A DNA stretch of 64,000 nucleotides from Candidatus Venteria ishoeyi. Its GTDB lineage: Bacteria > Pseudomonadota > Gammaproteobacteria > Beggiatoales > Beggiatoaceae. The position numbers and the translations under genes are program-made. The notes below the pieces were generated by a model. It did no database searches and was not told the DNA's origin. It saw nothing but the letters and a program-made list of their open reading frames with translations. The stretch covers positions 1 to 64,000 of the forward strand of contig NZ_JAUCGJ010000015.1 of the NCBI RefSeq assembly GCF_030378065.1, written 5' to 3'. Positions 1 through 64,000 of this stretch are shown in pieces. The stretch's first letter is position 1. Each line of letters begins with the position of its first letter.

Positions 1-2
1 AG

Positions 3-311
3 AGCAAAGAACGGGTATTGATTTATTTAAGTGCACGTAAACAAGGATATGCGCGAGAAATTGCCCAATTCTTTAACACCAGCGTGACACCCATCCAGAG
101 ACAACTGGATTTACTGGAAGAATACGGGATTTTATATAGTGAAACGCAAGGGCGAACCATATTATATGCACTCAATCCACGCTATCCACTCCATAAAGAA
201 CTCCGGCTATTAATGACCAAAGCCTTACAGTTTTATCCTGCGGAAGAACAGGAGAAACTGACGATGGAACGCCGTCGCCCACGTAGAAAAAATAAGCCGT
301 TAAGCTTATGA
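3..311 (+). CDS. Winged helix-turn-helix transcriptional regulator, 5' truncated by window edge
   Basis: The frame is open from base 3, so the true start lies outside the window; a TTG at 18 is the first possible internal start but cuts into the domain. The visible ~102 residues form a winged helix: a helix rich in Tyr-Ala-Arg-Glu-Ile, a recognition helix around VTPIQRQLDLLEE, then a wing ending in the conserved LNPRYP motif. The C-terminus is basic (RRRPRRKNK). This domain type occurs in small regulators that sit before nucleotidyltransferase-like partners (recollection of the family). The stop overlaps an ATG of the next, decayed frame by 4 bases, as in a two-gene operon. Role is inferred; partner gene is broken. 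Confidence 0.65.
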   Translation, partial: SKERVLIYLSARKQGYAREIAQFFNTSVTPIQRQLDLLEEYGILYSETQGRTILYALNPRYPLHKELRLLMTKALQFYPAEEQEKLTMERRRPRRKNKPLSL

Positions 312-542
312 AAAACTTTGAAAACATATCAAGGGGAATTGCTTTTATTAATTGTGACAGACTATATTAAAGATCGTTTGAGTGCTTATTTTTATTGGGA
401 TAATCAACAACCTTTTGTGCAGGCGGTAAATATTGCCAAAGAACAGGTTTTTGATTTGGAAAATATTCGGCAATGGGCTGAAGAAGAACACAGTAGTTCC
501 CAGTCAGAATCGTGTAACACACTGATATTTAACGCATATTAG
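308..542 (+). pseudogene. Remnant of a nucleotidyltransferase-like (DUF6036-type) protein
   Basis: An ATG at 308 overlaps the upstream stop (ATGA) but its frame stops after 20 codons. A different frame, open from about 318 to 542, encodes a segment with the pattern DYIKDRLSAYFYW followed by a helix ending in IRQWAEEE. This resembles the C-terminal part of small nucleotidyltransferase-like proteins that pair with winged-helix regulators, where a TDCVKDRLAA-like motif is usual (recollection). Only ~55 family residues remain; the N-terminal catalytic part is missing and the last residues look unrelated. I read it as a deletion/frameshift remnant rather than a 74-residue gene. Confidence 0.45.
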
Positions 543-705
543 AATATTAGTGCTCACTAAGTTGTAAAAATACAACCTGGTTTATCAATGACTTGCAAGG
601 CGACCGGGAATTGCTAAGAAGAACATGAACTGGAAAAATTTACTACATTTGAAAAAAAATTTATAGATAAACCCCATCTAAGTTGAAAATCACAATTTTT
701 ATCAT

Positions 706-792
706 TCCCGTGTACGTCATCCTGCGTAGGCAAGGACTGGAATCCAGGCATTGCAAATAGCGGCTGGATACCTACCTGTGTAGGTATGATAT
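706..792. repeat. Palindromic intergenic repeat (CATTCCCG...TGGATACC type)
   Basis: The 286 bases between 543 and 828 hold no gene. They contain a repeat with a CATTCCCG start, a GGAATCCAGGC block and a GGCTGGATACCTACCTG block near the end that can fold back on the first half. This arrangement is the common proteobacterial short palindromic repeat seen between genes. The copy is imperfect. It lies directly upstream of the Gabija-like genes; no clear promoter is recognised. Confidence 0.45.
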
Positions 793-828
793 TAAGAGAA
801 AATTTTTTCTGATTACAGGTTCCGTGAA

Positions 829-2613
829 ATGAGTATTTTTATTGAAAAAACCCGCATTCGTAATTTTCGTTCTTTACGGCAAGTTGATATCACTCTCTCA
901 CCTAATGTCACGCTTTTGGTTGGTGCCAATAATGCCGGAAAAACCACATTCTTACGCGCCTTAGGCATTGCCCTGAATGCTGATCGTCGCTTTATCAGTC
1001 AAGACGACTTGTTTATTGATAAAGATGGAAATGCTCTCGGTGAGGATGAAAGGGCTATTTGGATTGATGTAAAAATCGTTCCTGCTGATGGTCGTAGTGA
1101 GTTTGACGATTTGTGGCTTGATGCATTTGGAGTTGACGCAAAGATAGATGCAAGTGGTCAGCAGTTTTTCGCATTCAGAACGCAGATAGAATTTGGTGTA
1201 CTCAACAAACAAGCGCAAATAAAACGCTATGTTATTAACACTTGGGAATCTAATTCCGCTGACGAAAACTCGGAAGTCTCTGCGAACTTATCAGGTATTC
1301 CATTTCATTTTATTGATGCGCAACGGGATTTAAATGAAGACGTGCATCAGCGTACTTCTCACTTCGGCAGTTTAACCGGCAAAATTGAATATGATCAGGC
1401 TCAGCGAAGAGCCTTGGAAAATGCGCTTGCGCAGCTTAATGAAGATGCGGTTGCCAGAAGTGCAGTTTTATTGCATTTGCGCACTTCCTTGGCCGAACTC
1501 AATAAAACGGTGCAGGAAAGAGGACGCGGGGTTGAAATTACCCCGTTTCCAAAAAAAGTACGCGATTTACACAAAGGCATGAAAGTGCATTTTCAAGATG
1601 GTGGATCAGATACCTTCAGCCTTGAATATCACGGTATGGGTACGCGCAGTTGGGCATCTTTGCTGGCATTCAAAGCTAAAGTCAGTTGGGATTCTGCTGA
1701 AAAACAGGAAGAAAATGAACCATTTTTCCCTATTTTGGGTTTAGAGGAACCTGAAGCGCATTTGCATCCTAATGCACAGCGCCAGGTTTACCGGCAACTT
1801 GCGGAAATTAGCGGACAGAAAATTATCAGCACACATTCGCCTTATATTGCGGCGTTGGCGGATTTGTCTGAAATACGACATTTTTACAAAGCATCAGATA
1901 TAACTGTATTAAATAGAATTGATACTGCAGCATTAAACACTGATGAGCGTAGAAAGTTAAAACGAGAAGTGCTTCAAAGTAATGGAGAGTTACTCTTTTC
2001 AAAAGCAATTATCTTATTTGAAGGGGAAACGGAATCACAGGCTTTACCAATATTTGCAAAAAAATATTGGAATATGGATCCATTTGAAATGGGATTAACT
2101 TTTATTGCTGTCAATGGTAATAACTATAAGCCATTTTTATTGCTGGCAAGCGCTTTCAATGTTCCGTGGTTTATTTTTAGTGACTATGATAAAACTGGTA
2201 TAAAGAGAGGGGTTGATAACGCACTTTCTGATATTGGTTTGGATTCTGCAATGCCCCACTCAAATGCAGTAAAACTAAATATGTCGATAGAAGATTACCT
2301 CATCTCAGAGTCATATCAGTCTCAACTGAAAGCAGGTATTAATGCGTGGTACGCAGTTACAACAGCACCGGATACCGATCAGAGGCAAATAGACGCTGGA
2401 GTTACAAAAATAAACAGTTATACGGATGAAAAATTGTTACGTGACATATCCTCTGATAATGGCAAAGTTCGATATCCTTCTTTTTGGGCTAAAGAAATCA
2501 TAAAGTTATCTGATGATCGTGCTATCCCTCCAAAAATACGAGACCTTTTCAACGCAATCAGCACAACAACACTTCATCCAATACAAGAGCAAATATCCAA
2601 TGATGCTATCTGA
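829..2613 (+). CDS. gajA: Gabija-type GajA: OLD-like ATPase/TOPRIM endonuclease
   Basis: The 594-residue protein begins with an ABC/SMC-like ATPase: Walker A GANNAGKTT at residues 32-40 (Lys38), and a Walker B region LEEPEAHLHP near 305-314 typical of OLD/RecF ATPases. The C-terminal TOPRIM domain has its acidic residues in FEGETES (Glu398) and SDYDKTG (Asp452, Asp454), with a downstream conserved Lys region (FWAKEI). Length matches GajA (~580). In Gabija, GajA is a sequence-specific DNA nicking endonuclease restrained by nucleotides and activated when phage processes deplete them (established for the Bacillus cereus system). The stop overlaps the helicase gene by 14 bases, which supports a coupled defence pair. 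A lone OLD nuclease is the alternative, but the helicase neighbour argues against it. Confidence 0.85.
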   Translation: MSIFIEKTRIRNFRSLRQVDITLSPNVTLLVGANNAGKTTFLRALGIALNADRRFISQDDLFIDKDGNALGEDERAIWIDVKIVPADGRSEFDDLWLDAFGVDAKIDASGQQFFAFRTQIEFGVLNKQAQIKRYVINTWESNSADENSEVSANLSGIPFHFIDAQRDLNEDVHQRTSHFGSLTGKIEYDQAQRRALENALAQLNEDAVARSAVLLHLRTSLAELNKTVQERGRGVEITPFPKKVRDLHKGMKVHFQDGGSDTFSLEYHGMGTRSWASLLAFKAKVSWDSAEKQEENEPFFPILGLEEPEAHLHPNAQRQVYRQLAEISGQKIISTHSPYIAALADLSEIRHFYKASDITVLNRIDTAALNTDERRKLKREVLQSNGELLFSKAIILFEGETESQALPIFAKKYWNMDPFEMGLTFIAVNGNNYKPFLLLASAFNVPWFIFSDYDKTGIKRGVDNALSDIGLDSAMPHSNAVKLNMSIEDYLISESYQSQLKAGINAWYAVTTAPDTDQRQIDAGVTKINSYTDEKLLRDISSDNGKVRYPSFWAKEIIKLSDDRAIPPKIRDLFNAISTTTLHPIQEQISNDAI

Positions 2614-4495
2614 TGAACAGCAATATATTGTTGATACCTGGACTACTGACGGCGGCGCAATGCTTGTATCCGCCTCCGCCGGTAGCGGAAAAACCCGTGT
2701 ATTGAGTGAATCAGTTCGGCGTTTGTTGGACTTTTCGCCGAAAGAAAAATTCCGTATTCTATGCCTGACTTTTACGAATAAGGCTGCGGAAGAAATGCAG
2801 GATCGTCTTAAAATTGTCAAAGGTATAAAGGGCAGGGCATTTATCAATACCATTCATGCGTTTGGTCTGGATGTTATCAAAGCTTATCGGCATGAACTTG
2901 GTTATATTGATATGCCGCATATCGTCGAAAAAGATGCAGACCGTAAAGATATTTTGAAAAAAGTGTTTCTACAAAGTCCTATACTTGAGCCATATTTTAT
3001 GCACCTTGCTGAAAACTCACAGGAAAACAGCTTGGAAGTGCATCAAAAGAAAATACTGACAAATTCTTTGGTATGGATTTCCAATCAGAAAAAAAAACTG
3101 ATTTTCCTTGATGATGATGCAACAGAATACAATGGCTGGAAACAAGAGCACTTTCACTTGTATAAGCTATACAGCCAACACTTACGTAATCAAAACCTGA
3201 TTGAGTTTGATGATATTTTGCTATTGGCCTGGAAGCTTCTTTCCATTCCTTCTGTTGCATCTATTTATCAAAGATTATACCGCTATGTATTAGTCGATGA
3301 AGCGCAAGACTTAAATTTTACCCAGTATCAAATTATAAAAGTTTTATGCGGCGAGAATATTCGCAATATTTTGATGGTAGGTGATGCTAACCAAGCCATT
3401 CATGGTTATGCAGGGGCAAGTAAAGAGTATATGTTTACTGAATTTGTGCTAGATTTTTCCGCCAAACAAGCTAAGATAGAAAAAAATTATCGCTCATCTC
3501 AAACTGTATTAAATATAGCGAATACAATCATAAAATCTACACTAAATGATAGTAAAAATCAGTTTTTTAAAGGCATAGGTGAAATTCATAGCTTTGCAAA
3601 TGAAAATGAAGAAGCACAGTGGATTGTTAACAAAATAACTAAGTTACTTAATTTGAACTCAGGTGAATTTGATGGTTCTGTCACACTAGATAAAATTGCT
3701 GTCCTGGCAAGAAATCGCTTTGTATTTTCAAGTCTTATTAATGTACTAGATAACAGTATTTTATCTTCTAGATATTTACTAAAAAAAGGTACGGATAGCT
3801 TACAACCTGAATCAATATTGATGAAATTTTTTGATTTAGGAATGAGGGTTATATGCAACCCAAAAGGTGATGTTTATCAGCGACAGTTACTTTCATTAGC
3901 TAGACTGGATTTTACTAAAAACAAACATACTACCGGCTTAGAGTTTCTTAAAAAACAAAAACTATCAATATACCCTCAATTGATAAATGCTTGGGAAGCT
4001 ATTGATAAGAGTCATTCAAATTTCCCTAAAGCGCTCGATATGTTGCTTGAAAATCAGAGTGAGATTGACGATAAGGAACGTGAATATGCCCAAAAAGATA
4101 TAGAAGAATGGCGTGCAGCATGGAAAAAATATATCACTAATACTCCTCCCAATACGAGAACTTTGGCTGACTTTCGGCGCTATACCGTGATGGGATTTAA
4201 TAAAACTCATAGCACAACGGAGCAACTTACGCTTGCGACAGTCCATACTTCTAAAGGTCTTGAGTTTGATATTGTCTTTTTAATGGGTATGACTGAGGGT
4301 ACATTTCCTGACTATCGCGCAAAAACCCAACAGGCGCTGGATGAAGAAAAAAATAATGCTTATGTAGCTGTCACAAGAGCAAAACGGCATATATATATCA
4401 CGTATCCTCGGCAAAAAAGAATGCCTTGGGATGCTGATCATGTACAAAAGAAATCTAGATTTATTTGTAAATTATATGAATCTAAGCACGAATAA
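2600..4495 (+). CDS. gajB: Gabija-type GajB: UvrD/Rep-like SF1 helicase
   Basis: I take ATG 2600 (or 2603, two Met codons in a row) because the UvrD Q-motif LSDEQQYIV follows immediately; a start further upstream at 2513 would read through the end of the nuclease gene. The 631-residue product has Walker A SASAGSGKT, motif Ia FTNKAAEEM, the DEAQD Walker B, motif III DANQAIHGYAG, motif V TVHTSKGLEFD and motif VI NNAYVAVTRAKR, so all SF1A motifs are intact. In Gabija, GajB senses DNA ends produced during phage attack and works in complex with GajA. It is longer than the B. cereus protein (~494 residues), with a larger middle region (about 180-520). Overlap with gajA implies co-translation. No further gene follows before the IS element. 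Confidence 0.84.
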   Translation: MMLSDEQQYIVDTWTTDGGAMLVSASAGSGKTRVLSESVRRLLDFSPKEKFRILCLTFTNKAAEEMQDRLKIVKGIKGRAFINTIHAFGLDVIKAYRHELGYIDMPHIVEKDADRKDILKKVFLQSPILEPYFMHLAENSQENSLEVHQKKILTNSLVWISNQKKKLIFLDDDATEYNGWKQEHFHLYKLYSQHLRNQNLIEFDDILLLAWKLLSIPSVASIYQRLYRYVLVDEAQDLNFTQYQIIKVLCGENIRNILMVGDANQAIHGYAGASKEYMFTEFVLDFSAKQAKIEKNYRSSQTVLNIANTIIKSTLNDSKNQFFKGIGEIHSFANENEEAQWIVNKITKLLNLNSGEFDGSVTLDKIAVLARNRFVFSSLINVLDNSILSSRYLLKKGTDSLQPESILMKFFDLGMRVICNPKGDVYQRQLLSLARLDFTKNKHTTGLEFLKKQKLSIYPQLINAWEAIDKSHSNFPKALDMLLENQSEIDDKEREYAQKDIEEWRAAWKKYITNTPPNTRTLADFRRYTVMGFNKTHSTTEQLTLATVHTSKGLEFDIVFLMGMTEGTFPDYRAKTQQALDEEKNNAYVAVTRAKRHIYITYPRQKRMPWDADHVQKKSRFICKLYESKHE

Positions 4496-4553
4496 GCCGG
4501 TATCCGTTCAACCCGGTAGGTGGGCGAAATTCCGTCCAATGCACTTTGTGTTG

Positions 4554-5959
4554 TTACTGAACTGAAAACTCCGAAAAACTATTCTGAGATACCAACATAC
4601 GCTTGCATCTCGGAATAAAGCTCATCAGAAATATGATGTTGCTCTCTGAATTTATGAATTTATTGACACTTTCTGCTATCAGCAGCTTTTTCAAACCTTG
4701 AAGAAAAAAGTAACGTGTAACCTTTCCTTTACCACCGCCTAAATCGCAAATCATTATAATCGTAGCGTTTTTTGTTAGTTCAGAGTCTATTTCATAAAAG
4801 TATCCGCCCACAAAAAAGCAGATGGCTATGATGTTCTTTATCGATTCCCAATCTCTGACTTGAAATTCTTCCCAGCCAAGCACCTCCTTCAAAAATTTGA
4901 AGACTGACTCAATCTTGCTGCGCAGCAAATAAATACGATAAATTTCTTGTGCTTCTAGATAAGAGTTGACCTCAATGGTCGTCATCAACAGCATCGGTTC
5001 TTTGTATAATTTTGAGCCATCTCTCTTATATAGCGTGGCACGGATGGTCGTATAATTATGACCATTTAGGTTGATTTTATCCCATTCTATTAGACACTTA
5101 GCATTTTGATAGCATTTGCCTTTTAAGGTAAGCTTGTTGATTAGATACACTTTCTGATTGGCAAACGTACTGTTGATTAATTTGATATGGACTTTTCGCC
5201 CCGTGTCTGGATTGATTTTCGCCTGGTTGGAATTGCGGCTTTTTTTAACGCGCACAACCGCATCATCACCCAGTTTGTCTTTGACGAACTCTAAGTATTC
5301 AATGCTGTCAACCGCTCTATCATGAACGTGGCAAAGCGATATATCAGGGGATGCTTGCTTAAAGGCTTCACTTTGTTTTTTCAGGTGTTTTTTTAGAATC
5401 ACGCCCATATTGATAAGGCTTTCATCTTCTATTTTTTCCGCTATTTCAGCTTTTCTTATCGGGTTTTTGATATTGTCTTTGTGATAATCCTCCAGCTCCT
5501 TTTTGCAGATAAAATCATCATCTTTATTGCTGAAAACACTGATGTTAGACAGTGTCAGATTCTTTTTGCGCTCATCTAAAATCACGCTATTTAACGTGGT
5601 ATAACCGTTAACTATCTTGCCATCCAAGGTTCGAACTTTGCCCTGGTTTTCCTGCTTTGAAGCATGAGGTTTGCGAATATCACAATGGTCACTAAAAATA
5701 TACAAGCGACTGTTATTACATAGCTTTTCAACGCTATTTTTAATCAAGGCATTGGATATTTTTTCATCATCTAAAACCAATTTTAAAGAATTATCTATCA
5801 ACTTTTTACTTCTCTCAAACTCACGTTTGTCATCACTAATTTGCCATAATTTTATCGTCTTGTTTTCAACAATTTTTTTAAAAGGTTTTCAGCTTTTTTT
5901 ACGACTCTTGTGTCAATAAAACAGCTAGTTACCTTGTTGATATATCCTGTTAATGTCAT
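4554..5959 (-). CDS. IS4-family DDE transposase, two frames joined by a -1 shift
   Basis: The long frame (5801-4554, 415 residues) has the IS4 signature: a first catalytic Asp in SDHCDIRKPH, a second in HDRAVDS, and the C-terminal YREK box Y-x2-R-x3-E-x6-K in YLLRSKIESVFKFLK. Upstream, an ATG at 5959 with a fair SD (AGGGA) starts an N-terminal frame that stops after 35 codons. The coding continues in the -1 frame after a run of seven A (complement of 5873-5879), arranged exactly as A AAA AAA in the zero frame. Joining them gives about 468 residues, normal for the family. It may be programmed frameshifting or a simple mutation. The last residues are encoded by the terminal repeat and the stop lies just outside the element. 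Confidence 0.8.
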
Positions 5960-6039
5960 GTTTTATCCCTACTTATAGTAGTTTAATTTAGTGATTGCAG
6001 TCAATTATAACTGCAATATAGTTTTTCGGAGTTTTCAGT
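4561..6039 (-). mobile_element. IS4-family insertion sequence, complete, 1479 bp
   Basis: The ends are perfect 22-bp inverted repeats: 4561-4582 (begins ACTGAAAACTCCG) and 6018-6039 (its reverse complement). The single gene inside is the IS4-type transposase on the minus strand. Flanks do not show an obvious direct repeat (left ...TTGTTACTGA, right AGCTTATGAT...), so the target duplication was either lost or the flank was rearranged. The element lies 65 bases downstream of the Gabija-like helicase. Confidence 0.85.
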
Positions 6040-6342
6040 AGCTTATGATGGTGTAAGCTATATTGATTGACTTTGGTGCTGGCTATAGCCTTCGAGGGAA
6101 GGGTTAATTACCAACAATATCAATCAATTGGAATTAACTAGGGGTTTGAGCAACCACCGCTTTCCCCCAAACCCCCGATTAATTCCAGGCTAACGAGTGC
6201 GGGTCGTGATCAAGCCTCATGTGAACCGAGCCATCGCCAAGGCATTGGGGCTAATTTGTCCAAAGTCCAATTTATTTAATTCAGGAGAAATTCAGTACAC
6301 CCACATAAATAACTATGTGATTTGTACTTGTAGAGTGGATTT
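6040..6342. other. Gene-free 303-base stretch with a strong hairpin
   Basis: No convincing gene is seen between the IS end and the histidine phosphatase. The clearest structure is an imperfect 19-bp inverted repeat: 6130-6148 (GGAATTAACTAGGGGTTTG) and 6168-6186, separated by 19 bases, with a G-run/C-run stem. It is not followed by a T-run in either direction, so it is unlikely to be a simple terminator. The rest has no recognised signal. Confidence 0.4.
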
Positions 6343-6996
6343 TTAGTAACAGTAATTGCGATAAGCTGTGCAGATGGTTTGCTGTTCATGCCAAAAAAAT
6401 ACACCTTCTAAATATTCAGGGCATTGATACTGAGTTATTTTTTGTTTGAGCAAACGCAAAGCGGTTGCTGCCACCAGCGAGTCGTGGGTAACAAAGACAT
6501 GAATTCCTGCTTCAGTCCCTGTAATATTCAGCATATGCTGCACCAACAAGTGCGCTGCAAATGCTGGGTTTTCCATACCGGACAATACTTGCTCACTATT
6601 TACTAGGAATAGCATCATGCTTTCATGTCCTTGTTCTTGCCAATGCTGTCCAGCTTGTTGATCATCTAAAACATATACTCCTGGATCACCCAGCAATCGA
6701 TCTGGAAAAATATTTATTTCAACACCGCTACCTTCGCGTAAGGCTTCGGATGTTTGTATACAACGCAACAAAGGACTGGAATGCAGTGTTTTTAGGCGTG
6801 AACTCAATTGCTTACCAAGTTCAATTGCTAGTTTTCTACCTTCAGGAATGATGGGTACATGATAGCAACTTTCATTAAGAGGTAAAGGTTCACGTACTGA
6901 ATGCCTTAATAAGAGTGCAACCGGGCGATCAGCAGGTACTTTTTTTAGCCAGAGCAAAGTACTTGTTGGGATTCGCCAATGTGAATCGGTTCTCAT
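6343..6996 (-). CDS. Histidine phosphatase (phosphoglycerate mutase-like) superfamily protein
   Basis: The 217-residue protein has the family's N-terminal phosphohistidine motif as LLLRHSVRE (Arg31-His32) and the second catalytic His in FVTHDSL near residue 167. The middle contains HSSPLLRCIQTSEAL, the conserved S-x-L-x-R-x-x-Q-T element. There is no signal peptide, so it should be cytosolic. Such enzymes remove phosphate from sugars, nucleotides, small molecules or proteins; substrate cannot be read from sequence. It is the last gene of a six-gene minus-strand operon and overlaps the methyltransferase gene by 4 bases (ATGA), so it probably acts on a phosphorylated intermediate or by-product of that pathway (inference). 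Confidence 0.8.
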   Translation of the reverse strand: MRTDSHWRIPTSTLLWLKKVPADRPVALLLRHSVREPLPLNESCYHVPIIPEGRKLAIELGKQLSSRLKTLHSSPLLRCIQTSEALREGSGVEINIFPDRLLGDPGVYVLDDQQAGQHWQEQGHESMMLFLVNSEQVLSGMENPAFAAHLLVQHMLNITGTEAGIHVFVTHDSLVAATALRLLKQKITQYQCPEYLEGVFFWHEQQTICTAYRNYCY

Positions 6997-8663
6997 TCTG
7001 CCTCCCCTACTATCACACTGGGTAAAGCATTGAGCTTATGTACGGCTGATAGCTTGAAATTAGCTTGTGCTAACAAATCCTTATAGCCAGATAAGCTACG
7101 TTCTCGCCCACCTGTAGCCATCAATAAATGTAAATCACATAAACCTCCTGCTGAATTATCTTCGGGCAATAACATCTCTACAATAAATACCTGTCCACCA
7201 GAACATAATGCTGTATGTGTACGTTGTAAAATATGTAGCGCATCGCTATCATCCCAATCATGTAAAACACGCGCTAATATCACTGCATCAGCGTCGGTTT
7301 CCCAATCAGAAAATAAGTCTTTTTCTAAATAGCTTAGGTGGGGATTTGACGGTATCTGTAGTTTAGCCTGAGCAATGACTTCAGGACGCTCCAGCAAAGT
7401 AACATGCATATCTGGATAGGTTTGTAATAAGTTATTCGTCAACACCCCTAGACCACCACCAGCATCAATAACATTTTCATTACCTTGTAAGCTCAATACA
7501 GTGAGCACTTCAGAATAATCATGTTGTGCATAGCTTGACAGCATTTGATGGTGGCGTTCTCGGCGTTGTTTATCATTTGCTACATTGGCAAAAATCATTG
7601 GTTTTTGCCATTGCCCATCACACTTTAATGCTTCAGATAAACTCATCCACATGGATGTAAAAGCACCTGCATACTCTTGTGCTGCGCCTGCCAATGTTAA
7701 CGGATGTTTAGTTTGTAAATATTGACCACGTTCAGTGCAATACCAGGTATCTGTGTCTTGCTGTACTAAAGCTAATTCAGCCAAGGCTCGTAATAAACGC
7801 TGACTGCGCTCAACAGTTAGCCTACAATTATTAGCAATAATTTCAGTATTTGCTGGTAAGTTATCAAGTACACCTAATTCCACTGCGGAAGCAATGGTTT
7901 GAGTACGCCAAAAGCCAACCATATCTGCCGACAATTCAGCAAATTCACTGCGTAGAGCAGGTCTGAGTTGAACCAAGGTTTTACCTGTTTCATCAATTAG
8001 TTCTAAAGCACCGTTAAAGCACTCAACTCGTGCTTGCCCATTGTAGAAAGGTTCGACGGCGGTAAATCGATGTTTATAAATTGGTTTACCCTGTTGGTTA
8101 ATATGCATCCAGCCCGCCTCATCTCTAGCGCGAGCAAAGCCTTTGTGAAAGACATCTAAATCTAAAAACCAAACTTGATGTAGGTATTCACCTTGTGTAT
8201 TGATGTGGGTAGAATAGCCATTATCTGCCTGCACAACGGCAATATCCGTGCGAAAATCCCCTGCATAGCACCAACGCTGTGCATAAGCCTCTTTGCCATT
8301 AGGCTGAATATGCCAATACTCACCAGCGGTATTGCGCACACTACACCGCCTGCCCTGAAAATTGCCACACCAAGCATAGTTTTGTGGAGAAATAGCCGTA
8401 CCTGTGGAATCAATATGATACCAGCCATCAACGGCAATAACTGCTGCCAAGCCTTCATAAAAGCCAAAGGTGCGCTGGAAATGCTGTGGGTAAGCGGCTT
8501 TACCGTCCGGGTGGATATGCCAGGCTTTATCATTTAAGCTCACAGCGGCAAGCCCCGGTGGATGAAAAGCCAGCACTTCGCTAAAGCGTTGCTCGTAGGC
8601 CGGAGTGTTTTGCCGTAGATGATGAGTATTATCAGGTGCGGGCTGTAATTTTTGCCAACTCAT
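6993..8663 (-). CDS. WG-repeat/SAM-dependent O-methyltransferase fusion
   Basis: Residues ~25-230 consist of about six WG-type repeats of ~40 residues, each with a G-x-A-x-V strand and a W/H-x-HI-x-x-x-G turn (for example WHIHPDGK, WYHIDSTG, WHIQPNGK, WMHINQQGK). Residues ~240-556 are a class I methyltransferase of the hydroxyneurosporene/COMT type: a winged dimerisation domain (GFWRTQTIASAVELGVLD), SAM motif I VIDAGGGLGVL, acidic motif LLERPEV, and ARVLHDWDD. The catalytic-base region has HDW as in O-methyltransferases. The start ATG 8663 overlaps the radical SAM stop by 4 bases. A beta-propeller-like WG module fused to a methyltransferase suggests the repeats bind the substrate or a partner protein. 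Product unknown. Confidence 0.82.
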   Translation of the reverse strand: MSWQKLQPAPDNTHHLRQNTPAYEQRFSEVLAFHPPGLAAVSLNDKAWHIHPDGKAAYPQHFQRTFGFYEGLAAVIAVDGWYHIDSTGTAISPQNYAWCGNFQGRRCSVRNTAGEYWHIQPNGKEAYAQRWCYAGDFRTDIAVVQADNGYSTHINTQGEYLHQVWFLDLDVFHKGFARARDEAGWMHINQQGKPIYKHRFTAVEPFYNGQARVECFNGALELIDETGKTLVQLRPALRSEFAELSADMVGFWRTQTIASAVELGVLDNLPANTEIIANNCRLTVERSQRLLRALAELALVQQDTDTWYCTERGQYLQTKHPLTLAGAAQEYAGAFTSMWMSLSEALKCDGQWQKPMIFANVANDKQRRERHHQMLSSYAQHDYSEVLTVLSLQGNENVIDAGGGLGVLTNNLLQTYPDMHVTLLERPEVIAQAKLQIPSNPHLSYLEKDLFSDWETDADAVILARVLHDWDDSDALHILQRTHTALCSGGQVFIVEMLLPEDNSAGGLCDLHLLMATGGRERSLSGYKDLLAQANFKLSAVHKLNALPSVIVGEAE

Positions 8664-9703
8664 TGGCTCTCCTTAGGCTTACGCATATTACAAGCAATAC
8701 ACAATGGTTGTTGCTGGTAATTTTGCTGCAAAACTTGGTAAGCCTCGCTGTACCAGATGGCGGCCAAGCTTTGTTCATGCAAATTGCCAAAATTGCCTAA
8801 GCTACGCCGCTGTATATCTGGAGCACAGCAGGGATCAAAACGCCCTTGAGTATTGATCCAGGCTTCTTGTCCTAAAAATGGACATTCACCATCGAGCATC
8901 AGGTTTTGTGTTGCTTTGACTTCTAAGGGGTAAATGTTTTCCAGTAAAACTTTTTTTCCATTTGGCAAGCGGTCTGTTTCAGCAATAGTTTGCGCTTGTT
9001 CAACGACTTGATTCCAACGCTCTATCGCCTCTGCGTTACGGCGCAGAGATAGTGGCTCAATTGCTGAAAAATGCGCCCATAGGTGATGACCTTTCACCCG
9101 ATCCACACCTAATTGTGCTGCCAGCTTGATGATGTCGGGCAATTCTGCCAGATTCGATTCTAAAAAGGTCAACTGAAATGTGATACGGCAATAATCGCCG
9201 CCTTGTGCTGCCTGTTCATTTCTAACTTGGATAAAGTGTTTAAGATTGTTTAAGGCTTTATCCCAACGCGCCCCCAACATAATTTTTTCGTGAGTTTTTG
9301 CTGTTGCACCATTCCAAGAAAATTTTACATCAGAAGTCACTGGTACAATGCGCTGCGCCCAATAGTCCACGCCACCTTTACCATTATGCTTGGGAAAGCT
9401 GCCATTAGTAGTGAGATTGAGTTTAACTTGATACTGCTGACAAAGTTCAAGAATACGTTCAAAATCATCATATAACAGTGGTTCTCCCATAGTTGAAGGA
9501 ATTACCTCGCGCAAGCCTAAAGGTGCTGCTTCAGCAATAATTTTTTCAATCAAGGCAATCGGCATCCGCCGCTTTTGGCTTTGTGTGGTGCGCCGATTGG
9601 GGTTATGTTCTGAATGCTCTTCACACATGACGCAGCGAAAATTACAGTCATCTGGGTTGGTATCAAAGGTGATGCGCCAAGGGCTGGATGCTTGGTTAAT
9701 CAT
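8660..9703 (-). CDS. Radical SAM/SPASM-domain enzyme
   Basis: I use ATG 9703, which overlaps the glycosyltransferase stop by 8 bases and puts the radical SAM motif near the N-terminus; a longer frame from 9745 would overlap far more. The 347-residue protein has C-x3-C-x2-C at Cys20, Cys24, Cys27 (DDCNFRCVMC), a GE motif in STMGEPLL, and a C-terminal SPASM-type region with Cys in GECPF, FDPCCAPD and LCIACNM, which would bind auxiliary Fe-S clusters. SPASM enzymes mostly modify peptides (sactipeptide, PQQ or mycofactocin type), but some act on other substrates. Sitting between a glycosyltransferase and a methyltransferase, with a small conserved protein at the head of the operon, it is the likely core enzyme of the pathway (inference). 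Confidence 0.85.
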   Translation of the reverse strand: MINQASSPWRITFDTNPDDCNFRCVMCEEHSEHNPNRRTTQSQKRRMPIALIEKIIAEAAPLGLREVIPSTMGEPLLYDDFERILELCQQYQVKLNLTTNGSFPKHNGKGGVDYWAQRIVPVTSDVKFSWNGATAKTHEKIMLGARWDKALNNLKHFIQVRNEQAAQGGDYCRITFQLTFLESNLAELPDIIKLAAQLGVDRVKGHHLWAHFSAIEPLSLRRNAEAIERWNQVVEQAQTIAETDRLPNGKKVLLENIYPLEVKATQNLMLDGECPFLGQEAWINTQGRFDPCCAPDIQRRSLGNFGNLHEQSLAAIWYSEAYQVLQQNYQQQPLCIACNMRKPKESQ

Positions 9704-10997
9704 GTTGCAACACTTTGTGGTAAATCGCTTCAATATCCTGTACATGGCTGGCTAAATCGGGAATATTGCCGTCTTTGCTTTGTGCGTAGCCATGTTGTCC
9801 AAGACGCTGCGCCAGTGCGGGATCATCAACAAAAACCTGCATTTGTACTGCCATATCATCAAGATTGCGATGCTCAAAACACAAACCATTGACTTGATGA
9901 TGGACGTATTCACCCATGCCGCCTGCATTCGCGGTAATCACAGGGACTCGTGCTTGTAAGGCTTCATGAATTACCAAGGGCGAGTTCTCCACCCATACAG
10001 AGGGTACAACGATGGCATCTACATGATTAAATACATCTTGTACAATTTCTTGATTACGGTATTCACTACGCCACTCGATGTGCGCGGCTTTATCGGCTGG
10101 CAAAACCTGAGCTAAAGTGCGTAAGGCATCCGTCTCTTGTCCTCGTGCTCTGCCCCAAATGCGTAATTTAGCATCACCATTCACTTTCCCAAACGCTTGA
10201 ATTAACTGATGAATACCTTTGGCGGGGATATGTGTGCCAATATAGCCAAAAGTAAACGGCTCGCCAGATAGTCGCTTGCGTCCCTGCAAACGGCTGACAT
10301 CAAAACCATAATCTAAATAACGTAGTTTACTTTCAGGTAAGCCGAAATCATCACGATAACGGTTATGGAGATAACGTGCAGGTGCAATAAATACATCAAC
10401 TAAATCCACCATTTCGCGTACATGCGCCATGCGTCGCGCCACCCAATCCGTCCAATAATTCACATCTTGCTCATATTCTGCCTCTGCACCAGAAAAATAC
10501 CGTGCATAACAATGCTCAGCGCATTTGCGATCTGCTTGTCCCTCGCAAGCCGCCCATAAATTGTGAGGTTCTTCTGGAAACATTTGCATAAATTGCCCAC
10601 GTGGACACATCAGCCAATAATCATGCAAGGTATAGACTATAGGAATCTGGTGTTGTGCAGCTTGTTTCACTAAGGAAGTAGATAAATGATTAAGATGGCC
10701 AATATGTACGACATCAGGTTTCAAGCTATCGAGTAATTCGGTAAAACGCTGATCTACAATTGTGTGGCGATAACGATCCTTATAATTGGGTAAATTAATG
10801 ATATGTAGCTTAATTTGTGGTTGGTCTGCATCAAATTCTTCACGTAGAGTGTAATCCGGCGCAAAGGCATTTTCTTCACGAGTAAACACATGCACTTCAT
10901 GGTGTTGTGCTAGACCATGACTGAGGGTTTGTGTATAGACTTCAGAACCTGCGTTATAACGCATCGGATAACCATGAATTACTTGTAAAATTTTCAT
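9696..10997 (-). CDS. GT4-family glycosyltransferase
   Basis: The 433-residue protein has the GT-B layout: N-terminal acceptor domain beginning MKILQVIHGYPMRYNAGSEV, with the glycine/serine donor loop, and a C-terminal nucleotide-sugar domain with FTFGYIGTHIPAKGIHQLIQA and the E-x7-E motif ENSPLVIHE, followed by PVITANAGGMGEYV. A Cys-rich insertion (residues ~125-165: CPRG, ACEG, KCAEHC) is typical of a subset of GT4 proteins. No signal peptide or membrane segment is seen, so it acts in the cytosol on nucleotide-sugar donor. It starts in an ATGA overlap with the SDR gene and overlaps the radical SAM start, so the operon is translationally coupled. Acceptor unknown. Confidence 0.85.
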   Translation of the reverse strand: MKILQVIHGYPMRYNAGSEVYTQTLSHGLAQHHEVHVFTREENAFAPDYTLREEFDADQPQIKLHIINLPNYKDRYRHTIVDQRFTELLDSLKPDVVHIGHLNHLSTSLVKQAAQHQIPIVYTLHDYWLMCPRGQFMQMFPEEPHNLWAACEGQADRKCAEHCYARYFSGAEAEYEQDVNYWTDWVARRMAHVREMVDLVDVFIAPARYLHNRYRDDFGLPESKLRYLDYGFDVSRLQGRKRLSGEPFTFGYIGTHIPAKGIHQLIQAFGKVNGDAKLRIWGRARGQETDALRTLAQVLPADKAAHIEWRSEYRNQEIVQDVFNHVDAIVVPSVWVENSPLVIHEALQARVPVITANAGGMGEYVHHQVNGLCFEHRNLDDMAVQMQVFVDDPALAQRLGQHGYAQSKDGNIPDLASHVQDIEAIYHKVLQHD

Positions 10998-11917
10998 GCA
11001 ATGACCTCTGTTGTTGTGATTAATTCAGCCGTAAAATCTGCAATTAACTGTTTTAAGCCTTGCTCGATTGAAATTTGCGCTGACCAATTGAGCAGAGTTT
11101 TTGCACGGGTTGGATTACCATAAAACTTAGCCACATCAAAATTACGCTCTTTAGCTTCATGAATTTGTGATCTGCCTTGGCCTAACTGATTTGCCAGTGT
11201 CGCCAACTGCCCCAAAGTCGTTGCGTTGCCCGTCAACAAATGAATCGGCGGTAAATCCCGTACCCCAGCCTGCAAACGTTGCACAGCCGCCAAAATACCG
11301 CGCACCGTATCGCTGACATGGGTAAAATCAAAGGTATGATTTGTGCCATCGACACGCATTCCTTGCCCTAAAGCGGCTGCGTGAGCAAAAGCTGGAACGA
11401 CCCGATCAGCATGATCCTTTGTACAACCATAGACATTCGACAAGCGCACAATGGCGGTTTGCAAGCCGTGCTGACGCGCTCCCAAAACTGCATTTTCTGC
11501 GTCACGTTTTGCATGAGCATACACATTCATCGGCTGCAACGGCATATCTTCATGCACTGGCAGACTTTCAGGTTGTCCATAAACCTCGCGGCTACTGGAA
11601 AAAATCACCCACGGCGGAGTTGTTTGTTCTTGCGCAACTTGCAGTACATTTCGCATTCCTTGGAAATTAGTCAAACGACACAGTTCAGGAGCTTGCTCGC
11701 CCCAAATCACTCGCGACACAGCAGCGAGATTAATCACTCCAACACAGCCCTGCATTGCCTGACGTAAGGTTTCTATCTGAGTAATATCGCCATAGTTTGC
11801 GTGTGTTTGTGGATAGGTTTTATCAAAAGCAATGACTTGGAAATGATGCTGGGATAATAACGGGGATAGGGTACGACCGATTAAACCCACTGCACCAGTA
11901 ATAAGAATTTTAGACAT
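10994..11917 (-). CDS. NAD-dependent epimerase/dehydratase (extended SDR)
   Basis: Start ATG 11917 is preceded by GGAG with 7-base spacing and leads directly into the Rossmann motif ILITGAVGLIGRTL; the frame runs further upstream (11968) but without SD. The 307-residue product has SSREVYG, the catalytic Y-x3-K in VYAHAKRDAEN, RLSNVYG and a substrate-binding C-terminal domain, all typical of sugar-nucleotide epimerases/dehydratases. It probably makes or modifies the sugar nucleotide used by the next gene, a GT4 glycosyltransferase, whose ATG overlaps its stop. It follows the 91-residue small-protein gene by 65 bases. Exact sugar not readable. Confidence 0.83.
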   Translation of the reverse strand: MSKILITGAVGLIGRTLSPLLSQHHFQVIAFDKTYPQTHANYGDITQIETLRQAMQGCVGVINLAAVSRVIWGEQAPELCRLTNFQGMRNVLQVAQEQTTPPWVIFSSSREVYGQPESLPVHEDMPLQPMNVYAHAKRDAENAVLGARQHGLQTAIVRLSNVYGCTKDHADRVVPAFAHAAALGQGMRVDGTNHTFDFTHVSDTVRGILAAVQRLQAGVRDLPPIHLLTGNATTLGQLATLANQLGQGRSQIHEAKERNFDVAKFYGNPTRAKTLLNWSAQISIEQGLKQLIADFTAELITTTEVIA

Positions 11918-11982
11918 GGATATTCTCCAAAAAAATACCTGCAAGCATTGCTTACAGGTAAATTTCAATCAATCAAAGAAAG

Positions 11983-12258
11983 TTAGTGAGTTTTTTTGTG
12001 GTTAGGATTTAACTGCTTGCCACGATCACCCTGAGCTTGATCGTATTGAGGATTTGTGCCAGGTGTCCCCTTATTGGGATTTTTAATATTGGCTTCATTA
12101 TCTTCAGGTTTTATTTTCTTGCCTGCTTCGATAATGTAAGGAATATCTTGGATTGGTGGCATTTCTTCATATCCGCGACTTTTCCAATAAGCGGTGTGGC
12201 AGGGATTGAGTTGATTAGCGTGATTATCTCGCGCAGATTGGTCAGTTAAATGACTCAT
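11983..12258 (-). CDS. Small conserved protein with NHANQLNP motif, head of modification operon
   Basis: ATG 12258 is preceded by GGAG at 8-base spacing; the frame extends to 12303 without a better start. The 91-residue product is hydrophilic and has two related motifs: DNHANQLNPCH at 11-21 and KQLNPNH at 81-87, near the two ends. Its single Cys (Cys20) lies in the first motif, followed by AYWKSRGYEE. The middle is Pro/Asn/Lys rich and looks disordered. I recall short uncharacterised proteobacterial proteins with N-H-A-N-Q-x-N-P-N-N and S-R-G motifs, but no function. Its place at the head of an operon with radical SAM, methyltransferase and glycosyltransferase genes makes it a candidate peptide substrate (RiPP-like), or a regulatory/chaperone protein. 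Confidence 0.7.
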   Translation of the reverse strand: MSHLTDQSARDNHANQLNPCHTAYWKSRGYEEMPPIQDIPYIIEAGKKIKPEDNEANIKNPNKGTPGTNPQYDQAQGDRGKQLNPNHKKTH

Positions 12259-12303
12259 AATTAATGCTCCATAAATTAATAAATCTTCTCGGACAACTTC
12301 CAC

Positions 12304-12639
12304 CGCATAACAGAGTCTCTACACGGCTTTTTGAGCATAAAACCAGGAAAGTGTCTTAGAAGAAAAAAAGTAAGGTCAGTTTACATCGGTAACTATTTAA
12401 CGTTCTGCCAGACTCTGTATTGGATGGCAGATAAAACCACGTAAGCTATTTTTAAGGATAAATCTGAGACTACAAAAATGCAACTTTAAAAATAAAGACA
12501 GACAAAGAAAACCCGACCAACAAATTCTCCCACCGTTCCCAAATTTAACGGTAATGGTGGGCAAAATGCTGGTAAAGCACGTACCGCAACCCAATATTGT
12601 CACGGCATTTCGCCCCACATTTTTGCGGTATGATACGGC
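12304..12639. other. 336-base intergenic stretch with REP-like palindromes before the RAYT gene
   Basis: No gene is seen. Two fold-back structures lie close to the RAYT start: an imperfect hairpin 12529-12561 (CCCACCGTT ... AACGGTAATGGTGGG) and an 8-bp inverted repeat TACCGCAA (12582-12589) / TTGCGGTA (12623-12630). REP-like palindromes flanking a RAYT gene are what the family's biology predicts. The promoter of the minus-strand operon must also lie at the left of this stretch; I cannot identify it. Confidence 0.45.
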
Positions 12640-13113
12640 ATGCCTCATTATATCCGCATGGAACAACCGGGCGGCTGTTATTTTTTTACCATTGTCACTT
12701 ATCGGCAGCGATGCTTTTTGACTGATGAACTGGCACGGCATTTTCTGCATGAGGCGATTATCAAAATCCGGCAAAACCACTCTTTTGAAATTGATGCCTG
12801 GGTGTTGCTGCCGGATTATTTGCATTGCATCTGGACACTGCTAGAAGGCGATGATGATTATTCTATCTGTTGGAATGTCATCAAAATCTTGTTCACCCGC
12901 CGTGCAATACCGCATTATCACAATATCGAATGGATGAATGCATCAAAAATCAAACACTGCAAATCAACGCTTTGGCAACGTCGCTTCTGGGGGCGCATCA
13001 TCTACGATGACCGCGACTATACTAACCACGTCGATTACATCCATTACAATCCCATCAAACGCGGCTGGGCCGAACATCCTCGCGATTGGTCATATTCTAC
13101 CTATCATTGTTAA
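12640..13113 (+). CDS. REP-associated tyrosine transposase (RAYT), HUH motif altered
   Basis: The 157-residue protein matches RAYT/Y1 transposases along its length: PGGCYFFTIVTYRQRCFLTDE at the N-terminus, the metal-binding strand WVLLPDYLHCIWTL near 50-63, LWQRRFW, and the catalytic Tyr region HVDYIHYNPIKRG. The usual metal motif is H-U-H in PDHVH; here the first His is Tyr (TAT instead of CAT), which should weaken or abolish nicking. The C-terminus stops soon after WSYSTYH, ~15-20 residues shorter than typical, and the middle is also short. I therefore think it is probably inactive. REP-like palindromes lie just upstream. It converges with a truncated nitrilase gene. Confidence 0.8.
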   Translation: MPHYIRMEQPGGCYFFTIVTYRQRCFLTDELARHFLHEAIIKIRQNHSFEIDAWVLLPDYLHCIWTLLEGDDDYSICWNVIKILFTRRAIPHYHNIEWMNASKIKHCKSTLWQRRFWGRIIYDDRDYTNHVDYIHYNPIKRGWAEHPRDWSYSTYHC

Positions 13114-13137
13114 ACTTGCTTTAAACTGAAACGACTA

Positions 13138-13464
13138 CTAATGCAGCAGCACTTTTGCATTTTTATCAATAAGCACGGCACTGTTGTACATCGCTTCCCC
13201 GTCCCGTTCCGGCCAACCGGTGACAATTGCTATGGCATACTTTTGCGCAATGTTCTGTAATTGCAAAATAGATGCGCCATGAACTGGCTCAGATAGTGTA
13301 TGGAAGGTTCGGGCATCCAGATGATAACCACTGATAAAAAGTTCTGCAGTAATCAGCATATCAGCGCCTTGCTGTGCTGCGTGACTGGCATATTTTTCAA
13401 TGTATTCCAGGTTACGCTGTTTTTCGCCTGGAAACCCATTTGATTGCAGTATGGCTATTTTCAT
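13138..13464 (-). pseudogene. N-terminal fragment of a nitrilase/carbon-nitrogen hydrolase
   Basis: From ATG 13464 the frame gives ~108 residues beginning MKIAILQSNGFPGEKQRNLE and including the catalytic Glu strand ITAELFISGY, as in nitrilase-superfamily amidases. It ends at VLIDKNAKVLLH, exactly where the family continues with the lysine (YRKTH) and the catalytic Cys region. About 160 residues are missing, including catalytic Lys and Cys, so it cannot be active. The break point is 24 bases from the end of the RAYT gene, which suggests that insertion or deletion at that element removed the 3' part. Confidence 0.75.
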
Positions 13465-13583
13465 TTTAAATATCCCGTTCTTCAACATCTGCGCAGGCAT
13501 ATAAGCTTGCCCCGGATACTGCGATTTCCACCTGCTCCTGAACTACAGTATATAATAACGCCTAACAATAGCGGCTTAACGGT

Positions 13584-14216
13584 ATGGAATCAAATATGAA
13601 TCAGTGCAATATAAAAAAATTAATCATCGGTATTTTATTATGGGCAGGTGTTGCTGCTGTGCAGGCAGATTGTGTGGCAGAGTATACACCGGGGACAGGA
13701 TTGGAATCTGGACGCCTGGAAATTCCATGTTTGCGGGTTTCCGGCAGTGAAGATGCCTTGAGTGCAGGTTTACGCCAGGAAGGTGGCAAATTTGCGGTTG
13801 ATGCAGTCGTGCTTAAACCGGAGGCGGTATGGGTTGAGCCATCAAGTGTTTATGATGGTGATACCTTTCGCACTACTATTCCAGACTGGCCGGTATTTTT
13901 TGATAATATCCGTATTCGTCTCGCAGACATTGATACACCAGAAATCAAGGGACAATGCGATGCAGAAAAAAATGCGGCTTATGCGGCGCGTGATCGGCTC
14001 TCTGAGTTATTGCACGGGGCTTTAAAGGTCGAATTGAGAAATATGAGTCAGGGTACTTATTTTCGGGTTATTGCCGAAGTTTATGTTGATGGCGTTGCGG
14101 TTGCGCAAACCTTGATAGATGAAGGTCATGCAGTTGCTTATGATGGGGGTTCACGCGATAAAATGTATTGGTGTGATACCTTGTTGTCTCCAGATGCTAC
14201 AAATGCCAGCCAATAA
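13584..14216 (+). CDS. Secreted thermonuclease-family (SNase-like) protein
   Basis: A signal peptide (basic KK, then LIIGILLWAGVAAVQA, cleavage near AQAD) precedes a region of ~60 residues and an SNase-like domain: VYDGDTFR, IRLADIDTPE, and YFRVIAEVYVDGVAVAQTLIDEGHAVAYDGG. These match the calcium- and catalytic-residue segments of staphylococcal-nuclease-like proteins, although YFR replaces the more usual YGR. It should act in the periplasm or outside the cell on nucleic acids. ATG 13584 is used; ATG 13596 is also possible and leaves a more typical signal peptide. A palindrome follows 65 bases after the stop and may end transcription. Confidence 0.8.
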   Translation: MESNMNQCNIKKLIIGILLWAGVAAVQADCVAEYTPGTGLESGRLEIPCLRVSGSEDALSAGLRQEGGKFAVDAVVLKPEAVWVEPSSVYDGDTFRTTIPDWPVFFDNIRIRLADIDTPEIKGQCDAEKNAAYAARDRLSELLHGALKVELRNMSQGTYFRVIAEVYVDGVAVAQTLIDEGHAVAYDGGSRDKMYWCDTLLSPDATNASQ

Positions 14217-14281
14217 GGAAGTTTCTGCCTGTAATGGGCTAATGCTTTCACAGTCTCTGGAGATTGGGAATAAGAGGATTG

Positions 14282-14314
14282 AAACCTGACAGGTCTTCAA
14301 GACCTGTCAGGTTT
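14282..14314. repeat. Perfect palindrome (CCTGACAGGTCTT type), possible bidirectional terminator
   Basis: Two 16-base arms around a single C (14298) read AAACCTGACAGGTCTT and its complement, followed by TTTT. It stands between convergent genes (thermonuclease on plus, nrdA on minus), so a bidirectional terminator role fits. The core ACAGGTCTTCAAGACCTGT is also a frequent intergenic repeat in several bacterial groups (recollection). Confidence 0.6.
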
Positions 14315-14331
14315 TCCTGAAAACCTATAGG

Positions 14332-14418
14332 TTTGCTTCGGGAATGCAGTGCAGTGGATTTCCTGATATATCGGGGCCACAGTTCCGGGAAAGCCCTGTC
14401 GGGCATTCCCGAAGCAAA
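14332..14418. repeat. 16-bp inverted repeat enclosing 55 bases, next to nrdA stop
   Basis: TTTGCTTCGGGAATGC at 14332-14347 is repeated in inverse orientation at 14403-14418. Together with the palindrome just upstream this fills the space between the convergent thermonuclease and nrdA genes. It resembles a small MITE or a long stem for transcription end; no coding seen inside. Confidence 0.5.
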
Positions 14419-14427
14419 AAGCAGGTG

Positions 14428-17400
14428 TTATTGACAAGCCTCACATTCTGGATCATCAATGGAACACGCCGCCGGTAGTGGCGCAGAATTATCCAGATTG
14501 AGCATGTCGCTGGCATTCACCATATTAGCCTCAGTCGCTTGCACGGTGTTTTTCTCAACCTGGGTTGCGCCCATGCTACGCAGATAATAGGTGGTTTTCA
14601 GGCCGCGCAGCCAAGCGTGTTTGTATAACTCATCCAGACGTTTACCGGAAGGCTCGCGCATGTAGAGATTCAGTGATTGTGATTGATCCAGCCATTTCTG
14701 ACGGCGCGCACCGGCATCAATCAACCATTTGGGATCGATTTCAAAGGCGGTGGCGTACAAGGCTTTAATCGCTTCCGGGATGCGCTCAATATCCTGTACG
14801 CTGCCATCAAAATATTTCAGGTCATTAACCATCATTTCATCCCATAAATCCAGGGCTTTGAGATCGGCAACCAGATACGGATTGACTACGGTAAACTCGC
14901 CGGAAAGGTTGGATTTCACATACAGGTTCTGGAATGTGGGTTCGATGGATTGCGTCACGCCGGAGACGTTGGAAATGGTTGCAGTCGGTGCAATCGCCAT
15001 GCAGTTAGAGTTACGCATACCGTTGGTTTGTACCTGCTGACGCAGGCTGTCCCAGTCCAGGGTTTGTTTGTCGTCCAGTTCCAGATATTCGCCACGGCTT
15101 TCAGCCAGCGCCTGCAAACTGTCAATGGGCAATATGCCCTGACTCCATAAAGAACCATCAAAAGTCGCGTATTTGCCGCGCTCTTCCGCCAGCAGCGTGG
15201 AACCCAGTATGGCGTGATAACTGATAGCTTCCATCGCCTTATCGGCAAACTCCACGGCGGCATCTGAGGCGTAGGCAATGCGTTGTTTGTATAAGGCATC
15301 CTGGAAACCCATCAAGCCCAGGCCCACCGGGCGGTGGCGCAGATTGGAGCGACGCGCCTGCGGCACTGAATAGTAGTTAATATCAATCACATTATCCAGC
15401 ATCCGCATCGCAGTTTTCAGGGTACGCGCCAGTTTTTCCATATCCAGCCCGTTTTCCGTGGTATGCGCAGGCAGATTAACGCTCATCAGGTTGCACACGG
15501 CGATTTCTTCTTCCGAAGTATTTAAAGCGATCTCTGTACACAAGTTAGAGGAATGCACCACACCCACATGCTGTTGCGGCGAGCGAATGTTACAGGGGTC
15601 TTTGAAAGTCATCCAGGGATGCCCGGTTTCAAATAACATGGTGAGCATTTTGCGCCACAGTTGTACGGCGGACACTTTTTTGTACTGGCGCAGTTTGCCC
15701 AGCGCGGCCTGTTCTTCATATTCGTGATAGCGCTGCTCAAAGGCTGCACCGAATAACTCATGTAAATCCGGGGTTTCATCGGGTGAGAACAAGGTCCATT
15801 CCGCTTCCTGATGTACCCGTTTCATGAATAAATCCGGCACCCAGTTGGCGGTGTTCATGTCATGGGTGCGGCGGCGCTCGTCACCCGTGTTTTTACGCAG
15901 TTCCAGGAATTCTTCAATATCCAGATGCCAGGTTTCCAGATAGGCGCAGCCGGAACCCAGGCGCTTACCACCGTTGTGCGCCAGGGCAGATGTAGTCATA
16001 TAAGACTCATCACCTTCCACTTTTAAGTCATACACAAAAGGCAAGGGGGCAATGCTGCTTACTGAACGAATACGGGTGAATAGCCAGCCTTTCCAACTCA
16101 GCCAGTTTTGTTTGCTCAGTGCTTGACAGCCCACGCGCCTGGCAATTTCAGGGATGGCAGGAATGCGCAAGTCATAGGCTTTGCACACGCCTTTAAATTC
16201 AATTTGAGTGCCGTCGGCGCGTTGTCCGGTATGATCCTGCTCACGCTCACGATATTGCCCAGCACAAGGTACGCCCAGGCGTAATAATTGATAACGCAGT
16301 CCTTCAATCAGTGCCTGCGAGGTGTTGGTAAAATAAATTTCCTTGCCGCGACTAATACCACCGTCGGTTTCAATCAAGCCTTGTAGCAAAGCCAGGGTCT
16401 GATTTTTGGGTAAATGCGCGTATTGACGCGCAATGCGTTTATGACCATCAGCGTCATAAAGGTCTTCACGTTTGAAAATAAAACCGGTTGCGTTGCCACG
16501 GGCAAATTGTCCCGTTGTGGCATCGCGCACCAGTTCACAGCCCTGCGCCCAACTGATTTGCAGATAATTTTCGCGCTGGCCTTTCTCCCAGAAATGTATG
16601 CCCTGGTTTTGCAAATAATCACGCACAAACTGTAAATGCACGTCTTGATTAGGGTTGCCACACACGCCCCATTCCATGCCGTCCTGCGTACAGTGACCAT
16701 CGCCTAACAAAATACCGTACAAACGCGCTTCATCTTCATCAAAATCCGCAACCGGCACCACTTCTTTAGGAATCACCTGGGCCACATAATCGCCTTTTTG
16801 CAGGGTTCCGGCATCCTGCCATTGTGGTGTAATTTTGCCTTTTTGCAGCCATTCATAACTGCGCTGATTGGCTTGTTCCATTGGTACGCCGGAGAGTGTC
16901 CACAGTGGGTGTCCACTGGTCACGCGCAATGGGGAAATTGCATGTTTTACCTCAATTTCCACCATAGGATCGGTTTGGTTATACGCCATGCGTTGCTGCA
17001 CTTCACGATAAGCACCGTGCTGACCCAATACCAGATCCCCTTTTTCTATGTCTTTGATGGCTTTCACGCCCTCACTGGTGTGCAGCAAGGTATCCGGGGC
17101 AAAACACTGGTTTACCGCCACCAGCGTATCATTCGCCACTTTCATAAACGGCACGATGCCCTGAGACTTGCCGTTGGTGCCTTTAATCCATGCACCCATT
17201 GCGCGCACGGGTGTCCAGTCATTACCCAGACCTCCGGCAAATTTAGACAATAATGCATTATCACGAATGGCAGAATAAATACCATGTAAATCATCCGGCA
17301 CGGTGCTGAGATAACAACTGGACAACTGTGAACGCAAAGTACCGGCATTAAACAAGGTTGGCGTGCTGGACATGCAGTCAAAGCTGGAAAGCAGGTTATA

Positions 17401-18438
17401 AAACTCAATAGCACGGGCTTCACGGTCGATTTCGTTGAGGCTCAGGCCCATCGCCACGCGCATGAAAAAGGCTTGCGGCAGTTCAAAACGCACTTCACCC
17501 CAATGCAGGAAATAACGGTCATACAGGGTCTGGAAACCCAGATAAGTAAACTGGAAATCACGCTGTGGCTGAATCGCTGCCGCCAGACGCTCCAAATCAA
17601 ATTCTGTCAGGGTGGGGGAGAGCAATTCATAATCCACCCCGGCCTGGATATAACGTTTGAAATATTCAGTATACAGTTCAGCCATTTGCGTGGCATTAGC
17701 TGTGGTGGGCATGTGTTGCGCGCCATCACGACTGTTAATCAAGCCCAGGGTTTCCGAGCGCAGGGTATCGAGTAATAAACGTGCCGCGACATAAGTATAA
17801 TTTGGCTCTTTTTCAATCAGCATACGCGCCGTCATCACCAACACGCGATTAACTTCTTCGGCGGGAATACCGTCATACAGGTTTTTCAGGCTGTCCGCCA
17901 CCACCAGTTCGGGATCAACATCATCCAGATCGGCACAGGATTCCGCCACCAGTTCATACAAGCGGGTTTCATCCAGCGGATGCAAGTTGCCATTGTGATC
18001 GGTGACGTTCAAGGCACTGGTGCGACCTGGACGGGTGGCGCGCTGGGCGGCGTGCTGCTCGCGGTATAAGACATAATCACGCGCAACTTTATGCTCGCCA
18101 GCGCGCATCAGTTCCAGTTCTACCTGATCCTGAATATCCTCAATATGCACCGTGCCATTAAATTCCATGCGCCGACTGAGGCTGTTAATGACATTTTTAA
18201 CCAGTTCTTCCGCGCTGTGATGAATCCGCTCGGGTGCCTGATCCGGGCGATCACCACCATGACCTTCAACAGCGATAAAGGCTTTGGTAATGGCAATGGC
18301 AATACGCGCCGGATCAAAGGGGGCTAATTGACCATTGCGTTTAATAACGCGGTATTGCGCGTAGCGGGTAGCATCCAGGGTGGGATCCAGGTCGCTGGTT
18401 AAGGTGGCGGTGGGGGTAGAAACATTTTCCGGTTTCAT
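14428..18438 (-). CDS. nrdA: Class I ribonucleoside-diphosphate reductase alpha subunit, intein-containing precursor
   Basis: The 1336-residue precursor consists of ~958 residues of extein and a 378-residue intein (445-822). The extein starts with an ATP-cone (YRVIKRNGQLAPFDPARI, ~30-130) and a second cone-like region (~140-230), followed by the barrel: SSCY (Cys375), NLCTEIALN with the thiyl-radical Cys, AVCNLMS, SNCMAIAPTATISN and the radical-transfer pair YY (1284-1285). The C-terminal tail has Cys1325, Cys1332 and Cys1335 for reduction by thioredoxin/glutaredoxin. The enzyme makes dNDPs and needs a NrdB partner, which is not in this window. No recognisable NrdR box was found upstream. Whether activity depends on splicing is uncertain because the intein +1 residue is Gly. 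Confidence 0.92.
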   Translation of the reverse strand: MKPENVSTPTATLTSDLDPTLDATRYAQYRVIKRNGQLAPFDPARIAIAITKAFIAVEGHGGDRPDQAPERIHHSAEELVKNVINSLSRRMEFNGTVHIEDIQDQVELELMRAGEHKVARDYVLYREQHAAQRATRPGRTSALNVTDHNGNLHPLDETRLYELVAESCADLDDVDPELVVADSLKNLYDGIPAEEVNRVLVMTARMLIEKEPNYTYVAARLLLDTLRSETLGLINSRDGAQHMPTTANATQMAELYTEYFKRYIQAGVDYELLSPTLTEFDLERLAAAIQPQRDFQFTYLGFQTLYDRYFLHWGEVRFELPQAFFMRVAMGLSLNEIDREARAIEFYNLLSSFDCMSSTPTLFNAGTLRSQLSSCYLSTVPDDLHGIYSAIRDNALLSKFAGGLGNDWTPVRAMGAWIKGTNGKSQGIVPFMKVANDTLVAVNQCFAPDTLLHTSEGVKAIKDIEKGDLVLGQHGAYREVQQRMAYNQTDPMVEIEVKHAISPLRVTSGHPLWTLSGVPMEQANQRSYEWLQKGKITPQWQDAGTLQKGDYVAQVIPKEVVPVADFDEDEARLYGILLGDGHCTQDGMEWGVCGNPNQDVHLQFVRDYLQNQGIHFWEKGQRENYLQISWAQGCELVRDATTGQFARGNATGFIFKREDLYDADGHKRIARQYAHLPKNQTLALLQGLIETDGGISRGKEIYFTNTSQALIEGLRYQLLRLGVPCAGQYREREQDHTGQRADGTQIEFKGVCKAYDLRIPAIPEIARRVGCQALSKQNWLSWKGWLFTRIRSVSSIAPLPFVYDLKVEGDESYMTTSALAHNGGKRLGSGCAYLETWHLDIEEFLELRKNTGDERRRTHDMNTANWVPDLFMKRVHQEAEWTLFSPDETPDLHELFGAAFEQRYHEYEEQAALGKLRQYKKVSAVQLWRKMLTMLFETGHPWMTFKDPCNIRSPQQHVGVVHSSNLCTEIALNTSEEEIAVCNLMSVNLPAHTTENGLDMEKLARTLKTAMRMLDNVIDINYYSVPQARRSNLRHRPVGLGLMGFQDALYKQRIAYASDAAVEFADKAMEAISYHAILGSTLLAEERGKYATFDGSLWSQGILPIDSLQALAESRGEYLELDDKQTLDWDSLRQQVQTNGMRNSNCMAIAPTATISNVSGVTQSIEPTFQNLYVKSNLSGEFTVVNPYLVADLKALDLWDEMMVNDLKYFDGSVQDIERIPEAIKALYATAFEIDPKWLIDAGARRQKWLDQSQSLNLYMREPSGKRLDELYKHAWLRGLKTTYYLRSMGATQVEKNTVQATEANMVNASDMLNLDNSAPLPAACSIDDPECEACQ
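15973..17106 (-). other. LAGLIDADG intein inside nrdA (378 aa)
   Basis: The insertion splits the conserved extein sequence AVNQ/GGKR. It starts with Cys445 (CFAPDTLLHT, block A), has block B VTSGHPLW, two LAGLIDADG endonuclease motifs (LYGILLGDGH and LLQGLIETDGG), and ends with block F VYDLKVEG and block G ALAHN (His821-Asn822). This is a class 1 layout with a probably intact homing endonuclease. The residue after Asn is Gly, and not Cys/Ser/Thr, both here and in uninterrupted NrdA proteins, so the usual transesterification nucleophile is absent. Confidence 0.88.
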
Positions 18439-18887
18439 GAAAGCAGGACTCCAGATTTCAGGATAAACTTAAAAAGCAAAATAATTTTTATAAACAGGTA
18501 TGCGTGAAACATGCTGAACGAGGCTGAGTTTTGTTCAGATTTAATGCAGGAATTTAGAGCAGGTAAGGCTCAAAAAAGGATGATGCAATCAACAAGGACG
18601 GCTATGATAACCTAAATTTAACACCAGTTAAAACACTGGCAACTTATTGATTAAATAGATGTTTTTATATTTTTGATTTAACAATCAGCAGCTTAGAATT
18701 TTTTTAAATTCAAAAAAAATTCTAATTAGCAATTTGTGATATTTAGTTTCATATCACTCAAATAGCCTTGGCTTTGAGCTACCAGTCCTGTGCAAGCGCG
18801 CAGTGAGTAATCCACAATACAACATTACCGATTCAAGGCATTGCCGGTATAAACTGAATCAAAATAAAACCTGAACTAAAGCAATCA
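18439..18887. other. 449-base AT-rich intergenic stretch with two dyads
   Basis: No gene is seen between nrdA (start 18438) and the end of the giant kinase gene (18888); both are on the minus strand. Two dyads are visible: an A/T stem 18695-18723 (AGAATTTTTTT ... AAAAAAAATTCT), possibly a terminator for the kinase operon, and GTGATAT (18736-18742) / ATATCAC (18751-18757), which has the shape of a protein-binding operator. I see no convincing NrdR box or promoter. Confidence 0.35.
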
Positions 18888-21800
18888 TTATTTTCCGCGC
18901 AGATAATATTTAATCAGCCTCAGTAACTGAGCCGGTTTAACGGGTTTGCGTAATAAGCGAAAGCCTTCCACTTTTGCCATTTGCAGACAATCGGTATTTG
19001 GGTCTTCGCCATAAAGTATCGCTGGCAGTGGTTTTTGCAGCGTATGTCTGAGTTGTTGTATGGCTTGAATTCCTGATCCACAGGACAGGCGATAATTCAC
19101 CACCAGCACATCCGGGGCGACTTGCATCGATTCAAAATGCCGCTGGGCATCGTGCGCATCCCGGGCGGTGAGCACCTGACAACCCCATTTCTGAAGTAAT
19201 ACCTGTAAGGCTTGCACAGTCGCTAGATCATCGCCAATAATCAACACGCAGGCTGAAATTGTATTTTGTTGCACAAGCTGGTTTTTAGTTTCTTCAGAAC
19301 TATCAGTGCTTACTTGCGCCAGAGGGATTTTTAATACAAAACGTGTTCCCCGGCCTGCTTGAGAACTTAAATACAAGGGATGCGCCAGCAATCCGATCAG
19401 ATGTTTCGTAATCGCCAAACCCAAACCTAAACCCTTTTTGCTGTTTGAGCGTTGAAACCCCGATACCTGATAGAATTCCAGAAAAACCTTGTCTAATTGC
19501 GCCAAAGGAATGCCAATACCGGTATCTTTTACTTCAATTTCAACATAAGCAGATGAGGCTTCAAGCTTTGTCTGAATCACCGCTTTCATACCGGTATCCG
19601 GTGCTGCCGTCTCGTTTTCCCCAACTAAACGACAAAACAAACTTATTTTGCCATGCTCGGTATATTTCAACGCATTTTCCAGCAGGTTACGCAATATACG
19701 CTCTAACAGAACCGCATCGGTTTGCACCAGTGCCTCGCAAGATGTACAAAGCCACTGCAAACCTTCTGCTTTGACCATCTCGGCAAATTCATGATCCAGG
19801 CGGGCTAATAAGGGCTGCAAGCGGCAAGGTGCAATACTGGGTTTCACTTCATCCGCTTCCAACAGGGAAATATTTATCAACCCGTCAAACAGCTTTTGCA
19901 TGGCTTGCAGGGAGTCTTTGCTTTTCACCACCAGTTCAAGCAAATCATCAGTGACCGCATGTTTTTCCATTGTGTCCAGAAACAAGCTCAGGGCATAAAT
20001 GGGCTGGCGCAGGTCATGGGTGGCCGCGCTGAGCAGTCGCATTTTAGTTTGATGGGCTTCTTCCAGTGCCTGGGTGCGATCTTTTACTTTGATTTCCAGG
20101 GTCTTTGAATATTCATTCAGTTTCCCGTACAAACGGGCGTTTTCCAGAGAAATAGCAGCCTGGGCGCAGATGGGACGTAATACTTCCAAGTGGCTTGGGG
20201 TAAATATCGCGTGGGTTAAATCATTTTCCAGGTAAGCCAGTGCGTTGATCTGTCCTTGTTGCATGATTGGTAGGCAAAGTGCTGATTTGACCGGATGTTT
20301 CTGGAAATAAGCATCTTGCCCAAAGCGAGGATCTTCTGCCGGCTTATCGAGAACCAAGGGTTCTCCGGTTCTGACCGCGTAATGAATAAATGAAGTTGGA
20401 GCTTCCGTACTTTCCTCCAGCAGTACCGGAGAGCACAGGCGGCTTGATTCTCCTGCCTTGCCACTGGCTTGCACATACCAGTGATTTTCATCCGCAAATA
20501 ACAAAACACCTTTGGTTGCGCCCGCATTACTGAGTAATAACCGCATTAAGCGGCCCAGCAATTTATCCAGGATGATTTCCCCGGAAACCGTTTGCAGCGA
20601 TTGCAGCAAGGTATCTAAATCCAACCGGGTATTGCTGGTGATGATACTGCTTGCGGACACTTGCCTGGAAGCTGACGTTGTCATCGCCAAAAGTGCGGGA
20701 TAACGGCTTTCTAAATCATGGACTTTAAGCACCGCCCCCCATTGCCGATAGCTTTCCCGCGCATCAAACAGGTAAATTCGGGCTACCCGGGTATTATTTT
20801 GTTCCAGATAAAAGCGGGCGGCAGCTTCACAGGCCAAACCCTGATCCTGAATAAAACCGTTTTCCGCAGCCCCGGCAATCGCTTGCTCATATCGGCTCGC
20901 TGCCCGCTCTGGATGCCCCTGCACCCGTTGCCATTCTGCTTCTACCAGCAGATATTTATGGCGGTAGTTCATCGGTGCACGGTCGGCATAGAGGTGCAGT
21001 TTTTTGCGGTTGGCGGCAGCCTTGTGGCGAAGTTGCCAGTCTTGCAGGCGATGGCTGCCTGTCGGCAGCATCGCCAGGTAGGTAAGGGCGGCGTAAAAAT
21101 GAAAAAGTATTTCAAAAGGTGTGCCTAATGCGTCACTACTGAACGGCTCAGCTTTTCGGACATCTTCCAATGCCTTGGGAAAAGCGCAAAACAAATAACT
21201 GAAAAATAAGGTTTCTATATAAAGTGCCGCTCTAAAGCTGTTTTGGGATTCAGTCAGCCTCAGTGCACTGCCACCCTGGGTTTTTAATTTATGTAACCAG
21301 TCATCATTTTTGGAAGTTTTAGCTTGTAAAACCAGAGCAGTCTCAAAATATTCCTTATCTGCATAATGCATGATTTCCGTACCCACATGGGCATAATGCT
21401 GCTTGAATGCCGCAGACAGAGCAAGTATTTCTTGTTCATGTTGCCTGAGATTATGCCCCATATAAAAAGAATGTGCGCTGTAGGTGTAATAAGCATGTGA
21501 CATGTATTCAAGATTACCGGTTTCCAGTCCCTCCAGAAAAGCGCTTTTTAATAAGGGCATAAAGTTTCTAAAAGGCCCTTTCCAATGCTTGAGGTGTGCG
21601 ACGGCAGTAATCTTTACCGGAGCCTTAAACATGCCTTCCTGTTGCTCCGTTAATTTCAACGCCATTTCACCAAAAGCAAAACATTGTTTAATATCTTTAA
21701 ATACAATACCCAGGATTATGCCGTATGCCGCATATGCCAATGGCGACTCCGGTGTATTGCCATGACAAACCGAAAGTTGAACCTGCTTGAACGTCAACAG

Positions 21801-24551
21801 CGGAAGAAAATCACGTTTCTTGCTGATGTTCACGGAAGACATCAAGCGAGCCAGAAAGCGCATACGGGTGATATGCAGGCGATCCGTTGATTGCACTAAA
21901 TTCAGCAAATCTTCAGCTTGTTTGCCCCGTAAAATCCAACGGGTTTTGATATATTCCCAAAAAATATGAAATATCCTGGGTTTATCTGGAAAATGGATGC
22001 CAAGCAGATCTAAAGCATGCAAACCAACGTCAATCGCAGCGAGTAGATCATCATTTGCAGTTTTACTGTGCAAGCGGGTGACATATACGCCCATTTGATC
22101 CAAGACATCCCGTGCATGAGATGCGACTGCGCCAGCCAGTTCTTCCATACGCACCAGTTCGTTACTTTGCCATGCTGCCTCCGTCGCTTGCGTGTGCAGA
22201 GCCAGGTACAAATCATAATCACTATTCCAGGCATCTTCATTCAGCAAATCAATACCGGCTTGCAAATAGCGCAAGGCTGATTCATAAGCCATTTCAGATT
22301 TAGCCTTTTTGCCCGCAGTCAGGTTTAATCCTGCTAACTGTTTACGCTCTGCCTGATTGCTAAGCAGTGAAATACCCAGATTTAACTGATTAACCAGGCT
22401 GAAAATACCACTTTCCCGCTCTGTAATGGACCAGCCTTGTAGCAGACGCTGACCAATGCGGTAATGCAGAGCCGTTTTTTCATTTTCATTGAGCAAGGCG
22501 CAACCGGCCTGCTGGATGCGATCATGAGTAAAGCTGTATTCATTGCTATCATCGCTGGCGCGGATTAGTAATGCTTCTTCAGCAACCAGCTTATTTAACT
22601 GCCTAAGCAGCGATTTTGTCTCAAAATCACCTGCCAACACCAGGGTGGAGACTGTAAAATGCCGCCCCAGACAGGCCGCTATCTGCACAACTTGTTGCAG
22701 ATGCTCCGGCAGCGCCTGTAATTTTTGCAGTAGCATTTCCACGACATTATCACTGACCCCGTAGGCTGCAATTTGAACCGGATCCCATTCCCAATGCCGG
22801 TGCTGAACATTAAAATACAAATATTTTTTTGCCGATAAAGCCGTGAGAAAGGTATTGATAAAAAATGGATTGCCACCGGTTTTACGATATGTCGGTTTAG
22901 CCAGGGACAAGGCTTGTGCCGGCATGCAGCGCAAACTGTCCGCCACCAGTTGAACACTGTCTTGCTCGCTTAAAGGTTTTAAGTTGAGCTGTTGCGGCAA
23001 AATTCCATTTTCCCGCATACTTGCCAGTGCATCACACAAAGGGTGAGCTGCATTGATTTCATTATCGCGATAAGCCCCCAGCAGCAGGAAATGATTTAAC
23101 CCGGCAGTCTGGACTATGTGCGCCAGCAAGCACAAGCTTGCATTATCCGCCCATTGCAAATCATCCAGAAACACCACCAGTGGATGTTCGGCAGTTGCAA
23201 ACAGCCGGATAAAATTTTGCACAGCCGATACAAAACGGCTTTGTGCTTGTTCTGTTGATAATTCTGTTATGGTTTCCGCTTTCCCGCTAATCAGGTTCAA
23301 TTCCGGCAGCAGATTAGTCAGCAGTGCAAGATTTTGTCCCAGTGCCTGCTCTAAACGCTCACGCCAGCGCGCAAGCACTATTTCTTCTTCCGCCAATAGA
23401 TACCTGAGCAGTGCACTGAAGGCCTGGACAATCGCCAGATAAGGCTGGCCACATTGATATTGTTCAAATTTACCCGCTACGAAATAACCGCGCCGGCGGG
23501 TGACCGGCTTATACAACTCTCTGGCCAGCACGGTTTTGCCAATGCCGGGACAACCTGTTAGCAAAAGTACCCTGGTCTGGCCCTTGCTGACTTCATCGAA
23601 AGTCTCAAGCAGTGCTGTTCTGGCTGCTTCACGTCCATAGAGTTTCTGGGAGATTTGCAGGGATGCCGGGAAATCCCGTTGCCCCAGGGGAAACCCAACT
23701 TTTTGCCCCGGCATTTGCAATCTCTGCAAACAGATTTCCAGATCTGCTTGCAGGCCGAATGCGGATTGATAACGCTCATCGGCATTTTTTGCCAGTAGCT
23801 TAAGCAGTATATCTGCCAGCATCGGCGGAATATCCTTTCTGAATTTCTCAGGTGCGGCAGGTTCCCTGGCAAGGTGCTGATGAATCCACTCCAGCGTGTT
23901 TTGGCTTGGCGTGGGAAGCTGAAAAGGCAGGCTGCCGGTAAGCAGTTCATAAAATGTCACGCCCAGCGCATAGAGATCCGTGCGGTAATCCAGCACCCGG
24001 TTCATACGCCCGGTTTGCTCCGGTGAGATGTAAGGCAACTGCCCCTGGAGCAGGTTGGGATTGTTAAAGCCCGGCATTTCTCTGGAAAAGGTGGTGGCAA
24101 TGCCGAAATCAATCAACTTGATTTGCCCGGTTTGCGCGTTGAACACCAGATTGCCGGGATTGATGTCCTTGTGCATGATTTGCCGGTTATGAAGCTGACT
24201 AATGATTTCGCTGATTTTAAGCGCCAGCCCCAGAAATTCATCCAGCGTCAGTTTGCCCGCTAATTGCAGACGTTGCAGGGATTCTCCACCGAAATCCTCC
24301 AGCACCAGATAATGCTGCCCCAGATGCTGTTCCAGCGCATAAACGCCTACCACACCGGGTAGTTTCAGACTTTGCAGCAGTTCATATTCACGCTGAAAAT
24401 CAGTAAGTTGCTGGACTTCATTGAGATATTTAAGAATAACCGGACATTGCCTTTGACGGCTGTAAGCGCGGAAAATACGCGTCCAGCGACTGGTGTATAA
24501 AGTTTCATCCAGTTCATAATCAGCCGCAAACAGAGAGAATTCTTCAGCCAT
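18888..24551 (-). CDS. Giant Ser/Thr kinase-ATPase-GAF-hybrid histidine kinase
   Basis: Domains of the 1887-residue protein in order: Ser/Thr kinase (~10-270; Lys41, HKDINPGN with Asp129, DFGIA, SPEQTGR); AAA_16-type ATPase (~310-600; Walker A CPGIGKT with Lys339, Walker B FLDDLQWAD); a long helical TPR-like region (~700-1260); GAF (~1300-1440); HisKA (THDLRQP, His1512); HATPase (NLLENALKY, DTGIGI, GLGLGLA); receiver (~1765-1885). This is the known sensor architecture of multi-domain kinases in cyanobacteria and large gammaproteobacteria. In the receiver the phospho-acceptor position reads VVNYRL (Asn1819 instead of Asp), so it is probably not phosphorylated. No membrane segment or signal peptide: a cytosolic sensor. 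It starts 1 base after the stop of a NarL-type regulator, its likely phosphorylation partner. Confidence 0.9.
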   Translation of the reverse strand: MAEEFSLFAADYELDETLYTSRWTRIFRAYSRQRQCPVILKYLNEVQQLTDFQREYELLQSLKLPGVVGVYALEQHLGQHYLVLEDFGGESLQRLQLAGKLTLDEFLGLALKISEIISQLHNRQIMHKDINPGNLVFNAQTGQIKLIDFGIATTFSREMPGFNNPNLLQGQLPYISPEQTGRMNRVLDYRTDLYALGVTFYELLTGSLPFQLPTPSQNTLEWIHQHLAREPAAPEKFRKDIPPMLADILLKLLAKNADERYQSAFGLQADLEICLQRLQMPGQKVGFPLGQRDFPASLQISQKLYGREAARTALLETFDEVSKGQTRVLLLTGCPGIGKTVLARELYKPVTRRRGYFVAGKFEQYQCGQPYLAIVQAFSALLRYLLAEEEIVLARWRERLEQALGQNLALLTNLLPELNLISGKAETITELSTEQAQSRFVSAVQNFIRLFATAEHPLVVFLDDLQWADNASLCLLAHIVQTAGLNHFLLLGAYRDNEINAAHPLCDALASMRENGILPQQLNLKPLSEQDSVQLVADSLRCMPAQALSLAKPTYRKTGGNPFFINTFLTALSAKKYLYFNVQHRHWEWDPVQIAAYGVSDNVVEMLLQKLQALPEHLQQVVQIAACLGRHFTVSTLVLAGDFETKSLLRQLNKLVAEEALLIRASDDSNEYSFTHDRIQQAGCALLNENEKTALHYRIGQRLLQGWSITERESGIFSLVNQLNLGISLLSNQAERKQLAGLNLTAGKKAKSEMAYESALRYLQAGIDLLNEDAWNSDYDLYLALHTQATEAAWQSNELVRMEELAGAVASHARDVLDQMGVYVTRLHSKTANDDLLAAIDVGLHALDLLGIHFPDKPRIFHIFWEYIKTRWILRGKQAEDLLNLVQSTDRLHITRMRFLARLMSSVNISKKRDFLPLLTFKQVQLSVCHGNTPESPLAYAAYGIILGIVFKDIKQCFAFGEMALKLTEQQEGMFKAPVKITAVAHLKHWKGPFRNFMPLLKSAFLEGLETGNLEYMSHAYYTYSAHSFYMGHNLRQHEQEILALSAAFKQHYAHVGTEIMHYADKEYFETALVLQAKTSKNDDWLHKLKTQGGSALRLTESQNSFRAALYIETLFFSYLFCAFPKALEDVRKAEPFSSDALGTPFEILFHFYAALTYLAMLPTGSHRLQDWQLRHKAAANRKKLHLYADRAPMNYRHKYLLVEAEWQRVQGHPERAASRYEQAIAGAAENGFIQDQGLACEAAARFYLEQNNTRVARIYLFDARESYRQWGAVLKVHDLESRYPALLAMTTSASRQVSASSIITSNTRLDLDTLLQSLQTVSGEIILDKLLGRLMRLLLSNAGATKGVLLFADENHWYVQASGKAGESSRLCSPVLLEESTEAPTSFIHYAVRTGEPLVLDKPAEDPRFGQDAYFQKHPVKSALCLPIMQQGQINALAYLENDLTHAIFTPSHLEVLRPICAQAAISLENARLYGKLNEYSKTLEIKVKDRTQALEEAHQTKMRLLSAATHDLRQPIYALSLFLDTMEKHAVTDDLLELVVKSKDSLQAMQKLFDGLINISLLEADEVKPSIAPCRLQPLLARLDHEFAEMVKAEGLQWLCTSCEALVQTDAVLLERILRNLLENALKYTEHGKISLFCRLVGENETAAPDTGMKAVIQTKLEASSAYVEIEVKDTGIGIPLAQLDKVFLEFYQVSGFQRSNSKKGLGLGLAITKHLIGLLAHPLYLSSQAGRGTRFVLKIPLAQVSTDSSEETKNQLVQQNTISACVLIIGDDLATVQALQVLLQKWGCQVLTARDAHDAQRHFESMQVAPDVLVVNYRLSCGSGIQAIQQLRHTLQKPLPAILYGEDPNTDCLQMAKVEGFRLLRKPVKPAQLLRLIKYYLRGK

Positions 24552-24552
24552 C

Positions 24553-25155
24553 TCAAATCAACAAGATTTTTACCTTCAGCGCGACCTGCGTGCGATTACT
24601 CACATCAAGCACCCTGAATATCGCCGCAACATGGTGTTTCACCGTGGTTTCCGAGATATGCAGGCGGCGGGCTATGGCTTTATTGTTCAGCCCCTCGCAC
24701 AACAGACGCAGCACGGCCACCTGGCGTGCGCTCAACTGATTAAAAAGTTTTTGTTTGGTATCATCTGGTGGCGGTTGGTAAACATACCCTTCCAGCACTA
24801 ATTGTAAAGCATGTTGCATTGCTTCGGTGGTGAAGGACTTGGGAATATAACCAGCAGCACCCGCATCCAGCGCTTGCTGAATATCCAGCGGCGATTCCGA
24901 GGCGGAAAGTATGACAATAGGAATTTCAGGCACCTGCTGTTCCAGCACCTGATAACCCTTAAAATCCTCCATGCCCGGCATTTTCAGGTCCAGCAGGATC
25001 AAGTCCACATCCCCGTGTTCCGTCAACAATGCCAAAGCCGTGCTTATATCCCCGGCCTCCAGCACGATGACTTCGCTTTGCTTGCGCGTAAGTAGATAAC
25101 GCATACCGTCGCGGAATAAGGGGTGATCATCTGCAAGCAGGATTTTCACAGTCAC
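24553..25155 (-). CDS. NarL/LuxR-type response regulator
   Basis: The 200-residue protein has a receiver (LLADDHPLFRDGM, phospho-Asp in LILLDLKMPG, Lys in YIPKSF) and a C-terminal LuxR helix-turn-helix (LSARQVAVLRLLCEGLNNKAIARRLHISETTVKHHVAAIFRVL). The receiver carries a few extra residues after the phospho-Asp loop (MEDFKGYQ). It is a DNA-binding transcription factor. The stop is separated by one base from the start of the giant hybrid kinase, so both are made together and the kinase probably phosphorylates this regulator, in particular since the kinase's own receiver lacks its Asp. Confidence 0.9.
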   Translation of the reverse strand: MTVKILLADDHPLFRDGMRYLLTRKQSEVIVLEAGDISTALALLTEHGDVDLILLDLKMPGMEDFKGYQVLEQQVPEIPIVILSASESPLDIQQALDAGAAGYIPKSFTTEAMQHALQLVLEGYVYQPPPDDTKQKLFNQLSARQVAVLRLLCEGLNNKAIARRLHISETTVKHHVAAIFRVLDVSNRTQVALKVKILLI

Positions 25156-25317
25156 AGTTCTCTGTAATGAAAAAATAGCTTAAAAATCAAATATGTTTCG
25201 ACTTCAAATTGAAATCTCTTAAAAATAGGCACTTTAGTGCCATATACAAAGCTTAAATTACTACAGATAATTATAACAGCAAGTTTTGCATAGAACAGAA
25301 GGTTGGAGAAAACACTC

Positions 25318-25617
25318 ATGAATATACAAATCCTCCGGCAAGATTTACAAAACACTGTCATTCAAACCTTTATGCCTCCGCTATTACATTCAGGCAGCTT
25401 AAAAACCACTACGGTTAATAATCTGTGGCAAAAAGTCCATAGCATAAAGCATTCTATTGCCTATTTGCTTTTGAGCGTAGCCGTTATTTACTTCTTTACT
25501 TTATTGTTCGCTTTTGCTGCTGTAGCAGGTGGGGTGATTTTAATTTCAGTATTTTTATTCAAGATATTTCATCTCAAATCAAGAAAACAATGTGATGAAC
25601 ATTTAAAGTATTTTTAA
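25318..25617 (+). CDS. Small membrane protein of unknown function
   Basis: ATG 25318 gives 99 residues; a TTG at 25303 is in frame but has no better signal, while TTGGAG lies 10 bases before the ATG. Residues ~45-83 are very hydrophobic (IAYLLLSVAVIYFFTLLFAFAAVAGGVILISVFLFKIF), enough for two closely packed membrane helices or a hairpin. The N-terminal half is hydrophilic, the C-terminus basic. It is divergent from the regulator/kinase operon with a shared 160-base upstream region, so it may be a target or sensor accessory (inference). I do not recognise a family. Confidence 0.5.
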   Translation: MNIQILRQDLQNTVIQTFMPPLLHSGSLKTTTVNNLWQKVHSIKHSIAYLLLSVAVIYFFTLLFAFAAVAGGVILISVFLFKIFHLKSRKQCDEHLKYF

Positions 25618-25676
25618 ACAGATAAGCAAAATGGCTTTACTTGCAGCGGGTTTAACCTGGGGTGGTGAAAATTTCC

Positions 25677-25733
25677 TAAGGAGTGAGGGTGAAATAAGTC
25701 CAGTTTCTGAAGTTATAAAATTCTCACTCCTAA
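25677..25733. repeat. Short copy of MITE-like repeat (TAAGGAGTGAGG family)
   Basis: The ends TAAGGAGTGAGGGTGAAATAAG and TTATAAAATTCTCACTCCTAA are imperfect inverted repeats of each other, 57 bases in total. The same end pattern is found at 29036-29200 (long copy) and 45073-45107 (one end only), which marks a repeat family of this genome. Confidence 0.6.
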
Positions 25734-25892
25734 TGTAGCATAAAATCATATCCCACTTTTATTCTGGTGAAAATTGAAGGGCTGGCAGTCCTGCACAGAT
25801 AATTTCCCACAACATAAAAAAATGGAATTCAGGTATGATTGGGTTTTGCTGATCATTTCGTCTGTTTTCCAATTTTTATAATAGCAATCACC

Positions 25893-27008
25893 ATGTCACG
25901 TTTAAAATCTGTCACCCCGTTTTTGGTTATGGACATTCTGCGCAAAGCGCGCAGCCTTAAAGATGTCATTCATTTTGAAATCGGCGAGCCGGATGTGCCG
26001 CCCGCAGATGCTGTTAAACAGGCCTTAAGCCAGGCGGCGCTGGAGGGTAAGGTGGGGTATACCGAAAGCCTGGGCTTGTGGGAACTGAGGCAGGCCATCG
26101 CTGATTTTTATCAGCGGCGCTATGGGGTGACGGTGGCAGCAGAGCGTATTGCCATCACCGTAGGCACTTCCGGGGCGTTTTTAATCACCTATGCCATTTT
26201 GCTCAGTGCCGGGGAGCGTTTGCTGCTCACTGACCCCGCTTATCCCTGTTATAAAAACTTTGCGCATTTACTGGATATTAAGCCGGTATTTGCTCCCATT
26301 GATGCCAGCACGGATTATCAACTCACGCCGCAGCAAATCCGGGATTATCCCGGCATACGTGCAGTGCAGATTTCTTCGCCCAGCAATCCCATTGGCAATG
26401 TGTATCCGGCAGCAAGCTTAAAAGCGCTGATAGAAACCTGTGAAGCGCAGGGTGCAACCTTTATTTCCGATGAAATTTATCATGGCCTGACTTATGAGGA
26501 ACCCGCGCATACTGCGCTGGAATTTTCCGATCAGGTGATTGTGATTAACAGCTTTTCCAAATATTTTTCACTGCCCGGTCTGCGTCTGGGCTGGGCGATT
26601 TTGCCGCCTAACCAGGTACGCAATGCAGAAAAAGTCATCCAGAATTTGTTTATTGCCGCGCCCACGCTGAGTCAGTACGGCGCGCTGGCAGCATTTGATG
26701 AGGCTTATTTGCGACAAACCACAGAAACCTATCGACAGCGCCGGGATTATTTATATCAGGCGCTGTCGGAACTTTTTGAGATAGAAACCCGTCCGCAAGG
26801 CGCGTTTTATATCTGGGCGAATGTTGAAAAATATACGGATGACAGTGTGTTATTTGCCAAGCAATTATTGGATGAAATCCGGGTTGCCACCACGCCGGGA
26901 CTGGATTTTGGGCAGAATCAGGCACATAAATACCTGCGTTTTGCCTATACCCGGGATTTAGCGCATTTGCAGGAAGGTGTCAGACGTTTGCAGCAGTTTT
27001 TGCGTTAG
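25893..27008 (+). CDS. Class I/II PLP-dependent aminotransferase
   Basis: I place the start at ATG 25893 (MSRLKSVTPFLVMDILRKA), as the family begins there; an in-frame ATG at 25839 would add 18 unusual hydrophobic residues. The 371-residue protein has IGEPD near the N-terminus, SSPSNPIGNV (Asn for PLP), ISDEIYHGLTYE (Asp and Tyr) and the Schiff-base Lys in SFSKYFSLPGLRLGW, plus the C-terminal LRFAYTR with the substrate-carboxylate Arg. This is the aspartate-aminotransferase fold type I group (COG0436-like); amino-acid specificity is not readable. It stands alone upstream of prfC, with 248 bases in between. Confidence 0.88.
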   Translation: MSRLKSVTPFLVMDILRKARSLKDVIHFEIGEPDVPPADAVKQALSQAALEGKVGYTESLGLWELRQAIADFYQRRYGVTVAAERIAITVGTSGAFLITYAILLSAGERLLLTDPAYPCYKNFAHLLDIKPVFAPIDASTDYQLTPQQIRDYPGIRAVQISSPSNPIGNVYPAASLKALIETCEAQGATFISDEIYHGLTYEEPAHTALEFSDQVIVINSFSKYFSLPGLRLGWAILPPNQVRNAEKVIQNLFIAAPTLSQYGALAAFDEAYLRQTTETYRQRRDYLYQALSELFEIETRPQGAFYIWANVEKYTDDSVLFAKQLLDEIRVATTPGLDFGQNQAHKYLRFAYTRDLAHLQEGVRRLQQFLR

Positions 27009-27256
27009 CGTGAGATTTTGGTGGCTTTCATTTACTGAAAACGCTGGAAAAGTCCGTAAGTCATTAGATTTTAGCTGGCACGCATATGTGTAAGCCATTG
27101 ATTTTATTGCAGGAGAAAACTTATTCGGAGTTTTCAAAAGCATAAGGTCAGCAAAAAAACAGCCATATCATGTCATTTTTACCCCAAGCCGCTGAATGTT
27201 ATAATTTGATTTCATGTATAATTGACAGTTTTTAAACATAGATCCGCATTATCCTT

Positions 27257-28840
27257 ATGTCCCTGATTGAAACTGAACTGCAAAAACGCCGCACTTTTGC
27301 GATTATTTCCCACCCGGATGCCGGGAAAACCACGCTCACTGAAAAATTGTTGTTATTTGGCGGTGCCATTCAAAGCGCAGGCACGGTGAAATCGCGTAAG
27401 TCCAGCCGTCACGCCACTTCTGACTGGATGGAACTGGAAAAACAGCGGGGTATTTCCGTGACTTCTTCAGTGATGCAGTTCCCTTATCGGGATAAAATTA
27501 TCAATCTGCTGGATACGCCGGGGCATGGTGATTTTTCCGAAGATACTTACCGCACCTTGACCGCAGTGGACTCGGCGCTGATGGTGATTGATTCCGCCAA
27601 AGGCGTGGAAGAGCGCACCATTAAACTGCTGGAAGTCTGTCGTTTGCGGCACACGCCGATTATCACTTTTATTAACAAGCTGGATCGTGAAGGTTTAGAC
27701 CCGATAGAATTGCTGGATGAAATCGAGAGCGTACTCGACATCCGCTGCGCGCCGCTGACCTGGCCTATTGGCATGGGTAAAGGGTTTAAGGGCGTTTATG
27801 ATTTCCAGCATCACACGGTGACGCTGTTTGAGGCGGGTAATAATGATCTGACCAGCGAAGGCCAGACTTTTCAGGGCTTGAACTCACCGCAGCTCGCGGA
27901 AGCACTGGGTGAATACCGCCTGTCTGAATTAGAAGAAGAAATCGAGCTGGTTAAAGGTGCCAGTCATGAATTTGACCAGGAAGCCTTCCTGGACGGCACC
28001 TTATCACCGGTGTATTTCGGCTCAGCTATTAACAACTTCGGCGTTAAAGCATTGCTCGACAGCTTTACCGAATACGCACCTGCGCCGCTGCCCAGAGCCG
28101 CCAAGCAGCGTGAAGTGGTTGCCAATGAAGAAAAGTTCAGTGGTTTTGTATTTAAGATACAAGCCAATATGGACCCTGCCCACCATGACCGGGTAGCCTT
28201 CTTACGGGTCTGCTCCGGGCAATTTAATAAAGGCATGAAAGCCTATCATGATCGCATGGAACGTCCGGTGACGCTGGCCAATGTCATGACCTTTATGGCA
28301 GGCAGTCGCGAACAGACGGAAGCCGCTTATCCTGGTGACATCATCGGCCTGCCGAATCACGGCACTATCCAGATTGGCGATACTTTTACCCAGGGTGAAA
28401 AACTCAAATTTACCGGGATTCCGCATTTTGCGCCAGAACTGTTCCGCCGTGCAGTATTGCGTGATCCGCTACGGATGAAAGCACTGCTTAAAGGCTTGAT
28501 ACAACTCAGTGAAGAAGGTGCCACTCAGTTATTCCGCCCGTTGAACAGCAATGATTTGATTCTGGGTGCGGTCGGGGTGTTGCAGTTTGACGTGGTCAGT
28601 TGGCGTTTGAAAAACGAATACAAGGTGGAATGTACGTTTGAACCCGTGCAGGTGGCGACTGCGCGCTGGGTGGAATGTGATGATGAAAAAATGTTTGAAG
28701 ACTTCAAGAAAAAAGCCTTTAACAATCTGGCGCTGGATGGTGGCGAGCATTTAACCTATATCGCCCCGACCAAGGTTAATCTAAGCCTGATGCAGGAACG
28801 CTGGCCGGACGTGCGGTTTATGGCGACGCGGGAGCATTAG
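27257..28840 (+). CDS. prfC: Peptide chain release factor 3
   Basis: The 527-residue protein is a full-length translational GTPase of the RF3 family. G-motifs: G1 [15 protein letters not shown]2 region [16 protein letters not shown]3 [15 protein letters not shown]4 NKLDREG. RF3 uses GTP to release RF1/RF2 from the ribosome after peptide release. The C-terminal part includes [16 protein letters not shown] and the usual end VRFMATREH. The gene stands alone: 248 bases after the aminotransferase and followed by palindromic DNA. A TATAAT-like box lies at about 27217, 35-40 bases upstream of the ATG, but without a good -35 element. Confidence 0.97.
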
Positions 28841-28848
28841 TTTTTATT

Positions 28849-28920
28849 GACATTTGGGCGTTGGTATATTCCACCTTATTTCCATGTTGTTTGCGTGGAA
28901 ATTTGCCATGCCTAAATGTC
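28849..28920. terminator. Nested palindrome downstream of prfC
   Basis: GACATTTGGGC (28849-28859) pairs with GCCTAAATGTC (28910-28920) with one mismatch, and an inner ATTCCAC/GTGGAAAT pair lies inside, so the 72 bases can fold as one long stem. Placed 9 bases after the prfC stop it may end transcription, but no T-run follows; it could also be a repeat. Confidence 0.4.
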
Positions 28921-29035
28921 AGCAAAGCCTAATGTGAATAAAAAATATATTGATATAATAATTTTCGTTATCTTTTATAGCAATGTCTTATGCAACATTT
29001 GGCTATTCATTTTTTTATTAAATGAAACAGCTAAC

Positions 29036-29200
29036 TTAGGAACGAGGATGAAATAAGAACCGAAACCGGGCGCAGGATTTTTATTCATTTTCAAGGCGTG
29101 AAAACAGGCGCATAGCAAGCTATGTAACTGTTTTCAGAACGCAGAAAATGGAGAAAAAGGCCAGCTTGGTTTCGGGAATTATAAAATCCTCGTTCCTTAA
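29036..29200. repeat. Long MITE-like palindromic element (165 bp)
   Basis: The ends TTAGGAACGAGGAT (29036-29049) and ATCCTCGTTCCTTAA (to 29200) are almost perfect inverted repeats. Inside there is a second fold-back: CATTTTC..GCGTGAAAACAG near 29090-29110 pairs with CTGTTTTC..ACGCAGAAAATG near 29128-29150, with a CATAG/CTATG tip. The whole element is thus one extended cruciform without coding capacity. The remaining parts of the 580-base gap 28841-29420 hold no recognised gene. Confidence 0.65.
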
Positions 29201-29420
29201 TCATAAGTATTGTTCCGCTATTATTTCTGACAGCAGTATATATAGATCTCTATCGAAACAAAGGCAGTTGTCAAAAGCTTTGCTTCTTTATCATTTATAC
29301 TCTGCCAGTTTTTATCTGCTGGGGTGTTTATGTCATATTCTTGGTGGAAAAGCGCATCTTTTGGGCTAAATTATTACCTATCGTTATTAACTTCTTCATA
29401 TTCCATATGAGAGCCTTGCC

Positions 29421-29657
29421 ATGCAAACAAAATTAACCTTACAGTTAGACGATAAATTAATACAACAAGCTAAAATTTATGCAAAGCAACATGAACTATC
29501 ACTATCCCAAGTCGTTGCCGATTATTTTCAACGCTTAAGCCAGGAAACGGAGCAATCTGTGTCAGCACCAATTACCCGGTCTTTAATTGGGATATTGAAA
29601 TCCAGTGATGTTGACGACAATGATTATAAAAAACACCTTGAGGATAAATATCTTTGA
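29421..29657 (+). CDS. Antitoxin of PIN-type toxin-antitoxin pair (DUF6364-like, ribbon-helix-helix)
   Basis: The 78-residue protein begins with MQTKLTLQLDDKLIQQAKIYAKQHELSLSQVVADYFQ, the beta-strand plus two-helix pattern of ribbon-helix-helix antitoxins (DUF6364-like). The C-terminal ~30 residues are acidic and would wrap the toxin. It precedes a PIN-domain gene with a 4-base overlap (TTGA), the normal order in such modules. It should bind its own promoter and neutralise the toxin. The upstream 220 bases contain a MITE-like element. Confidence 0.8.
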   Translation: MQTKLTLQLDDKLIQQAKIYAKQHELSLSQVVADYFQRLSQETEQSVSAPITRSLIGILKSSDVDDNDYKKHLEDKYL

Positions 29658-30091
29658 AAATTCTTTTTGATATTAATATTATCCTTGATGTTTTATTAAA
29701 CAGAAAAGATTTTGTAAATCTCTCGGCGACTTTACTTGGTTTTGTGGAAAATAAAAGACTCGAAGGGTATTTATGCGCCACAAGCCTTACGACTATTGAT
29801 TATCTAATAGCGAAAAGCCTTAATAGAAGTCAAGCAAGAATTGAGATTAAAAAATTATTAACACTGTTTCAGATTGCAGAAGTGAATCATAAGGTATTGC
29901 GTTTATCTGTGGAGTCTGAATTTAAAGATTTTGAAGATGCAGTGCAATACTATTCAGCTGAATGTCTTAAGCTCAACGGTTTAGTGACGAGAAACCTGAA
30001 AGATTATAAAACCGCTACACTACCTGTGTATTCGCCAGATGAGCTATGGCACATTATACAAACAGGGAAATACGATCAAGGAATGCACTAA
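29654..30091 (+). CDS. PIN-domain toxin (VapC-like ribonuclease)
   Basis: The start is TTG 29654, which overlaps the antitoxin stop and directly yields KILFDINIILDVLLNR with the first conserved Asp of PIN domains and the second Asp. Further acidic residues lie in FEDAVQYYSAE, followed by LNGLVTRNLKDY, the PIN signature near the C-terminus. The 145-residue protein should be a Mg-dependent endoribonuclease inhibited by the antitoxin. Its stop lies only 3 bases before the miaB ATG, so the toxin may share a transcript with a tRNA-modification gene. Confidence 0.85.
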   Translation: MKILFDINIILDVLLNRKDFVNLSATLLGFVENKRLEGYLCATSLTTIDYLIAKSLNRSQARIEIKKLLTLFQIAEVNHKVLRLSVESEFKDFEDAVQYYSAECLKLNGLVTRNLKDYKTATLPVYSPDELWHIIQTGKYDQGMH

Positions 30092-30094
30092 GAA

Positions 30095-31420
30095 ATGAGT
30101 AACAAGTTATATATCAAAACCTTCGGCTGTCAGATGAATGACTATGACTCTGACAAAATGGCCCTGGCCTTAGCCGCATCACACGGGCTAGAGCGTATCG
30201 ACAACCCGCTCGATGCTGACGTGCTATTGCTCAATACCTGCTCCGTGCGTGAAAAAGCCCAGGAAAAGGTGTTTTCACAATTAGGCGCATGGCGGCCCTT
30301 AAAAGAAAAAAACCCTAAGCTGATTATTGGCGTTGGCGGCTGCGTTGCCTCACAGGAAGGCGAGGCGATACGCCAGCGCGCACCTTTTGTGGATTTGATA
30401 TTTGGGCCGCAGACCTTGCACCGTCTGCCCGCCATGCTCAGACAAGCGCGGGCTGAACATCATGCCGTAATCGACATCTCTTTCCCGGAAATTGAAAAGT
30501 TTGATAAACTGCCGGAACCTGAGGCCAATGGTGTCAGCGCCTTTGTTTCCATCATGGAAGGTTGCAGCAAATACTGCACCTTCTGTGTAGTGCCTTATAC
30601 CCGTGGCGAAGAAGTCAGCCGTCCGTTTGATGACGTGCTGGCAGAAGTTTCCGCGCTGGCAGAGCAGGGCGTGCGTGAAGTCAATTTACTGGGGCAAAAT
30701 GTCAATGCCTATCGCGGCCTGATGCACGATGGCGATATTGCTGATTTAGCATTATTAATTCATTATGTGGCAGCGATTGATGGCATAGACCGCATTCGTT
30801 ACACCACTTCACACCCGATAGAATTTAATGACAATTTAATCCAGGTTTACACTGAAGTACCAGAGTTGGTTGGGCACTTACATTTGCCGGTACAAAGCGG
30901 CTCGGATCGTATTCTGGCACAAATGAAACGTGGTCACAGTGCCTTGGAATATAAACAGAAAATTCGTAAATTACGCGCAGCAAGGCCCAATTTAAGCCTG
31001 TCTTCAGATTTTATTATCGGCTTTCCCGGTGAAACTGATTATGATTTCAAAGCCACCATGAAACTCATTGAGGACGTGGGTTTTGATCATTCTTTCAGCT
31101 TTATTTACAGCCCCCGCCCCGGTACCCCGGCAGTGGATATGGTGGATGACGTACCGCTGGAGGTGAAAAAATCCCGTTTATCGATTTTACAAACCCGCAT
31201 TAATGCGATGGCGGGAGAAATCTCCAGAAATATGCTAGGTACGCAGCAAAAAGTGCTGATTGAGCGTTTTTCCAAAAAAGACCCCAAACAACTGGCAGGA
31301 CGCACGGAAAATAACCGGGTGGTAAATTTTGACGGGCCTGCCGAGTTAATCGGGCAGTTTGTGCAGGTGAAAATTACCGAAGCATTGCCTAATTCTTTGC
31401 GGGGTATTTTTAGTGGATAA
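30095..31420 (+). CDS. miaB: tRNA-2-methylthio-N6-dimethylallyladenosine synthase
   Basis: The 441-residue protein has all three parts of MiaB: N-terminal MTTase domain with Cys in TFGCQMN, NTCSVRE and GGCVAS (second Fe-S cluster), radical SAM motif C-x3-C-x2-C in [17 protein letters not shown], and C-terminal TRAM domain. It adds the 2-methylthio group to i6A37 of tRNAs that read UNN codons, in two radical SAM steps. The ATG is 3 bases after the PIN toxin stop. A hairpin terminator follows. Sequence length and motifs are complete. Confidence 0.97.
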
Positions 31421-31421
31421 T

Positions 31422-31460
31422 AAGTAGGTCATCATAATTATCACCTACTTAGGTATTTTT
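31422..31460 (+). terminator. Probable terminator of miaB
   Basis: AAGTAGGT (31422-31429) pairs with ACCTACTT (31443-31450), followed by AGGTATTTTT. It begins 2 bases after the miaB stop. Confidence 0.55.
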
Positions 31461-31510
31461 CCATCAGATTTAACAACATAAAGAGACAGCCCCGATAAAA
31501 ATACAGCTAA

Positions 31511-31535
31511 CCCGGATACTTATGAAATATCCGGG
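31511..31535 (+). promoter_or_regulatory. Leader hairpin upstream of the first hybrid kinase
   Basis: CCCGGATA (31511-31518) and TATCCGGG (31528-31535) form a perfect 8-bp stem with a 9-base loop. A second CATCCGGG (31541-31548) could pair with the same left arm, so two alternative stems are possible. It lies 25 bases before the ATG at 31560. It may be a terminator, an mRNA leader structure or just a repeat. Confidence 0.3.
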
Positions 31536-31559
31536 CTAAACATCCGGGAGTTCCTTACC

Positions 31560-33962
31560 ATGAAAATTATGCAACAAATTGTTGCTGATAATTTATTCAT
31601 CATGCTCATATTGGTGGGTATTTTTTTATCATTTTCCGCGCTTGCGCAACAAAGTGACTCACCAGTAGTCACATCAGCCTTGCCAAAAATCCTGGTGGTT
31701 GGTAGTGAACTGGATTATCCGCCTTTTGCCATTGTTAATGACAAGGGGGAGGCGGATGGTTTCAGTATTGATCTCTTTAAAGCGGTGGCGCGGGTGATGG
31801 ATCTCGATATCCGTTTCCGGGTGGGGCCTTGGAATGAGGTGCGCGGCGCATTGGAAAAGGGTGAAATTGATGCGCTACCGCTTGTTTCCTATTCAAAAGA
31901 AAGAGAACAGGTATTTGATTTTACCACCCCGCATACTGTTTCTTATGCCGCCGTGTTTATGCGCACGGGAGAATCGGGTATAAGCTCAGAAAATGATCTG
32001 CGTGATAAGAAGATTATCACCATGCAATCTGATGCAACCCATGATTATCTGCTAAAAAATCAAATCAGCAAGCACCTGATACTGGTCAAAACAGTGCCCG
32101 AAGCCTTGCGCCTGCTTGCTTCTGGGCAGGGAGACTATGCTTTGCTGCCCAGACTGGTCGGTCTTCTGACCGCAAAAGAATTGGTACTGAGCAACCTCAA
32201 AATCACTGGCCCCAACATTGCTGTCTATGGTCGGGGATATTGTTTTGCAGTTAAAGAAGGAGATATTACATTACTGGCGCACTTGAATCAGGGACTCAGC
32301 ATCATCAAGGCCAATGGTAAATATGATGAAATTTACGACAAGTGGTTTGGTGTCATTGATCCCCGTGGCGTTTCCATGGAAATCATCCGCTACTATGCAG
32401 TTATCAGTGCGGGTATTTTTTTTAGCCTGTTAGCTGTGGCGCTGTTATGGTCGTGGTCACTCAAGCGCGAGATCCGGCAACGTCAACAAGTGGAAGTATC
32501 ACTGCAAAAAACTAATCTGCAACTTATTAAAGCAAAAGAGCTTGCGGAAACTGCCAACCACGCCAAAAGTGATTTCTTGTCAAATATGAGTCATGAACTG
32601 CGTACTCCGCTCCATGCCATTCTTGGTTTTGCTCAACTGCTGGAACGTGATCCACAAGCAACGCAGGAACAACAGGAAACACTGGGCATTATCAACCGTA
32701 GTGGGCAGCATTTATTGACCTTGCTCAATGATGTATTGGACATGTCAAAAATCGAAGTAGGCCGTATGACGGTGAATGAAGAAGTCATTGATTTGCCAAA
32801 AATGCTGCAAGATATTGTCGATATGATGTCCATTCAGGCAAAAAATAATGCGATTCAATTCACCTGGGAACCGAACCCGATATTACCTGCTTTCATCAAA
32901 ACAGATGCGGGGAAATTACGTCAGATACTCATCAACCTGGTTGGTAATGCGGTTAAATTTACCCATGAGGGCGGGGTCAGTATGCGCGTGCAAAGTCATT
33001 GCAAAGAAAATATGCCAGGGGCAAAATACCAATTAAACTTTGAAGTTGAAGACAGCGGTGTTGGTATTGCTGAAGAAAACCTGGATTCTATTTTTGATAC
33101 CTTTGTTCAAGCTGGCAACCATCACGCTAATGTAAAAGGCACGGGCTTGGGGCTGACCATTACCCGCCATTATATTCACTTGCTAGGTGGTGATATAGCA
33201 GTGATGAGCCAGCCTGGAAAAGGCTCCCTGTTCAAATTTCATATTGCAGTGACATTGGCGGATACTGTTGATGTTGAGGTGTACAGCCCACCTTCTCAGG
33301 TTTTCAAACTGGTACCGGAGCAGGCGGTTCCCCGTATATTGATTGTTGAAGACGTGCAGGAAAGCCGCTTGTTGCTGAAAAAATTATTAGTTGAAGCCGG
33401 GTTTAATGTGCAGGAAGCGTGCAATGGGCAGGAAGCCTTGCAATGCTTTGAACAATGGCAACCTCATTTTATCTGGATGGATATGCGGATGCCGGTGATG
33501 GATGGTTATGAAGCAAGCAAACGAATTCGCGCCATGCCAGATGGTAAAGAGACCATTATTGTTGCACTCACTGCAAGTGTTTTTAAATCCCAGAAACAGG
33601 AAATTATCGCACTGGGTTGTGATGATTTTGTGCGTAAGCCATTTCGTGAAGAAGAAATTTTTGACTGCATGGCGCAGCATTTAAACCTAAATTATGTACA
33701 TAAATCAAAGAACTTACATCCCCAAGAGACTCAAGCTCAAACCAGCTTGGAACCCGCCTTGATTGTAAGCGCACTGGCTGAACTTCCCGATAATTTACGC
33801 GCCGAACTGGCGCAGGCGCTTAAGGAACTTGATGTCAATGCCGTGCTTGACGCTGTTCACCGTATCGGAGAAAGTGATGAGGTCTTAGCCGAGGCGATAA
33901 TGCCTTATGCTAATAATTTCCAATATGAACAACTGGAATGTTTTCTGGCTCCCAAAATCTGA
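31560..33962 (+). CDS. Hybrid histidine kinase with periplasmic SBP_bac_3 sensor domain
   Basis: The 800-residue protein has a signal/anchor at the N-terminus, a solute-binding type 3 domain (~45-270, ILVVGSELDYPPFA ... YDEIYDKWFG), a membrane helix (~283-303, AVISAGIFFSLLAVALLW), HisKA ([13 protein letters not shown], His345), HATPase (NLVGNAVKF, DSGVGIAEEN, GTGLGLTIT), and receiver ([13 protein letters not shown], Asp641). The last ~75 residues form a helical tail that recurs in the kinase at 39584. It should bind a small ligand in the periplasm and autophosphorylate. The gene begins a plus-strand run of five sensory genes and is followed after 40 bases by a receiver-first kinase. From about 33300 its DNA is almost identical to the later kinase gene. 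Confidence 0.93.
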   Translation: MKIMQQIVADNLFIMLILVGIFLSFSALAQQSDSPVVTSALPKILVVGSELDYPPFAIVNDKGEADGFSIDLFKAVARVMDLDIRFRVGPWNEVRGALEKGEIDALPLVSYSKEREQVFDFTTPHTVSYAAVFMRTGESGISSENDLRDKKIITMQSDATHDYLLKNQISKHLILVKTVPEALRLLASGQGDYALLPRLVGLLTAKELVLSNLKITGPNIAVYGRGYCFAVKEGDITLLAHLNQGLSIIKANGKYDEIYDKWFGVIDPRGVSMEIIRYYAVISAGIFFSLLAVALLWSWSLKREIRQRQQVEVSLQKTNLQLIKAKELAETANHAKSDFLSNMSHELRTPLHAILGFAQLLERDPQATQEQQETLGIINRSGQHLLTLLNDVLDMSKIEVGRMTVNEEVIDLPKMLQDIVDMMSIQAKNNAIQFTWEPNPILPAFIKTDAGKLRQILINLVGNAVKFTHEGGVSMRVQSHCKENMPGAKYQLNFEVEDSGVGIAEENLDSIFDTFVQAGNHHANVKGTGLGLTITRHYIHLLGGDIAVMSQPGKGSLFKFHIAVTLADTVDVEVYSPPSQVFKLVPEQAVPRILIVEDVQESRLLLKKLLVEAGFNVQEACNGQEALQCFEQWQPHFIWMDMRMPVMDGYEASKRIRAMPDGKETIIVALTASVFKSQKQEIIALGCDDFVRKPFREEEIFDCMAQHLNLNYVHKSKNLHPQETQAQTSLEPALIVSALAELPDNLRAELAQALKELDVNAVLDAVHRIGESDEVLAEAIMPYANNFQYEQLECFLAPKI

Positions 33963-34002
33963 ATTGATCGGATCAACCACAGAGAAAGCAGAACAGTAGG
34001 AT

Positions 34003-37000
34003 ATGAATATGCAGGCATTTCCTCCTTTACCAACAAATAAAAACATTCTCATTGTTGATGATGATGCTGAGGGTGTGCGTTTTCTTTCTCGCATCCTTAA
34101 GCAGGAACATTATACGGTCAGAGCCGCGCTCAATGGCACTGCGGCTTTCAAGAGTATCAAGACAAAAACACCAGACTTGATTCTACTGGATGTCAACATG
34201 CCGGATATGAGTGGTTTTGAGGTTTGTCGGCGATTGCAGGCAATGGAAGCATTTTGTGAAATTCCGATACTTTTTATCAGCGCACGTGAAAAAACGGCTG
34301 ATAAACTCAAAGGCTTTGAAGTGGGGGGCAGTGACTATATTACCAAGCCATTTACCCCTGAAGAAGTACTGGCACGGGTAAAAACCCATCTCAAACTAAG
34401 CGCCTCCATGAAACAACTGGAGGCACAAAATACCCGTTTAGGGTTTCAGGCACAATTGCTCGACAGCATACATGAATCCGTCATCGCCACCGACCTGGAA
34501 GGACGGGTGGTTTACTGGGGCAAGGGTGCGGAACGCTTGTACGGCTATGTTGCAAACAAGGTGCTGGAACAACCGCTCAGTCTTATCATTGAAACTGGAA
34601 CAGAAGAGGAAGAACGGGAACGCATTCACCAGGTTCATGCAAATGGGGAATGGCGCGGGCAATATCGACAAAAACATAAGAATGGCTCTACATTCTGGGT
34701 GGAAACTTTTATTTCCTCAGTGTATGACGAAAATCAAAAGTCTTGTGGTTTAATCAGTATTAGCCACAATATCAGCATGCAAAAACAAGGGGAGATGGAA
34801 AAGGAAGCAACCGCCGCCATCTCCCGTCTATTTCTTTCCGACATGGAACTGCCGGAGATCTACGTCCAATTGGTGGAAATTCTCGCTACCTGTCTGGAAT
34901 ACCCCATTGCTGCGCTGGAACTGTACGACCAGAGCGCCACCGAGATGATTTTTACCGCTGCTTACGGTATGCCGGAATTATCTTTGCCCTTGCGCGTGCC
35001 GATAACACAGACCCTTTCCGGCAGTGTAGCGCAAAGTGGTGAAGCGATGGTAGAAACACATGCCGGGCAAGGCCATGAATATCAGTTTCAGGCTTTGCAT
35101 AAATTGCAGGTAGAAACCTTTCTCTGTGTGCCAGTCATCATCAAAGGCGCGGTATTCGCCACCCTATCCCTGTCTGACAAGGTAGTACGATCTGAGCCGG
35201 AAACACTGCTTCATACCATGCAAAATATTGCCAATCACCTGGCTTTGGATATTGCACGCAAGCAGGCCGAGAAGGCGCTGGAAAACCGTCAGATATTTCT
35301 GGAGGCGATTTTGGAATGCACGGCAAATGGTATTGTTACATGTAATAAGGCAGGCATTCTGTCCTATTTCAACCGGGCAGCAATGGTGTTCCACGGCTTG
35401 CCCGCAGAGCCGCTCCCACAGGAAGGCTGGAGCAAATACTACGATTTATTCCAGGAAGATGGCAAGACGCCACTGCCACTCTCCGATATTCCATTGGTTC
35501 GCGCCCTAAAAGGCGAAAAAGTGAAGAATGAGGAATGTGTTATTGCGCCTAAGGGGCTTCCAGCTCGCAGCATAAGCGTAACCGGTCAGATGCTGATTGA
35601 TGCTGATGGCAATAAGCTTGGGGCAGTGGTCTCAATGAATGACATCACCGAGCGCAAGCAGGCGGAGCTTAAATTACGGGAAAGTGAAAACCGTTTCCGC
35701 CAACTGGCCAACTCATTGCCGCAACTGGTCTGGACCTGCCAAGCTGACGGAGCATGTGATTTCTTCAGTCAACAATGGCTCAGCTATACCGGCATTGACG
35801 CAGAATTGCAACTGGGCTTTGACTGGCTGCAACAAGTGCATCCCAATGATCGTAAACCCACTGTCGCAGCCTGGAATGCAGCCGTGCAGGCTGGTACGGA
35901 ATTTCATGTCGAATTTCGCATTCGTCGCCATGACGGTATCTATCGCTGGTTTGACACCCGCGCTATACGTTTATTGGATGCGCAAGGTCGCACCATTAAA
36001 TGGTTTGGTTCCAATACTGACATCACTGAACTGCGGGAAGCTGAACTCATGCGCCGCTTGATTCTGGATACGGTGGTGGAAGGTATTTTCGGGCTTGACG
36101 AAGACGGCCTATGTACTTTCATCAATCAAGCTGGTGCGAAACTCTTAGGCTATGAGATCCAGGATTTGCTCGGTCACTACCTGCATCCTTTGATTCACCC
36201 CACAGACCTTGAAGACAATCCCCTGCCGGAAGAACAGTGTTCGATCCTGTCCACTATCCACAGTCATGATCAAGACGGTACTGAGCAACGGTTTACCCGT
36301 GCTGATGGCAGTTATTTTCCAGCCTGGGTATATGCCAGATGCGTAGAGTATAACGATCATATTCGCGGTACGGTGGCAAGTTTTATTGATATAAGTGAGC
36401 GCAAAAACCTGGAAGCATCCTTGCGGGCCGAGCGTGATTTTGCAGAAAGCCTGATCAATACCGCCCCCGCCATTGTGCTGGTGCTGGATACACAGGGTCG
36501 GATTGTGCGTTTCAACCCATTTATGGAAAAACTTTCGGGCTTCCGTCTGGATGAGGTACAGGGCAAAGACTGGTTCGAGACCTTCCTGCCGAAATCTGAC
36601 TGGAAAGGTATCAAACAGGTGTTTCTCTCCGCTATTAATGATATTCAAACACATGGCAATATCAACCCCATAGTGAGTAAAGACGGACGGGAACTGCCTG
36701 TTGAGTGGTCGGATCAGACCCTTAAGGATATTGATGGCAAGGTGACGGGCTTACTCTCTATCGGTCAGGACATCAGTGAGCGGCTTTTTGCCGAAAATGC
36801 CTTACGCGAAAGTGAAAATAAATTCCGTTCTCTGGTGGAAACAACCAGCGACTGGATTTGGGCCATAGACAAGAATGGGAAATATACTTACACCAGCCCC
36901 GCCATTAAAGATCTACTGGGTTATACGTCGGAGGAAGTGCTGGGCAAGACTCCGTTTGACATGATGTCCCCCTCGGAAGCCAGGCAGATACAGGTTAAAT

Positions 37001-38712
37001 TCGCCAAGATAGTCGCTAAATATGGCCCCATTGTGCGCTTGGAAAATACCTGCCGCCATAAAGAGGGTCATGATGTTATCCTCGAAACCAGCGGGGTTGC
37101 TGTTTATGATGCATCCGGCAGCTTTCAGGGCTATAGAGGTATAGACCGCGACATTACCGAACACAAAAAAATACAACATGCCTTGCAGCGTTCCAGAGAT
37201 GAACTGGAACAACGAGTCGAACAACGCACCAAACAACTTGCGACCACCAACCAGGCGCTGGCACAGGCGAAAGAAGCGGCAGAAGCGGCTAATCGCGCCA
37301 AAAGCATGTTTCTGGCGAATATGTCTCATGAACTACGCACGCCGCTTAATGCCATTTTGGGCTTCTCCCAACTCATGGCCCGCAATCCGGCAGTGACATC
37401 AGAGCAACAAAAGAATCTCACAACCATCAACCGCGCAGGTGAACACTTGCTGGCAATGATTAACGATGTATTGGATTTATCCAAAATTGAGGCAGGACAA
37501 ATCGAGGTTCATCCTGAAACCTTTAACTTAAAACACCTGTTGCAAAATATGAGTGATATTTTCCACCAGCGTACCCAAGCTAAAAACCTGAAATTTACTC
37601 TGGATTTAGAAGCAAAGCTGCCGGCTTTGGTCAGAGCCGATCCCGGCAAGCTACGCCAGATTATCGCCAATCTGCTGGGGAACGCGATCAAGTTTACCGA
37701 GCATGGCAAAATAAGCCTGGGTGTACGCATATTGCCGCCTGTAACAGCAGCATCACAGTCTCGCCTGCAAGTAGCAGTGCAAGATACAGGACAGGGTATC
37801 GCAACCAGCCAACTCAACAGTGTATTCAAACCATTTATCCAGGTCGGCCCTACGACTTCCCAACAAAAAGGCACGGGTCTGGGGCTGGCGATTTCACGTA
37901 TTTTTGTTGAATTAATGGGGGGGAAAATAACGGTGGAAAGTGTCTTAAACCAAGGTGCAAAATTTTATTTTGATATTCCACTAGAAATAATAGCACAACA
38001 AGTGGACAGCCATACATCGGATAAAACATTACAAGTCAATTGTTTACAATCAGGTCAGCCACAATGGCGAATTCTGATCGCCGATGATGATGCAGACAAC
38101 CGGGCGCTGCTCAGCAAATTATTACAACAAGTGGGCTTTAATATACGGGAAGCGGTGGATGGCGCTGAAACAGTAGCACTTTTTCAAAGCTGGAACCCCC
38201 ATTTTATCTGGCTGGATGTACGTATGCCCGTCATGGATGGCTATGAGGCTGCCAGAAAAATTCGTTCCTTAGCAGGTGGTGATAAGGTTAAAATTGTTGC
38301 GGTAACAGCTAATGCTTTTGAGGAAGACCGTAAAAAAATTCTTGATGCTGGTTGTGATGATTTTCTCAGCAAACCCTATATGGAACAGCAGATATTCCAA
38401 TATATGAAAGTACAATTGGGATTACAGTATAGTTATAAGCGGCCCACTATCAAGTCTCCTGAGGTTTCAACCCAGCATTTGTCCACAGCCGATCTCAAAG
38501 TCGTACCAATAGCAATGTTAAAATCTTTGGAGCAAGCTGCACTGTCTCTGGATCAGGAAGAAATCAATAAGATTGCCCAACAAATTCATGAACAAAACCC
38601 CGTAGTCGCTAAACGTATCCAGAATTTAGTTGAACAATTTGATTTTGGATATTTATATGATACTTGTGAACAGGTTATATTTCAGGTAGGAAATCCAGAT
38701 AATGAGAACTGA
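34003..38712 (+). CDS. REC-PAS/GAF multi-sensor hybrid histidine kinase
   Basis: Domains of the 1569-residue protein: receiver 1 (~12-130, phospho-Asp63), PAS (~150-265), GAF (~275-430), five further PAS (~432-555, 560-685, 685-805, 807-935, 940-1060), coiled coil, HisKA ([13 protein letters not shown], His1109), HATPase ([25 protein letters not shown]), receiver 2 (FIWLDVRMPVMDG, Asp1405) and a helical tail. No membrane segment: a cytosolic node that receives phosphate on REC1, most simply from the membrane kinase encoded 40 bases upstream. Receiver 1 and several PAS domains are near copies of those in the kinase at 41851. The gene is followed by 140 bases before the binding-protein gene. 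Confidence 0.92.
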   Translation: MNMQAFPPLPTNKNILIVDDDAEGVRFLSRILKQEHYTVRAALNGTAAFKSIKTKTPDLILLDVNMPDMSGFEVCRRLQAMEAFCEIPILFISAREKTADKLKGFEVGGSDYITKPFTPEEVLARVKTHLKLSASMKQLEAQNTRLGFQAQLLDSIHESVIATDLEGRVVYWGKGAERLYGYVANKVLEQPLSLIIETGTEEEERERIHQVHANGEWRGQYRQKHKNGSTFWVETFISSVYDENQKSCGLISISHNISMQKQGEMEKEATAAISRLFLSDMELPEIYVQLVEILATCLEYPIAALELYDQSATEMIFTAAYGMPELSLPLRVPITQTLSGSVAQSGEAMVETHAGQGHEYQFQALHKLQVETFLCVPVIIKGAVFATLSLSDKVVRSEPETLLHTMQNIANHLALDIARKQAEKALENRQIFLEAILECTANGIVTCNKAGILSYFNRAAMVFHGLPAEPLPQEGWSKYYDLFQEDGKTPLPLSDIPLVRALKGEKVKNEECVIAPKGLPARSISVTGQMLIDADGNKLGAVVSMNDITERKQAELKLRESENRFRQLANSLPQLVWTCQADGACDFFSQQWLSYTGIDAELQLGFDWLQQVHPNDRKPTVAAWNAAVQAGTEFHVEFRIRRHDGIYRWFDTRAIRLLDAQGRTIKWFGSNTDITELREAELMRRLILDTVVEGIFGLDEDGLCTFINQAGAKLLGYEIQDLLGHYLHPLIHPTDLEDNPLPEEQCSILSTIHSHDQDGTEQRFTRADGSYFPAWVYARCVEYNDHIRGTVASFIDISERKNLEASLRAERDFAESLINTAPAIVLVLDTQGRIVRFNPFMEKLSGFRLDEVQGKDWFETFLPKSDWKGIKQVFLSAINDIQTHGNINPIVSKDGRELPVEWSDQTLKDIDGKVTGLLSIGQDISERLFAENALRESENKFRSLVETTSDWIWAIDKNGKYTYTSPAIKDLLGYTSEEVLGKTPFDMMSPSEARQIQVKFAKIVAKYGPIVRLENTCRHKEGHDVILETSGVAVYDASGSFQGYRGIDRDITEHKKIQHALQRSRDELEQRVEQRTKQLATTNQALAQAKEAAEAANRAKSMFLANMSHELRTPLNAILGFSQLMARNPAVTSEQQKNLTTINRAGEHLLAMINDVLDLSKIEAGQIEVHPETFNLKHLLQNMSDIFHQRTQAKNLKFTLDLEAKLPALVRADPGKLRQIIANLLGNAIKFTEHGKISLGVRILPPVTAASQSRLQVAVQDTGQGIATSQLNSVFKPFIQVGPTTSQQKGTGLGLAISRIFVELMGGKITVESVLNQGAKFYFDIPLEIIAQQVDSHTSDKTLQVNCLQSGQPQWRILIADDDADNRALLSKLLQQVGFNIREAVDGAETVALFQSWNPHFIWLDVRMPVMDGYEAARKIRSLAGGDKVKIVAVTANAFEEDRKKILDAGCDDFLSKPYMEQQIFQYMKVQLGLQYSYKRPTIKSPEVSTQHLSTADLKVVPIAMLKSLEQAALSLDQEEINKIAQQIHEQNPVVAKRIQNLVEQFDFGYLYDTCEQVIFQVGNPDNEN

Positions 38713-38852
38713 TAGTCATCATTTTCCTGGAAGCTTCCATCTTTGTAAAAGATTGGAAAGGGGACAATCATCCTTGCCAGAGATATACTATATTTGGGGA
38801 ATGTCCCCTGATTTATAGATGGAATTAAGTATTATTCCAAAGGAGAATCAAT

Positions 38853-39578
38853 ATGTATCGCATACTTATTATCGCTCTGTGTTGTTTATTGCCACTGGAA
38901 ATGCCACTTGCTGCAACTTCCAAACTGATACTTAACACGTCCTACACCGCCCCGATTAATGCCCCGGATAAGTCAGGGGTACTGGATATTTTTTACCAGG
39001 AGCTATTTAAACGTCTGGGTATGGAATTTGAGATTCAGTATTTACCCGCCGAGCGGGCGCTGACCAATGCTAATAAAGGTATTGATGATGGTGATGTGTG
39101 CCGTATTTTGGATCTGGATAAAAAATATCCGAATCTGGTACGGGTGCCTGAAGTGGTGATGCAGTATGAGCATGTCATCTTTTCCCGCAAAGCTGATTTT
39201 AAGGTAACTGGGCCAGATGATCTCAAACCTTATGATGTGGGTGTTGTCAAAGGCTGGAAAATTATCGAGTGGAATACAACGACTGCGAACTCGGTGACCC
39301 TGGTTGATGCTGGTGAGCAATTGTTTGCCATGCTCGCTGATGGACGCATTGATTTGGCTATTATCGAGCGCATGGCTGGCATGATGCATATCAAAGCGCA
39401 GGAACTTAAAGATATTCATATTTTGGAACCCGCGTTTCTGGCGGGTGACTGGTATCTCTATTTGCATAAGAAACATCAGGATCTGGTACCGATAATTGAT
39501 GCTGAAATTCGGCGCATGAAAGCCGATGGCAGCCACCAAAAGATATTTAATACGGCACTGAAACGTTACCAGGATTAG
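38853..39578 (+). CDS. Periplasmic solute-binding protein, type 3 family
   Basis: A signal peptide ([21 protein letters not shown]) precedes a ~220-residue SBP_bac_3-like domain: [73 protein letters not shown] and [19 protein letters not shown]. Start ATG 38853 has AAAGGAG 9 bases upstream. There is no ABC transporter gene nearby; instead the kinase gene starts 5 bases after its stop. It is therefore likely to be a sensory binding protein for that kinase, taking the place of the binding domain that is fused to the kinase at 31560 (inference). Confidence 0.88.
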
Positions 39579-39583
39579 ATTCC

Positions 39584-41809
39584 ATGTTCAAGGCTATATC
39601 CAGAGGAATCGGACGCCGCTTTGCAATTTATATCTTATTATTCAGTTCGATCATCACTCTGGTGATCACGGCAATTCAGTTGCTTTATGACTACCATCGT
39701 GACATAAGCATCCTTGAAGCGCGCCTGCAAGAAATTGAAATCATTTATCAGGATACCTTATCAACATCTGTTTGGGTGCATAATGAAGAAGGGTTGCGCT
39801 TGCAACTGGAAAGTATGTTGCGTCTGCCTGCCATTATCTATGCTCAGGTCAAGGATGAGCTGGGCCAGGAAAAAACTTATAAAGGTAAGCATCGAGCGCA
39901 GCGGGTTATTCATCATACCTTTAAACTGAATCATATTCATCGTGATAAAACCATTGCTTTGGGGGAGGTGGTGGTACTGGCTGATCTGGATGTGGTTTAT
40001 CAGCACCTCATTGATAAATTAGTTGTTATTCTTATCAGCCAGGGAATCAAAACCTTTCTGGTGTCGCTATTTATTCTTTTTCTGTTTCACCTGCTGATTG
40101 GTCGTTATCTTTCCAGGCTGGCGACTACGGCTCGTAAGATCAGCACAGGGGCATTCAAATCCCGGTTAAATATAGGCCATAACGATGAATTAAGTGATGT
40201 CTCCCAGGCTTTTAATGACATGACCCATGAACTGAATATGAACATGGCAAAATTAAAGCAGGAGATTGCACAACGGCGTAATGCCCAGCACAATCTGGAA
40301 ATATATAAGGATCAATTAGAGGATAGGGTACGGGAGAAAACCGCAGATCTGCTCCAGACTAACCAGGCCCTGCAACATGCCAAAGAAATCGCAGAATTCG
40401 CCAATCAGGCCAAGAGCGATTTTTTGTCGAACATGAGCCACGAACTGCGCACCCCGCTCCATGCCATACTCGGTTTTTCTCAATTGCTGGAAGATGATCC
40501 ACAAGCAACCCAGGAACAACAGGAAATGCTGGCTATTATCAACCGCAGTGGGCAACATTTATTGTCTTTAATCAATGATGTATTGGATATGTCAAAAATT
40601 GAAGCAGGCCGTATGACGGTGAATGAAGAAGTGATTAATTTGTCACAGATGCTGCAAGATATTGGCGATATGATGTCAATCCGTGCAAAAAATAATAATA
40701 TTCAACTCCTCTGGGAGCTGAACCCGATATTACCTGCTTTTATCAAAACGGATGCAGGGAAATTACGCCAGATACTCATCAACCTGCTTGGTAATGCCAT
40801 TAAATTTACCCAGGAAGGCAGGGTCAGTGTGTGTGTGCAAACTCATTGTGAAGAAAATACGCCAGGGGCAAAATGCCAATTAAGGATTGAAATTGAAGAC
40901 AGTGGAATCGGCATTGACAAAGCACATCTGGAGAGTATTTTTGAAACCTTTGTTCAAGCAGGAACTTCTTCAGTCAATGCCAAAGGCACAGGCTTGGGCT
41001 TACCTATCACCCGCCATTATATTCAGTTGCTGGGTGGTGATATTACAGTGATGAGTCAGCCTGGAAAAGGCTCCCTGTTCAAATTTCATATTGCAGTGAC
41101 ATTGGCGGATGCTGTTGATGTCGAGATGCCCAGCCCTCCGCTTCAGGTTTTCAGGCTGGTACCGGAGCAGGCGGTTCCCCGTATATTGATTGTTGAAGAC
41201 GTGCAGGAAAGCCGCTTGTTGCTGAAAAAATTATTAGTTGAAGCCGGGTTTAATGTGCAGGAAGCGGACAATGGGCAGGAAGCCTTGCAATGCTTTGAAC
41301 AATGGCAACCTCATTTCATCTGGATGGATATGCGGATGCCGGTGATGGATGGTTATGAAGCAAGCAAACGAATTCGCGCCATGCCAGGTGGTAAAGAGAC
41401 CATTATTGCTGCACTCACCGCAAGTGCTTTTAAATCCCAGAAACAAGAAATTATTGCACTGGGCTGTGATGATTTTGTGCGTAAGCCGTTTCGTGAGGAA
41501 GAAATTTTTGACTGCATGGCGCGGCATTTAAACCTAAACTATATATATAAATCAGAGGATTTATCTCCCAAGGAGACGCAAGCTAAAACCAGCTTGGAAC
41601 CCGCCTTGATTGTAAGCGCACTGGCTGAACTTCCCGATGATTTACGCGCCGAACTGGCGCAGGCGCTCAAGGAACTTGATGTCAATGCCGTGCTTGACGC
41701 TGTTCAGCATATCGCAGAAAACGATGCGGTCTTAGCCGAGGCGATAATGCCTTATGCTAATAATTTCCAATATGAACAATTGGAATGTTTTCTGGCTCCC
41801 AAAATCTGA
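39584..41809 (+). CDS. Membrane HAMP hybrid histidine kinase
   Basis: The 741-residue protein has two membrane helices (~12-34 and ~150-172) around a periplasmic domain of ~115 residues, HAMP (~172-226, [15 protein letters not shown] ... [13 protein letters not shown]), coiled coil, HisKA ([13 protein letters not shown], His286), HATPase ([25 protein letters not shown]), receiver ([13 protein letters not shown], Asp582) and the same C-terminal tail as the 31560 kinase. It starts 5 bases after the binding-protein gene, whose product probably docks on its periplasmic domain. DNA from about 41040 to the stop is nearly identical to 33200-33960, a sign of recent duplication or gene conversion. Confidence 0.93.
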
Positions 41810-41850
41810 ATTGATTCGGATTAAATACTGAGGACACAGAACAGTAGGAT

Positions 41851-44800
41851 ATGAATATGCAGGCATTTCCCCCTTTACTAGCAAATAAAAATATACTCAT
41901 CGTTGATGATGATGCTGAGGGTGTACGCTTTCTTTCCCGAGTCCTTAAGCAGGAACATTATACGGTCAGAGCTGCGCTTAATGGCACTGCTGCCTTCAAG
42001 AGTATCAAGACAAAAACACCGGACTTGATTCTACTGGATGTCAACATGCCGGATATGAGTGGTTTTGAGGTTTGCCGACAATTGCAGGCAATGAAAGTAT
42101 TTTGTGAGATTCCGATACTTTTTATCAGTGCGCAGGGAGAAACGGCTGACAAACTCAAAGGCTTTGAAGTTGGGGGCAGTGACTATATTACCAAGCCGTT
42201 TACCCCTGAAGAAGTATTGGCACGGGTAAAAACCCATCTTAAACTAAACACCTCCATGCAGGCATTGCGTACCAGCGAAAGTCGGTTTCACCAATTAGCC
42301 GACTCGCTGCCACAACTGGTTTTGACTTGCGAACCTGACGGAGCCTGTAATTTTTTCAGCCAGCAATGGCTCACTTATACCGGTGTCAGCAAAGCTCAGC
42401 AACTCGGCTTTGACTGGCTGCAACAACTGCACCCGGATGATCGCGCACCAACTATTGCCGCCTGGCAAAAAGCCATTGATAGTGGTACTGAGTTTCATAC
42501 CGAGCTGCGCATTCGCCGTCATGATGGTGTCTATCGCTGGTTTGATACCCAGGTCATACATTTACGGGATGAGGAAGACCGCATTATCAAGTGGTTCTGG
42601 TCTAATACTGATATTACCGAACTGCGGAAAGCCGAACTGATGAGCCGTTTGATTCTGGATACGGTGGTAGAAGGTATTTTCGGACTCAACGAAGCAGGCA
42701 TATGCACCTTTATCAACCAAGCCGGGGCGAAACTGTTGGGATACGAATCCACCAAGGGTTTACTCGGACAGCATCTGCATTCATTGATTCATACGCATAA
42801 TATTGCTGGCGATCCTCTGCCGCAAGCACAACGTTCAATTATGGATAGCATCCACACAAGTAGTAAAAACAGCAATGAATATTTGTTTACCCGCAAAGAT
42901 GGCAGCTTTTTTCCGGTTTGGGTATACGCCAAACCGATAGCGTATAACGGTGATATTCGCGGCACGGTGGCAAGTTTCATCGATATAAGTGAGCGCAAAA
43001 GGCTGGAAGCCTCCCTGCGGACCGAGCGTGATTTTGCCGAAGGCTTGATCAATACTGCTCCCACCATTGTGCTGGTATTGGATATGCGGGGCCGAATTAT
43101 ACGTTTTAATCCTTTTATGGAAAAAATCTCCGGCTACAGCCTGGATGAAGTCCGGGGCAAGGACTGGTTTGAGACCTTTTTTTCGAAGCATGACTGGAAA
43201 CATATCAAACAGGTGTTTTTCTCTGCCACTGATGACATTAAGACGCATAGCAATCCCATAGTGACCAAAGATGGACGGGAGGTGCCTATCGAATGGTCGG
43301 AGCAAACCCTTAAAGATATTGATGGCAAGGTGACGGGATTACTCTCTATCGGTCAGGATATCAGCGAGCGGCTTGCTGCCGAGAAAGCCTTGCTGCAAGC
43401 CAGAGAAGAACTAGAGCAACGTGTCGAGCAACGCACCAAGCAACTTGCACTCCTCAATCAGGCGCTGGAACAGGCAAAAGATGCGGCGGAAGCCGCCAAC
43501 CGCGCCAAAAGTATTTTCATCGCCAATATGTCCCACGAACTGCGCACCCCGCTCAATGCTATCCTGGGCTTTTCCCAACTCATGACCAATGCGCCTGATA
43601 CCTTGCCGACACAAAAAGAAAACCTGAATACCATCAACCATGCCGGTGAACATTTGTTGGCCATGATTAATGATGTGCTGGACTTGTCCAAAATTGAGGC
43701 GGGCAAGATCGAGTTGCACCCTGAATCTTTCGATGTGGTGCGGTTGCTGCAAGATATTACCGAGATGTTCCGTATCCGTGCCCAAGCCAAAAATATTACC
43801 GTCAATCTGCTGCTGGCGGATAATATGGCACATTATATCAAAACCGATTCTGGCAAGTTGCGCCAGGTGCTCAGTAACCTATTGGGTAATGCGGTTAAAT
43901 TCACCCAACAGGGAGAAATTAGCGTACACGCCGACATATTGCCGCTGGCGCATGAAATAGATCGCCAGTGCTTGCAGGTAGCGGTGCAAGACACTGGCAA
44001 AGGTATTCCACAAGCGCATCTTGATACTATTTTCAAGCCTTTTGTACAAGCTGCGCCAGATATGCTCGGTCAAAAAGGCACCGGCCTGGGTCTGGCGATT
44101 TCACATCAATTCATTGAACTGCTGGGCGGTGAGATGCGTGTGGAAAGTGTTGTGGGTGAAGGCAGTTGTTTTAGTTTCCAGATCGCAGTTGAGGTTTTGA
44201 ATACTCCGGCAGATGTTCGTGGCACAGCGCAATCCAGGCAGGTTTGTGGTCTGCAACCCGGTCAACAGATTTGGCGAATTCTGATTGTTGAAGATGACCT
44301 GGATAACCGGATATTGCTCACCAACATATTGGTGCAAGCCGGTTTTAAAGTGCGGGCGTGCACCAATGGTGTAGAAGCTGTGGCGATGTTTCAAGATTGG
44401 TCGCCCGATTTTATCTGGCTGGATATCCAGATGCCGGTGATGGATGGTTATGCCACTGCAGCCAAAATTCGTACCCTACCCGGTGGAGATGAGGTTAAAA
44501 TTGTTGCTCTGACCGCCAATGTATTTCAGGAGGATCAGGGTAACATCCTTGCCGCAGGCTGTGATGATGCGCTCAGCAAACCCTTTCTGGTGTCTCAAGT
44601 ATTTGCAATGATGCACCAATATCTGGGGGTTGATTACCTGTATATCCAGGCTCAGACCGATGCGCCCCAAGCGCAGACGACGGCGCTGAGCCGTGAGGAT
44701 TTGCAGAAATTACCACGGGCTTTATTGGAGGATTTGTATCAAGCTGCACTCTCTCTGTATGTGCAGGGTGTAGAAGATGTTACGGCAAAAATCAAGGTGC

Positions 44801-44913
44801 AATACCCGGAGATAGCAGAGCGCATTGAGAGACTGAGCCAACAATATCACTATGACCTTATCTGTGATCTCTGTGAGCAAATTTTGCAATCGGAGGAAAG
44901 CTCAAATGAGTGA
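41851..44913 (+). CDS. REC-PAS hybrid histidine kinase
   Basis: The 1020-residue protein has receiver 1 (~12-130, Asp63), three PAS domains (~145-265, 268-390, 392-515), coiled coil, HisKA ([13 protein letters not shown], His562), HATPase (NLLGNAVKF, DTGKGIP, GTGLGLAIS), receiver 2 (FIWLDIQMPVMDG, Asp858) and a helical tail. It is a shorter sister of the 34003 kinase: receiver 1 is nearly identical at DNA level (also the 20 bases before the ATG), the three PAS domains correspond to PAS 3-5 of the sister, but the HATPase and receiver 2 have diverged. It should receive phosphate from the membrane kinase 41 bases upstream. Confidence 0.92.
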   Translation: MNMQAFPPLLANKNILIVDDDAEGVRFLSRVLKQEHYTVRAALNGTAAFKSIKTKTPDLILLDVNMPDMSGFEVCRQLQAMKVFCEIPILFISAQGETADKLKGFEVGGSDYITKPFTPEEVLARVKTHLKLNTSMQALRTSESRFHQLADSLPQLVLTCEPDGACNFFSQQWLTYTGVSKAQQLGFDWLQQLHPDDRAPTIAAWQKAIDSGTEFHTELRIRRHDGVYRWFDTQVIHLRDEEDRIIKWFWSNTDITELRKAELMSRLILDTVVEGIFGLNEAGICTFINQAGAKLLGYESTKGLLGQHLHSLIHTHNIAGDPLPQAQRSIMDSIHTSSKNSNEYLFTRKDGSFFPVWVYAKPIAYNGDIRGTVASFIDISERKRLEASLRTERDFAEGLINTAPTIVLVLDMRGRIIRFNPFMEKISGYSLDEVRGKDWFETFFSKHDWKHIKQVFFSATDDIKTHSNPIVTKDGREVPIEWSEQTLKDIDGKVTGLLSIGQDISERLAAEKALLQAREELEQRVEQRTKQLALLNQALEQAKDAAEAANRAKSIFIANMSHELRTPLNAILGFSQLMTNAPDTLPTQKENLNTINHAGEHLLAMINDVLDLSKIEAGKIELHPESFDVVRLLQDITEMFRIRAQAKNITVNLLLADNMAHYIKTDSGKLRQVLSNLLGNAVKFTQQGEISVHADILPLAHEIDRQCLQVAVQDTGKGIPQAHLDTIFKPFVQAAPDMLGQKGTGLGLAISHQFIELLGGEMRVESVVGEGSCFSFQIAVEVLNTPADVRGTAQSRQVCGLQPGQQIWRILIVEDDLDNRILLTNILVQAGFKVRACTNGVEAVAMFQDWSPDFIWLDIQMPVMDGYATAAKIRTLPGGDEVKIVALTANVFQEDQGNILAAGCDDALSKPFLVSQVFAMMHQYLGVDYLYIQAQTDAPQAQTTALSREDLQKLPRALLEDLYQAALSLYVQGVEDVTAKIKVQYPEIAERIERLSQQYHYDLICDLCEQILQSEESSNE

Positions 44914-45007
44914 TGCTGTTCTTATGCGCCATACTGTGAAAAGGCAATATTTTTTTACTGATTTAGCTATTTTAAGTGAAGATGAAAACCTGCTGTGTCT
45001 TTGCTAG
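44906..45007 (+). CDS. Possible 33-aa leaderless/overlapping small ORF
   Basis: ATG 44906 overlaps the end of the hybrid kinase gene by 8 bases and has a good SD (GGAGG, 10 bases upstream). It encodes MSDAVLMRHTVKRQYFFTD and ends at 45007 (33 residues). It may be the remnant of a longer gene that once followed the kinase, or a small accessory protein. No family recognised. Confidence 0.25.
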   Translation: MSDAVLMRHTVKRQYFFTDLAILSEDENLLCLC

Positions 45008-45072
45008 AATGCAGCATATCAACAATTTCTTAGTGGCATTATGATTTGGCTTATACCCCGTGAGGCACTCTG

Positions 45073-45107
45073 CTAAGGAATGAGGGTAAAATAATAGCTG
45101 AAACACC
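45073..45107. repeat. Single-ended copy of the MITE-like repeat
   Basis: CTAAGGAATGAGGGTAAAATAATAGCTGAAAC matches the left end of the elements at 25677 and 29036. The inverted right end is not present before the gene at 45129, so this copy is truncated. Confidence 0.5.
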
Positions 45108-45128
45108 ACTATTATCACCGGATAACTC

Positions 45129-45512
45129 ATGAATTTTGAAAACGTTGTTTTTAGTTTTTTTATTGTTCTAGCACTTACCCTGAATTTTGGTTTTTTTATC
45201 GGGGATATCGATAATCCCGTCCATCATAATCAATATGAATTATTGGCCGCTATTCTGGTTAACCTGATCGCGACCATCTTAAAATTTGGGGATAAATCGC
45301 ATGTTGGCGCTATTTTGCTTTCCACCAGCCTGGTTGCCGATATGCAGTTATTGCTGGCTGGCGGCATTTGGATTTTTGGCGTGCATATCACGGGGGAAAC
45401 GATGACCCCCAACACTATGGTCAGTATTGTTTCACTCGCGGGTGGTGCGATGTTAGCGAATGTTATATCCGTGTTATTACTGGTCACTGAAACTGTTTTA
45501 TTGCGGCGTTAA
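45129..45512 (+). CDS. DUF6394-like small membrane protein, linked to potassium channel
   Basis: The 127-residue protein has four hydrophobic segments (~7-26, 38-52, 58-82, 95-122): FSFFIVLALTLNFGFFIGDI, LLAAILVNLIATILKFGD, ILLSTSLVADMQLLLAGGIWIFG and MVSIVSLAGGAMLANVISVLLLV. I recognise it as the DUF6394 type, which I recall as lying next to TrkA-type potassium channels in gammaproteobacteria. Here the channel gene starts 3 bases after its stop. It could be a channel accessory subunit; function unknown. No SD is obvious (ATTATCACCGGATAACTC before ATG). Confidence 0.75.
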   Translation: MNFENVVFSFFIVLALTLNFGFFIGDIDNPVHHNQYELLAAILVNLIATILKFGDKSHVGAILLSTSLVADMQLLLAGGIWIFGVHITGETMTPNTMVSIVSLAGGAMLANVISVLLLVTETVLLRR

Positions 45513-45515
45513 GCA

Positions 45516-47258
45516 GTGATTTTCCTGGTTTTACGGCGGATGCGTTTTCCGCTATTGGTATTGATTGCCATTTATTCCATTGTGCTGGTTGGACTGACCC
45601 TGATGCCCGGTCATATTGATGATGCAACGGGTGAAGTTCAGTATATTGATTTATTTCACGCTTTTTATTTTGTATCATTTATGGGTACAACCATAGGGTT
45701 TGGTGAAATTCCACAACCTTTTTCCGCTGCCCAGCGCCTGTGGGTCACTTTTTCGATTTATCTCACGGTAATTGCCTGGGTTTATGCCATCGGTACCTTA
45801 ATTGCCTTATTTCAAAATAAATCCCTGCAACGCTCTTTACGGGAAATGCATTTTACTTCCAAGGTTAAAAACATCTGTTGCCCGTTTTATCTGATTTGCG
45901 GGTATGGAGAAACCGGACGGGCTTTGGTGGCTACCTTGGAAGCGCGTGGCATACGGGTGGTGGTCATCGAACAGAGTGAAGATGTTGCCAATACACTGAT
46001 AATGGAAAATTATCCCATTGATGTGCCGCTGTTATGTGCAGACAGTCGTAAGCCACTGTACTTGCAGGAAGCAGGGCTGAATAACCCCCATTGCCAATCA
46101 GTGATTGCCGTCACCAATAATGACTCGATTAATCTGCAAATTGCAATTACCAGCAAACTGCTTAACCCCAAAGTGCAGGTCATTTGTCGTACCGGCAGCC
46201 AGGAAGTGGCTGCCAATATGAAATCCTTTGGCACTGATTATATTATGAACCCGTTTGAAGTATTCGCCGCAGGTCTGCACACCACCTTATGCGTGCCACA
46301 TTTATATTTATTACGTGAGTGGTTTACCGGGTGCATTCAGAATATTAACTATACATTAGAGCAACCACCGTTTAAGGGATTGTGGATATTATGCAGTTAT
46401 GGTCGTTTTGGTAAGGCGGTGTATCAGCGTTTGAAAAAGGAACCAGGGCTGCACATTATTATTATTGAAGCCAAACCTGAGTTAACCGGTTATCCTGAAG
46501 TGGAATATGTGATTGGTCAGGGTACGGAAGCCAGCACCTTGCAGGAGGCGCATATTGAGCAGGCAGTCGGGATTATTGCCGGCACCAATAATGATGTGAA
46601 TAATCTTTCAATTGTAATGACGGCAAGAGAGCTAAGCAAAACGGTGGGGCATAAACTGTTTGTCGTCTTGCGCCAGAACCAGACGGATAATCACGATATT
46701 TTTCAGGCGGTGGGGGCTAATGTCATTATGCCTGGTAATCAAGCCATTGCTGATTATATTCGGGTGGTCTTAACCACGCCGATGCTGGTGGACTTTATGA
46801 AACTGGCAAAAAAACAGGGCGATGACTGGGCTAAAACGTTGCTGGACACTATTCACAGTTTTGCAGATCGGGATTTTTTAGAGCACTCGCCGGAAATCTG
46901 GGAAACCTGCATTGATGCCAGGCAGAGTCCTTCGGTACATCTTGCCTTGCAACAAGAGAGCAATATTTATCTGGGCGACTTATTACGCAATCCCAGAGCG
47001 CGTGAGCAGAAATTATCCATTATCCCTTTATTATTGCTGCGTGAGCATCAGTATACCTTATTACCCGATGAAGATGAGGCGTTACACTCTGGTGATCAAA
47101 TTTTGTGGTGCGGCAGTCATGCAGCACGTTGGTGGTCGGAATGGGCGCATAAAGATCACTGGATACTGGATTACTTAATCACCGGCACCTTAAAATCACG
47201 CGGCACAGTGATGTGCTGGCTTAACAAATATGCTAAAAAACAAGGTATAAGCCCATGA
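45516..47258 (+). CDS. Potassium channel protein with two TrkA-N (RCK) domains
   Basis: GTG 45516 starts 3 bases after the previous stop and gives the expected short N-terminus before the first helix (LLVLIAIYSIVLVGLTLMPG). A pore-like segment FYFVSFMGTTIGFGEIP carries TTIGFGE in place of the canonical TVGYGD filter. A second helix (WVTFSIYLTVIAWVYAIGTLIALF) is followed by a TrkA-N Rossmann domain (YLICGYGETGRALV, ~123-240) and a second one (LWILCSYGRFGKAVY, ~285-410), then a TrkA-C-like C-terminus with LYLLRNPRARE-like elements. It is a 2-TM RCK potassium channel or a closely related cation channel in the inner membrane, gated by nucleotide or ligand. The stop overlaps the next gene by 4 bases. 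Confidence 0.88.
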   Translation: MIFLVLRRMRFPLLVLIAIYSIVLVGLTLMPGHIDDATGEVQYIDLFHAFYFVSFMGTTIGFGEIPQPFSAAQRLWVTFSIYLTVIAWVYAIGTLIALFQNKSLQRSLREMHFTSKVKNICCPFYLICGYGETGRALVATLEARGIRVVVIEQSEDVANTLIMENYPIDVPLLCADSRKPLYLQEAGLNNPHCQSVIAVTNNDSINLQIAITSKLLNPKVQVICRTGSQEVAANMKSFGTDYIMNPFEVFAAGLHTTLCVPHLYLLREWFTGCIQNINYTLEQPPFKGLWILCSYGRFGKAVYQRLKKEPGLHIIIIEAKPELTGYPEVEYVIGQGTEASTLQEAHIEQAVGIIAGTNNDVNNLSIVMTARELSKTVGHKLFVVLRQNQTDNHDIFQAVGANVIMPGNQAIADYIRVVLTTPMLVDFMKLAKKQGDDWAKTLLDTIHSFADRDFLEHSPEIWETCIDARQSPSVHLALQQESNIYLGDLLRNPRAREQKLSIIPLLLLREHQYTLLPDEDEALHSGDQILWCGSHAARWWSEWAHKDHWILDYLITGTLKSRGTVMCWLNKYAKKQGISP

Positions 47259-47476
47259 GTGAAGACAAACTGATTCATGACTGTCTGGAAAACAGTCTGG
47301 AAAATATTTGCCAGCAAGGTTGTCGCCAGGTAAGCCAGGTTATTTTGCAAATGGAGCAAGGTGAAACCCTGCCTGAAACGGCGATGTTATCGGCAACGCA
47401 GCACCAGCTTTTATTAGTGGAGTTAAAAGCAATTATGGCAGTGTATGAAAAAACCGGCAGTTGTGATATTGATTAA
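47255..47476 (+). CDS. Conserved small hypothetical protein in channel operon
   Basis: The 73-residue protein starts in an ATGA overlap with the channel stop, so it is translated with it. It is hydrophilic, mostly helical by composition, with two Cys (ENICQQGCRQV) and a Glu-rich C-terminal helix (LLLVELKAIMAVYEK). No membrane segment or signal peptide. It may bind the cytosolic face of the channel (inference from context only). No family recognised. Confidence 0.6.
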   Translation: MSEDKLIHDCLENSLENICQQGCRQVSQVILQMEQGETLPETAMLSATQHQLLLVELKAIMAVYEKTGSCDID

Positions 47477-47625
47477 TGCCAGTATGCACTAAGCCGCTGA
47501 GTTCAGTATAAGATTTTTAAGATAACAACATAAAAATCAATAATTTGTTTTTATACAAAAATTATACTATAGGGGAATATTGAGGCAGTCCTAAAAATTA
47601 CCTGATAATATTCAGGAGATTGATA

Positions 47626-50553
47626 ATGATTAGAAAATTCATAAATTCAGCCTGGATAAAATACCTGCTAAGTGTATTTTTATTCATGCAACTACCTGCT
47701 GGCATAGTATCTGCGGCTTGTACTGAAGCGTTCATTGCGCCTTGCCTGCGTTCTATTCCTGCTAATATCGGCACGGATTTACAATTCTGGACGCAGCCAT
47801 CCACGAATGATGGCTTGATTGAGAAAACCACCGAAGAACTGGTTTTACAGGGTGCAAAATGGACCAACGGCAGGCTTGATGCCAATGGTTATGCCGATGG
47901 TAATGCGATTATTTCCAGCACTAACTATAACCATGTTGGTGTCAGCAGCTATATTCAGCTAAAAATTCATGCTGATAACCAGTATCTGGGCATACAGGCA
48001 AAAGCAGAAGGTTTGCCTGTCGGCCTTATCACCACCCATCATTCTTTCCTCCAGAGCAAGGTGATTCCCGAAGATAGCTGGCTTTTTATGCGCACTCAAA
48101 TTGAAACTACGGGTGCATGGCAGTATGTTATTGCGCAACAGAACTATGATGATGCCGGTGGCACAGTGTTACACAGCTATTCAGGCAGCTATACTCAGGC
48201 GCAAATAACCGCGCTCCAGGATGCACCTTTTATTATTTCGTTTTTTGATAACTATGGGGGAGAAAATACCTATCTCACCTTGGCGGAAGTAATTGTGACG
48301 GATGCTGAGCCGGTTATCCCCGATCCCGAACCTATTCCAGATCCTGTACCCGACCCTGTACCCGACCCTGTACCCGACCCTGTACCTGACCCTGATCCCA
48401 TACCCGATCCTGAGCCGCAGTTAAGCTGCTCCCCACAAAATCTTACACTTTGTGAAACAGCGCGGGATTGTTTTTTTGAAGGCCAGGGAACCTGGTGTAA
48501 TGATACCTGCTCAACGCAGGATTGTCCGATAGTTGCAAGAGAGCGGCCACAATGTGGCAGCTTCGATTCATTTAACAAGTTCTATCAGATTCCTTGCCTG
48601 AGTGTGGACAACGATCTTTATCAGGTGAGTTTAAGTGCTTATCCCCCCAATCCCTTCCAGCTTAAGCTGGAAAGCATCCGCCCCTATGAGGCTGATGCCG
48701 TTGATTATGATTGCGCAGAATATACCCCGGCAAGCAATAAACTGCATATCAGTTGTATTGATTTGGGAGAACAGGCCTATTGGGCAGATTTAAGGGTTGT
48801 TTCCATCAATCTGCTGGAACTGCAAAACGCGGGAGAAGTCAATTTACAGGCACCAGACTGGATTAAACATATCGACATCAATGTTGGCAGCCCCGAACCA
48901 CTGGTAATGACGGTGGTTGACAGCAATGACCGTTATTATCGCTTTTACGGGGTGAAAGATGCGGCGAATCAGGTCTTATATTATGACAGGCTGGTGCTTG
49001 ATCAATTCGATGCGCAGGGCGTGTTTAAGCATTATATGACACTGAATTTTGATGCACAAAGCAGGCTGACAGGGATTATTTTAGCGGAAGATGAAGGCCA
49101 GATAGCATTGGAATATTTGCCAGATACTCAGGTGAAGCTAACCGTGAATGCAGCTGATGGCAGCCAGGAAAGCGTTATGATCAACAATCCGTTTGCCTCA
49201 CTGTTTGAGTATGCACAAGACGAAACAAGCCCATCGCTTACTCGCTCATTGGACGCATCCACCTCAATTAAAGTCGAGTACGTTGGCGGCATTCAGACTT
49301 GTGATGACAACACCCCGCCTGAAGTGTCTATTCAGCGCAACTTCAGCCCGGCCTTACAAGCCAGATACCCGTTATTGGCGCGCGCGTTTAATGCACAAAG
49401 CATATATTTTATAGAAGAGGCTTATCGGCTTGAAGAAAGTCCTGAAAACTTTAACTATAAATACAGCTTCAGCATTCCCGGACATGATTACGATGCCTGG
49501 AGCTGGCAATGCCGAAAAGATTATATTGTGGATGTGGGCACGGGCTTTATCGGTGGTTTTGCAAAATACCCCGCCGCCGCCTATTCGGCTTTTAACAGCA
49601 TGATTAAAGATTATCGCGCAGGCTCCACGCAAAGCAGCACAAGCACGGTCATGGATACTGCAGCGGATAAGCTGGTAGGTGATTTGCCGTTGATTTCAAC
49701 GCTGAGAAAAGTCTATGAGGCCGCGCAGCAGGAAGGCGTGGGTGAAGATGGCGGAGATATGTGCAGTGAAAGGGTTTATGATATTGCGCGGCAGCGTTTG
49801 CTGCATCCACAAACCCTCACCGTCAAGCATGACGGTTCCATCCAAACTGCGGTATACCAGCCGACAGTCAGATGGAATCAGGATACTGATGATTATATGC
49901 AGCTTGCGCCCTCATTTGATTTTTCAGCGCAATGTGATACCCAGGCCACAGCCATTGTGAGTGATTTTGACGGGCTGCATATTGAAAATTATGATCGCTG
50001 GGGCATTGGTCCCATGGCTCCGGGATTTGGCGTTGGCTGGTTTCAATCACAAGATGTGGCAAGCTACAACACCACGGGGGGAAACCCCGATGGTTATATC
50101 AGCTGGGTAGGCTCACAGGGAGACTGGTGGTATTTTGTCACCGCCTCAGACAAATACAGTGGAGATAAAAGCTTTGCTTTGAATAAAATGCTGAGTTTTG
50201 ATCTGAAAACGGACAATAGCAAAGCACCCAATTACATGTCATTTATTCCTTTTGTGGTATTAAGCGGAACAGATGCGGCGGGTAATGCCATGCACCTATA
50301 TCAGGCGCAAGCACTATTCCAGGTCGCCAAATACCCGGAACCGGGCAGTGACTGGACGAGTTACAGCATCCTGTTAAATGCCACTGCGGAATGGAAAATG
50401 GCTGACAATAGCAGCCTGAGCGGAGCCAGTAATGCCAGCGATGCCGATATACGCCAGATTTTGTCAACCTTAAGCAGTTTGCGAATCCGGGGAGAATACG
50501 GCTCTGCTGCTGCAACCGGGGCATTGGATAATGTGGTATTTGGAGGGAACTGA
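47626..50553 (+). CDS. Large secreted protein with PD-repeat linker and laminin-B-like C-terminal domain
   Basis: ATG 47626 has CAGGAG 8 bases upstream; signal peptide MIRKFINSAWIKYLLSVFLFMQLPAGIVSA. The 975-residue protein has an N-terminal beta-rich lectin-like domain (~30-225), a linker of PDPEPIPDPVPDPVPDP type (~230-265), a Cys-rich stretch (~268-320), a long unassigned part, and a C-terminal ~190 residues resembling laminin-B/IV: GWFQSQDVASYN, SGDKSFALNKMLSFDLKT, then ending ALDNVVFGGN as in binding modules with LDNV motifs. No PEP-CTERM or LPXTG sorting signal. It stands alone. Likely an extracellular or surface matrix-binding protein; function not known. Confidence 0.75.
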   Translation: MIRKFINSAWIKYLLSVFLFMQLPAGIVSAACTEAFIAPCLRSIPANIGTDLQFWTQPSTNDGLIEKTTEELVLQGAKWTNGRLDANGYADGNAIISSTNYNHVGVSSYIQLKIHADNQYLGIQAKAEGLPVGLITTHHSFLQSKVIPEDSWLFMRTQIETTGAWQYVIAQQNYDDAGGTVLHSYSGSYTQAQITALQDAPFIISFFDNYGGENTYLTLAEVIVTDAEPVIPDPEPIPDPVPDPVPDPVPDPVPDPDPIPDPEPQLSCSPQNLTLCETARDCFFEGQGTWCNDTCSTQDCPIVARERPQCGSFDSFNKFYQIPCLSVDNDLYQVSLSAYPPNPFQLKLESIRPYEADAVDYDCAEYTPASNKLHISCIDLGEQAYWADLRVVSINLLELQNAGEVNLQAPDWIKHIDINVGSPEPLVMTVVDSNDRYYRFYGVKDAANQVLYYDRLVLDQFDAQGVFKHYMTLNFDAQSRLTGIILAEDEGQIALEYLPDTQVKLTVNAADGSQESVMINNPFASLFEYAQDETSPSLTRSLDASTSIKVEYVGGIQTCDDNTPPEVSIQRNFSPALQARYPLLARAFNAQSIYFIEEAYRLEESPENFNYKYSFSIPGHDYDAWSWQCRKDYIVDVGTGFIGGFAKYPAAAYSAFNSMIKDYRAGSTQSSTSTVMDTAADKLVGDLPLISTLRKVYEAAQQEGVGEDGGDMCSERVYDIARQRLLHPQTLTVKHDGSIQTAVYQPTVRWNQDTDDYMQLAPSFDFSAQCDTQATAIVSDFDGLHIENYDRWGIGPMAPGFGVGWFQSQDVASYNTTGGNPDGYISWVGSQGDWWYFVTASDKYSGDKSFALNKMLSFDLKTDNSKAPNYMSFIPFVVLSGTDAAGNAMHLYQAQALFQVAKYPEPGSDWTSYSILLNATAEWKMADNSSLSGASNASDADIRQILSTLSSLRIRGEYGSAAATGALDNVVFGGN
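48318..48417 (+). repeat. 12-bp tandem repeat encoding the PD linker
   Basis: The unit CCCGACCCTGTA occurs in several perfect and degenerate copies and encodes repeated PDPV. Such a repeat may change length by slippage in frame-preserving 12-bp steps. Confidence 0.8.
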
Positions 50554-50626
50554 CAGGCCGTGAAAAAATTGTTTTTATATGACGTTGAAGGTTACAAAAC
50601 ATATATGCTCAAGGTCAAAGCATAAG

Positions 50627-50782
50627 TCAGCCGGAATGTTTGCTGCATTGTGAATATTGGTGAGAAATGATGGTTTCGGGAAACCTTCCGGTGCAGGTTG
50701 CAAACCTGCACCGGCCTGGAGTTTTTGTTAGGGCGCACGGAAACAACCCAAGCAACACCATAAAGAGTGAGAATTTTTTCAT
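50627..50782 (-). pseudogene. Possible signal-peptide remnant interrupted by a repeat
   Basis: From ATG 50782 (minus) the frame reads MKKFSLFMVLLGLFPCALTK, a typical signal peptide, and then runs into a palindromic repeat (50688-50714) and stops after 51 residues. The composition after the repeat is not protein-like. It may be the 5' remnant of a lost secreted-protein gene. No good SD is seen, so chance is possible. Confidence 0.25.
50688..50714. repeat. Perfect palindrome CCGGTGCAGGTT/AACCTGCACCGG
   Basis: Two 12-base arms (50688-50699 and 50703-50714) with a 3-base loop. It lies between the convergent secreted-protein gene and the GspE-type gene and may terminate both. Style matches other hairpin repeats in this window. 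Confidence 0.55.
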
Positions 50783-50824
50783 CACCCAATTGGTGTCCCA
50801 TACACGATATTCCCAGAACAAACA

Positions 50825-52555
50825 CTAATGCGATTCCGTAACCCGCAGCACTTCTTCCACGCTGGTCAAGCCCTGCCAGGCTTTCAGCCAGCCATCTTCG
50901 CGCAGGTTGCGATAACCCTGGGTACTGGCTAAGTCTCTTAACTCCTGTATCGATGCACCTTGCAGGATTTTTTGTTGCAGTTCCGGGGTCATGTAGACGA
51001 TTTCATAAATACCCAGTCGACCATGATAACCGCTGCCCTGGCACTCAGGGCAACCCACAGCATGTCGCCAGTTTTGCGGACTGTCTTTTAATGCGGATGG
51101 CAAAATCGCCTGACAATGCTCAATAATTTCCGGTAAAACCTGAGTCGGCTGCGCGCAATGCGTACATAGGGTACGCACCAGACGTTGTGCCTGCACGGCG
51201 CGCACGGAAGTGGCGACCATGAAGCCTTCCACGCCCATATCCATCAAGCGGGTAAACGCGCTGAGCGCGTCATTGGTGTGCAGGGTGGATAAGACCATAT
51301 GCCCGGTGAGCGAAGCCTGTACCGCAATTTCTGCCGTTTCCAGATCGCGAATTTCCCCAATCATGACAATATCCGGATCCTGGCGCAAAATTGAGCGCAG
51401 CGCCTTGGCAAAGGTGTAACCAATATCGCTGTGCGCCTGTACCTGGGTAATATGGGGTAGTTGATATTCCACCGGGTCTTCCACCGTAATGATTTTACGG
51501 CTGCGATCATTGATGGCGTCAATGGTGGCGTATAGGGTGGTGGACTTACCGGAACCTGTCGGCCCTGTCACCAGGATAATGCCATGTGGTTCATTGACCC
51601 ATTGTTTGAACTGCTGATAATGATCTTCCAGCATACCCAGTTGTTCCAGTTGCGTGGTGCCGCGCTCTTTGGGTAATAAACGCATGACAATGGACTCACC
51701 ATGCACCCCTGGCAGGGTGGACACGCGAATATCCAGTTCCTCACCACTGACCCGGGTATTGAGCCGTCCATCCTGAGGTAGACGGCGCTCGGCAATATCC
51801 AGACCAGCGATGAGTTTAATGCGTGAGGCAATGGCGGCAAAACGCTCGCTGGGTAAATTCAGATGTTCGGTTAATACGCCATCTGTACGATAACGCACAT
51901 AAAATATTTTTTCTTCAGGCTCGATATGCACATCCGAAGCGCGTTGATCAATGGCCTGTGACAGCATGTTGTTAACAAATTCCACCACTGGCGCGCCTTC
52001 TGCCAGTTCCCGCAAATGCCCCACCTCGTTGCCACTGCTCTGGTGTTCTCCGGCTTTTTCCAGTAGATCGATTAAACGATCCACATCCTGATTTCTTGCC
52101 AGCAGCCATTGTGGTGCGGGTTCGGCAAAATAAAAGGCGATGATTTCCTGCACATTGTCCGCCATGGGATCACGCGCCACGCAAAGTATCTGCTCATCTT
52201 GTTTCCAGGCGATGACTTCCTGATCCAGCCACCAGTCTACGGCAATCTGGCTGTCTTCTATAGCGGCTAACAGGGGTTGCGCATCAAATGGTAATTGCGC
52301 ACCCTGCAACACCGGCAGACCCAGTTCTTCGCTGAGTACCCTCAGTAGTGCATCTTCTGAAATCGCGCCAATGCGCACCAGCACTGCACCTAAACGACCA
52401 CCAAAGCGGTTTTGAAATTCCAGCGCACGCTGTAAATCCTGGGCATTAATTAAACCCTGCTGTTGCAGGCGTTCACCCAGTTGTGGCAGGCAAGATGGGG
52501 TGACGGCTTGTTTTGGGGGTGTGGTTTCTGCTGTTTTAATGACGACTTGAGGCAT
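50825..52555 (-). CDS. GspE/PilB-type secretion ATPase with tandem MshEN c-di-GMP motifs
   Basis: The 576-residue protein begins with two 24-residue MshEN-type motifs in tandem: LGERLQQQG...LQRALEFQ (~25-48) and RLGAVLVRIG...LLRVLSEE (~54-77). Such motifs bind c-di-GMP in MshE-type ATPases. The ATPase core has Walker A GPTGSGKST (Lys337), the Asp box VEDPVEY, Walker B DPDIVMIGEIRD, the His box LSTLHTNDA, and a zinc-binding CTHC ... CPEC. It powers type II secretion or type IV pilus assembly at the inner membrane. It is the last gene of a minus-strand operon whose preceding gene makes c-di-GMP. No pilin or other secretion genes are visible in the window. Confidence 0.92.
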   Translation of the reverse strand: MPQVVIKTAETTPPKQAVTPSCLPQLGERLQQQGLINAQDLQRALEFQNRFGGRLGAVLVRIGAISEDALLRVLSEELGLPVLQGAQLPFDAQPLLAAIEDSQIAVDWWLDQEVIAWKQDEQILCVARDPMADNVQEIIAFYFAEPAPQWLLARNQDVDRLIDLLEKAGEHQSSGNEVGHLRELAEGAPVVEFVNNMLSQAIDQRASDVHIEPEEKIFYVRYRTDGVLTEHLNLPSERFAAIASRIKLIAGLDIAERRLPQDGRLNTRVSGEELDIRVSTLPGVHGESIVMRLLPKERGTTQLEQLGMLEDHYQQFKQWVNEPHGIILVTGPTGSGKSTTLYATIDAINDRSRKIITVEDPVEYQLPHITQVQAHSDIGYTFAKALRSILRQDPDIVMIGEIRDLETAEIAVQASLTGHMVLSTLHTNDALSAFTRLMDMGVEGFMVATSVRAVQAQRLVRTLCTHCAQPTQVLPEIIEHCQAILPSALKDSPQNWRHAVGCPECQGSGYHGRLGIYEIVYMTPELQQKILQGASIQELRDLASTQGYRNLREDGWLKAWQGLTSVEEVLRVTESH

Positions 52556-52591
52556 GGTGCTCTATTTTCCAATGGATATTTTTATATTCAT

Positions 52592-53878
52592 TCAACGATA
52601 AATCAGAATTTTATTATTCTGATTTTTTTTCGCACGGTATAAGGCCTGATCGGCATGGCGCATCAATTCTCTTTGTGTCAGTTTAGAATTATTAAACTCC
52701 ACAACCCCAAAAGAGCCACAAATCTGAAATGCAATACCTTCATAGGAATGAAAAAACTGTGCGCGCAACTGGTTTTCAATGCGGCGTAGACAGGAAACTG
52801 CTTTTTCAGCACGGGTACCGGGCAGCGCGATACAGAATTCATCACCACCTAAACGTCCGCAGACATCGGAGTTGCGCAATTGATGCAAAATCAGTTCGGC
52901 AAATTTAGCCAATACTTGATCGCCCACATCATGACCATGCTGATCATTGACCTGCTTAAATGAGTCAATATCACACAGACATAAACTCATCGGCAGACCC
53001 GTGCGCCGGGAGAAACTCATCATTTTATCCAGATGCTCCTGAAAATGATGGCGGCTGAATACCCCGGTTAAAGAATCATACCAGGCTTCCCGGCGCAGTT
53101 TTTCTTCCAGCAACTTGCGTTTGGTGATTTCATAACCCAACACAATCATACTTTTGCGTCGTCCATCATTGTGAAACAGTGGAGTGCGCACAATATCAAA
53201 CCAACATTTTTCCGCATAGGCGTTACCGGGCAATTCCAGTTCTTCACGGTAAAAACCACCTTGCTCCCAGGCTTTTTGATCATTGATATTTAATGTATTC
53301 AATGCTTGCTTAAAAGCGTGGGGTTGCTCCGCCAGAATCTCATCATTCAAACCATGATAGGAGGTGTTTTCATCCAGGTTAAACATGCGTAGCGCGTATT
53401 CATTGGCTTCCAGCCAGCAGCCTTGAGCATCTTTTAATATCACTGCGCCCGGCATGGCTTCGAGTAAGGCCTGTAAATGCAGGTTGCGCTCTTCAATTTG
53501 TTCCTGATATTCCAGAATGCGCCGTCCGGCATTCAAGCGACTGCGCAGTTCTTCCGGGCGCACCGGTTTGGTCAGAAAATCATCAGCACCGGCATTAAGA
53601 CCCATAATGCTGTCTTCAATACTATTTTTACTGGTGAGAAAAATACTGTAGATGAAAGGACAGTTTTTTTGTTGTTTAAGTTTGCGGCATAAGGTGATGC
53701 CATCCATTTCTGGCATCATCCAATCAATAATCGCAAGCCAGGGGGCATCGCGAATACTGCCAATTTCCAGGGCATGACGCCCGTCAGTGGCGACAACCGG
53801 TGTATAGCCCCAGGATTTTACCCATTCTGATAACATCAGCCGGGTGGTTATATTGTCTTCTGCAATTAATACATTCAT
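52592..53878 (-). CDS. Response-regulator diguanylate cyclase (REC-PAS-GGDEF)
   Basis: The 428-residue protein has a receiver (VLIAEDNITTRLML, Asp in AIIDWMMPEMDG), a PAS domain (~145-265, AMPGAVILKDAQGCWLEANEYALRMF) and a GGDEF domain (~275-428) with intact RLGGDEFCIALPG and an inhibitory I-site RNSD five residues before the motif. It makes c-di-GMP from GTP after phosphorylation of the receiver; which kinase acts on it is not visible. It lies 36 bases upstream of a GspE-type ATPase with c-di-GMP motifs and 24 bases after an RDD protein gene. A direct local signal from this cyclase to that ATPase is a reasonable hypothesis. Confidence 0.92.
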   Translation of the reverse strand: MNVLIAEDNITTRLMLSEWVKSWGYTPVVATDGRHALEIGSIRDAPWLAIIDWMMPEMDGITLCRKLKQQKNCPFIYSIFLTSKNSIEDSIMGLNAGADDFLTKPVRPEELRSRLNAGRRILEYQEQIEERNLHLQALLEAMPGAVILKDAQGCWLEANEYALRMFNLDENTSYHGLNDEILAEQPHAFKQALNTLNINDQKAWEQGGFYREELELPGNAYAEKCWFDIVRTPLFHNDGRRKSMIVLGYEITKRKLLEEKLRREAWYDSLTGVFSRHHFQEHLDKMMSFSRRTGLPMSLCLCDIDSFKQVNDQHGHDVGDQVLAKFAELILHQLRNSDVCGRLGGDEFCIALPGTRAEKAVSCLRRIENQLRAQFFHSYEGIAFQICGSFGVVEFNNSKLTQRELMRHADQALYRAKKNQNNKILIYR

Positions 53879-53902
53879 GCTTTGTACGCGATTGAAAGGC
53901 TA

Positions 53903-54592
53903 TCAGGATTGATACAAACCTTTAGCAAATTGCTGTAAACGTTCTGCCGACTGTTGCCCGGTTTGATCTGTCAAAGGCGTTGCCAGATTTGCCAATTCGA
54001 CAACCCGTTTACGACCTAAAGTTGGCGCGCGCTCAGCAAAGGCTAAAACCGCACGCTGTTCTTCATCATTTAGTTGGCAAGGCAGTGGCAATGGATGCTT
54101 AGACAACAATATTGGCGCTGTACCCGGTGGCGTTGTATATACCACTATGGTGTCTGCCGCCATGTCACCCAGGCGTTGAAATTTTGCATTTAACAACATG
54201 GCTGATAAACCAAAGCCATAAAAAAATGGCAATATATCAACCGTGCGTAGCAAATTGCGCAACATTGAACCGGTCCAGCTAACCGGTACGCCATTGCTGT
54301 GTAATACTTTGATCTTAAATCGCTTCTTTCCAGGGGTTGCACCATCTGCATAGATTTCAAAGAATACAGGATAAAACCACTCAAGTAAAAAAATAGCCAG
54401 TAATAGCAAGCCCGAACCCAGGTCATCAAATCGCGCCAGAAAAATACTTAAAAGGGTATAAATCGCCAAACGCAGGAAAAAATCACTCAGCCAGGCCATT
54501 GCGCGTACCACAGGTCCTGCTAATTGCAGGTTTAATACCACCCCTTCCGGCGTTTCTATCGGGTAGTCGGTGTCTAACTGCTGCTCAGGCAT
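53903..54592 (-). CDS. RDD-family membrane protein
   Basis: The 229-residue protein has an N-terminal hydrophilic start, then RDD-type membrane segments: AWLSDFFLRLAIYTLLSIFLARF, GSGLLLLAIFLLEWFYPVFFEIY, and RNLLRTVDILPFFYGFGLSAMLL, with GATPGKKRFKIKVLHSNG typical of RDD proteins. The C-terminal ~80 residues are cytosolic. RDD proteins are inner-membrane proteins, some with proposed ion-transport function; the role here is unknown. It lies 2 bases after the stop of a J-like/RDD fusion, so the two may form one complex. Confidence 0.85.
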   Translation of the reverse strand: MPEQQLDTDYPIETPEGVVLNLQLAGPVVRAMAWLSDFFLRLAIYTLLSIFLARFDDLGSGLLLLAIFLLEWFYPVFFEIYADGATPGKKRFKIKVLHSNGVPVSWTGSMLRNLLRTVDILPFFYGFGLSAMLLNAKFQRLGDMAADTIVVYTTPPGTAPILLSKHPLPLPCQLNDEEQRAVLAFAERAPTLGRKRVVELANLATPLTDQTGQQSAERLQQFAKGLYQS

Positions 54593-54594
54593 GG

Positions 54595-55524
54595 CTAGGA
54601 GATTTGCACCACAATGGTATCGGCAATCATGTCATGCAGACACTGGCGGGAAGCCTGGAATATAAACAACACATCAATCAGATTCACAAAATCGCCCATC
54701 ACTGGAATTATGCTCAGTAATATGATGGGTATGATACGCAGCCCGATAATACGGCCCAGACCACAACGATTGCCATTACTACGCACAATTTTGATATTGA
54801 GCATGTATTTACCGATACTTTGACCATTAAGATACAATAAACGCAGGTTAATTATTATTAAGAGCAAATAACCTACACCGACAATTGCAATAGCGATATT
54901 GACAAATACTTCTTTATCTTCACCATCCAGGTTTTCCAGCGTATTCATATCGGCGTTGCCCGTTATATACAATATGATAAAAGCCAGTAACAGCGGCACC
55001 ATATAGGTCAGGGTATCCAGTAATGCCGCACCCAGGCGTTTACCACGGGTTGCCATCGGGCTGACATCAGTTTCTTCCCAGTCATCATCTACTGCGGCAT
55101 CAGGTGCCTGATAAGGATTTTGCACCTCTGTCATGTCTGCTGTGCCGGTGGGTTTGTTTGTTGCTGCTGGGGTTGAGTGTGCTTTGGCTTGAGCTGTCTT
55201 GAGCTGTAATTCCTGGTCATAAGCGGTACGTTTATCATCATCGGATAACACATGCCAGGCATTACGCACTGCGCTCAATTGCGTTTGCGCTGCCTGCTTT
55301 ATTTCTTCGGGCAGGGCATCGCGTGACAAACCTAACAAGTCATAATAAGTATTGTCCACCTGTCCGGCTTTTTGTTCATCATAAAGCTGGCGTTGTTCCG
55401 GGTTGGATAAAACGCCATAGGCTGTTTTGATGGCTTGTAAACGTTTTTGGGTGGCTTGTTTCAGTGTTGTCTTATTGGCTGCTGTCGCTGAAATGCCGAG
55501 TAATTGATAATAATTTTTTTTCAT
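54595..55524 (-). CDS. Fusion of two degenerate J-like domains with an RDD membrane domain
   Basis: Residues 1-50 (NYYQLLGIS ... AYGVLSNPEQRQLYDEQ) and ~58-107 (TYYDLLGLS ... AWHVLSDDDKRTAYDQE) are two tandem J-domain-like repeats. Both keep the first YYxLLG helix and the final L-S-x-x-x-x-R-x-x-Y-D helix but are shorter than true J domains and lack the HPD motif needed to stimulate DnaK. After a linker (~110-160) an RDD membrane domain follows (GKRLGAALLDTLTYMVPLLLAF, IAIAIVGVGYLLLIIINLRLLY, LRIIPIILLSIIPVMGDFVNLIDVLFIF). This is the first gene of a four-gene minus-strand operon with a second RDD gene, a diguanylate cyclase and a GspE-type ATPase. Function unknown; probably a membrane adaptor. 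Confidence 0.82.
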   Translation of the reverse strand: MKKNYYQLLGISATAANKTTLKQATQKRLQAIKTAYGVLSNPEQRQLYDEQKAGQVDNTYYDLLGLSRDALPEEIKQAAQTQLSAVRNAWHVLSDDDKRTAYDQELQLKTAQAKAHSTPAATNKPTGTADMTEVQNPYQAPDAAVDDDWEETDVSPMATRGKRLGAALLDTLTYMVPLLLAFIILYITGNADMNTLENLDGEDKEVFVNIAIAIVGVGYLLLIIINLRLLYLNGQSIGKYMLNIKIVRSNGNRCGLGRIIGLRIIPIILLSIIPVMGDFVNLIDVLFIFQASRQCLHDMIADTIVVQIS

Positions 55525-55851
55525 TGTATTTTACCTGAGTTCATGTGATAAAAAACTCGTGTATTGTCCCATAACACCCGCTTTGCTGCTTTTTCACCCA
55601 GTATTTCTATAAACCGAGTCATTTTAGTTGTGCTGGCATACGCTTCATACAGCATAACAGGATAGAACTCAATGTTTAAGAAGTGCTTGCCAAACCTTTG
55701 AGTTTTGGAAACAGAACTTTTACGAATTGTACATGTTCAGCAGGCAATAGAATCCGTTATAATCAAACACTTTGTTTGATAGCGTTTCTGGTAAGATTCA
55801 CAGGCATTAATAAAATCCTCCCACATTGGAAGTATGCATAGAGATTAAATA
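55525..55851. promoter_or_regulatory. 327-base divergent promoter region
   Basis: This region separates the minus-strand J-like/RDD operon from the plus-strand autotransporter. A TATAAT box is at 55758-55763, about 90 bases before the autotransporter ATG; no close -35 match lies 17 bases upstream (GTTCAG). Nothing else is recognised. Confidence 0.35.
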
Positions 55852-58272
55852 ATGGATAAAAAATATCACCTCCCCCTTTTATTCTGGCTATTGTTACTAT
55901 TCTCGACACTGACCAGTGCCGCCGATTTATCCATGAATGTTTCCACCAGTCCCGCACAGGGTGTATTACGCCAGGATTTAACTTATACCGTCACCTTGTT
56001 TCCGGTGCGGGTGGGGGATTCCAAAGTGGTGAATGATGTTGTTTTGACTTATGGCCTGCCACCTGATTTTACGCTGATTTCTGCCACACCATCACAAGGC
56101 ACCTGTACCAGCGGGGATATTGTGGAATGTGAAGTTGGGGATTTAAGCGACAGTCAGAATATCGTGTTTGTGGTACAGCCCCAGCAGACCGGCAGTGTCA
56201 CCAGCAGTTTTTTTGCTTCGGGTTTAAGCCTGGATAGCATCAGCGGTGATGTGACAACCAGTAAAAGCAGCGTAAGTGTTACCACCGCAGTCAGTGACCC
56301 GCCACCGATAGAAATTGCTTTTACCGCCACAGAATATAGCGTCAGTGAAGATGGCAGTCTGGCAAGCATTACCGTCAGCCGCAGCGGCACGGATGAGCGC
56401 GCAATCAGTGTTGATTTTCGCAGTGAAGACGGTACTGCCGTATCCGGGCAGGATTATGATGCCGCCACAGGTACTTTGGCGTGGACCCAAGGCGATCTCA
56501 GCGACAAAAGTTTTAGTGTGCGTTTAATCGATGACAAAGAAGCGGAACGTAATGAAACCATTAATCTGATTTTGGAAAACCCGGTGGATGCCGACTTAGG
56601 ACAGGCTAATGCAGTATTGACCATTGTCGATGATGAAACCACCGGGCAGATTGAGTTCAGCAGCGTTAGTTACCGGGTGTCCGAAGATACGGGCAGCGCA
56701 ACCATCACCGTGGTGCGTAACGGCGGTTCGGATACCGCGATTACCGTTAATTACAGCACCAGCAACAGCAGCGCCATTGCCGGAGAGGATTATACCACTG
56801 CGCAAGGCTCCTTGTTCTGGAGTCATGGCGATAGGGTTGCAAAAACCTTTGCAGTGGATATTATCAATAATCCGGTGATTGAAGGCGACCGTGCCTTAAC
56901 CCTGATATTAAGCGCGGCTGATGATGCGATTTTAGGCCAGCGCACGGCAACCCTGACCATTGTTGATGAGTTCAGCGAAGAAGATGCCGTTGCAGCTTTG
57001 GAGTCGGCAGCGCGCAATCCAACCCAATTGGCGATGGCTGGCCCGATTGGCAAGCTTTGTCAGTCGCGGCAGGCGGGTACGGATTTACAGGCGCTGTGCC
57101 GGGAATTGATCTTAAATGCAGGCAGCAACCCCAGCGCGGTGGCGAATGCCCTGCAACAATGGGCACCGGAAGAATACGCCACGCCGGGACGCATGGCAGT
57201 GGAATTTTCTTCCCGTCAGTTTCGTAATATCAGCAGTCGTTTAATGGCACTGCGTGGTGGTGCGGCAGGGGCTGAGGTGAATCTGGAAGATCTCAGTATC
57301 GACGTGCAGGGTACGCCCTTGCCAAACAGTCTGGGCGAGCCGGTTTCCGGGCAGGAAAAACCCGGCAGTCTGCCACCTGCGGTTGCGCATAAATACGGTT
57401 TGAATGAATTAGGCGTGTTTGTCAGTGGTAATGCCAGTTTTGGTTCCCGCGATGCCAGTGATAAGGAATCAGGTTTTGATTTTGAAAGTCAGGGCATGAC
57501 TTTGGGTTTGGATTACCGGGTCAAAGACAGTTTTATTTTTGGTGCAGCCCTGGGTTATGGCAAGGCTAAATCTGACTTTAATCAAGGTGGCGAGATTAAA
57601 GCGGATGCAGTGACCACTTCTTTTTATACAACATTTTATAAGCCTAAAAAGTTTTATCTGGATGCCATTTTCAGCTTGAGTAAAAACAGCTACGATACGC
57701 GCCGTAATATTATTTACCAAGTGGCAGACACCCAGGTTAATCAGGCGGCTTTTGCCAGTCCTGATGGCAACGCCACAGCTTTCAGTCTCAGCGGCGGCTA
57801 TTTCTTTGTCTATGATACGCTTAACCTGATACCCACGGCACGCTTTGATTATATCCATTCAGAAATGGACAGTTTTCAGGAAAACATGAAATATACCAGT
57901 GCCACGGGCTATCAACTGGGTTTGAATATGGACAGTCAGAGTGTACGTTCCATGACCTTATCCTTAGGCGCTATCGCCAGTTATGAAATGGAACTGGAAT
58001 GGGCTACACTGCTGCCTGAATTGCGTTTGGATGTGATACATGAGTTTGAAAACCGCTCACACTTAATCAGTGGGCGTTTTATCCATGATGGTAGTGGGCA
58101 ACGCTTTTATCTGCCTACCGATAATCCCGATAAAGATTATCTCAGTCTGGCATTTTCCACGGATGTGGAATATGGTGAGGGGCAGATGTTTTATGTCAGC
58201 TATCAAACACTGCTGGGTTTAAACGGCATCACCCACCATTCCATTATGGGCGGCGTTAAGCTGGAGTATTAA
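55852..58272 (+). CDS. Autotransporter with DUF11-like and Calx-beta passenger domains
   Basis: The 806-residue protein has a signal peptide (LLFWLLLLFSTLTSAA), a DUF11-like domain (~27-135, LTYTVTLFPV ... YGLPPDFTLISATPSQGTC), two Calx-beta repeats (~150-260 and ~265-375, with SEDGSLASITVSRSG and VSEDTGSATITVVRNGG; DDE ends), a helical linker (~385-470) and a C-terminal outer-membrane beta-barrel (~515-806: SGFDFESQGMTLGLDYRVKD ... GGVKLEY) as in type Va autotransporters. The last residue is aromatic, as needed by BAM. It should present Ca-binding passenger domains on the cell surface, perhaps for adhesion. It stands alone, divergent from the J-like/RDD operon. Confidence 0.88.
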   Translation: MDKKYHLPLLFWLLLLFSTLTSAADLSMNVSTSPAQGVLRQDLTYTVTLFPVRVGDSKVVNDVVLTYGLPPDFTLISATPSQGTCTSGDIVECEVGDLSDSQNIVFVVQPQQTGSVTSSFFASGLSLDSISGDVTTSKSSVSVTTAVSDPPPIEIAFTATEYSVSEDGSLASITVSRSGTDERAISVDFRSEDGTAVSGQDYDAATGTLAWTQGDLSDKSFSVRLIDDKEAERNETINLILENPVDADLGQANAVLTIVDDETTGQIEFSSVSYRVSEDTGSATITVVRNGGSDTAITVNYSTSNSSAIAGEDYTTAQGSLFWSHGDRVAKTFAVDIINNPVIEGDRALTLILSAADDAILGQRTATLTIVDEFSEEDAVAALESAARNPTQLAMAGPIGKLCQSRQAGTDLQALCRELILNAGSNPSAVANALQQWAPEEYATPGRMAVEFSSRQFRNISSRLMALRGGAAGAEVNLEDLSIDVQGTPLPNSLGEPVSGQEKPGSLPPAVAHKYGLNELGVFVSGNASFGSRDASDKESGFDFESQGMTLGLDYRVKDSFIFGAALGYGKAKSDFNQGGEIKADAVTTSFYTTFYKPKKFYLDAIFSLSKNSYDTRRNIIYQVADTQVNQAAFASPDGNATAFSLSGGYFFVYDTLNLIPTARFDYIHSEMDSFQENMKYTSATGYQLGLNMDSQSVRSMTLSLGAIASYEMELEWATLLPELRLDVIHEFENRSHLISGRFIHDGSGQRFYLPTDNPDKDYLSLAFSTDVEYGEGQMFYVSYQTLLGLNGITHHSIMGGVKLEY

Positions 58273-58360
58273 GGTTAATTGATGTTACGCAAAGGCTGAG
58301 TTTTTATGCTTTGGGCATAAAAAAGAAGCCTTTGCTTCACACTGAGTTTTATCTGAAAAT

Positions 58361-61300
58361 ATGTGGCAATTACTTTGCAGGTTTAACCCGTTACGCCTAA
58401 TACCTTCCGGTAAGGCGTCTTTGCGCACCCTGCTGATTGTGCCCTTTATGCTACAGATTTTTGTTGCCGTGGGTTTAACCGGGGCAATTGCTTTTTTTAA
58501 TGGGCAAAAGGCAGTTAATGATCTGGCAGGCCAGTTGCGCAATGAAGTGACTGCCAGAATCCAGGAACGCTTGCAGGCTTATCTCAGCATTCCACACAAA
58601 GTGAATGAGCTTAATAGCAATGCTTTGAGTTTGAAGGAAATTGATTTGCATAATGCTGAAGAGGACAGTCGGCATTTTTATCAACAGGTCAAAACCTTTA
58701 AGCTGATCAGCCATAGTTATGTTGCCACCCCTGCGGGAGGATATTTTGGCGCAAAGCGTCTGAGTGATGATAGCTACCAGGTGATGCGCCGGGTTAATGG
58801 TGATAATCTCTATTTCTCGGTGGATGCGCAGGGGTTTCCTGTCAGTCAGGTTAAAATAGCCAAAAATTATGATCCACGCCTGCGCCCCTGGTATCAGGCT
58901 GCTGTACAAAAACAGCAGGCAACCTGGAGCGCGGTATATCCTGATTTCACCACCAACAGCCTGGCAATCACCGCCGCTTCCCCCTTGTATCAGGATAATA
59001 AAAATTTAAAAGCAGTCTTAGGCGCTTCTTTTATTTTGTCTTGGATGGATGATTTCTTAAGCAGTCTGCGCATCGGCAAAACCGGGCAGACCTTTATCAT
59101 GGACAGGAATGGCCTGTTAATCGCCAGTTCCAGTCACGCGCCGGTATTAAAAAAACAAACTGATAAAAGTCAATCAGTGCGTATTCCCGCCAATGAAAGC
59201 AGTAATGCCAGAATTCGTCACGCCACGCAAGCGGTACAACAGTATTTTGGTGATTTAAGTCACATCAGCACCAGCCAGAGCCTGGATTTTGTCTTAAATA
59301 ATGATAAACAGTTTTTACAAATTACCCCCTTGCGTGATCGGCATGGTCTGGACTGGCTGATTCTGGTCATCGTACCGGAATCCGACTTTATGGAACGCAT
59401 CAACATGATCTCGGTGGCAACCTTCTGGTTATCCGTGGTTGCGTTGGTCTTGGGTTTATTAGGTGGCCTGCTGACCTCGCATTGGGTCATCCGTCCCATA
59501 CAGCATCTTAATAATGCAGCAAAATCCCTGGCTCTGGGACGCTGGGATCAAGTTGTGGAAGCGCGTCGTAAAGATGAACTGGGTGAATTGGCGCGCTCAT
59601 TTAACAGCATGGCGGAACAACTCAAAGAAAGTTTTGCTACGCTGGAAACTAAAAATGCTGACTTACGCAAACTCGATACCCTCAAAGATGAGTTTTTAGC
59701 CAATACTTCGCATGAACTGCGTACGCCACTAAATGGTATTGTGGGCATTGCAGAATCCATGTGTGATGGCGCGGTTGGCTCCATCAGCGAATCCCAACGC
59801 AAAAACTTATTAATGGTTGCGCAAAGTGGACACCGTTTGACCAATCTGGTGAATGATATTCTCGATTTTTCCAAGCTCAAGCATAAAAACATTAATCTGC
59901 AACTGAAATCCGTGGGGATGCGGGAAGTGGTTGAAGTGGTATTGATGTTCAGCCAAACCTTGGTTGGACAAAAAGCGGTTAAACTTATTAATCATATCCC
60001 ACAAAACTTACCCCCTGTGCTGGCCGATGAAAACCGCTTACAACAAATTCTGCACAATCTGGTGGGGAATGCGATTAAATTTACCGAAAGCGGTAAAATT
60101 GAGATCTTTGCTGAATATCAGACTACAGCAAAACCACCACGATTATTAATCCGCATCCGTGATACGGGTATCGGGATTTCCGCAGAAAAGCTGGGGCAGA
60201 TTTTTGACTCTTTTGAGCAGGTAGATGGCTCCAATGCGCGGCAATATGGTGGTACGGGTCTGGGTTTAACCGTGACCAAACAACTGGTGGAATTGCACCA
60301 GGGGCAAATCACCGTGACCTCGCAACCCAATCAAGGTTCAGAGTTCAGCTTTACCCTGCCGGTGGTAGAGGATGAAAAAACGCCAACGGCGGACTTATCC
60401 AATATATCACCCCACATGTCAACTCGGATGCCCTTACACGAAACCCAGATAAAAACGGCATCTGTGCCTGATGCCAATGAACAAATACAACAAGCGGGTG
60501 CTAAATCGAGTCATCAAAAAAGTTTAATTCATCCCAATCCTGATCAATTTACTATTTTGATTGTTGATGATGAACCGATTAATTTGCAAGTGCTGGTCAA
60601 TCATCTGTCCTTACAAAACTACGCCGTGGTTGAAGCCAATGACGGCCTGGAAGCCTTGCAACTGGTTGAAGAAGGATTAAAACCACATCTGGTATTGCTT
60701 GATATCATGATGCCGCGCATGACCGGTTATGAAGTCTGCCGCCGCCTGCGCGAGTATTTCCCCGCCAATGAATTGCCTATTTTGCTGCTCACGGCAAAAA
60801 CCCAGGTATCCAATTTAATCGAAGGGCTGGATGCTGGCGCTAACGATTATCTGACCAAACCCGTCTCCAAAAACGAACTGCTGGCACGGATTAAAACCCA
60901 TTTGCAACTGAGTAATCTCAATATTGCTTACGGACGTTTTGTACCGCATGAATTTATTCAGCTCATGGATAAACAAAGTGTGGTGGATGTTAAACTCGGT
61001 GATCATATTGAACGTAATATGACTATTTTATTTTCTGATATTCGCGGTTTCACCACCATATCAGAAGCCATGACACCACAGGAAAATTTTGATTTTATCA
61101 ATGCCTATCTCAGTCGCATGGAACCAATTATCAGTAAATATGAAGGCTTTATTGATAAATATATTGGTGATGCGATCATGGCTTTATTCCCCGGCAGCGT
61201 GGACTCGGCGGTACAGGCAGGGGTTGATATGCTGATTCGTCTGGTTGAATATAACACCTCACGTGGTCGTCCAGGCCGCCCTAATCTGAAAATCGGCATC

Positions 61301-61780
61301 GGCATCCACTTTGGCTCACTGATGCTGGGCACGGTGGGCGGTAAAAACCGCATGGACGGCACGGTGATTGCTGATGCAGTGAATCTGGCTTCACGCACTG
61401 AAGGGTTGACCAAAAGTTATGGCACGGCGCTGTTGATCACAGAGCAAACCTATCAAAACATGCGTCATCCAGAGCAGTTTTTGACGCGCATGGTAGATAG
61501 GGTGCGGGTTAAGGGTAAAACTGAAGCCGTCACAGTATATGAAGTGTTTGATGCCGATGAAGCAAAAGAACGGCAATTAAAATTAAAGACACTGGACATT
61601 TTTTCAGAAGGCTTCCATCATTACCACGACATGCGAATTACAGCCGCACAAGCTTGTTTTCAACAGGTGCTGGAACAAAATCCACAAGACAGTGTTGTTG
61701 AAGTCTATTTGCAACGCTGTCAGCAAGTGTTAGAAGGCGAGCTGGAAATTGTTGAAGAACCACAAACCAAGGAGTTTTAA
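58361..61780 (+). CDS. Cache-HAMP-histidine kinase-REC-class III adenylate cyclase
   Basis: Domains of the 1139-residue protein: membrane helix (~28-48), periplasmic dCache (~55-345, DPRLRPWYQAA), membrane helix (~350-372), HAMP, HisKA ([13 protein letters not shown], His451), HATPase (NLVGNAIKF, DTGIGIS, GTGLGLTVT), receiver (LVLLDIMMPRMTG, Asp781) and class III cyclase (~885-1080) with metal Asp893 (FSDIRGF) and Asp937 (IGDAIMALF), Lys in DKYIGD and Thr in DGTVIADAVNLASR. The Lys/Thr pair suggests ATP rather than GTP as substrate (class IIIb). It would turn a periplasmic ligand signal into cAMP through an internal phosphorelay. A ricin-type lectin gene starts 2 bases after the stop. Confidence 0.92.
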   Translation: MWQLLCRFNPLRLIPSGKASLRTLLIVPFMLQIFVAVGLTGAIAFFNGQKAVNDLAGQLRNEVTARIQERLQAYLSIPHKVNELNSNALSLKEIDLHNAEEDSRHFYQQVKTFKLISHSYVATPAGGYFGAKRLSDDSYQVMRRVNGDNLYFSVDAQGFPVSQVKIAKNYDPRLRPWYQAAVQKQQATWSAVYPDFTTNSLAITAASPLYQDNKNLKAVLGASFILSWMDDFLSSLRIGKTGQTFIMDRNGLLIASSSHAPVLKKQTDKSQSVRIPANESSNARIRHATQAVQQYFGDLSHISTSQSLDFVLNNDKQFLQITPLRDRHGLDWLILVIVPESDFMERINMISVATFWLSVVALVLGLLGGLLTSHWVIRPIQHLNNAAKSLALGRWDQVVEARRKDELGELARSFNSMAEQLKESFATLETKNADLRKLDTLKDEFLANTSHELRTPLNGIVGIAESMCDGAVGSISESQRKNLLMVAQSGHRLTNLVNDILDFSKLKHKNINLQLKSVGMREVVEVVLMFSQTLVGQKAVKLINHIPQNLPPVLADENRLQQILHNLVGNAIKFTESGKIEIFAEYQTTAKPPRLLIRIRDTGIGISAEKLGQIFDSFEQVDGSNARQYGGTGLGLTVTKQLVELHQGQITVTSQPNQGSEFSFTLPVVEDEKTPTADLSNISPHMSTRMPLHETQIKTASVPDANEQIQQAGAKSSHQKSLIHPNPDQFTILIVDDEPINLQVLVNHLSLQNYAVVEANDGLEALQLVEEGLKPHLVLLDIMMPRMTGYEVCRRLREYFPANELPILLLTAKTQVSNLIEGLDAGANDYLTKPVSKNELLARIKTHLQLSNLNIAYGRFVPHEFIQLMDKQSVVDVKLGDHIERNMTILFSDIRGFTTISEAMTPQENFDFINAYLSRMEPIISKYEGFIDKYIGDAIMALFPGSVDSAVQAGVDMLIRLVEYNTSRGRPGRPNLKIGIGIHFGSLMLGTVGGKNRMDGTVIADAVNLASRTEGLTKSYGTALLITEQTYQNMRHPEQFLTRMVDRVRVKGKTEAVTVYEVFDADEAKERQLKLKTLDIFSEGFHHYHDMRITAAQACFQQVLEQNPQDSVVEVYLQRCQQVLEGELEIVEEPQTKEF

Positions 61781-61782
61781 TC

Positions 61783-62316
61783 ATGTTGAAACCAATTTTA
61801 TTAACCGTCTGCTTATTAGGCGTCAGCAGTTTAGCGATGTCCGTTTCCGCGGATTTGCCCGATGCCAATAAAATGGAAGCCTTGCAAAAGGCACTTAAAA
61901 ACAAAGTCAATGAGTACAAATTACTGGTGAATGTAAAGGGGCGTTGCCTGGAATCACCACCGGATCAAGCTAAAAACAACGGTGGCAAAATTCAGTTATG
62001 GGATTGCAATAACAGCAAATACCAACGCTGGAAACTCGACAGCCAGCAACGCCTGGTCAACACCAGTGGCAAATGCCTGGATATTGCTGGCCCGGATCTG
62101 CATAAAAACGGTGGCAGCATCGGTTTATGGGAATGTAATAACGCACCCAATCAGAAATGGACGCTGGATAAGGGTCGCCTGCGCAGCGTTGGCGGCAAAT
62201 GTCTTGATATTCCCGGTGAAGCCAACTGGAACCGTAACGGGATGCACCTGCATATCTGGGATTGTAATACCGCGCCAAATCAACGCTGGGATCATAAGTT
62301 GTGGTGGGGTAAATAA
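61783..62316 (+). CDS. Secreted ricin-type beta-trefoil lectin
   Basis: A signal peptide (MLKPILLTVCLLGVSSLAMSVSA) is followed by one beta-trefoil of three repeats, each with KCLD/RCLE and the Q-x-W signature: RCLESPP..IQLWDCNNSKYQRW, KCLDIAG..IGLWECNNAPNQKW, KCLDIPG..LHIWDCNTAPNQRW. The 177-residue protein is thus a single-domain carbohydrate-binding lectin of the periplasm or cell surface. It starts 2 bases after the cyclase-kinase stop, so both are co-expressed; the lectin may deliver or bind the ligand sensed by the cyclase's Cache domain (inference). Confidence 0.9.
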   Translation: MLKPILLTVCLLGVSSLAMSVSADLPDANKMEALQKALKNKVNEYKLLVNVKGRCLESPPDQAKNNGGKIQLWDCNNSKYQRWKLDSQQRLVNTSGKCLDIAGPDLHKNGGSIGLWECNNAPNQKWTLDKGRLRSVGGKCLDIPGEANWNRNGMHLHIWDCNTAPNQRWDHKLWWGK

Positions 62317-62349
62317 CCCCCCGTTATCCTTAATCTGAAAATTTTACCT

Positions 62350-62396
62350 CATTACCATGCTCTGCATGGTAATGACAACAGTATCCGCTCTGCGGA
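62350..62396. repeat. Two tandem TCT-loop hairpins
   Basis: CATTACCATGC-TCT-GCATGGTAATG (62350-62374) and ATCCGC-TCT-GCGGAT (62382-62396) are two perfect hairpins with the same TCT loop between the lectin and the next gene. Could be a repeat or a partial terminator. Confidence 0.55.
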
Positions 62397-62416
62397 TTCC
62401 TTACCAGGAGAAGCCA

Positions 62417-64000
62417 GTGTATTTACGCAAAATTTTTTATACGCTCTGCCTAACCAGCTTGCTGGCACTAGGCAGCCATGCCGCCGAGACGCTCAGTCCT
62501 TCAGGCAGTACGCTGGATGATGTTAATCTCTATCCTGATGACAGTTTTGTGCAGGTTGCTAAAGCTATTGATGTTCAGGATATTGATGTCAGCGAAACGT
62601 ATATTCTGGTGCAATTACCCAGTGGTGAATTATTAAGCAAAACCCCAACAGGGTTTGAATTGCTCAATGTCAGTAACTTCAAGCTGACAGACCTGGGTTT
62701 AGGTGTAAATAACGAGCAGATTACTTTTGAAGTCGTTGCCGGAGATTTTTTTCACTTGCTCGATTATCCGGTGCTGATTTATCTTGGCATTCTGGATAAA
62801 GATAAGGTATTACATTTTGGCGCATTTTCACTGACTGCTAATTTTCAGTCTTTGGATAGCTGGGATGAAACCGCAGTGCGCAAGGTGTTACATACCTTTG
62901 CTTTTGGCGGTTTTGCCAGCGACACGCAAATTCAGACCTGGGCAGGCATGGTGCCGATACTGGCGATACAGGAAATGCTCAGTGCCGACACCCTCAACGC
63001 CAAACTCTCCCCGACAGACACCCTGGATAATTCATTGCCCGATGGCGACTTAAAAACCCTGTCAGCTTTCTGGAGTGGTGAGGACAGTGCCAATCCGATT
63101 GCAACGGATGCGCGGGAGAATTTTGCTTTAACCGCGCGCAACAGCGCGGAACATACCTGGCGACAGGCGGTTAATCTGCGCGGTTTGAATCCTGCGCGGC
63201 AACTGCTGGGTTTGGTTGAAAGCAATTACCATCTCAGCGTCAACCTGGATGCCGTGGTGAATATTACCAACCCACAAATGATGCGTTATTATGATGACAT
63301 CATGAATGCACTGGCAGCAGCAACGCCCTATCAGGACGTACTCAGTATTGCCTCACTATCTGCCGCCGTTGCCACCCAATATAACCATCGCCGCAATACC
63401 TTTGATAATGAAACGCAGGTGTTTCGCGGCAATGAAGATTTTGCCCGGGAATTCCATCAGATATTTTTTGGCATATTCGGTGATTACAATACCGATTACC
63501 ATGAAGAAATCACCATTAAAAATACCGCGCAGGCGCTCACCGACATGCCGGTATTATTAAATGCTGAGGGGGAACAGGATGAGGTGGTGACTTTTGGCGA
63601 GGAACAACATCACATCGCACCGCTGGAAATTCTGCAACAAAGCATTGCTGGTAATACTGCACAGGAAAAAATTCAGGCCTTGTCGCAATACGCGGTTGTG
63701 CAGCCGGAAAGCCTGGAAAACCTGCCGATTATTCTGGTACGCGCCTTCGCAGATGAAAATCTTGATGAGGCGAGAACCAAGGTGCTGCAAAACGCCTGGG
63801 CGGAAATGGCGGAGAAAAATCTGCTGACTTTCCTGCGTAATTACGCGATTTCCACGCTTTTCCACCATCCCCAGCGCTTCAAATACCACACCGTGCCGCA
63901 GCGTTATTTAACCGCGCTGAATCAGATGACCTTGAGTAACCAGGAAAGCTATCTGGATTTATATGACATTGGCGGCTATGAAGAGGAAGATTATCAGGTA
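62417..64000 (+). CDS. Large secreted protein of unknown function, 3' end beyond window
   Basis: An uninterrupted frame of 528 codons runs from GTG 62417 to the last base. AGGAG lies 5 bases before the GTG, and the first residues are a signal peptide (YLRKIFYTLCLTSLLALGSHAAE). The mature part begins with SPSGSTLDDVNLYPDDSF, then beta-rich segments (QLPSGELLSKTPTGFELLNVSN) and longer helical parts with many Asn, Gln and Glu (REFHQIFFGIFGDYNTDYHEEITIKN). No catalytic motif or family is recognised. It is 100 bases after the lectin gene on the same strand and may be a further part of the same surface system. Confidence 0.75.
   Translation, partial: MYLRKIFYTLCLTSLLALGSHAAETLSPSGSTLDDVNLYPDDSFVQVAKAIDVQDIDVSETYILVQLPSGELLSKTPTGFELLNVSNFKLTDLGLGVNNEQITFEVVAGDFFHLLDYPVLIYLGILDKDKVLHFGAFSLTANFQSLDSWDETAVRKVLHTFAFGGFASDTQIQTWAGMVPILAIQEMLSADTLNAKLSPTDTLDNSLPDGDLKTLSAFWSGEDSANPIATDARENFALTARNSAEHTWRQAVNLRGLNPARQLLGLVESNYHLSVNLDAVVNITNPQMMRYYDDIMNALAAATPYQDVLSIASLSAAVATQYNHRRNTFDNETQVFRGNEDFAREFHQIFFGIFGDYNTDYHEEITIKNTAQALTDMPVLLNAEGEQDEVVTFGEEQHHIAPLEILQQSIAGNTAQEKIQALSQYAVVQPESLENLPIILVRAFADENLDEARTKVLQNAWAEMAEKNLLTFLRNYAISTLFHHPQRFKYHTVPQRYLTALNQMTLSNQESYLDLYDIGGYEEEDYQV

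Follow-up and report, generated by a model that had tools for sequence, protein, structure and literature searches.

Six predicted genes lie on the minus strand at positions 6343-12258 of the window (the whole 64,000-nucleotide stretch of DNA that was analysed), raising the question of whether they form a single biosynthetic unit and what such a unit would make. The initial annotation had described them as one linked operon for an undescribed modification pathway. ORF calling returned the same six frames, coordinates and overlaps, and domains were assigned with Pfam. The features of the locus are as follows:

11983-12258, minus strand: 91-aa low-complexity QLNP protein with no Pfam, NCBIfam, PADLOC or PHROGs family; doubtful member of the unit
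11936-11960, minus strand: terminator-like hairpin in the gap between the QLNP and SDR genes (11 pairs, 3-base loop, T7 tail)
10994-11917, minus strand: SDR, NAD-dependent sugar-nucleotide epimerase/dehydratase, homologue of WD0612/UC2 (Pfam Epimerase, 1.8e-40)
9696-10997, minus strand: GT4 glycosyltransferase, homologue of the N-terminal half of WD0613/UC3 (Pfam Glyco_transf_4 and Glycos_transf_1)
8660-9703, minus strand: radical SAM/SPASM enzyme, homologue of the C-terminal half of UC3 (Pfam Radical_SAM, 4.9e-12; SPASM, 2.7e-10)
6993-8663, minus strand: WG-repeat domain (residues 1-240) fused to an O-methyltransferase, homologue of WD0614/UC4 (WG_beta_rep, 2.2e-9; Methyltransf_2, 1.4e-35)
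6343-6996, minus strand: histidine phosphatase, branch 1 (His_Phos_1, 1.4e-6; RH, SSPLLR and THD motifs kept)

From the SDR through the GT4, radical SAM and WG-methyltransferase genes to the phosphatase, consecutive frames overlap by 4, 8, 4 and 4 bases, and by their anatomy these five genes are clearly one transcriptional unit. The most likely starts are the ATG at 11917 for the SDR and position 9703 for the radical SAM protein. A gap of 65 bases separates the 91-aa gene from the SDR gene, and the hairpin (11960-11936) ends approximately 18 bases before the SDR start. Because a hairpin and T run lie between these two genes, their co-transcription is doubtful, and the proposed linkage of six genes is retained for the five that overlap but not for the 91-aa gene. 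Transcription of the operon would either read through the hairpin or start at a promoter that lies within it or further upstream.

The SDR carries a YxxxK motif (YAHAK). Four cysteines of the GT4 protein (C131, C151, C159 and C163) are invariant in 10 of 10 homologues, and in the radical SAM protein CX3CX2C, C274, C292/C293, C335 and C338 are invariant across nine sequences. This pattern (C274-x17-C292, with CX2C at 335-338) is consistent with a SPASM/twitch-like auxiliary cluster. The GC content of the gene set, referred to here and in other genomes as the cassette, is 44.1% and essentially equals the window mean of 45.3%, so composition gives no mark of foreign origin.

We searched phage records by tblastn with the GT4 and radical SAM proteins, which led to Wolbachia phage WO. 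The gene order in this phage (MN180251) is GlmU-like, SDR, GT4-radical SAM fusion, WG-methyltransferase, PhyH, ABC transporter and two threonine aldolases. The SDR, GT4, radical SAM/SPASM and WG-methyltransferase genes are contiguous and in the same order as in the window, with identities to the window of 40% (SDR), 48.6% (GT4), 52.5% (radical SAM) and 44% (WG half). WD0612-WD0614 have been designated UC2-UC4 of the phage WO Undecim Cluster, and homologues are found on rickettsial plasmids (PMC9203015, PMC4701759). As judged by sequence comparison, homology of the operon to this UC2-UC4 core is secure. The match of the window GT4 to UC3 is full length (E 1e-144), compared to a partial match at 28% (E 6e-14) for the best other glycosyltransferase of its own genome, and neither the radical SAM protein nor the WG-methyltransferase had a further match in that genome at E 1e-3. 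The window and the Undecim Cluster also share the WG/KWG-methyltransferase fusion. They differ in several respects. UC1 (GlmU-like), UC5 (PhyH), UC6 (ABC exporter) and UC7/UC8 (threonine aldolases) are missing from the window, where tblastn over the 64 kb returned zero matches for any of the five. In addition, GT4 and radical SAM are two ORFs overlapping by 8 bases in the window but a single fused protein in phage WO, and the window has a histidine phosphatase beyond the UC2-UC4 set.

A tblastn search of plasmids with the radical SAM protein identified three Arsenophonus plasmids (CP132908, CP132904 and CP132902). Their cluster has an SDR, separate GT4 and radical SAM genes and a 558-aa WG-methyltransferase, and it shows the highest identity to the window outside the host family (GT4 57%, radical SAM 56%; SDR 41%). 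Unlike the window, the Arsenophonus cluster then continues with PhyH, SHMT-like and threonine aldolase genes; it lies beside panB/panC/panE on a small plasmid, with no phosphatase annotated there. Compared to the WO and Arsenophonus proteins, the WG half of the window fusion is 44-45% identical and the methyltransferase half 23-30%. Among phage protein families, PHROG 21308, a GT4-radical SAM fusion annotated only as "radical SAM domain-containing", covers both the window GT4 (6.8e-137) and radical SAM protein (3.3e-69) as one fused protein.

The earlier view that the gene set matches no known pathway must be abandoned, as it is the UC2-UC4 core and this core is already in print (PMC4701759). 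That study noted that KWG and methyltransferase domains are fused and that free-living bacteria may have syntenic homologues; it reports such homologues in Desulfovibrio, Haliangium, Capnocytophaga and Saprospira. High expression of the Undecim Cluster has been reported (PMC4683655), as have its transfer among Wolbachia, Rickettsia and Cardinium and its duplication in a Wolbachia strain that is obligate (PMC12801941, PMC9203015); its functions are stated to be unknown (PMC12801941). An aminoglycoside-type cluster has been described in Rickettsia buchneri (PMC8770908). While the Undecim core itself is known, the compact version carrying a phosphatase is new here.

With the WG-methyltransferase and radical SAM proteins as queries, the gene set was also found in five further genomes of the host family, designated G031, G025, G019, G032 and G784. 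This family is probably Beggiatoaceae, as its genomes in the data set span 25 genera and GTDB has 25 genera in Beggiatoaceae (PMC11172852); the operon is probably carried by a giant sulfur bacterium. In G031, the SDR, GT4, radical SAM and WG/methyltransferase genes are 86, 86, 86 and 70-75% identical to those of the window. G025 has SDR and GT4 genes, a nucleotidyltransferase/Y_phosphatase3 fusion and a NodU/CmcH-type carbamoyltransferase, followed by radical SAM and WG/methyltransferase genes. In G019, SDR, GT4, radical SAM and WG genes are accompanied by genes for a histidine phosphatase and a UvrA-like protein; in G032, GT4, radical SAM and WG genes come with a broken methyltransferase frame; and G784 has GT4, radical SAM, WG/methyltransferase and histidine phosphatase genes. 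The radical SAM profile matched 6 of 43 family genomes, each from another genus, and 1 of 398 genomes sampled across the phylum, which was the window's own. Scanning genome contigs for the WG-methyltransferase yielded only two actinobacterial methyltransferase matches. Scans of IMG/VR gave two cassette contigs (L049 and L050) and one weak WG match. L049 encodes a fused GT4-radical SAM protein and a WG domain only. L050 is a prophage; between a GH108 endolysin and a Bacteroidota-type integrase it carries a regulator of the RtcR type, two small ORFs, GT4, radical SAM, a Y_phosphatase3 protein, a methyltransferase and WG. A joint query with the WG-methyltransferase and radical SAM proteins had been proposed as a test of whether the set recurs in distant genera. 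It does, in conserved order, in Wolbachia phage WO and on the Arsenophonus plasmids.

GT4, radical SAM and WG are kept in 10 of 10 lineages examined, and this invariant core is usually accompanied by an SDR and a methyltransferase. The comparison thereby marks the chemical core among the eleven Undecim genes. The SDR is missing from L050, G784 and L049, and none was seen in G032; the methyltransferase is missing from G019 and L049, and the phosphatase from G031 and phage WO. The type of phosphatase varies: the window, G019 and G784 have a histidine phosphatase at the same position, and L050 and G025 have a non-homologous Y_phosphatase3 protein.

The housekeeping protein PrfC of the genome that contains the window is 80% identical to that of G031, 76% to G025, 77% to G032 and 75% to G019. 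Cassette identity is 85% for G031, higher than that of PrfC, but 36-41% for G025, G032 and G019, and the window cassette is 55-58% identical to those of Arsenophonus and L049 (56-58% for Arsenophonus). In a tree of concatenated GT4 and radical SAM sequences, in which some inner nodes were weakly supported, G019, G025 and G032 stood apart, and the window and G031 grouped with L049, Arsenophonus and phage WO. Since PrfC identity is uniform (75-80%) and cassette identity is not, and since the cassette is patchily distributed in the family, the pattern is best explained by horizontal transfer of the cassette. Judged by homology and synteny, the operon is a real, horizontally mobile, putatively biosynthetic module and a variant of the uncharacterised Undecim core. 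Wolbachia is hard to manipulate; a free-living relative is a simpler place to learn what the Undecim island makes. The compact free-living version, which has a phosphatase and lacks the transport and amino-acid half of the cluster, is a small set of enzymes that could be expressed and assayed.

As to what the operon makes, we put at about even probability that this horizontally transferred homologue of the UC2-UC4 core produces a small O-methylated sugar conjugate through successive SDR, GT4 and radical SAM steps, a methyl cap and a phosphatase. The SDR would make or reshape a nucleotide sugar and GT4 would move the sugar onto an acceptor. The radical SAM/SPASM enzyme may then alter the glycoside at an unactivated carbon by epimerisation, oxidation or dehydration, after which the Methyltransf_2 domain would cap a hydroxyl, with the WG propeller as a binding scaffold, and the phosphatase would strip a phosphate from an intermediate or the product. 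We infer these reactions, their order and a small conjugate rather than a polymer with moderate confidence. GT4 and radical SAM form a single polypeptide in phage WO, IMG/VR L049 and PHROG 21308, which suggests that the two enzymes probably act successively on one substrate, sharing it or passing it on. Phosphatases of two unrelated folds recur across cassettes, suggesting that phosphate removal is needed and that the enzyme is exchangeable. Methyltransf_2 is a small-molecule O-methyltransferase family in Pfam, and NodU/TobZ-family carbamoyltransferases act on sugars. The fusions, the phosphatases, the small-molecule methyltransferase and the G025 carbamoyltransferase together favour a methylated, sometimes carbamoylated, sugar conjugate. 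The scheme of five steps is not universal, several cassettes being without an SDR, methyltransferase or phosphatase.

Structure models and a comparison to known clusters were also considered. The radical SAM AlphaFold model (pLDDT 71) gave near ties in a fold search to two sugar-acting and two peptide-acting enzymes (BlsE, Z 19.7; PqqE, 19.2; SuiB, 19.0; DesII, 18.4), so fold did not separate the two activities. The WG part was modelled (pLDDT 86) as a beta-propeller-like ring, consistent with a binding scaffold; a role as an enzyme was rejected, as its fold search gave only generic beta-propellers (BamB and designed propellers). The tunicamycin/tunicaminyluracil clusters (TunA-TunH; gene list from PMC6965331) use the enzyme classes seen in the operon, namely SDR, radical SAM, glycosyltransferase and histidine phosphatase. 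However, the acyltransferase TunC, deacetylase TunE and pyrophosphatase TunH have no equivalents by Pfam in the five-gene operon, and the SDR scored 54 bits against TunA (3vps), behind many ordinary epimerases and compared to 77 for the best of them, so a tunicamycin-like pathway was rejected.

Readings other than a sugar conjugate, namely surface-glycan modification, peptide modification and defence, are possible but weaker. Prophages carry the L050, L049 and WO cassettes, and many prophage-borne glycosyltransferases modify surface glycans. The operon could accordingly put an unusual methylated sugar on LPS or exopolysaccharide, roles that the phage WO authors predicted from annotation (PMC9203015, PMC4701759), and the gene set would also fit a surface glycan as acceptor. 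We regard this as doubtful, though the least so of the three, as every core cassette is without a flippase, polymerase, ligase or membrane-embedded transferase and one carrier of the cluster, Wolbachia, is reported to be without cell wall synthesis (PMC4701759). No flippase-, polymerase- or ligase-like genes were found among the operon proteins or the inspected immediate cassette neighbours, and the operon encodes only one glycosyltransferase. The product envisaged in the initial annotation was a peptide. The idea that a single product is glycosylated, methylated and radically modified holds in kind, but a peptide as that product is weakly founded. In such a scheme, the QLNP protein or the Gly/Asn-rich peptides upstream would be glycosylated, radically modified and methylated. 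Full-length relatives of the 91-aa protein were not found; its C-terminal half constitutes a small family of its own, occurring in relatives alone or at the N-terminus of larger proteins. In L050, a 45-aa ORF just upstream of GT4 is 71% identical over 35 aa to this half. The next ORF is Gly-rich, and its core, GGWPATTGN, is seen again in a 46-aa ORF that lies upstream of the cassette in G031. Both peptide families are rare in the genomes examined, and their linkage to the cassette at three loci (window, L050 and G031) is unlikely to be chance. Against this, neither peptide ORF was found in the remaining cassettes, both QLNP-type and GGWPSTTGN-type sequences exist without a cassette, and no NCBIfam model of a known RiPP maturase came near its cut-off with the radical SAM protein (best TIGR04317, 80.8 versus 380 bits). 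Peptide modification is unlikely on this evidence. A conserved RiPP precursor beside the maturase was likewise not apparent, as no peptide was common to the cassettes and candidates occurred only in the window, L050 and G031. The 91-aa protein makes a poor precursor: it was not seen in the G031, G025, G019, G032, G784, phage WO, Arsenophonus or L049 cassettes, it stands alone elsewhere, and its C-terminal half is cassette-linked only in L050. Plasmids of Klebsiella and Vibrio also carry the QLNP motif, one copy lying in an integron-like array with a beta-lactamase gene on either side. The GGWPSTTGN peptide was rejected as a dedicated partner, being present without a cassette in marine phage contigs; its lone match in 369 class genomes and some viral matches were chance translations. 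The QLNP and Gly-rich peptides are possible accessories, not demonstrated substrates.

The cassette might instead provide chemical anti-phage defence or superinfection exclusion, with a modified sugar or nucleotide stopping phage growth. In favour of this are its carriage in prophages, the Gabija system by the window operon, the Septu system by the G784 cassette and the RtcR-type regulator by the G031 and L050 cassettes. Opposing it, the cassette proteins showed only weak pVip (viperin-like) and mad2 similarity to PADLOC models, only two IMG/VR contigs have the cassette, and no sigma-54 promoter scored above shuffled background; we judge a defence role to be improbable. Control as an RNA-damage regulon via RtcR was rejected, as the sigma-54 site did not exceed shuffled sequence and no RtcR-like gene was seen beside the window operon. 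A broader picture, equally improbable, is that GT4-radical SAM-WG is a minimal mobile chemical module, controlled in some cases by an RNA-damage sensor of the RtcR type. The module would attach a methylated, radically modified sugar to a small molecule or a short disordered peptide as protection against phages or competitors, and phage WO would have adopted it for insect life. Defence genes near cassettes serve as a lead only, as host genomes may be rich in such genes. The window operon is adjoined by a transposase (4554-5801) and Gabija (829-4495; GajA/GajB, 4.5e-195 and 4.1e-197). Elsewhere, PtuA/PtuB of Septu lie alongside the G784 cassette, a PDC-S45-like protease gene is in the G019 neighbourhood, an nSTAND1-WD40 gene and a DNA methyltransferase are in that of G025, and the regulator beside the G031 (2.4e-80) and L050 (3.2e-17) cassettes is of the CARF/AAA type.

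Features beside cassettes homologous to the window's operon (SDR, GT4, radical SAM, WG-methyltransferase and histidine phosphatase) and related small peptides are listed by locus. L023, L026 and L087 are from relatives' genomes G031, G019 and G784; L050 is a prophage contig.

L078:3435-3716, QLNP-motif small protein, Klebsiella plasmid pmS2H7-GES24
L050:6519-6656, GGWPSTTGN-type short peptide
L023:5414-5551, GGWPSTTGN-type short peptide
L062-L074, GGWPSTTGN-type peptide family
L023:3395-5194, minus, RtcR/PspF-type CARF-AAA-HTH regulator divergent from the cassette, gammaproteobacterium
L050:5290-6198, minus, same regulator type and orientation, Bacteroidota-type prophage
L026:478-2022, minus, UvrA-like protein without the N-terminal part of UvrA
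L087:5615-7801, Septu PtuA/PtuB system adjoining the cassette

On the plasmid, an integron-like array contains the QLNP-motif gene, with blaGES-24 on one side and blaOXA-921 on the other, so this family of tiny proteins is itself mobile. The very short GGWPSTTGN-type peptides share a conserved core (GGWPSTTGNPSGGGRxNN), standing alone or as the N-terminus of larger proteins and found in several marine phage contigs; a literature search returned no match for the family.

Most of the CARF part is missing from the L050 regulator, and the Septu PtuA is broken across two frames. In the G019 cassette, a gap of 15 bases separates the histidine phosphatase gene from the UvrA-like gene that follows it; the UvrA-like product may be a self-protection factor or may be unrelated.

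The window itself contains:

829-4495, plus, complete Gabija anti-phage system (PADLOC, GajA 4.5e-195, GajB 4.1e-197)
12640-13113, REP-associated-type transposase
13138-13500, minus, truncated carbon-nitrogen hydrolase-like ORF (120 aa)
14428-18438, minus, ribonucleotide reductase with intein-like insert
34003-38712 and 41851-44913, plus, two signalling proteins

The gajA and gajB genes overlap, in a region whose GC content (38%) is below that of the window. Beside the transposase, the hydrolase-like ORF looks like a gene remnant. The reductase insert starts with CFAPDTLLHT, carries LAGLIDADG-like motifs and ends in AHN. Since Gly, rather than the usual Cys, Ser or Thr, follows the terminal HN, splicing would be unusual if the intein reading is right. 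The signalling proteins have nearly identical N-termini and are apparently a recent duplication.
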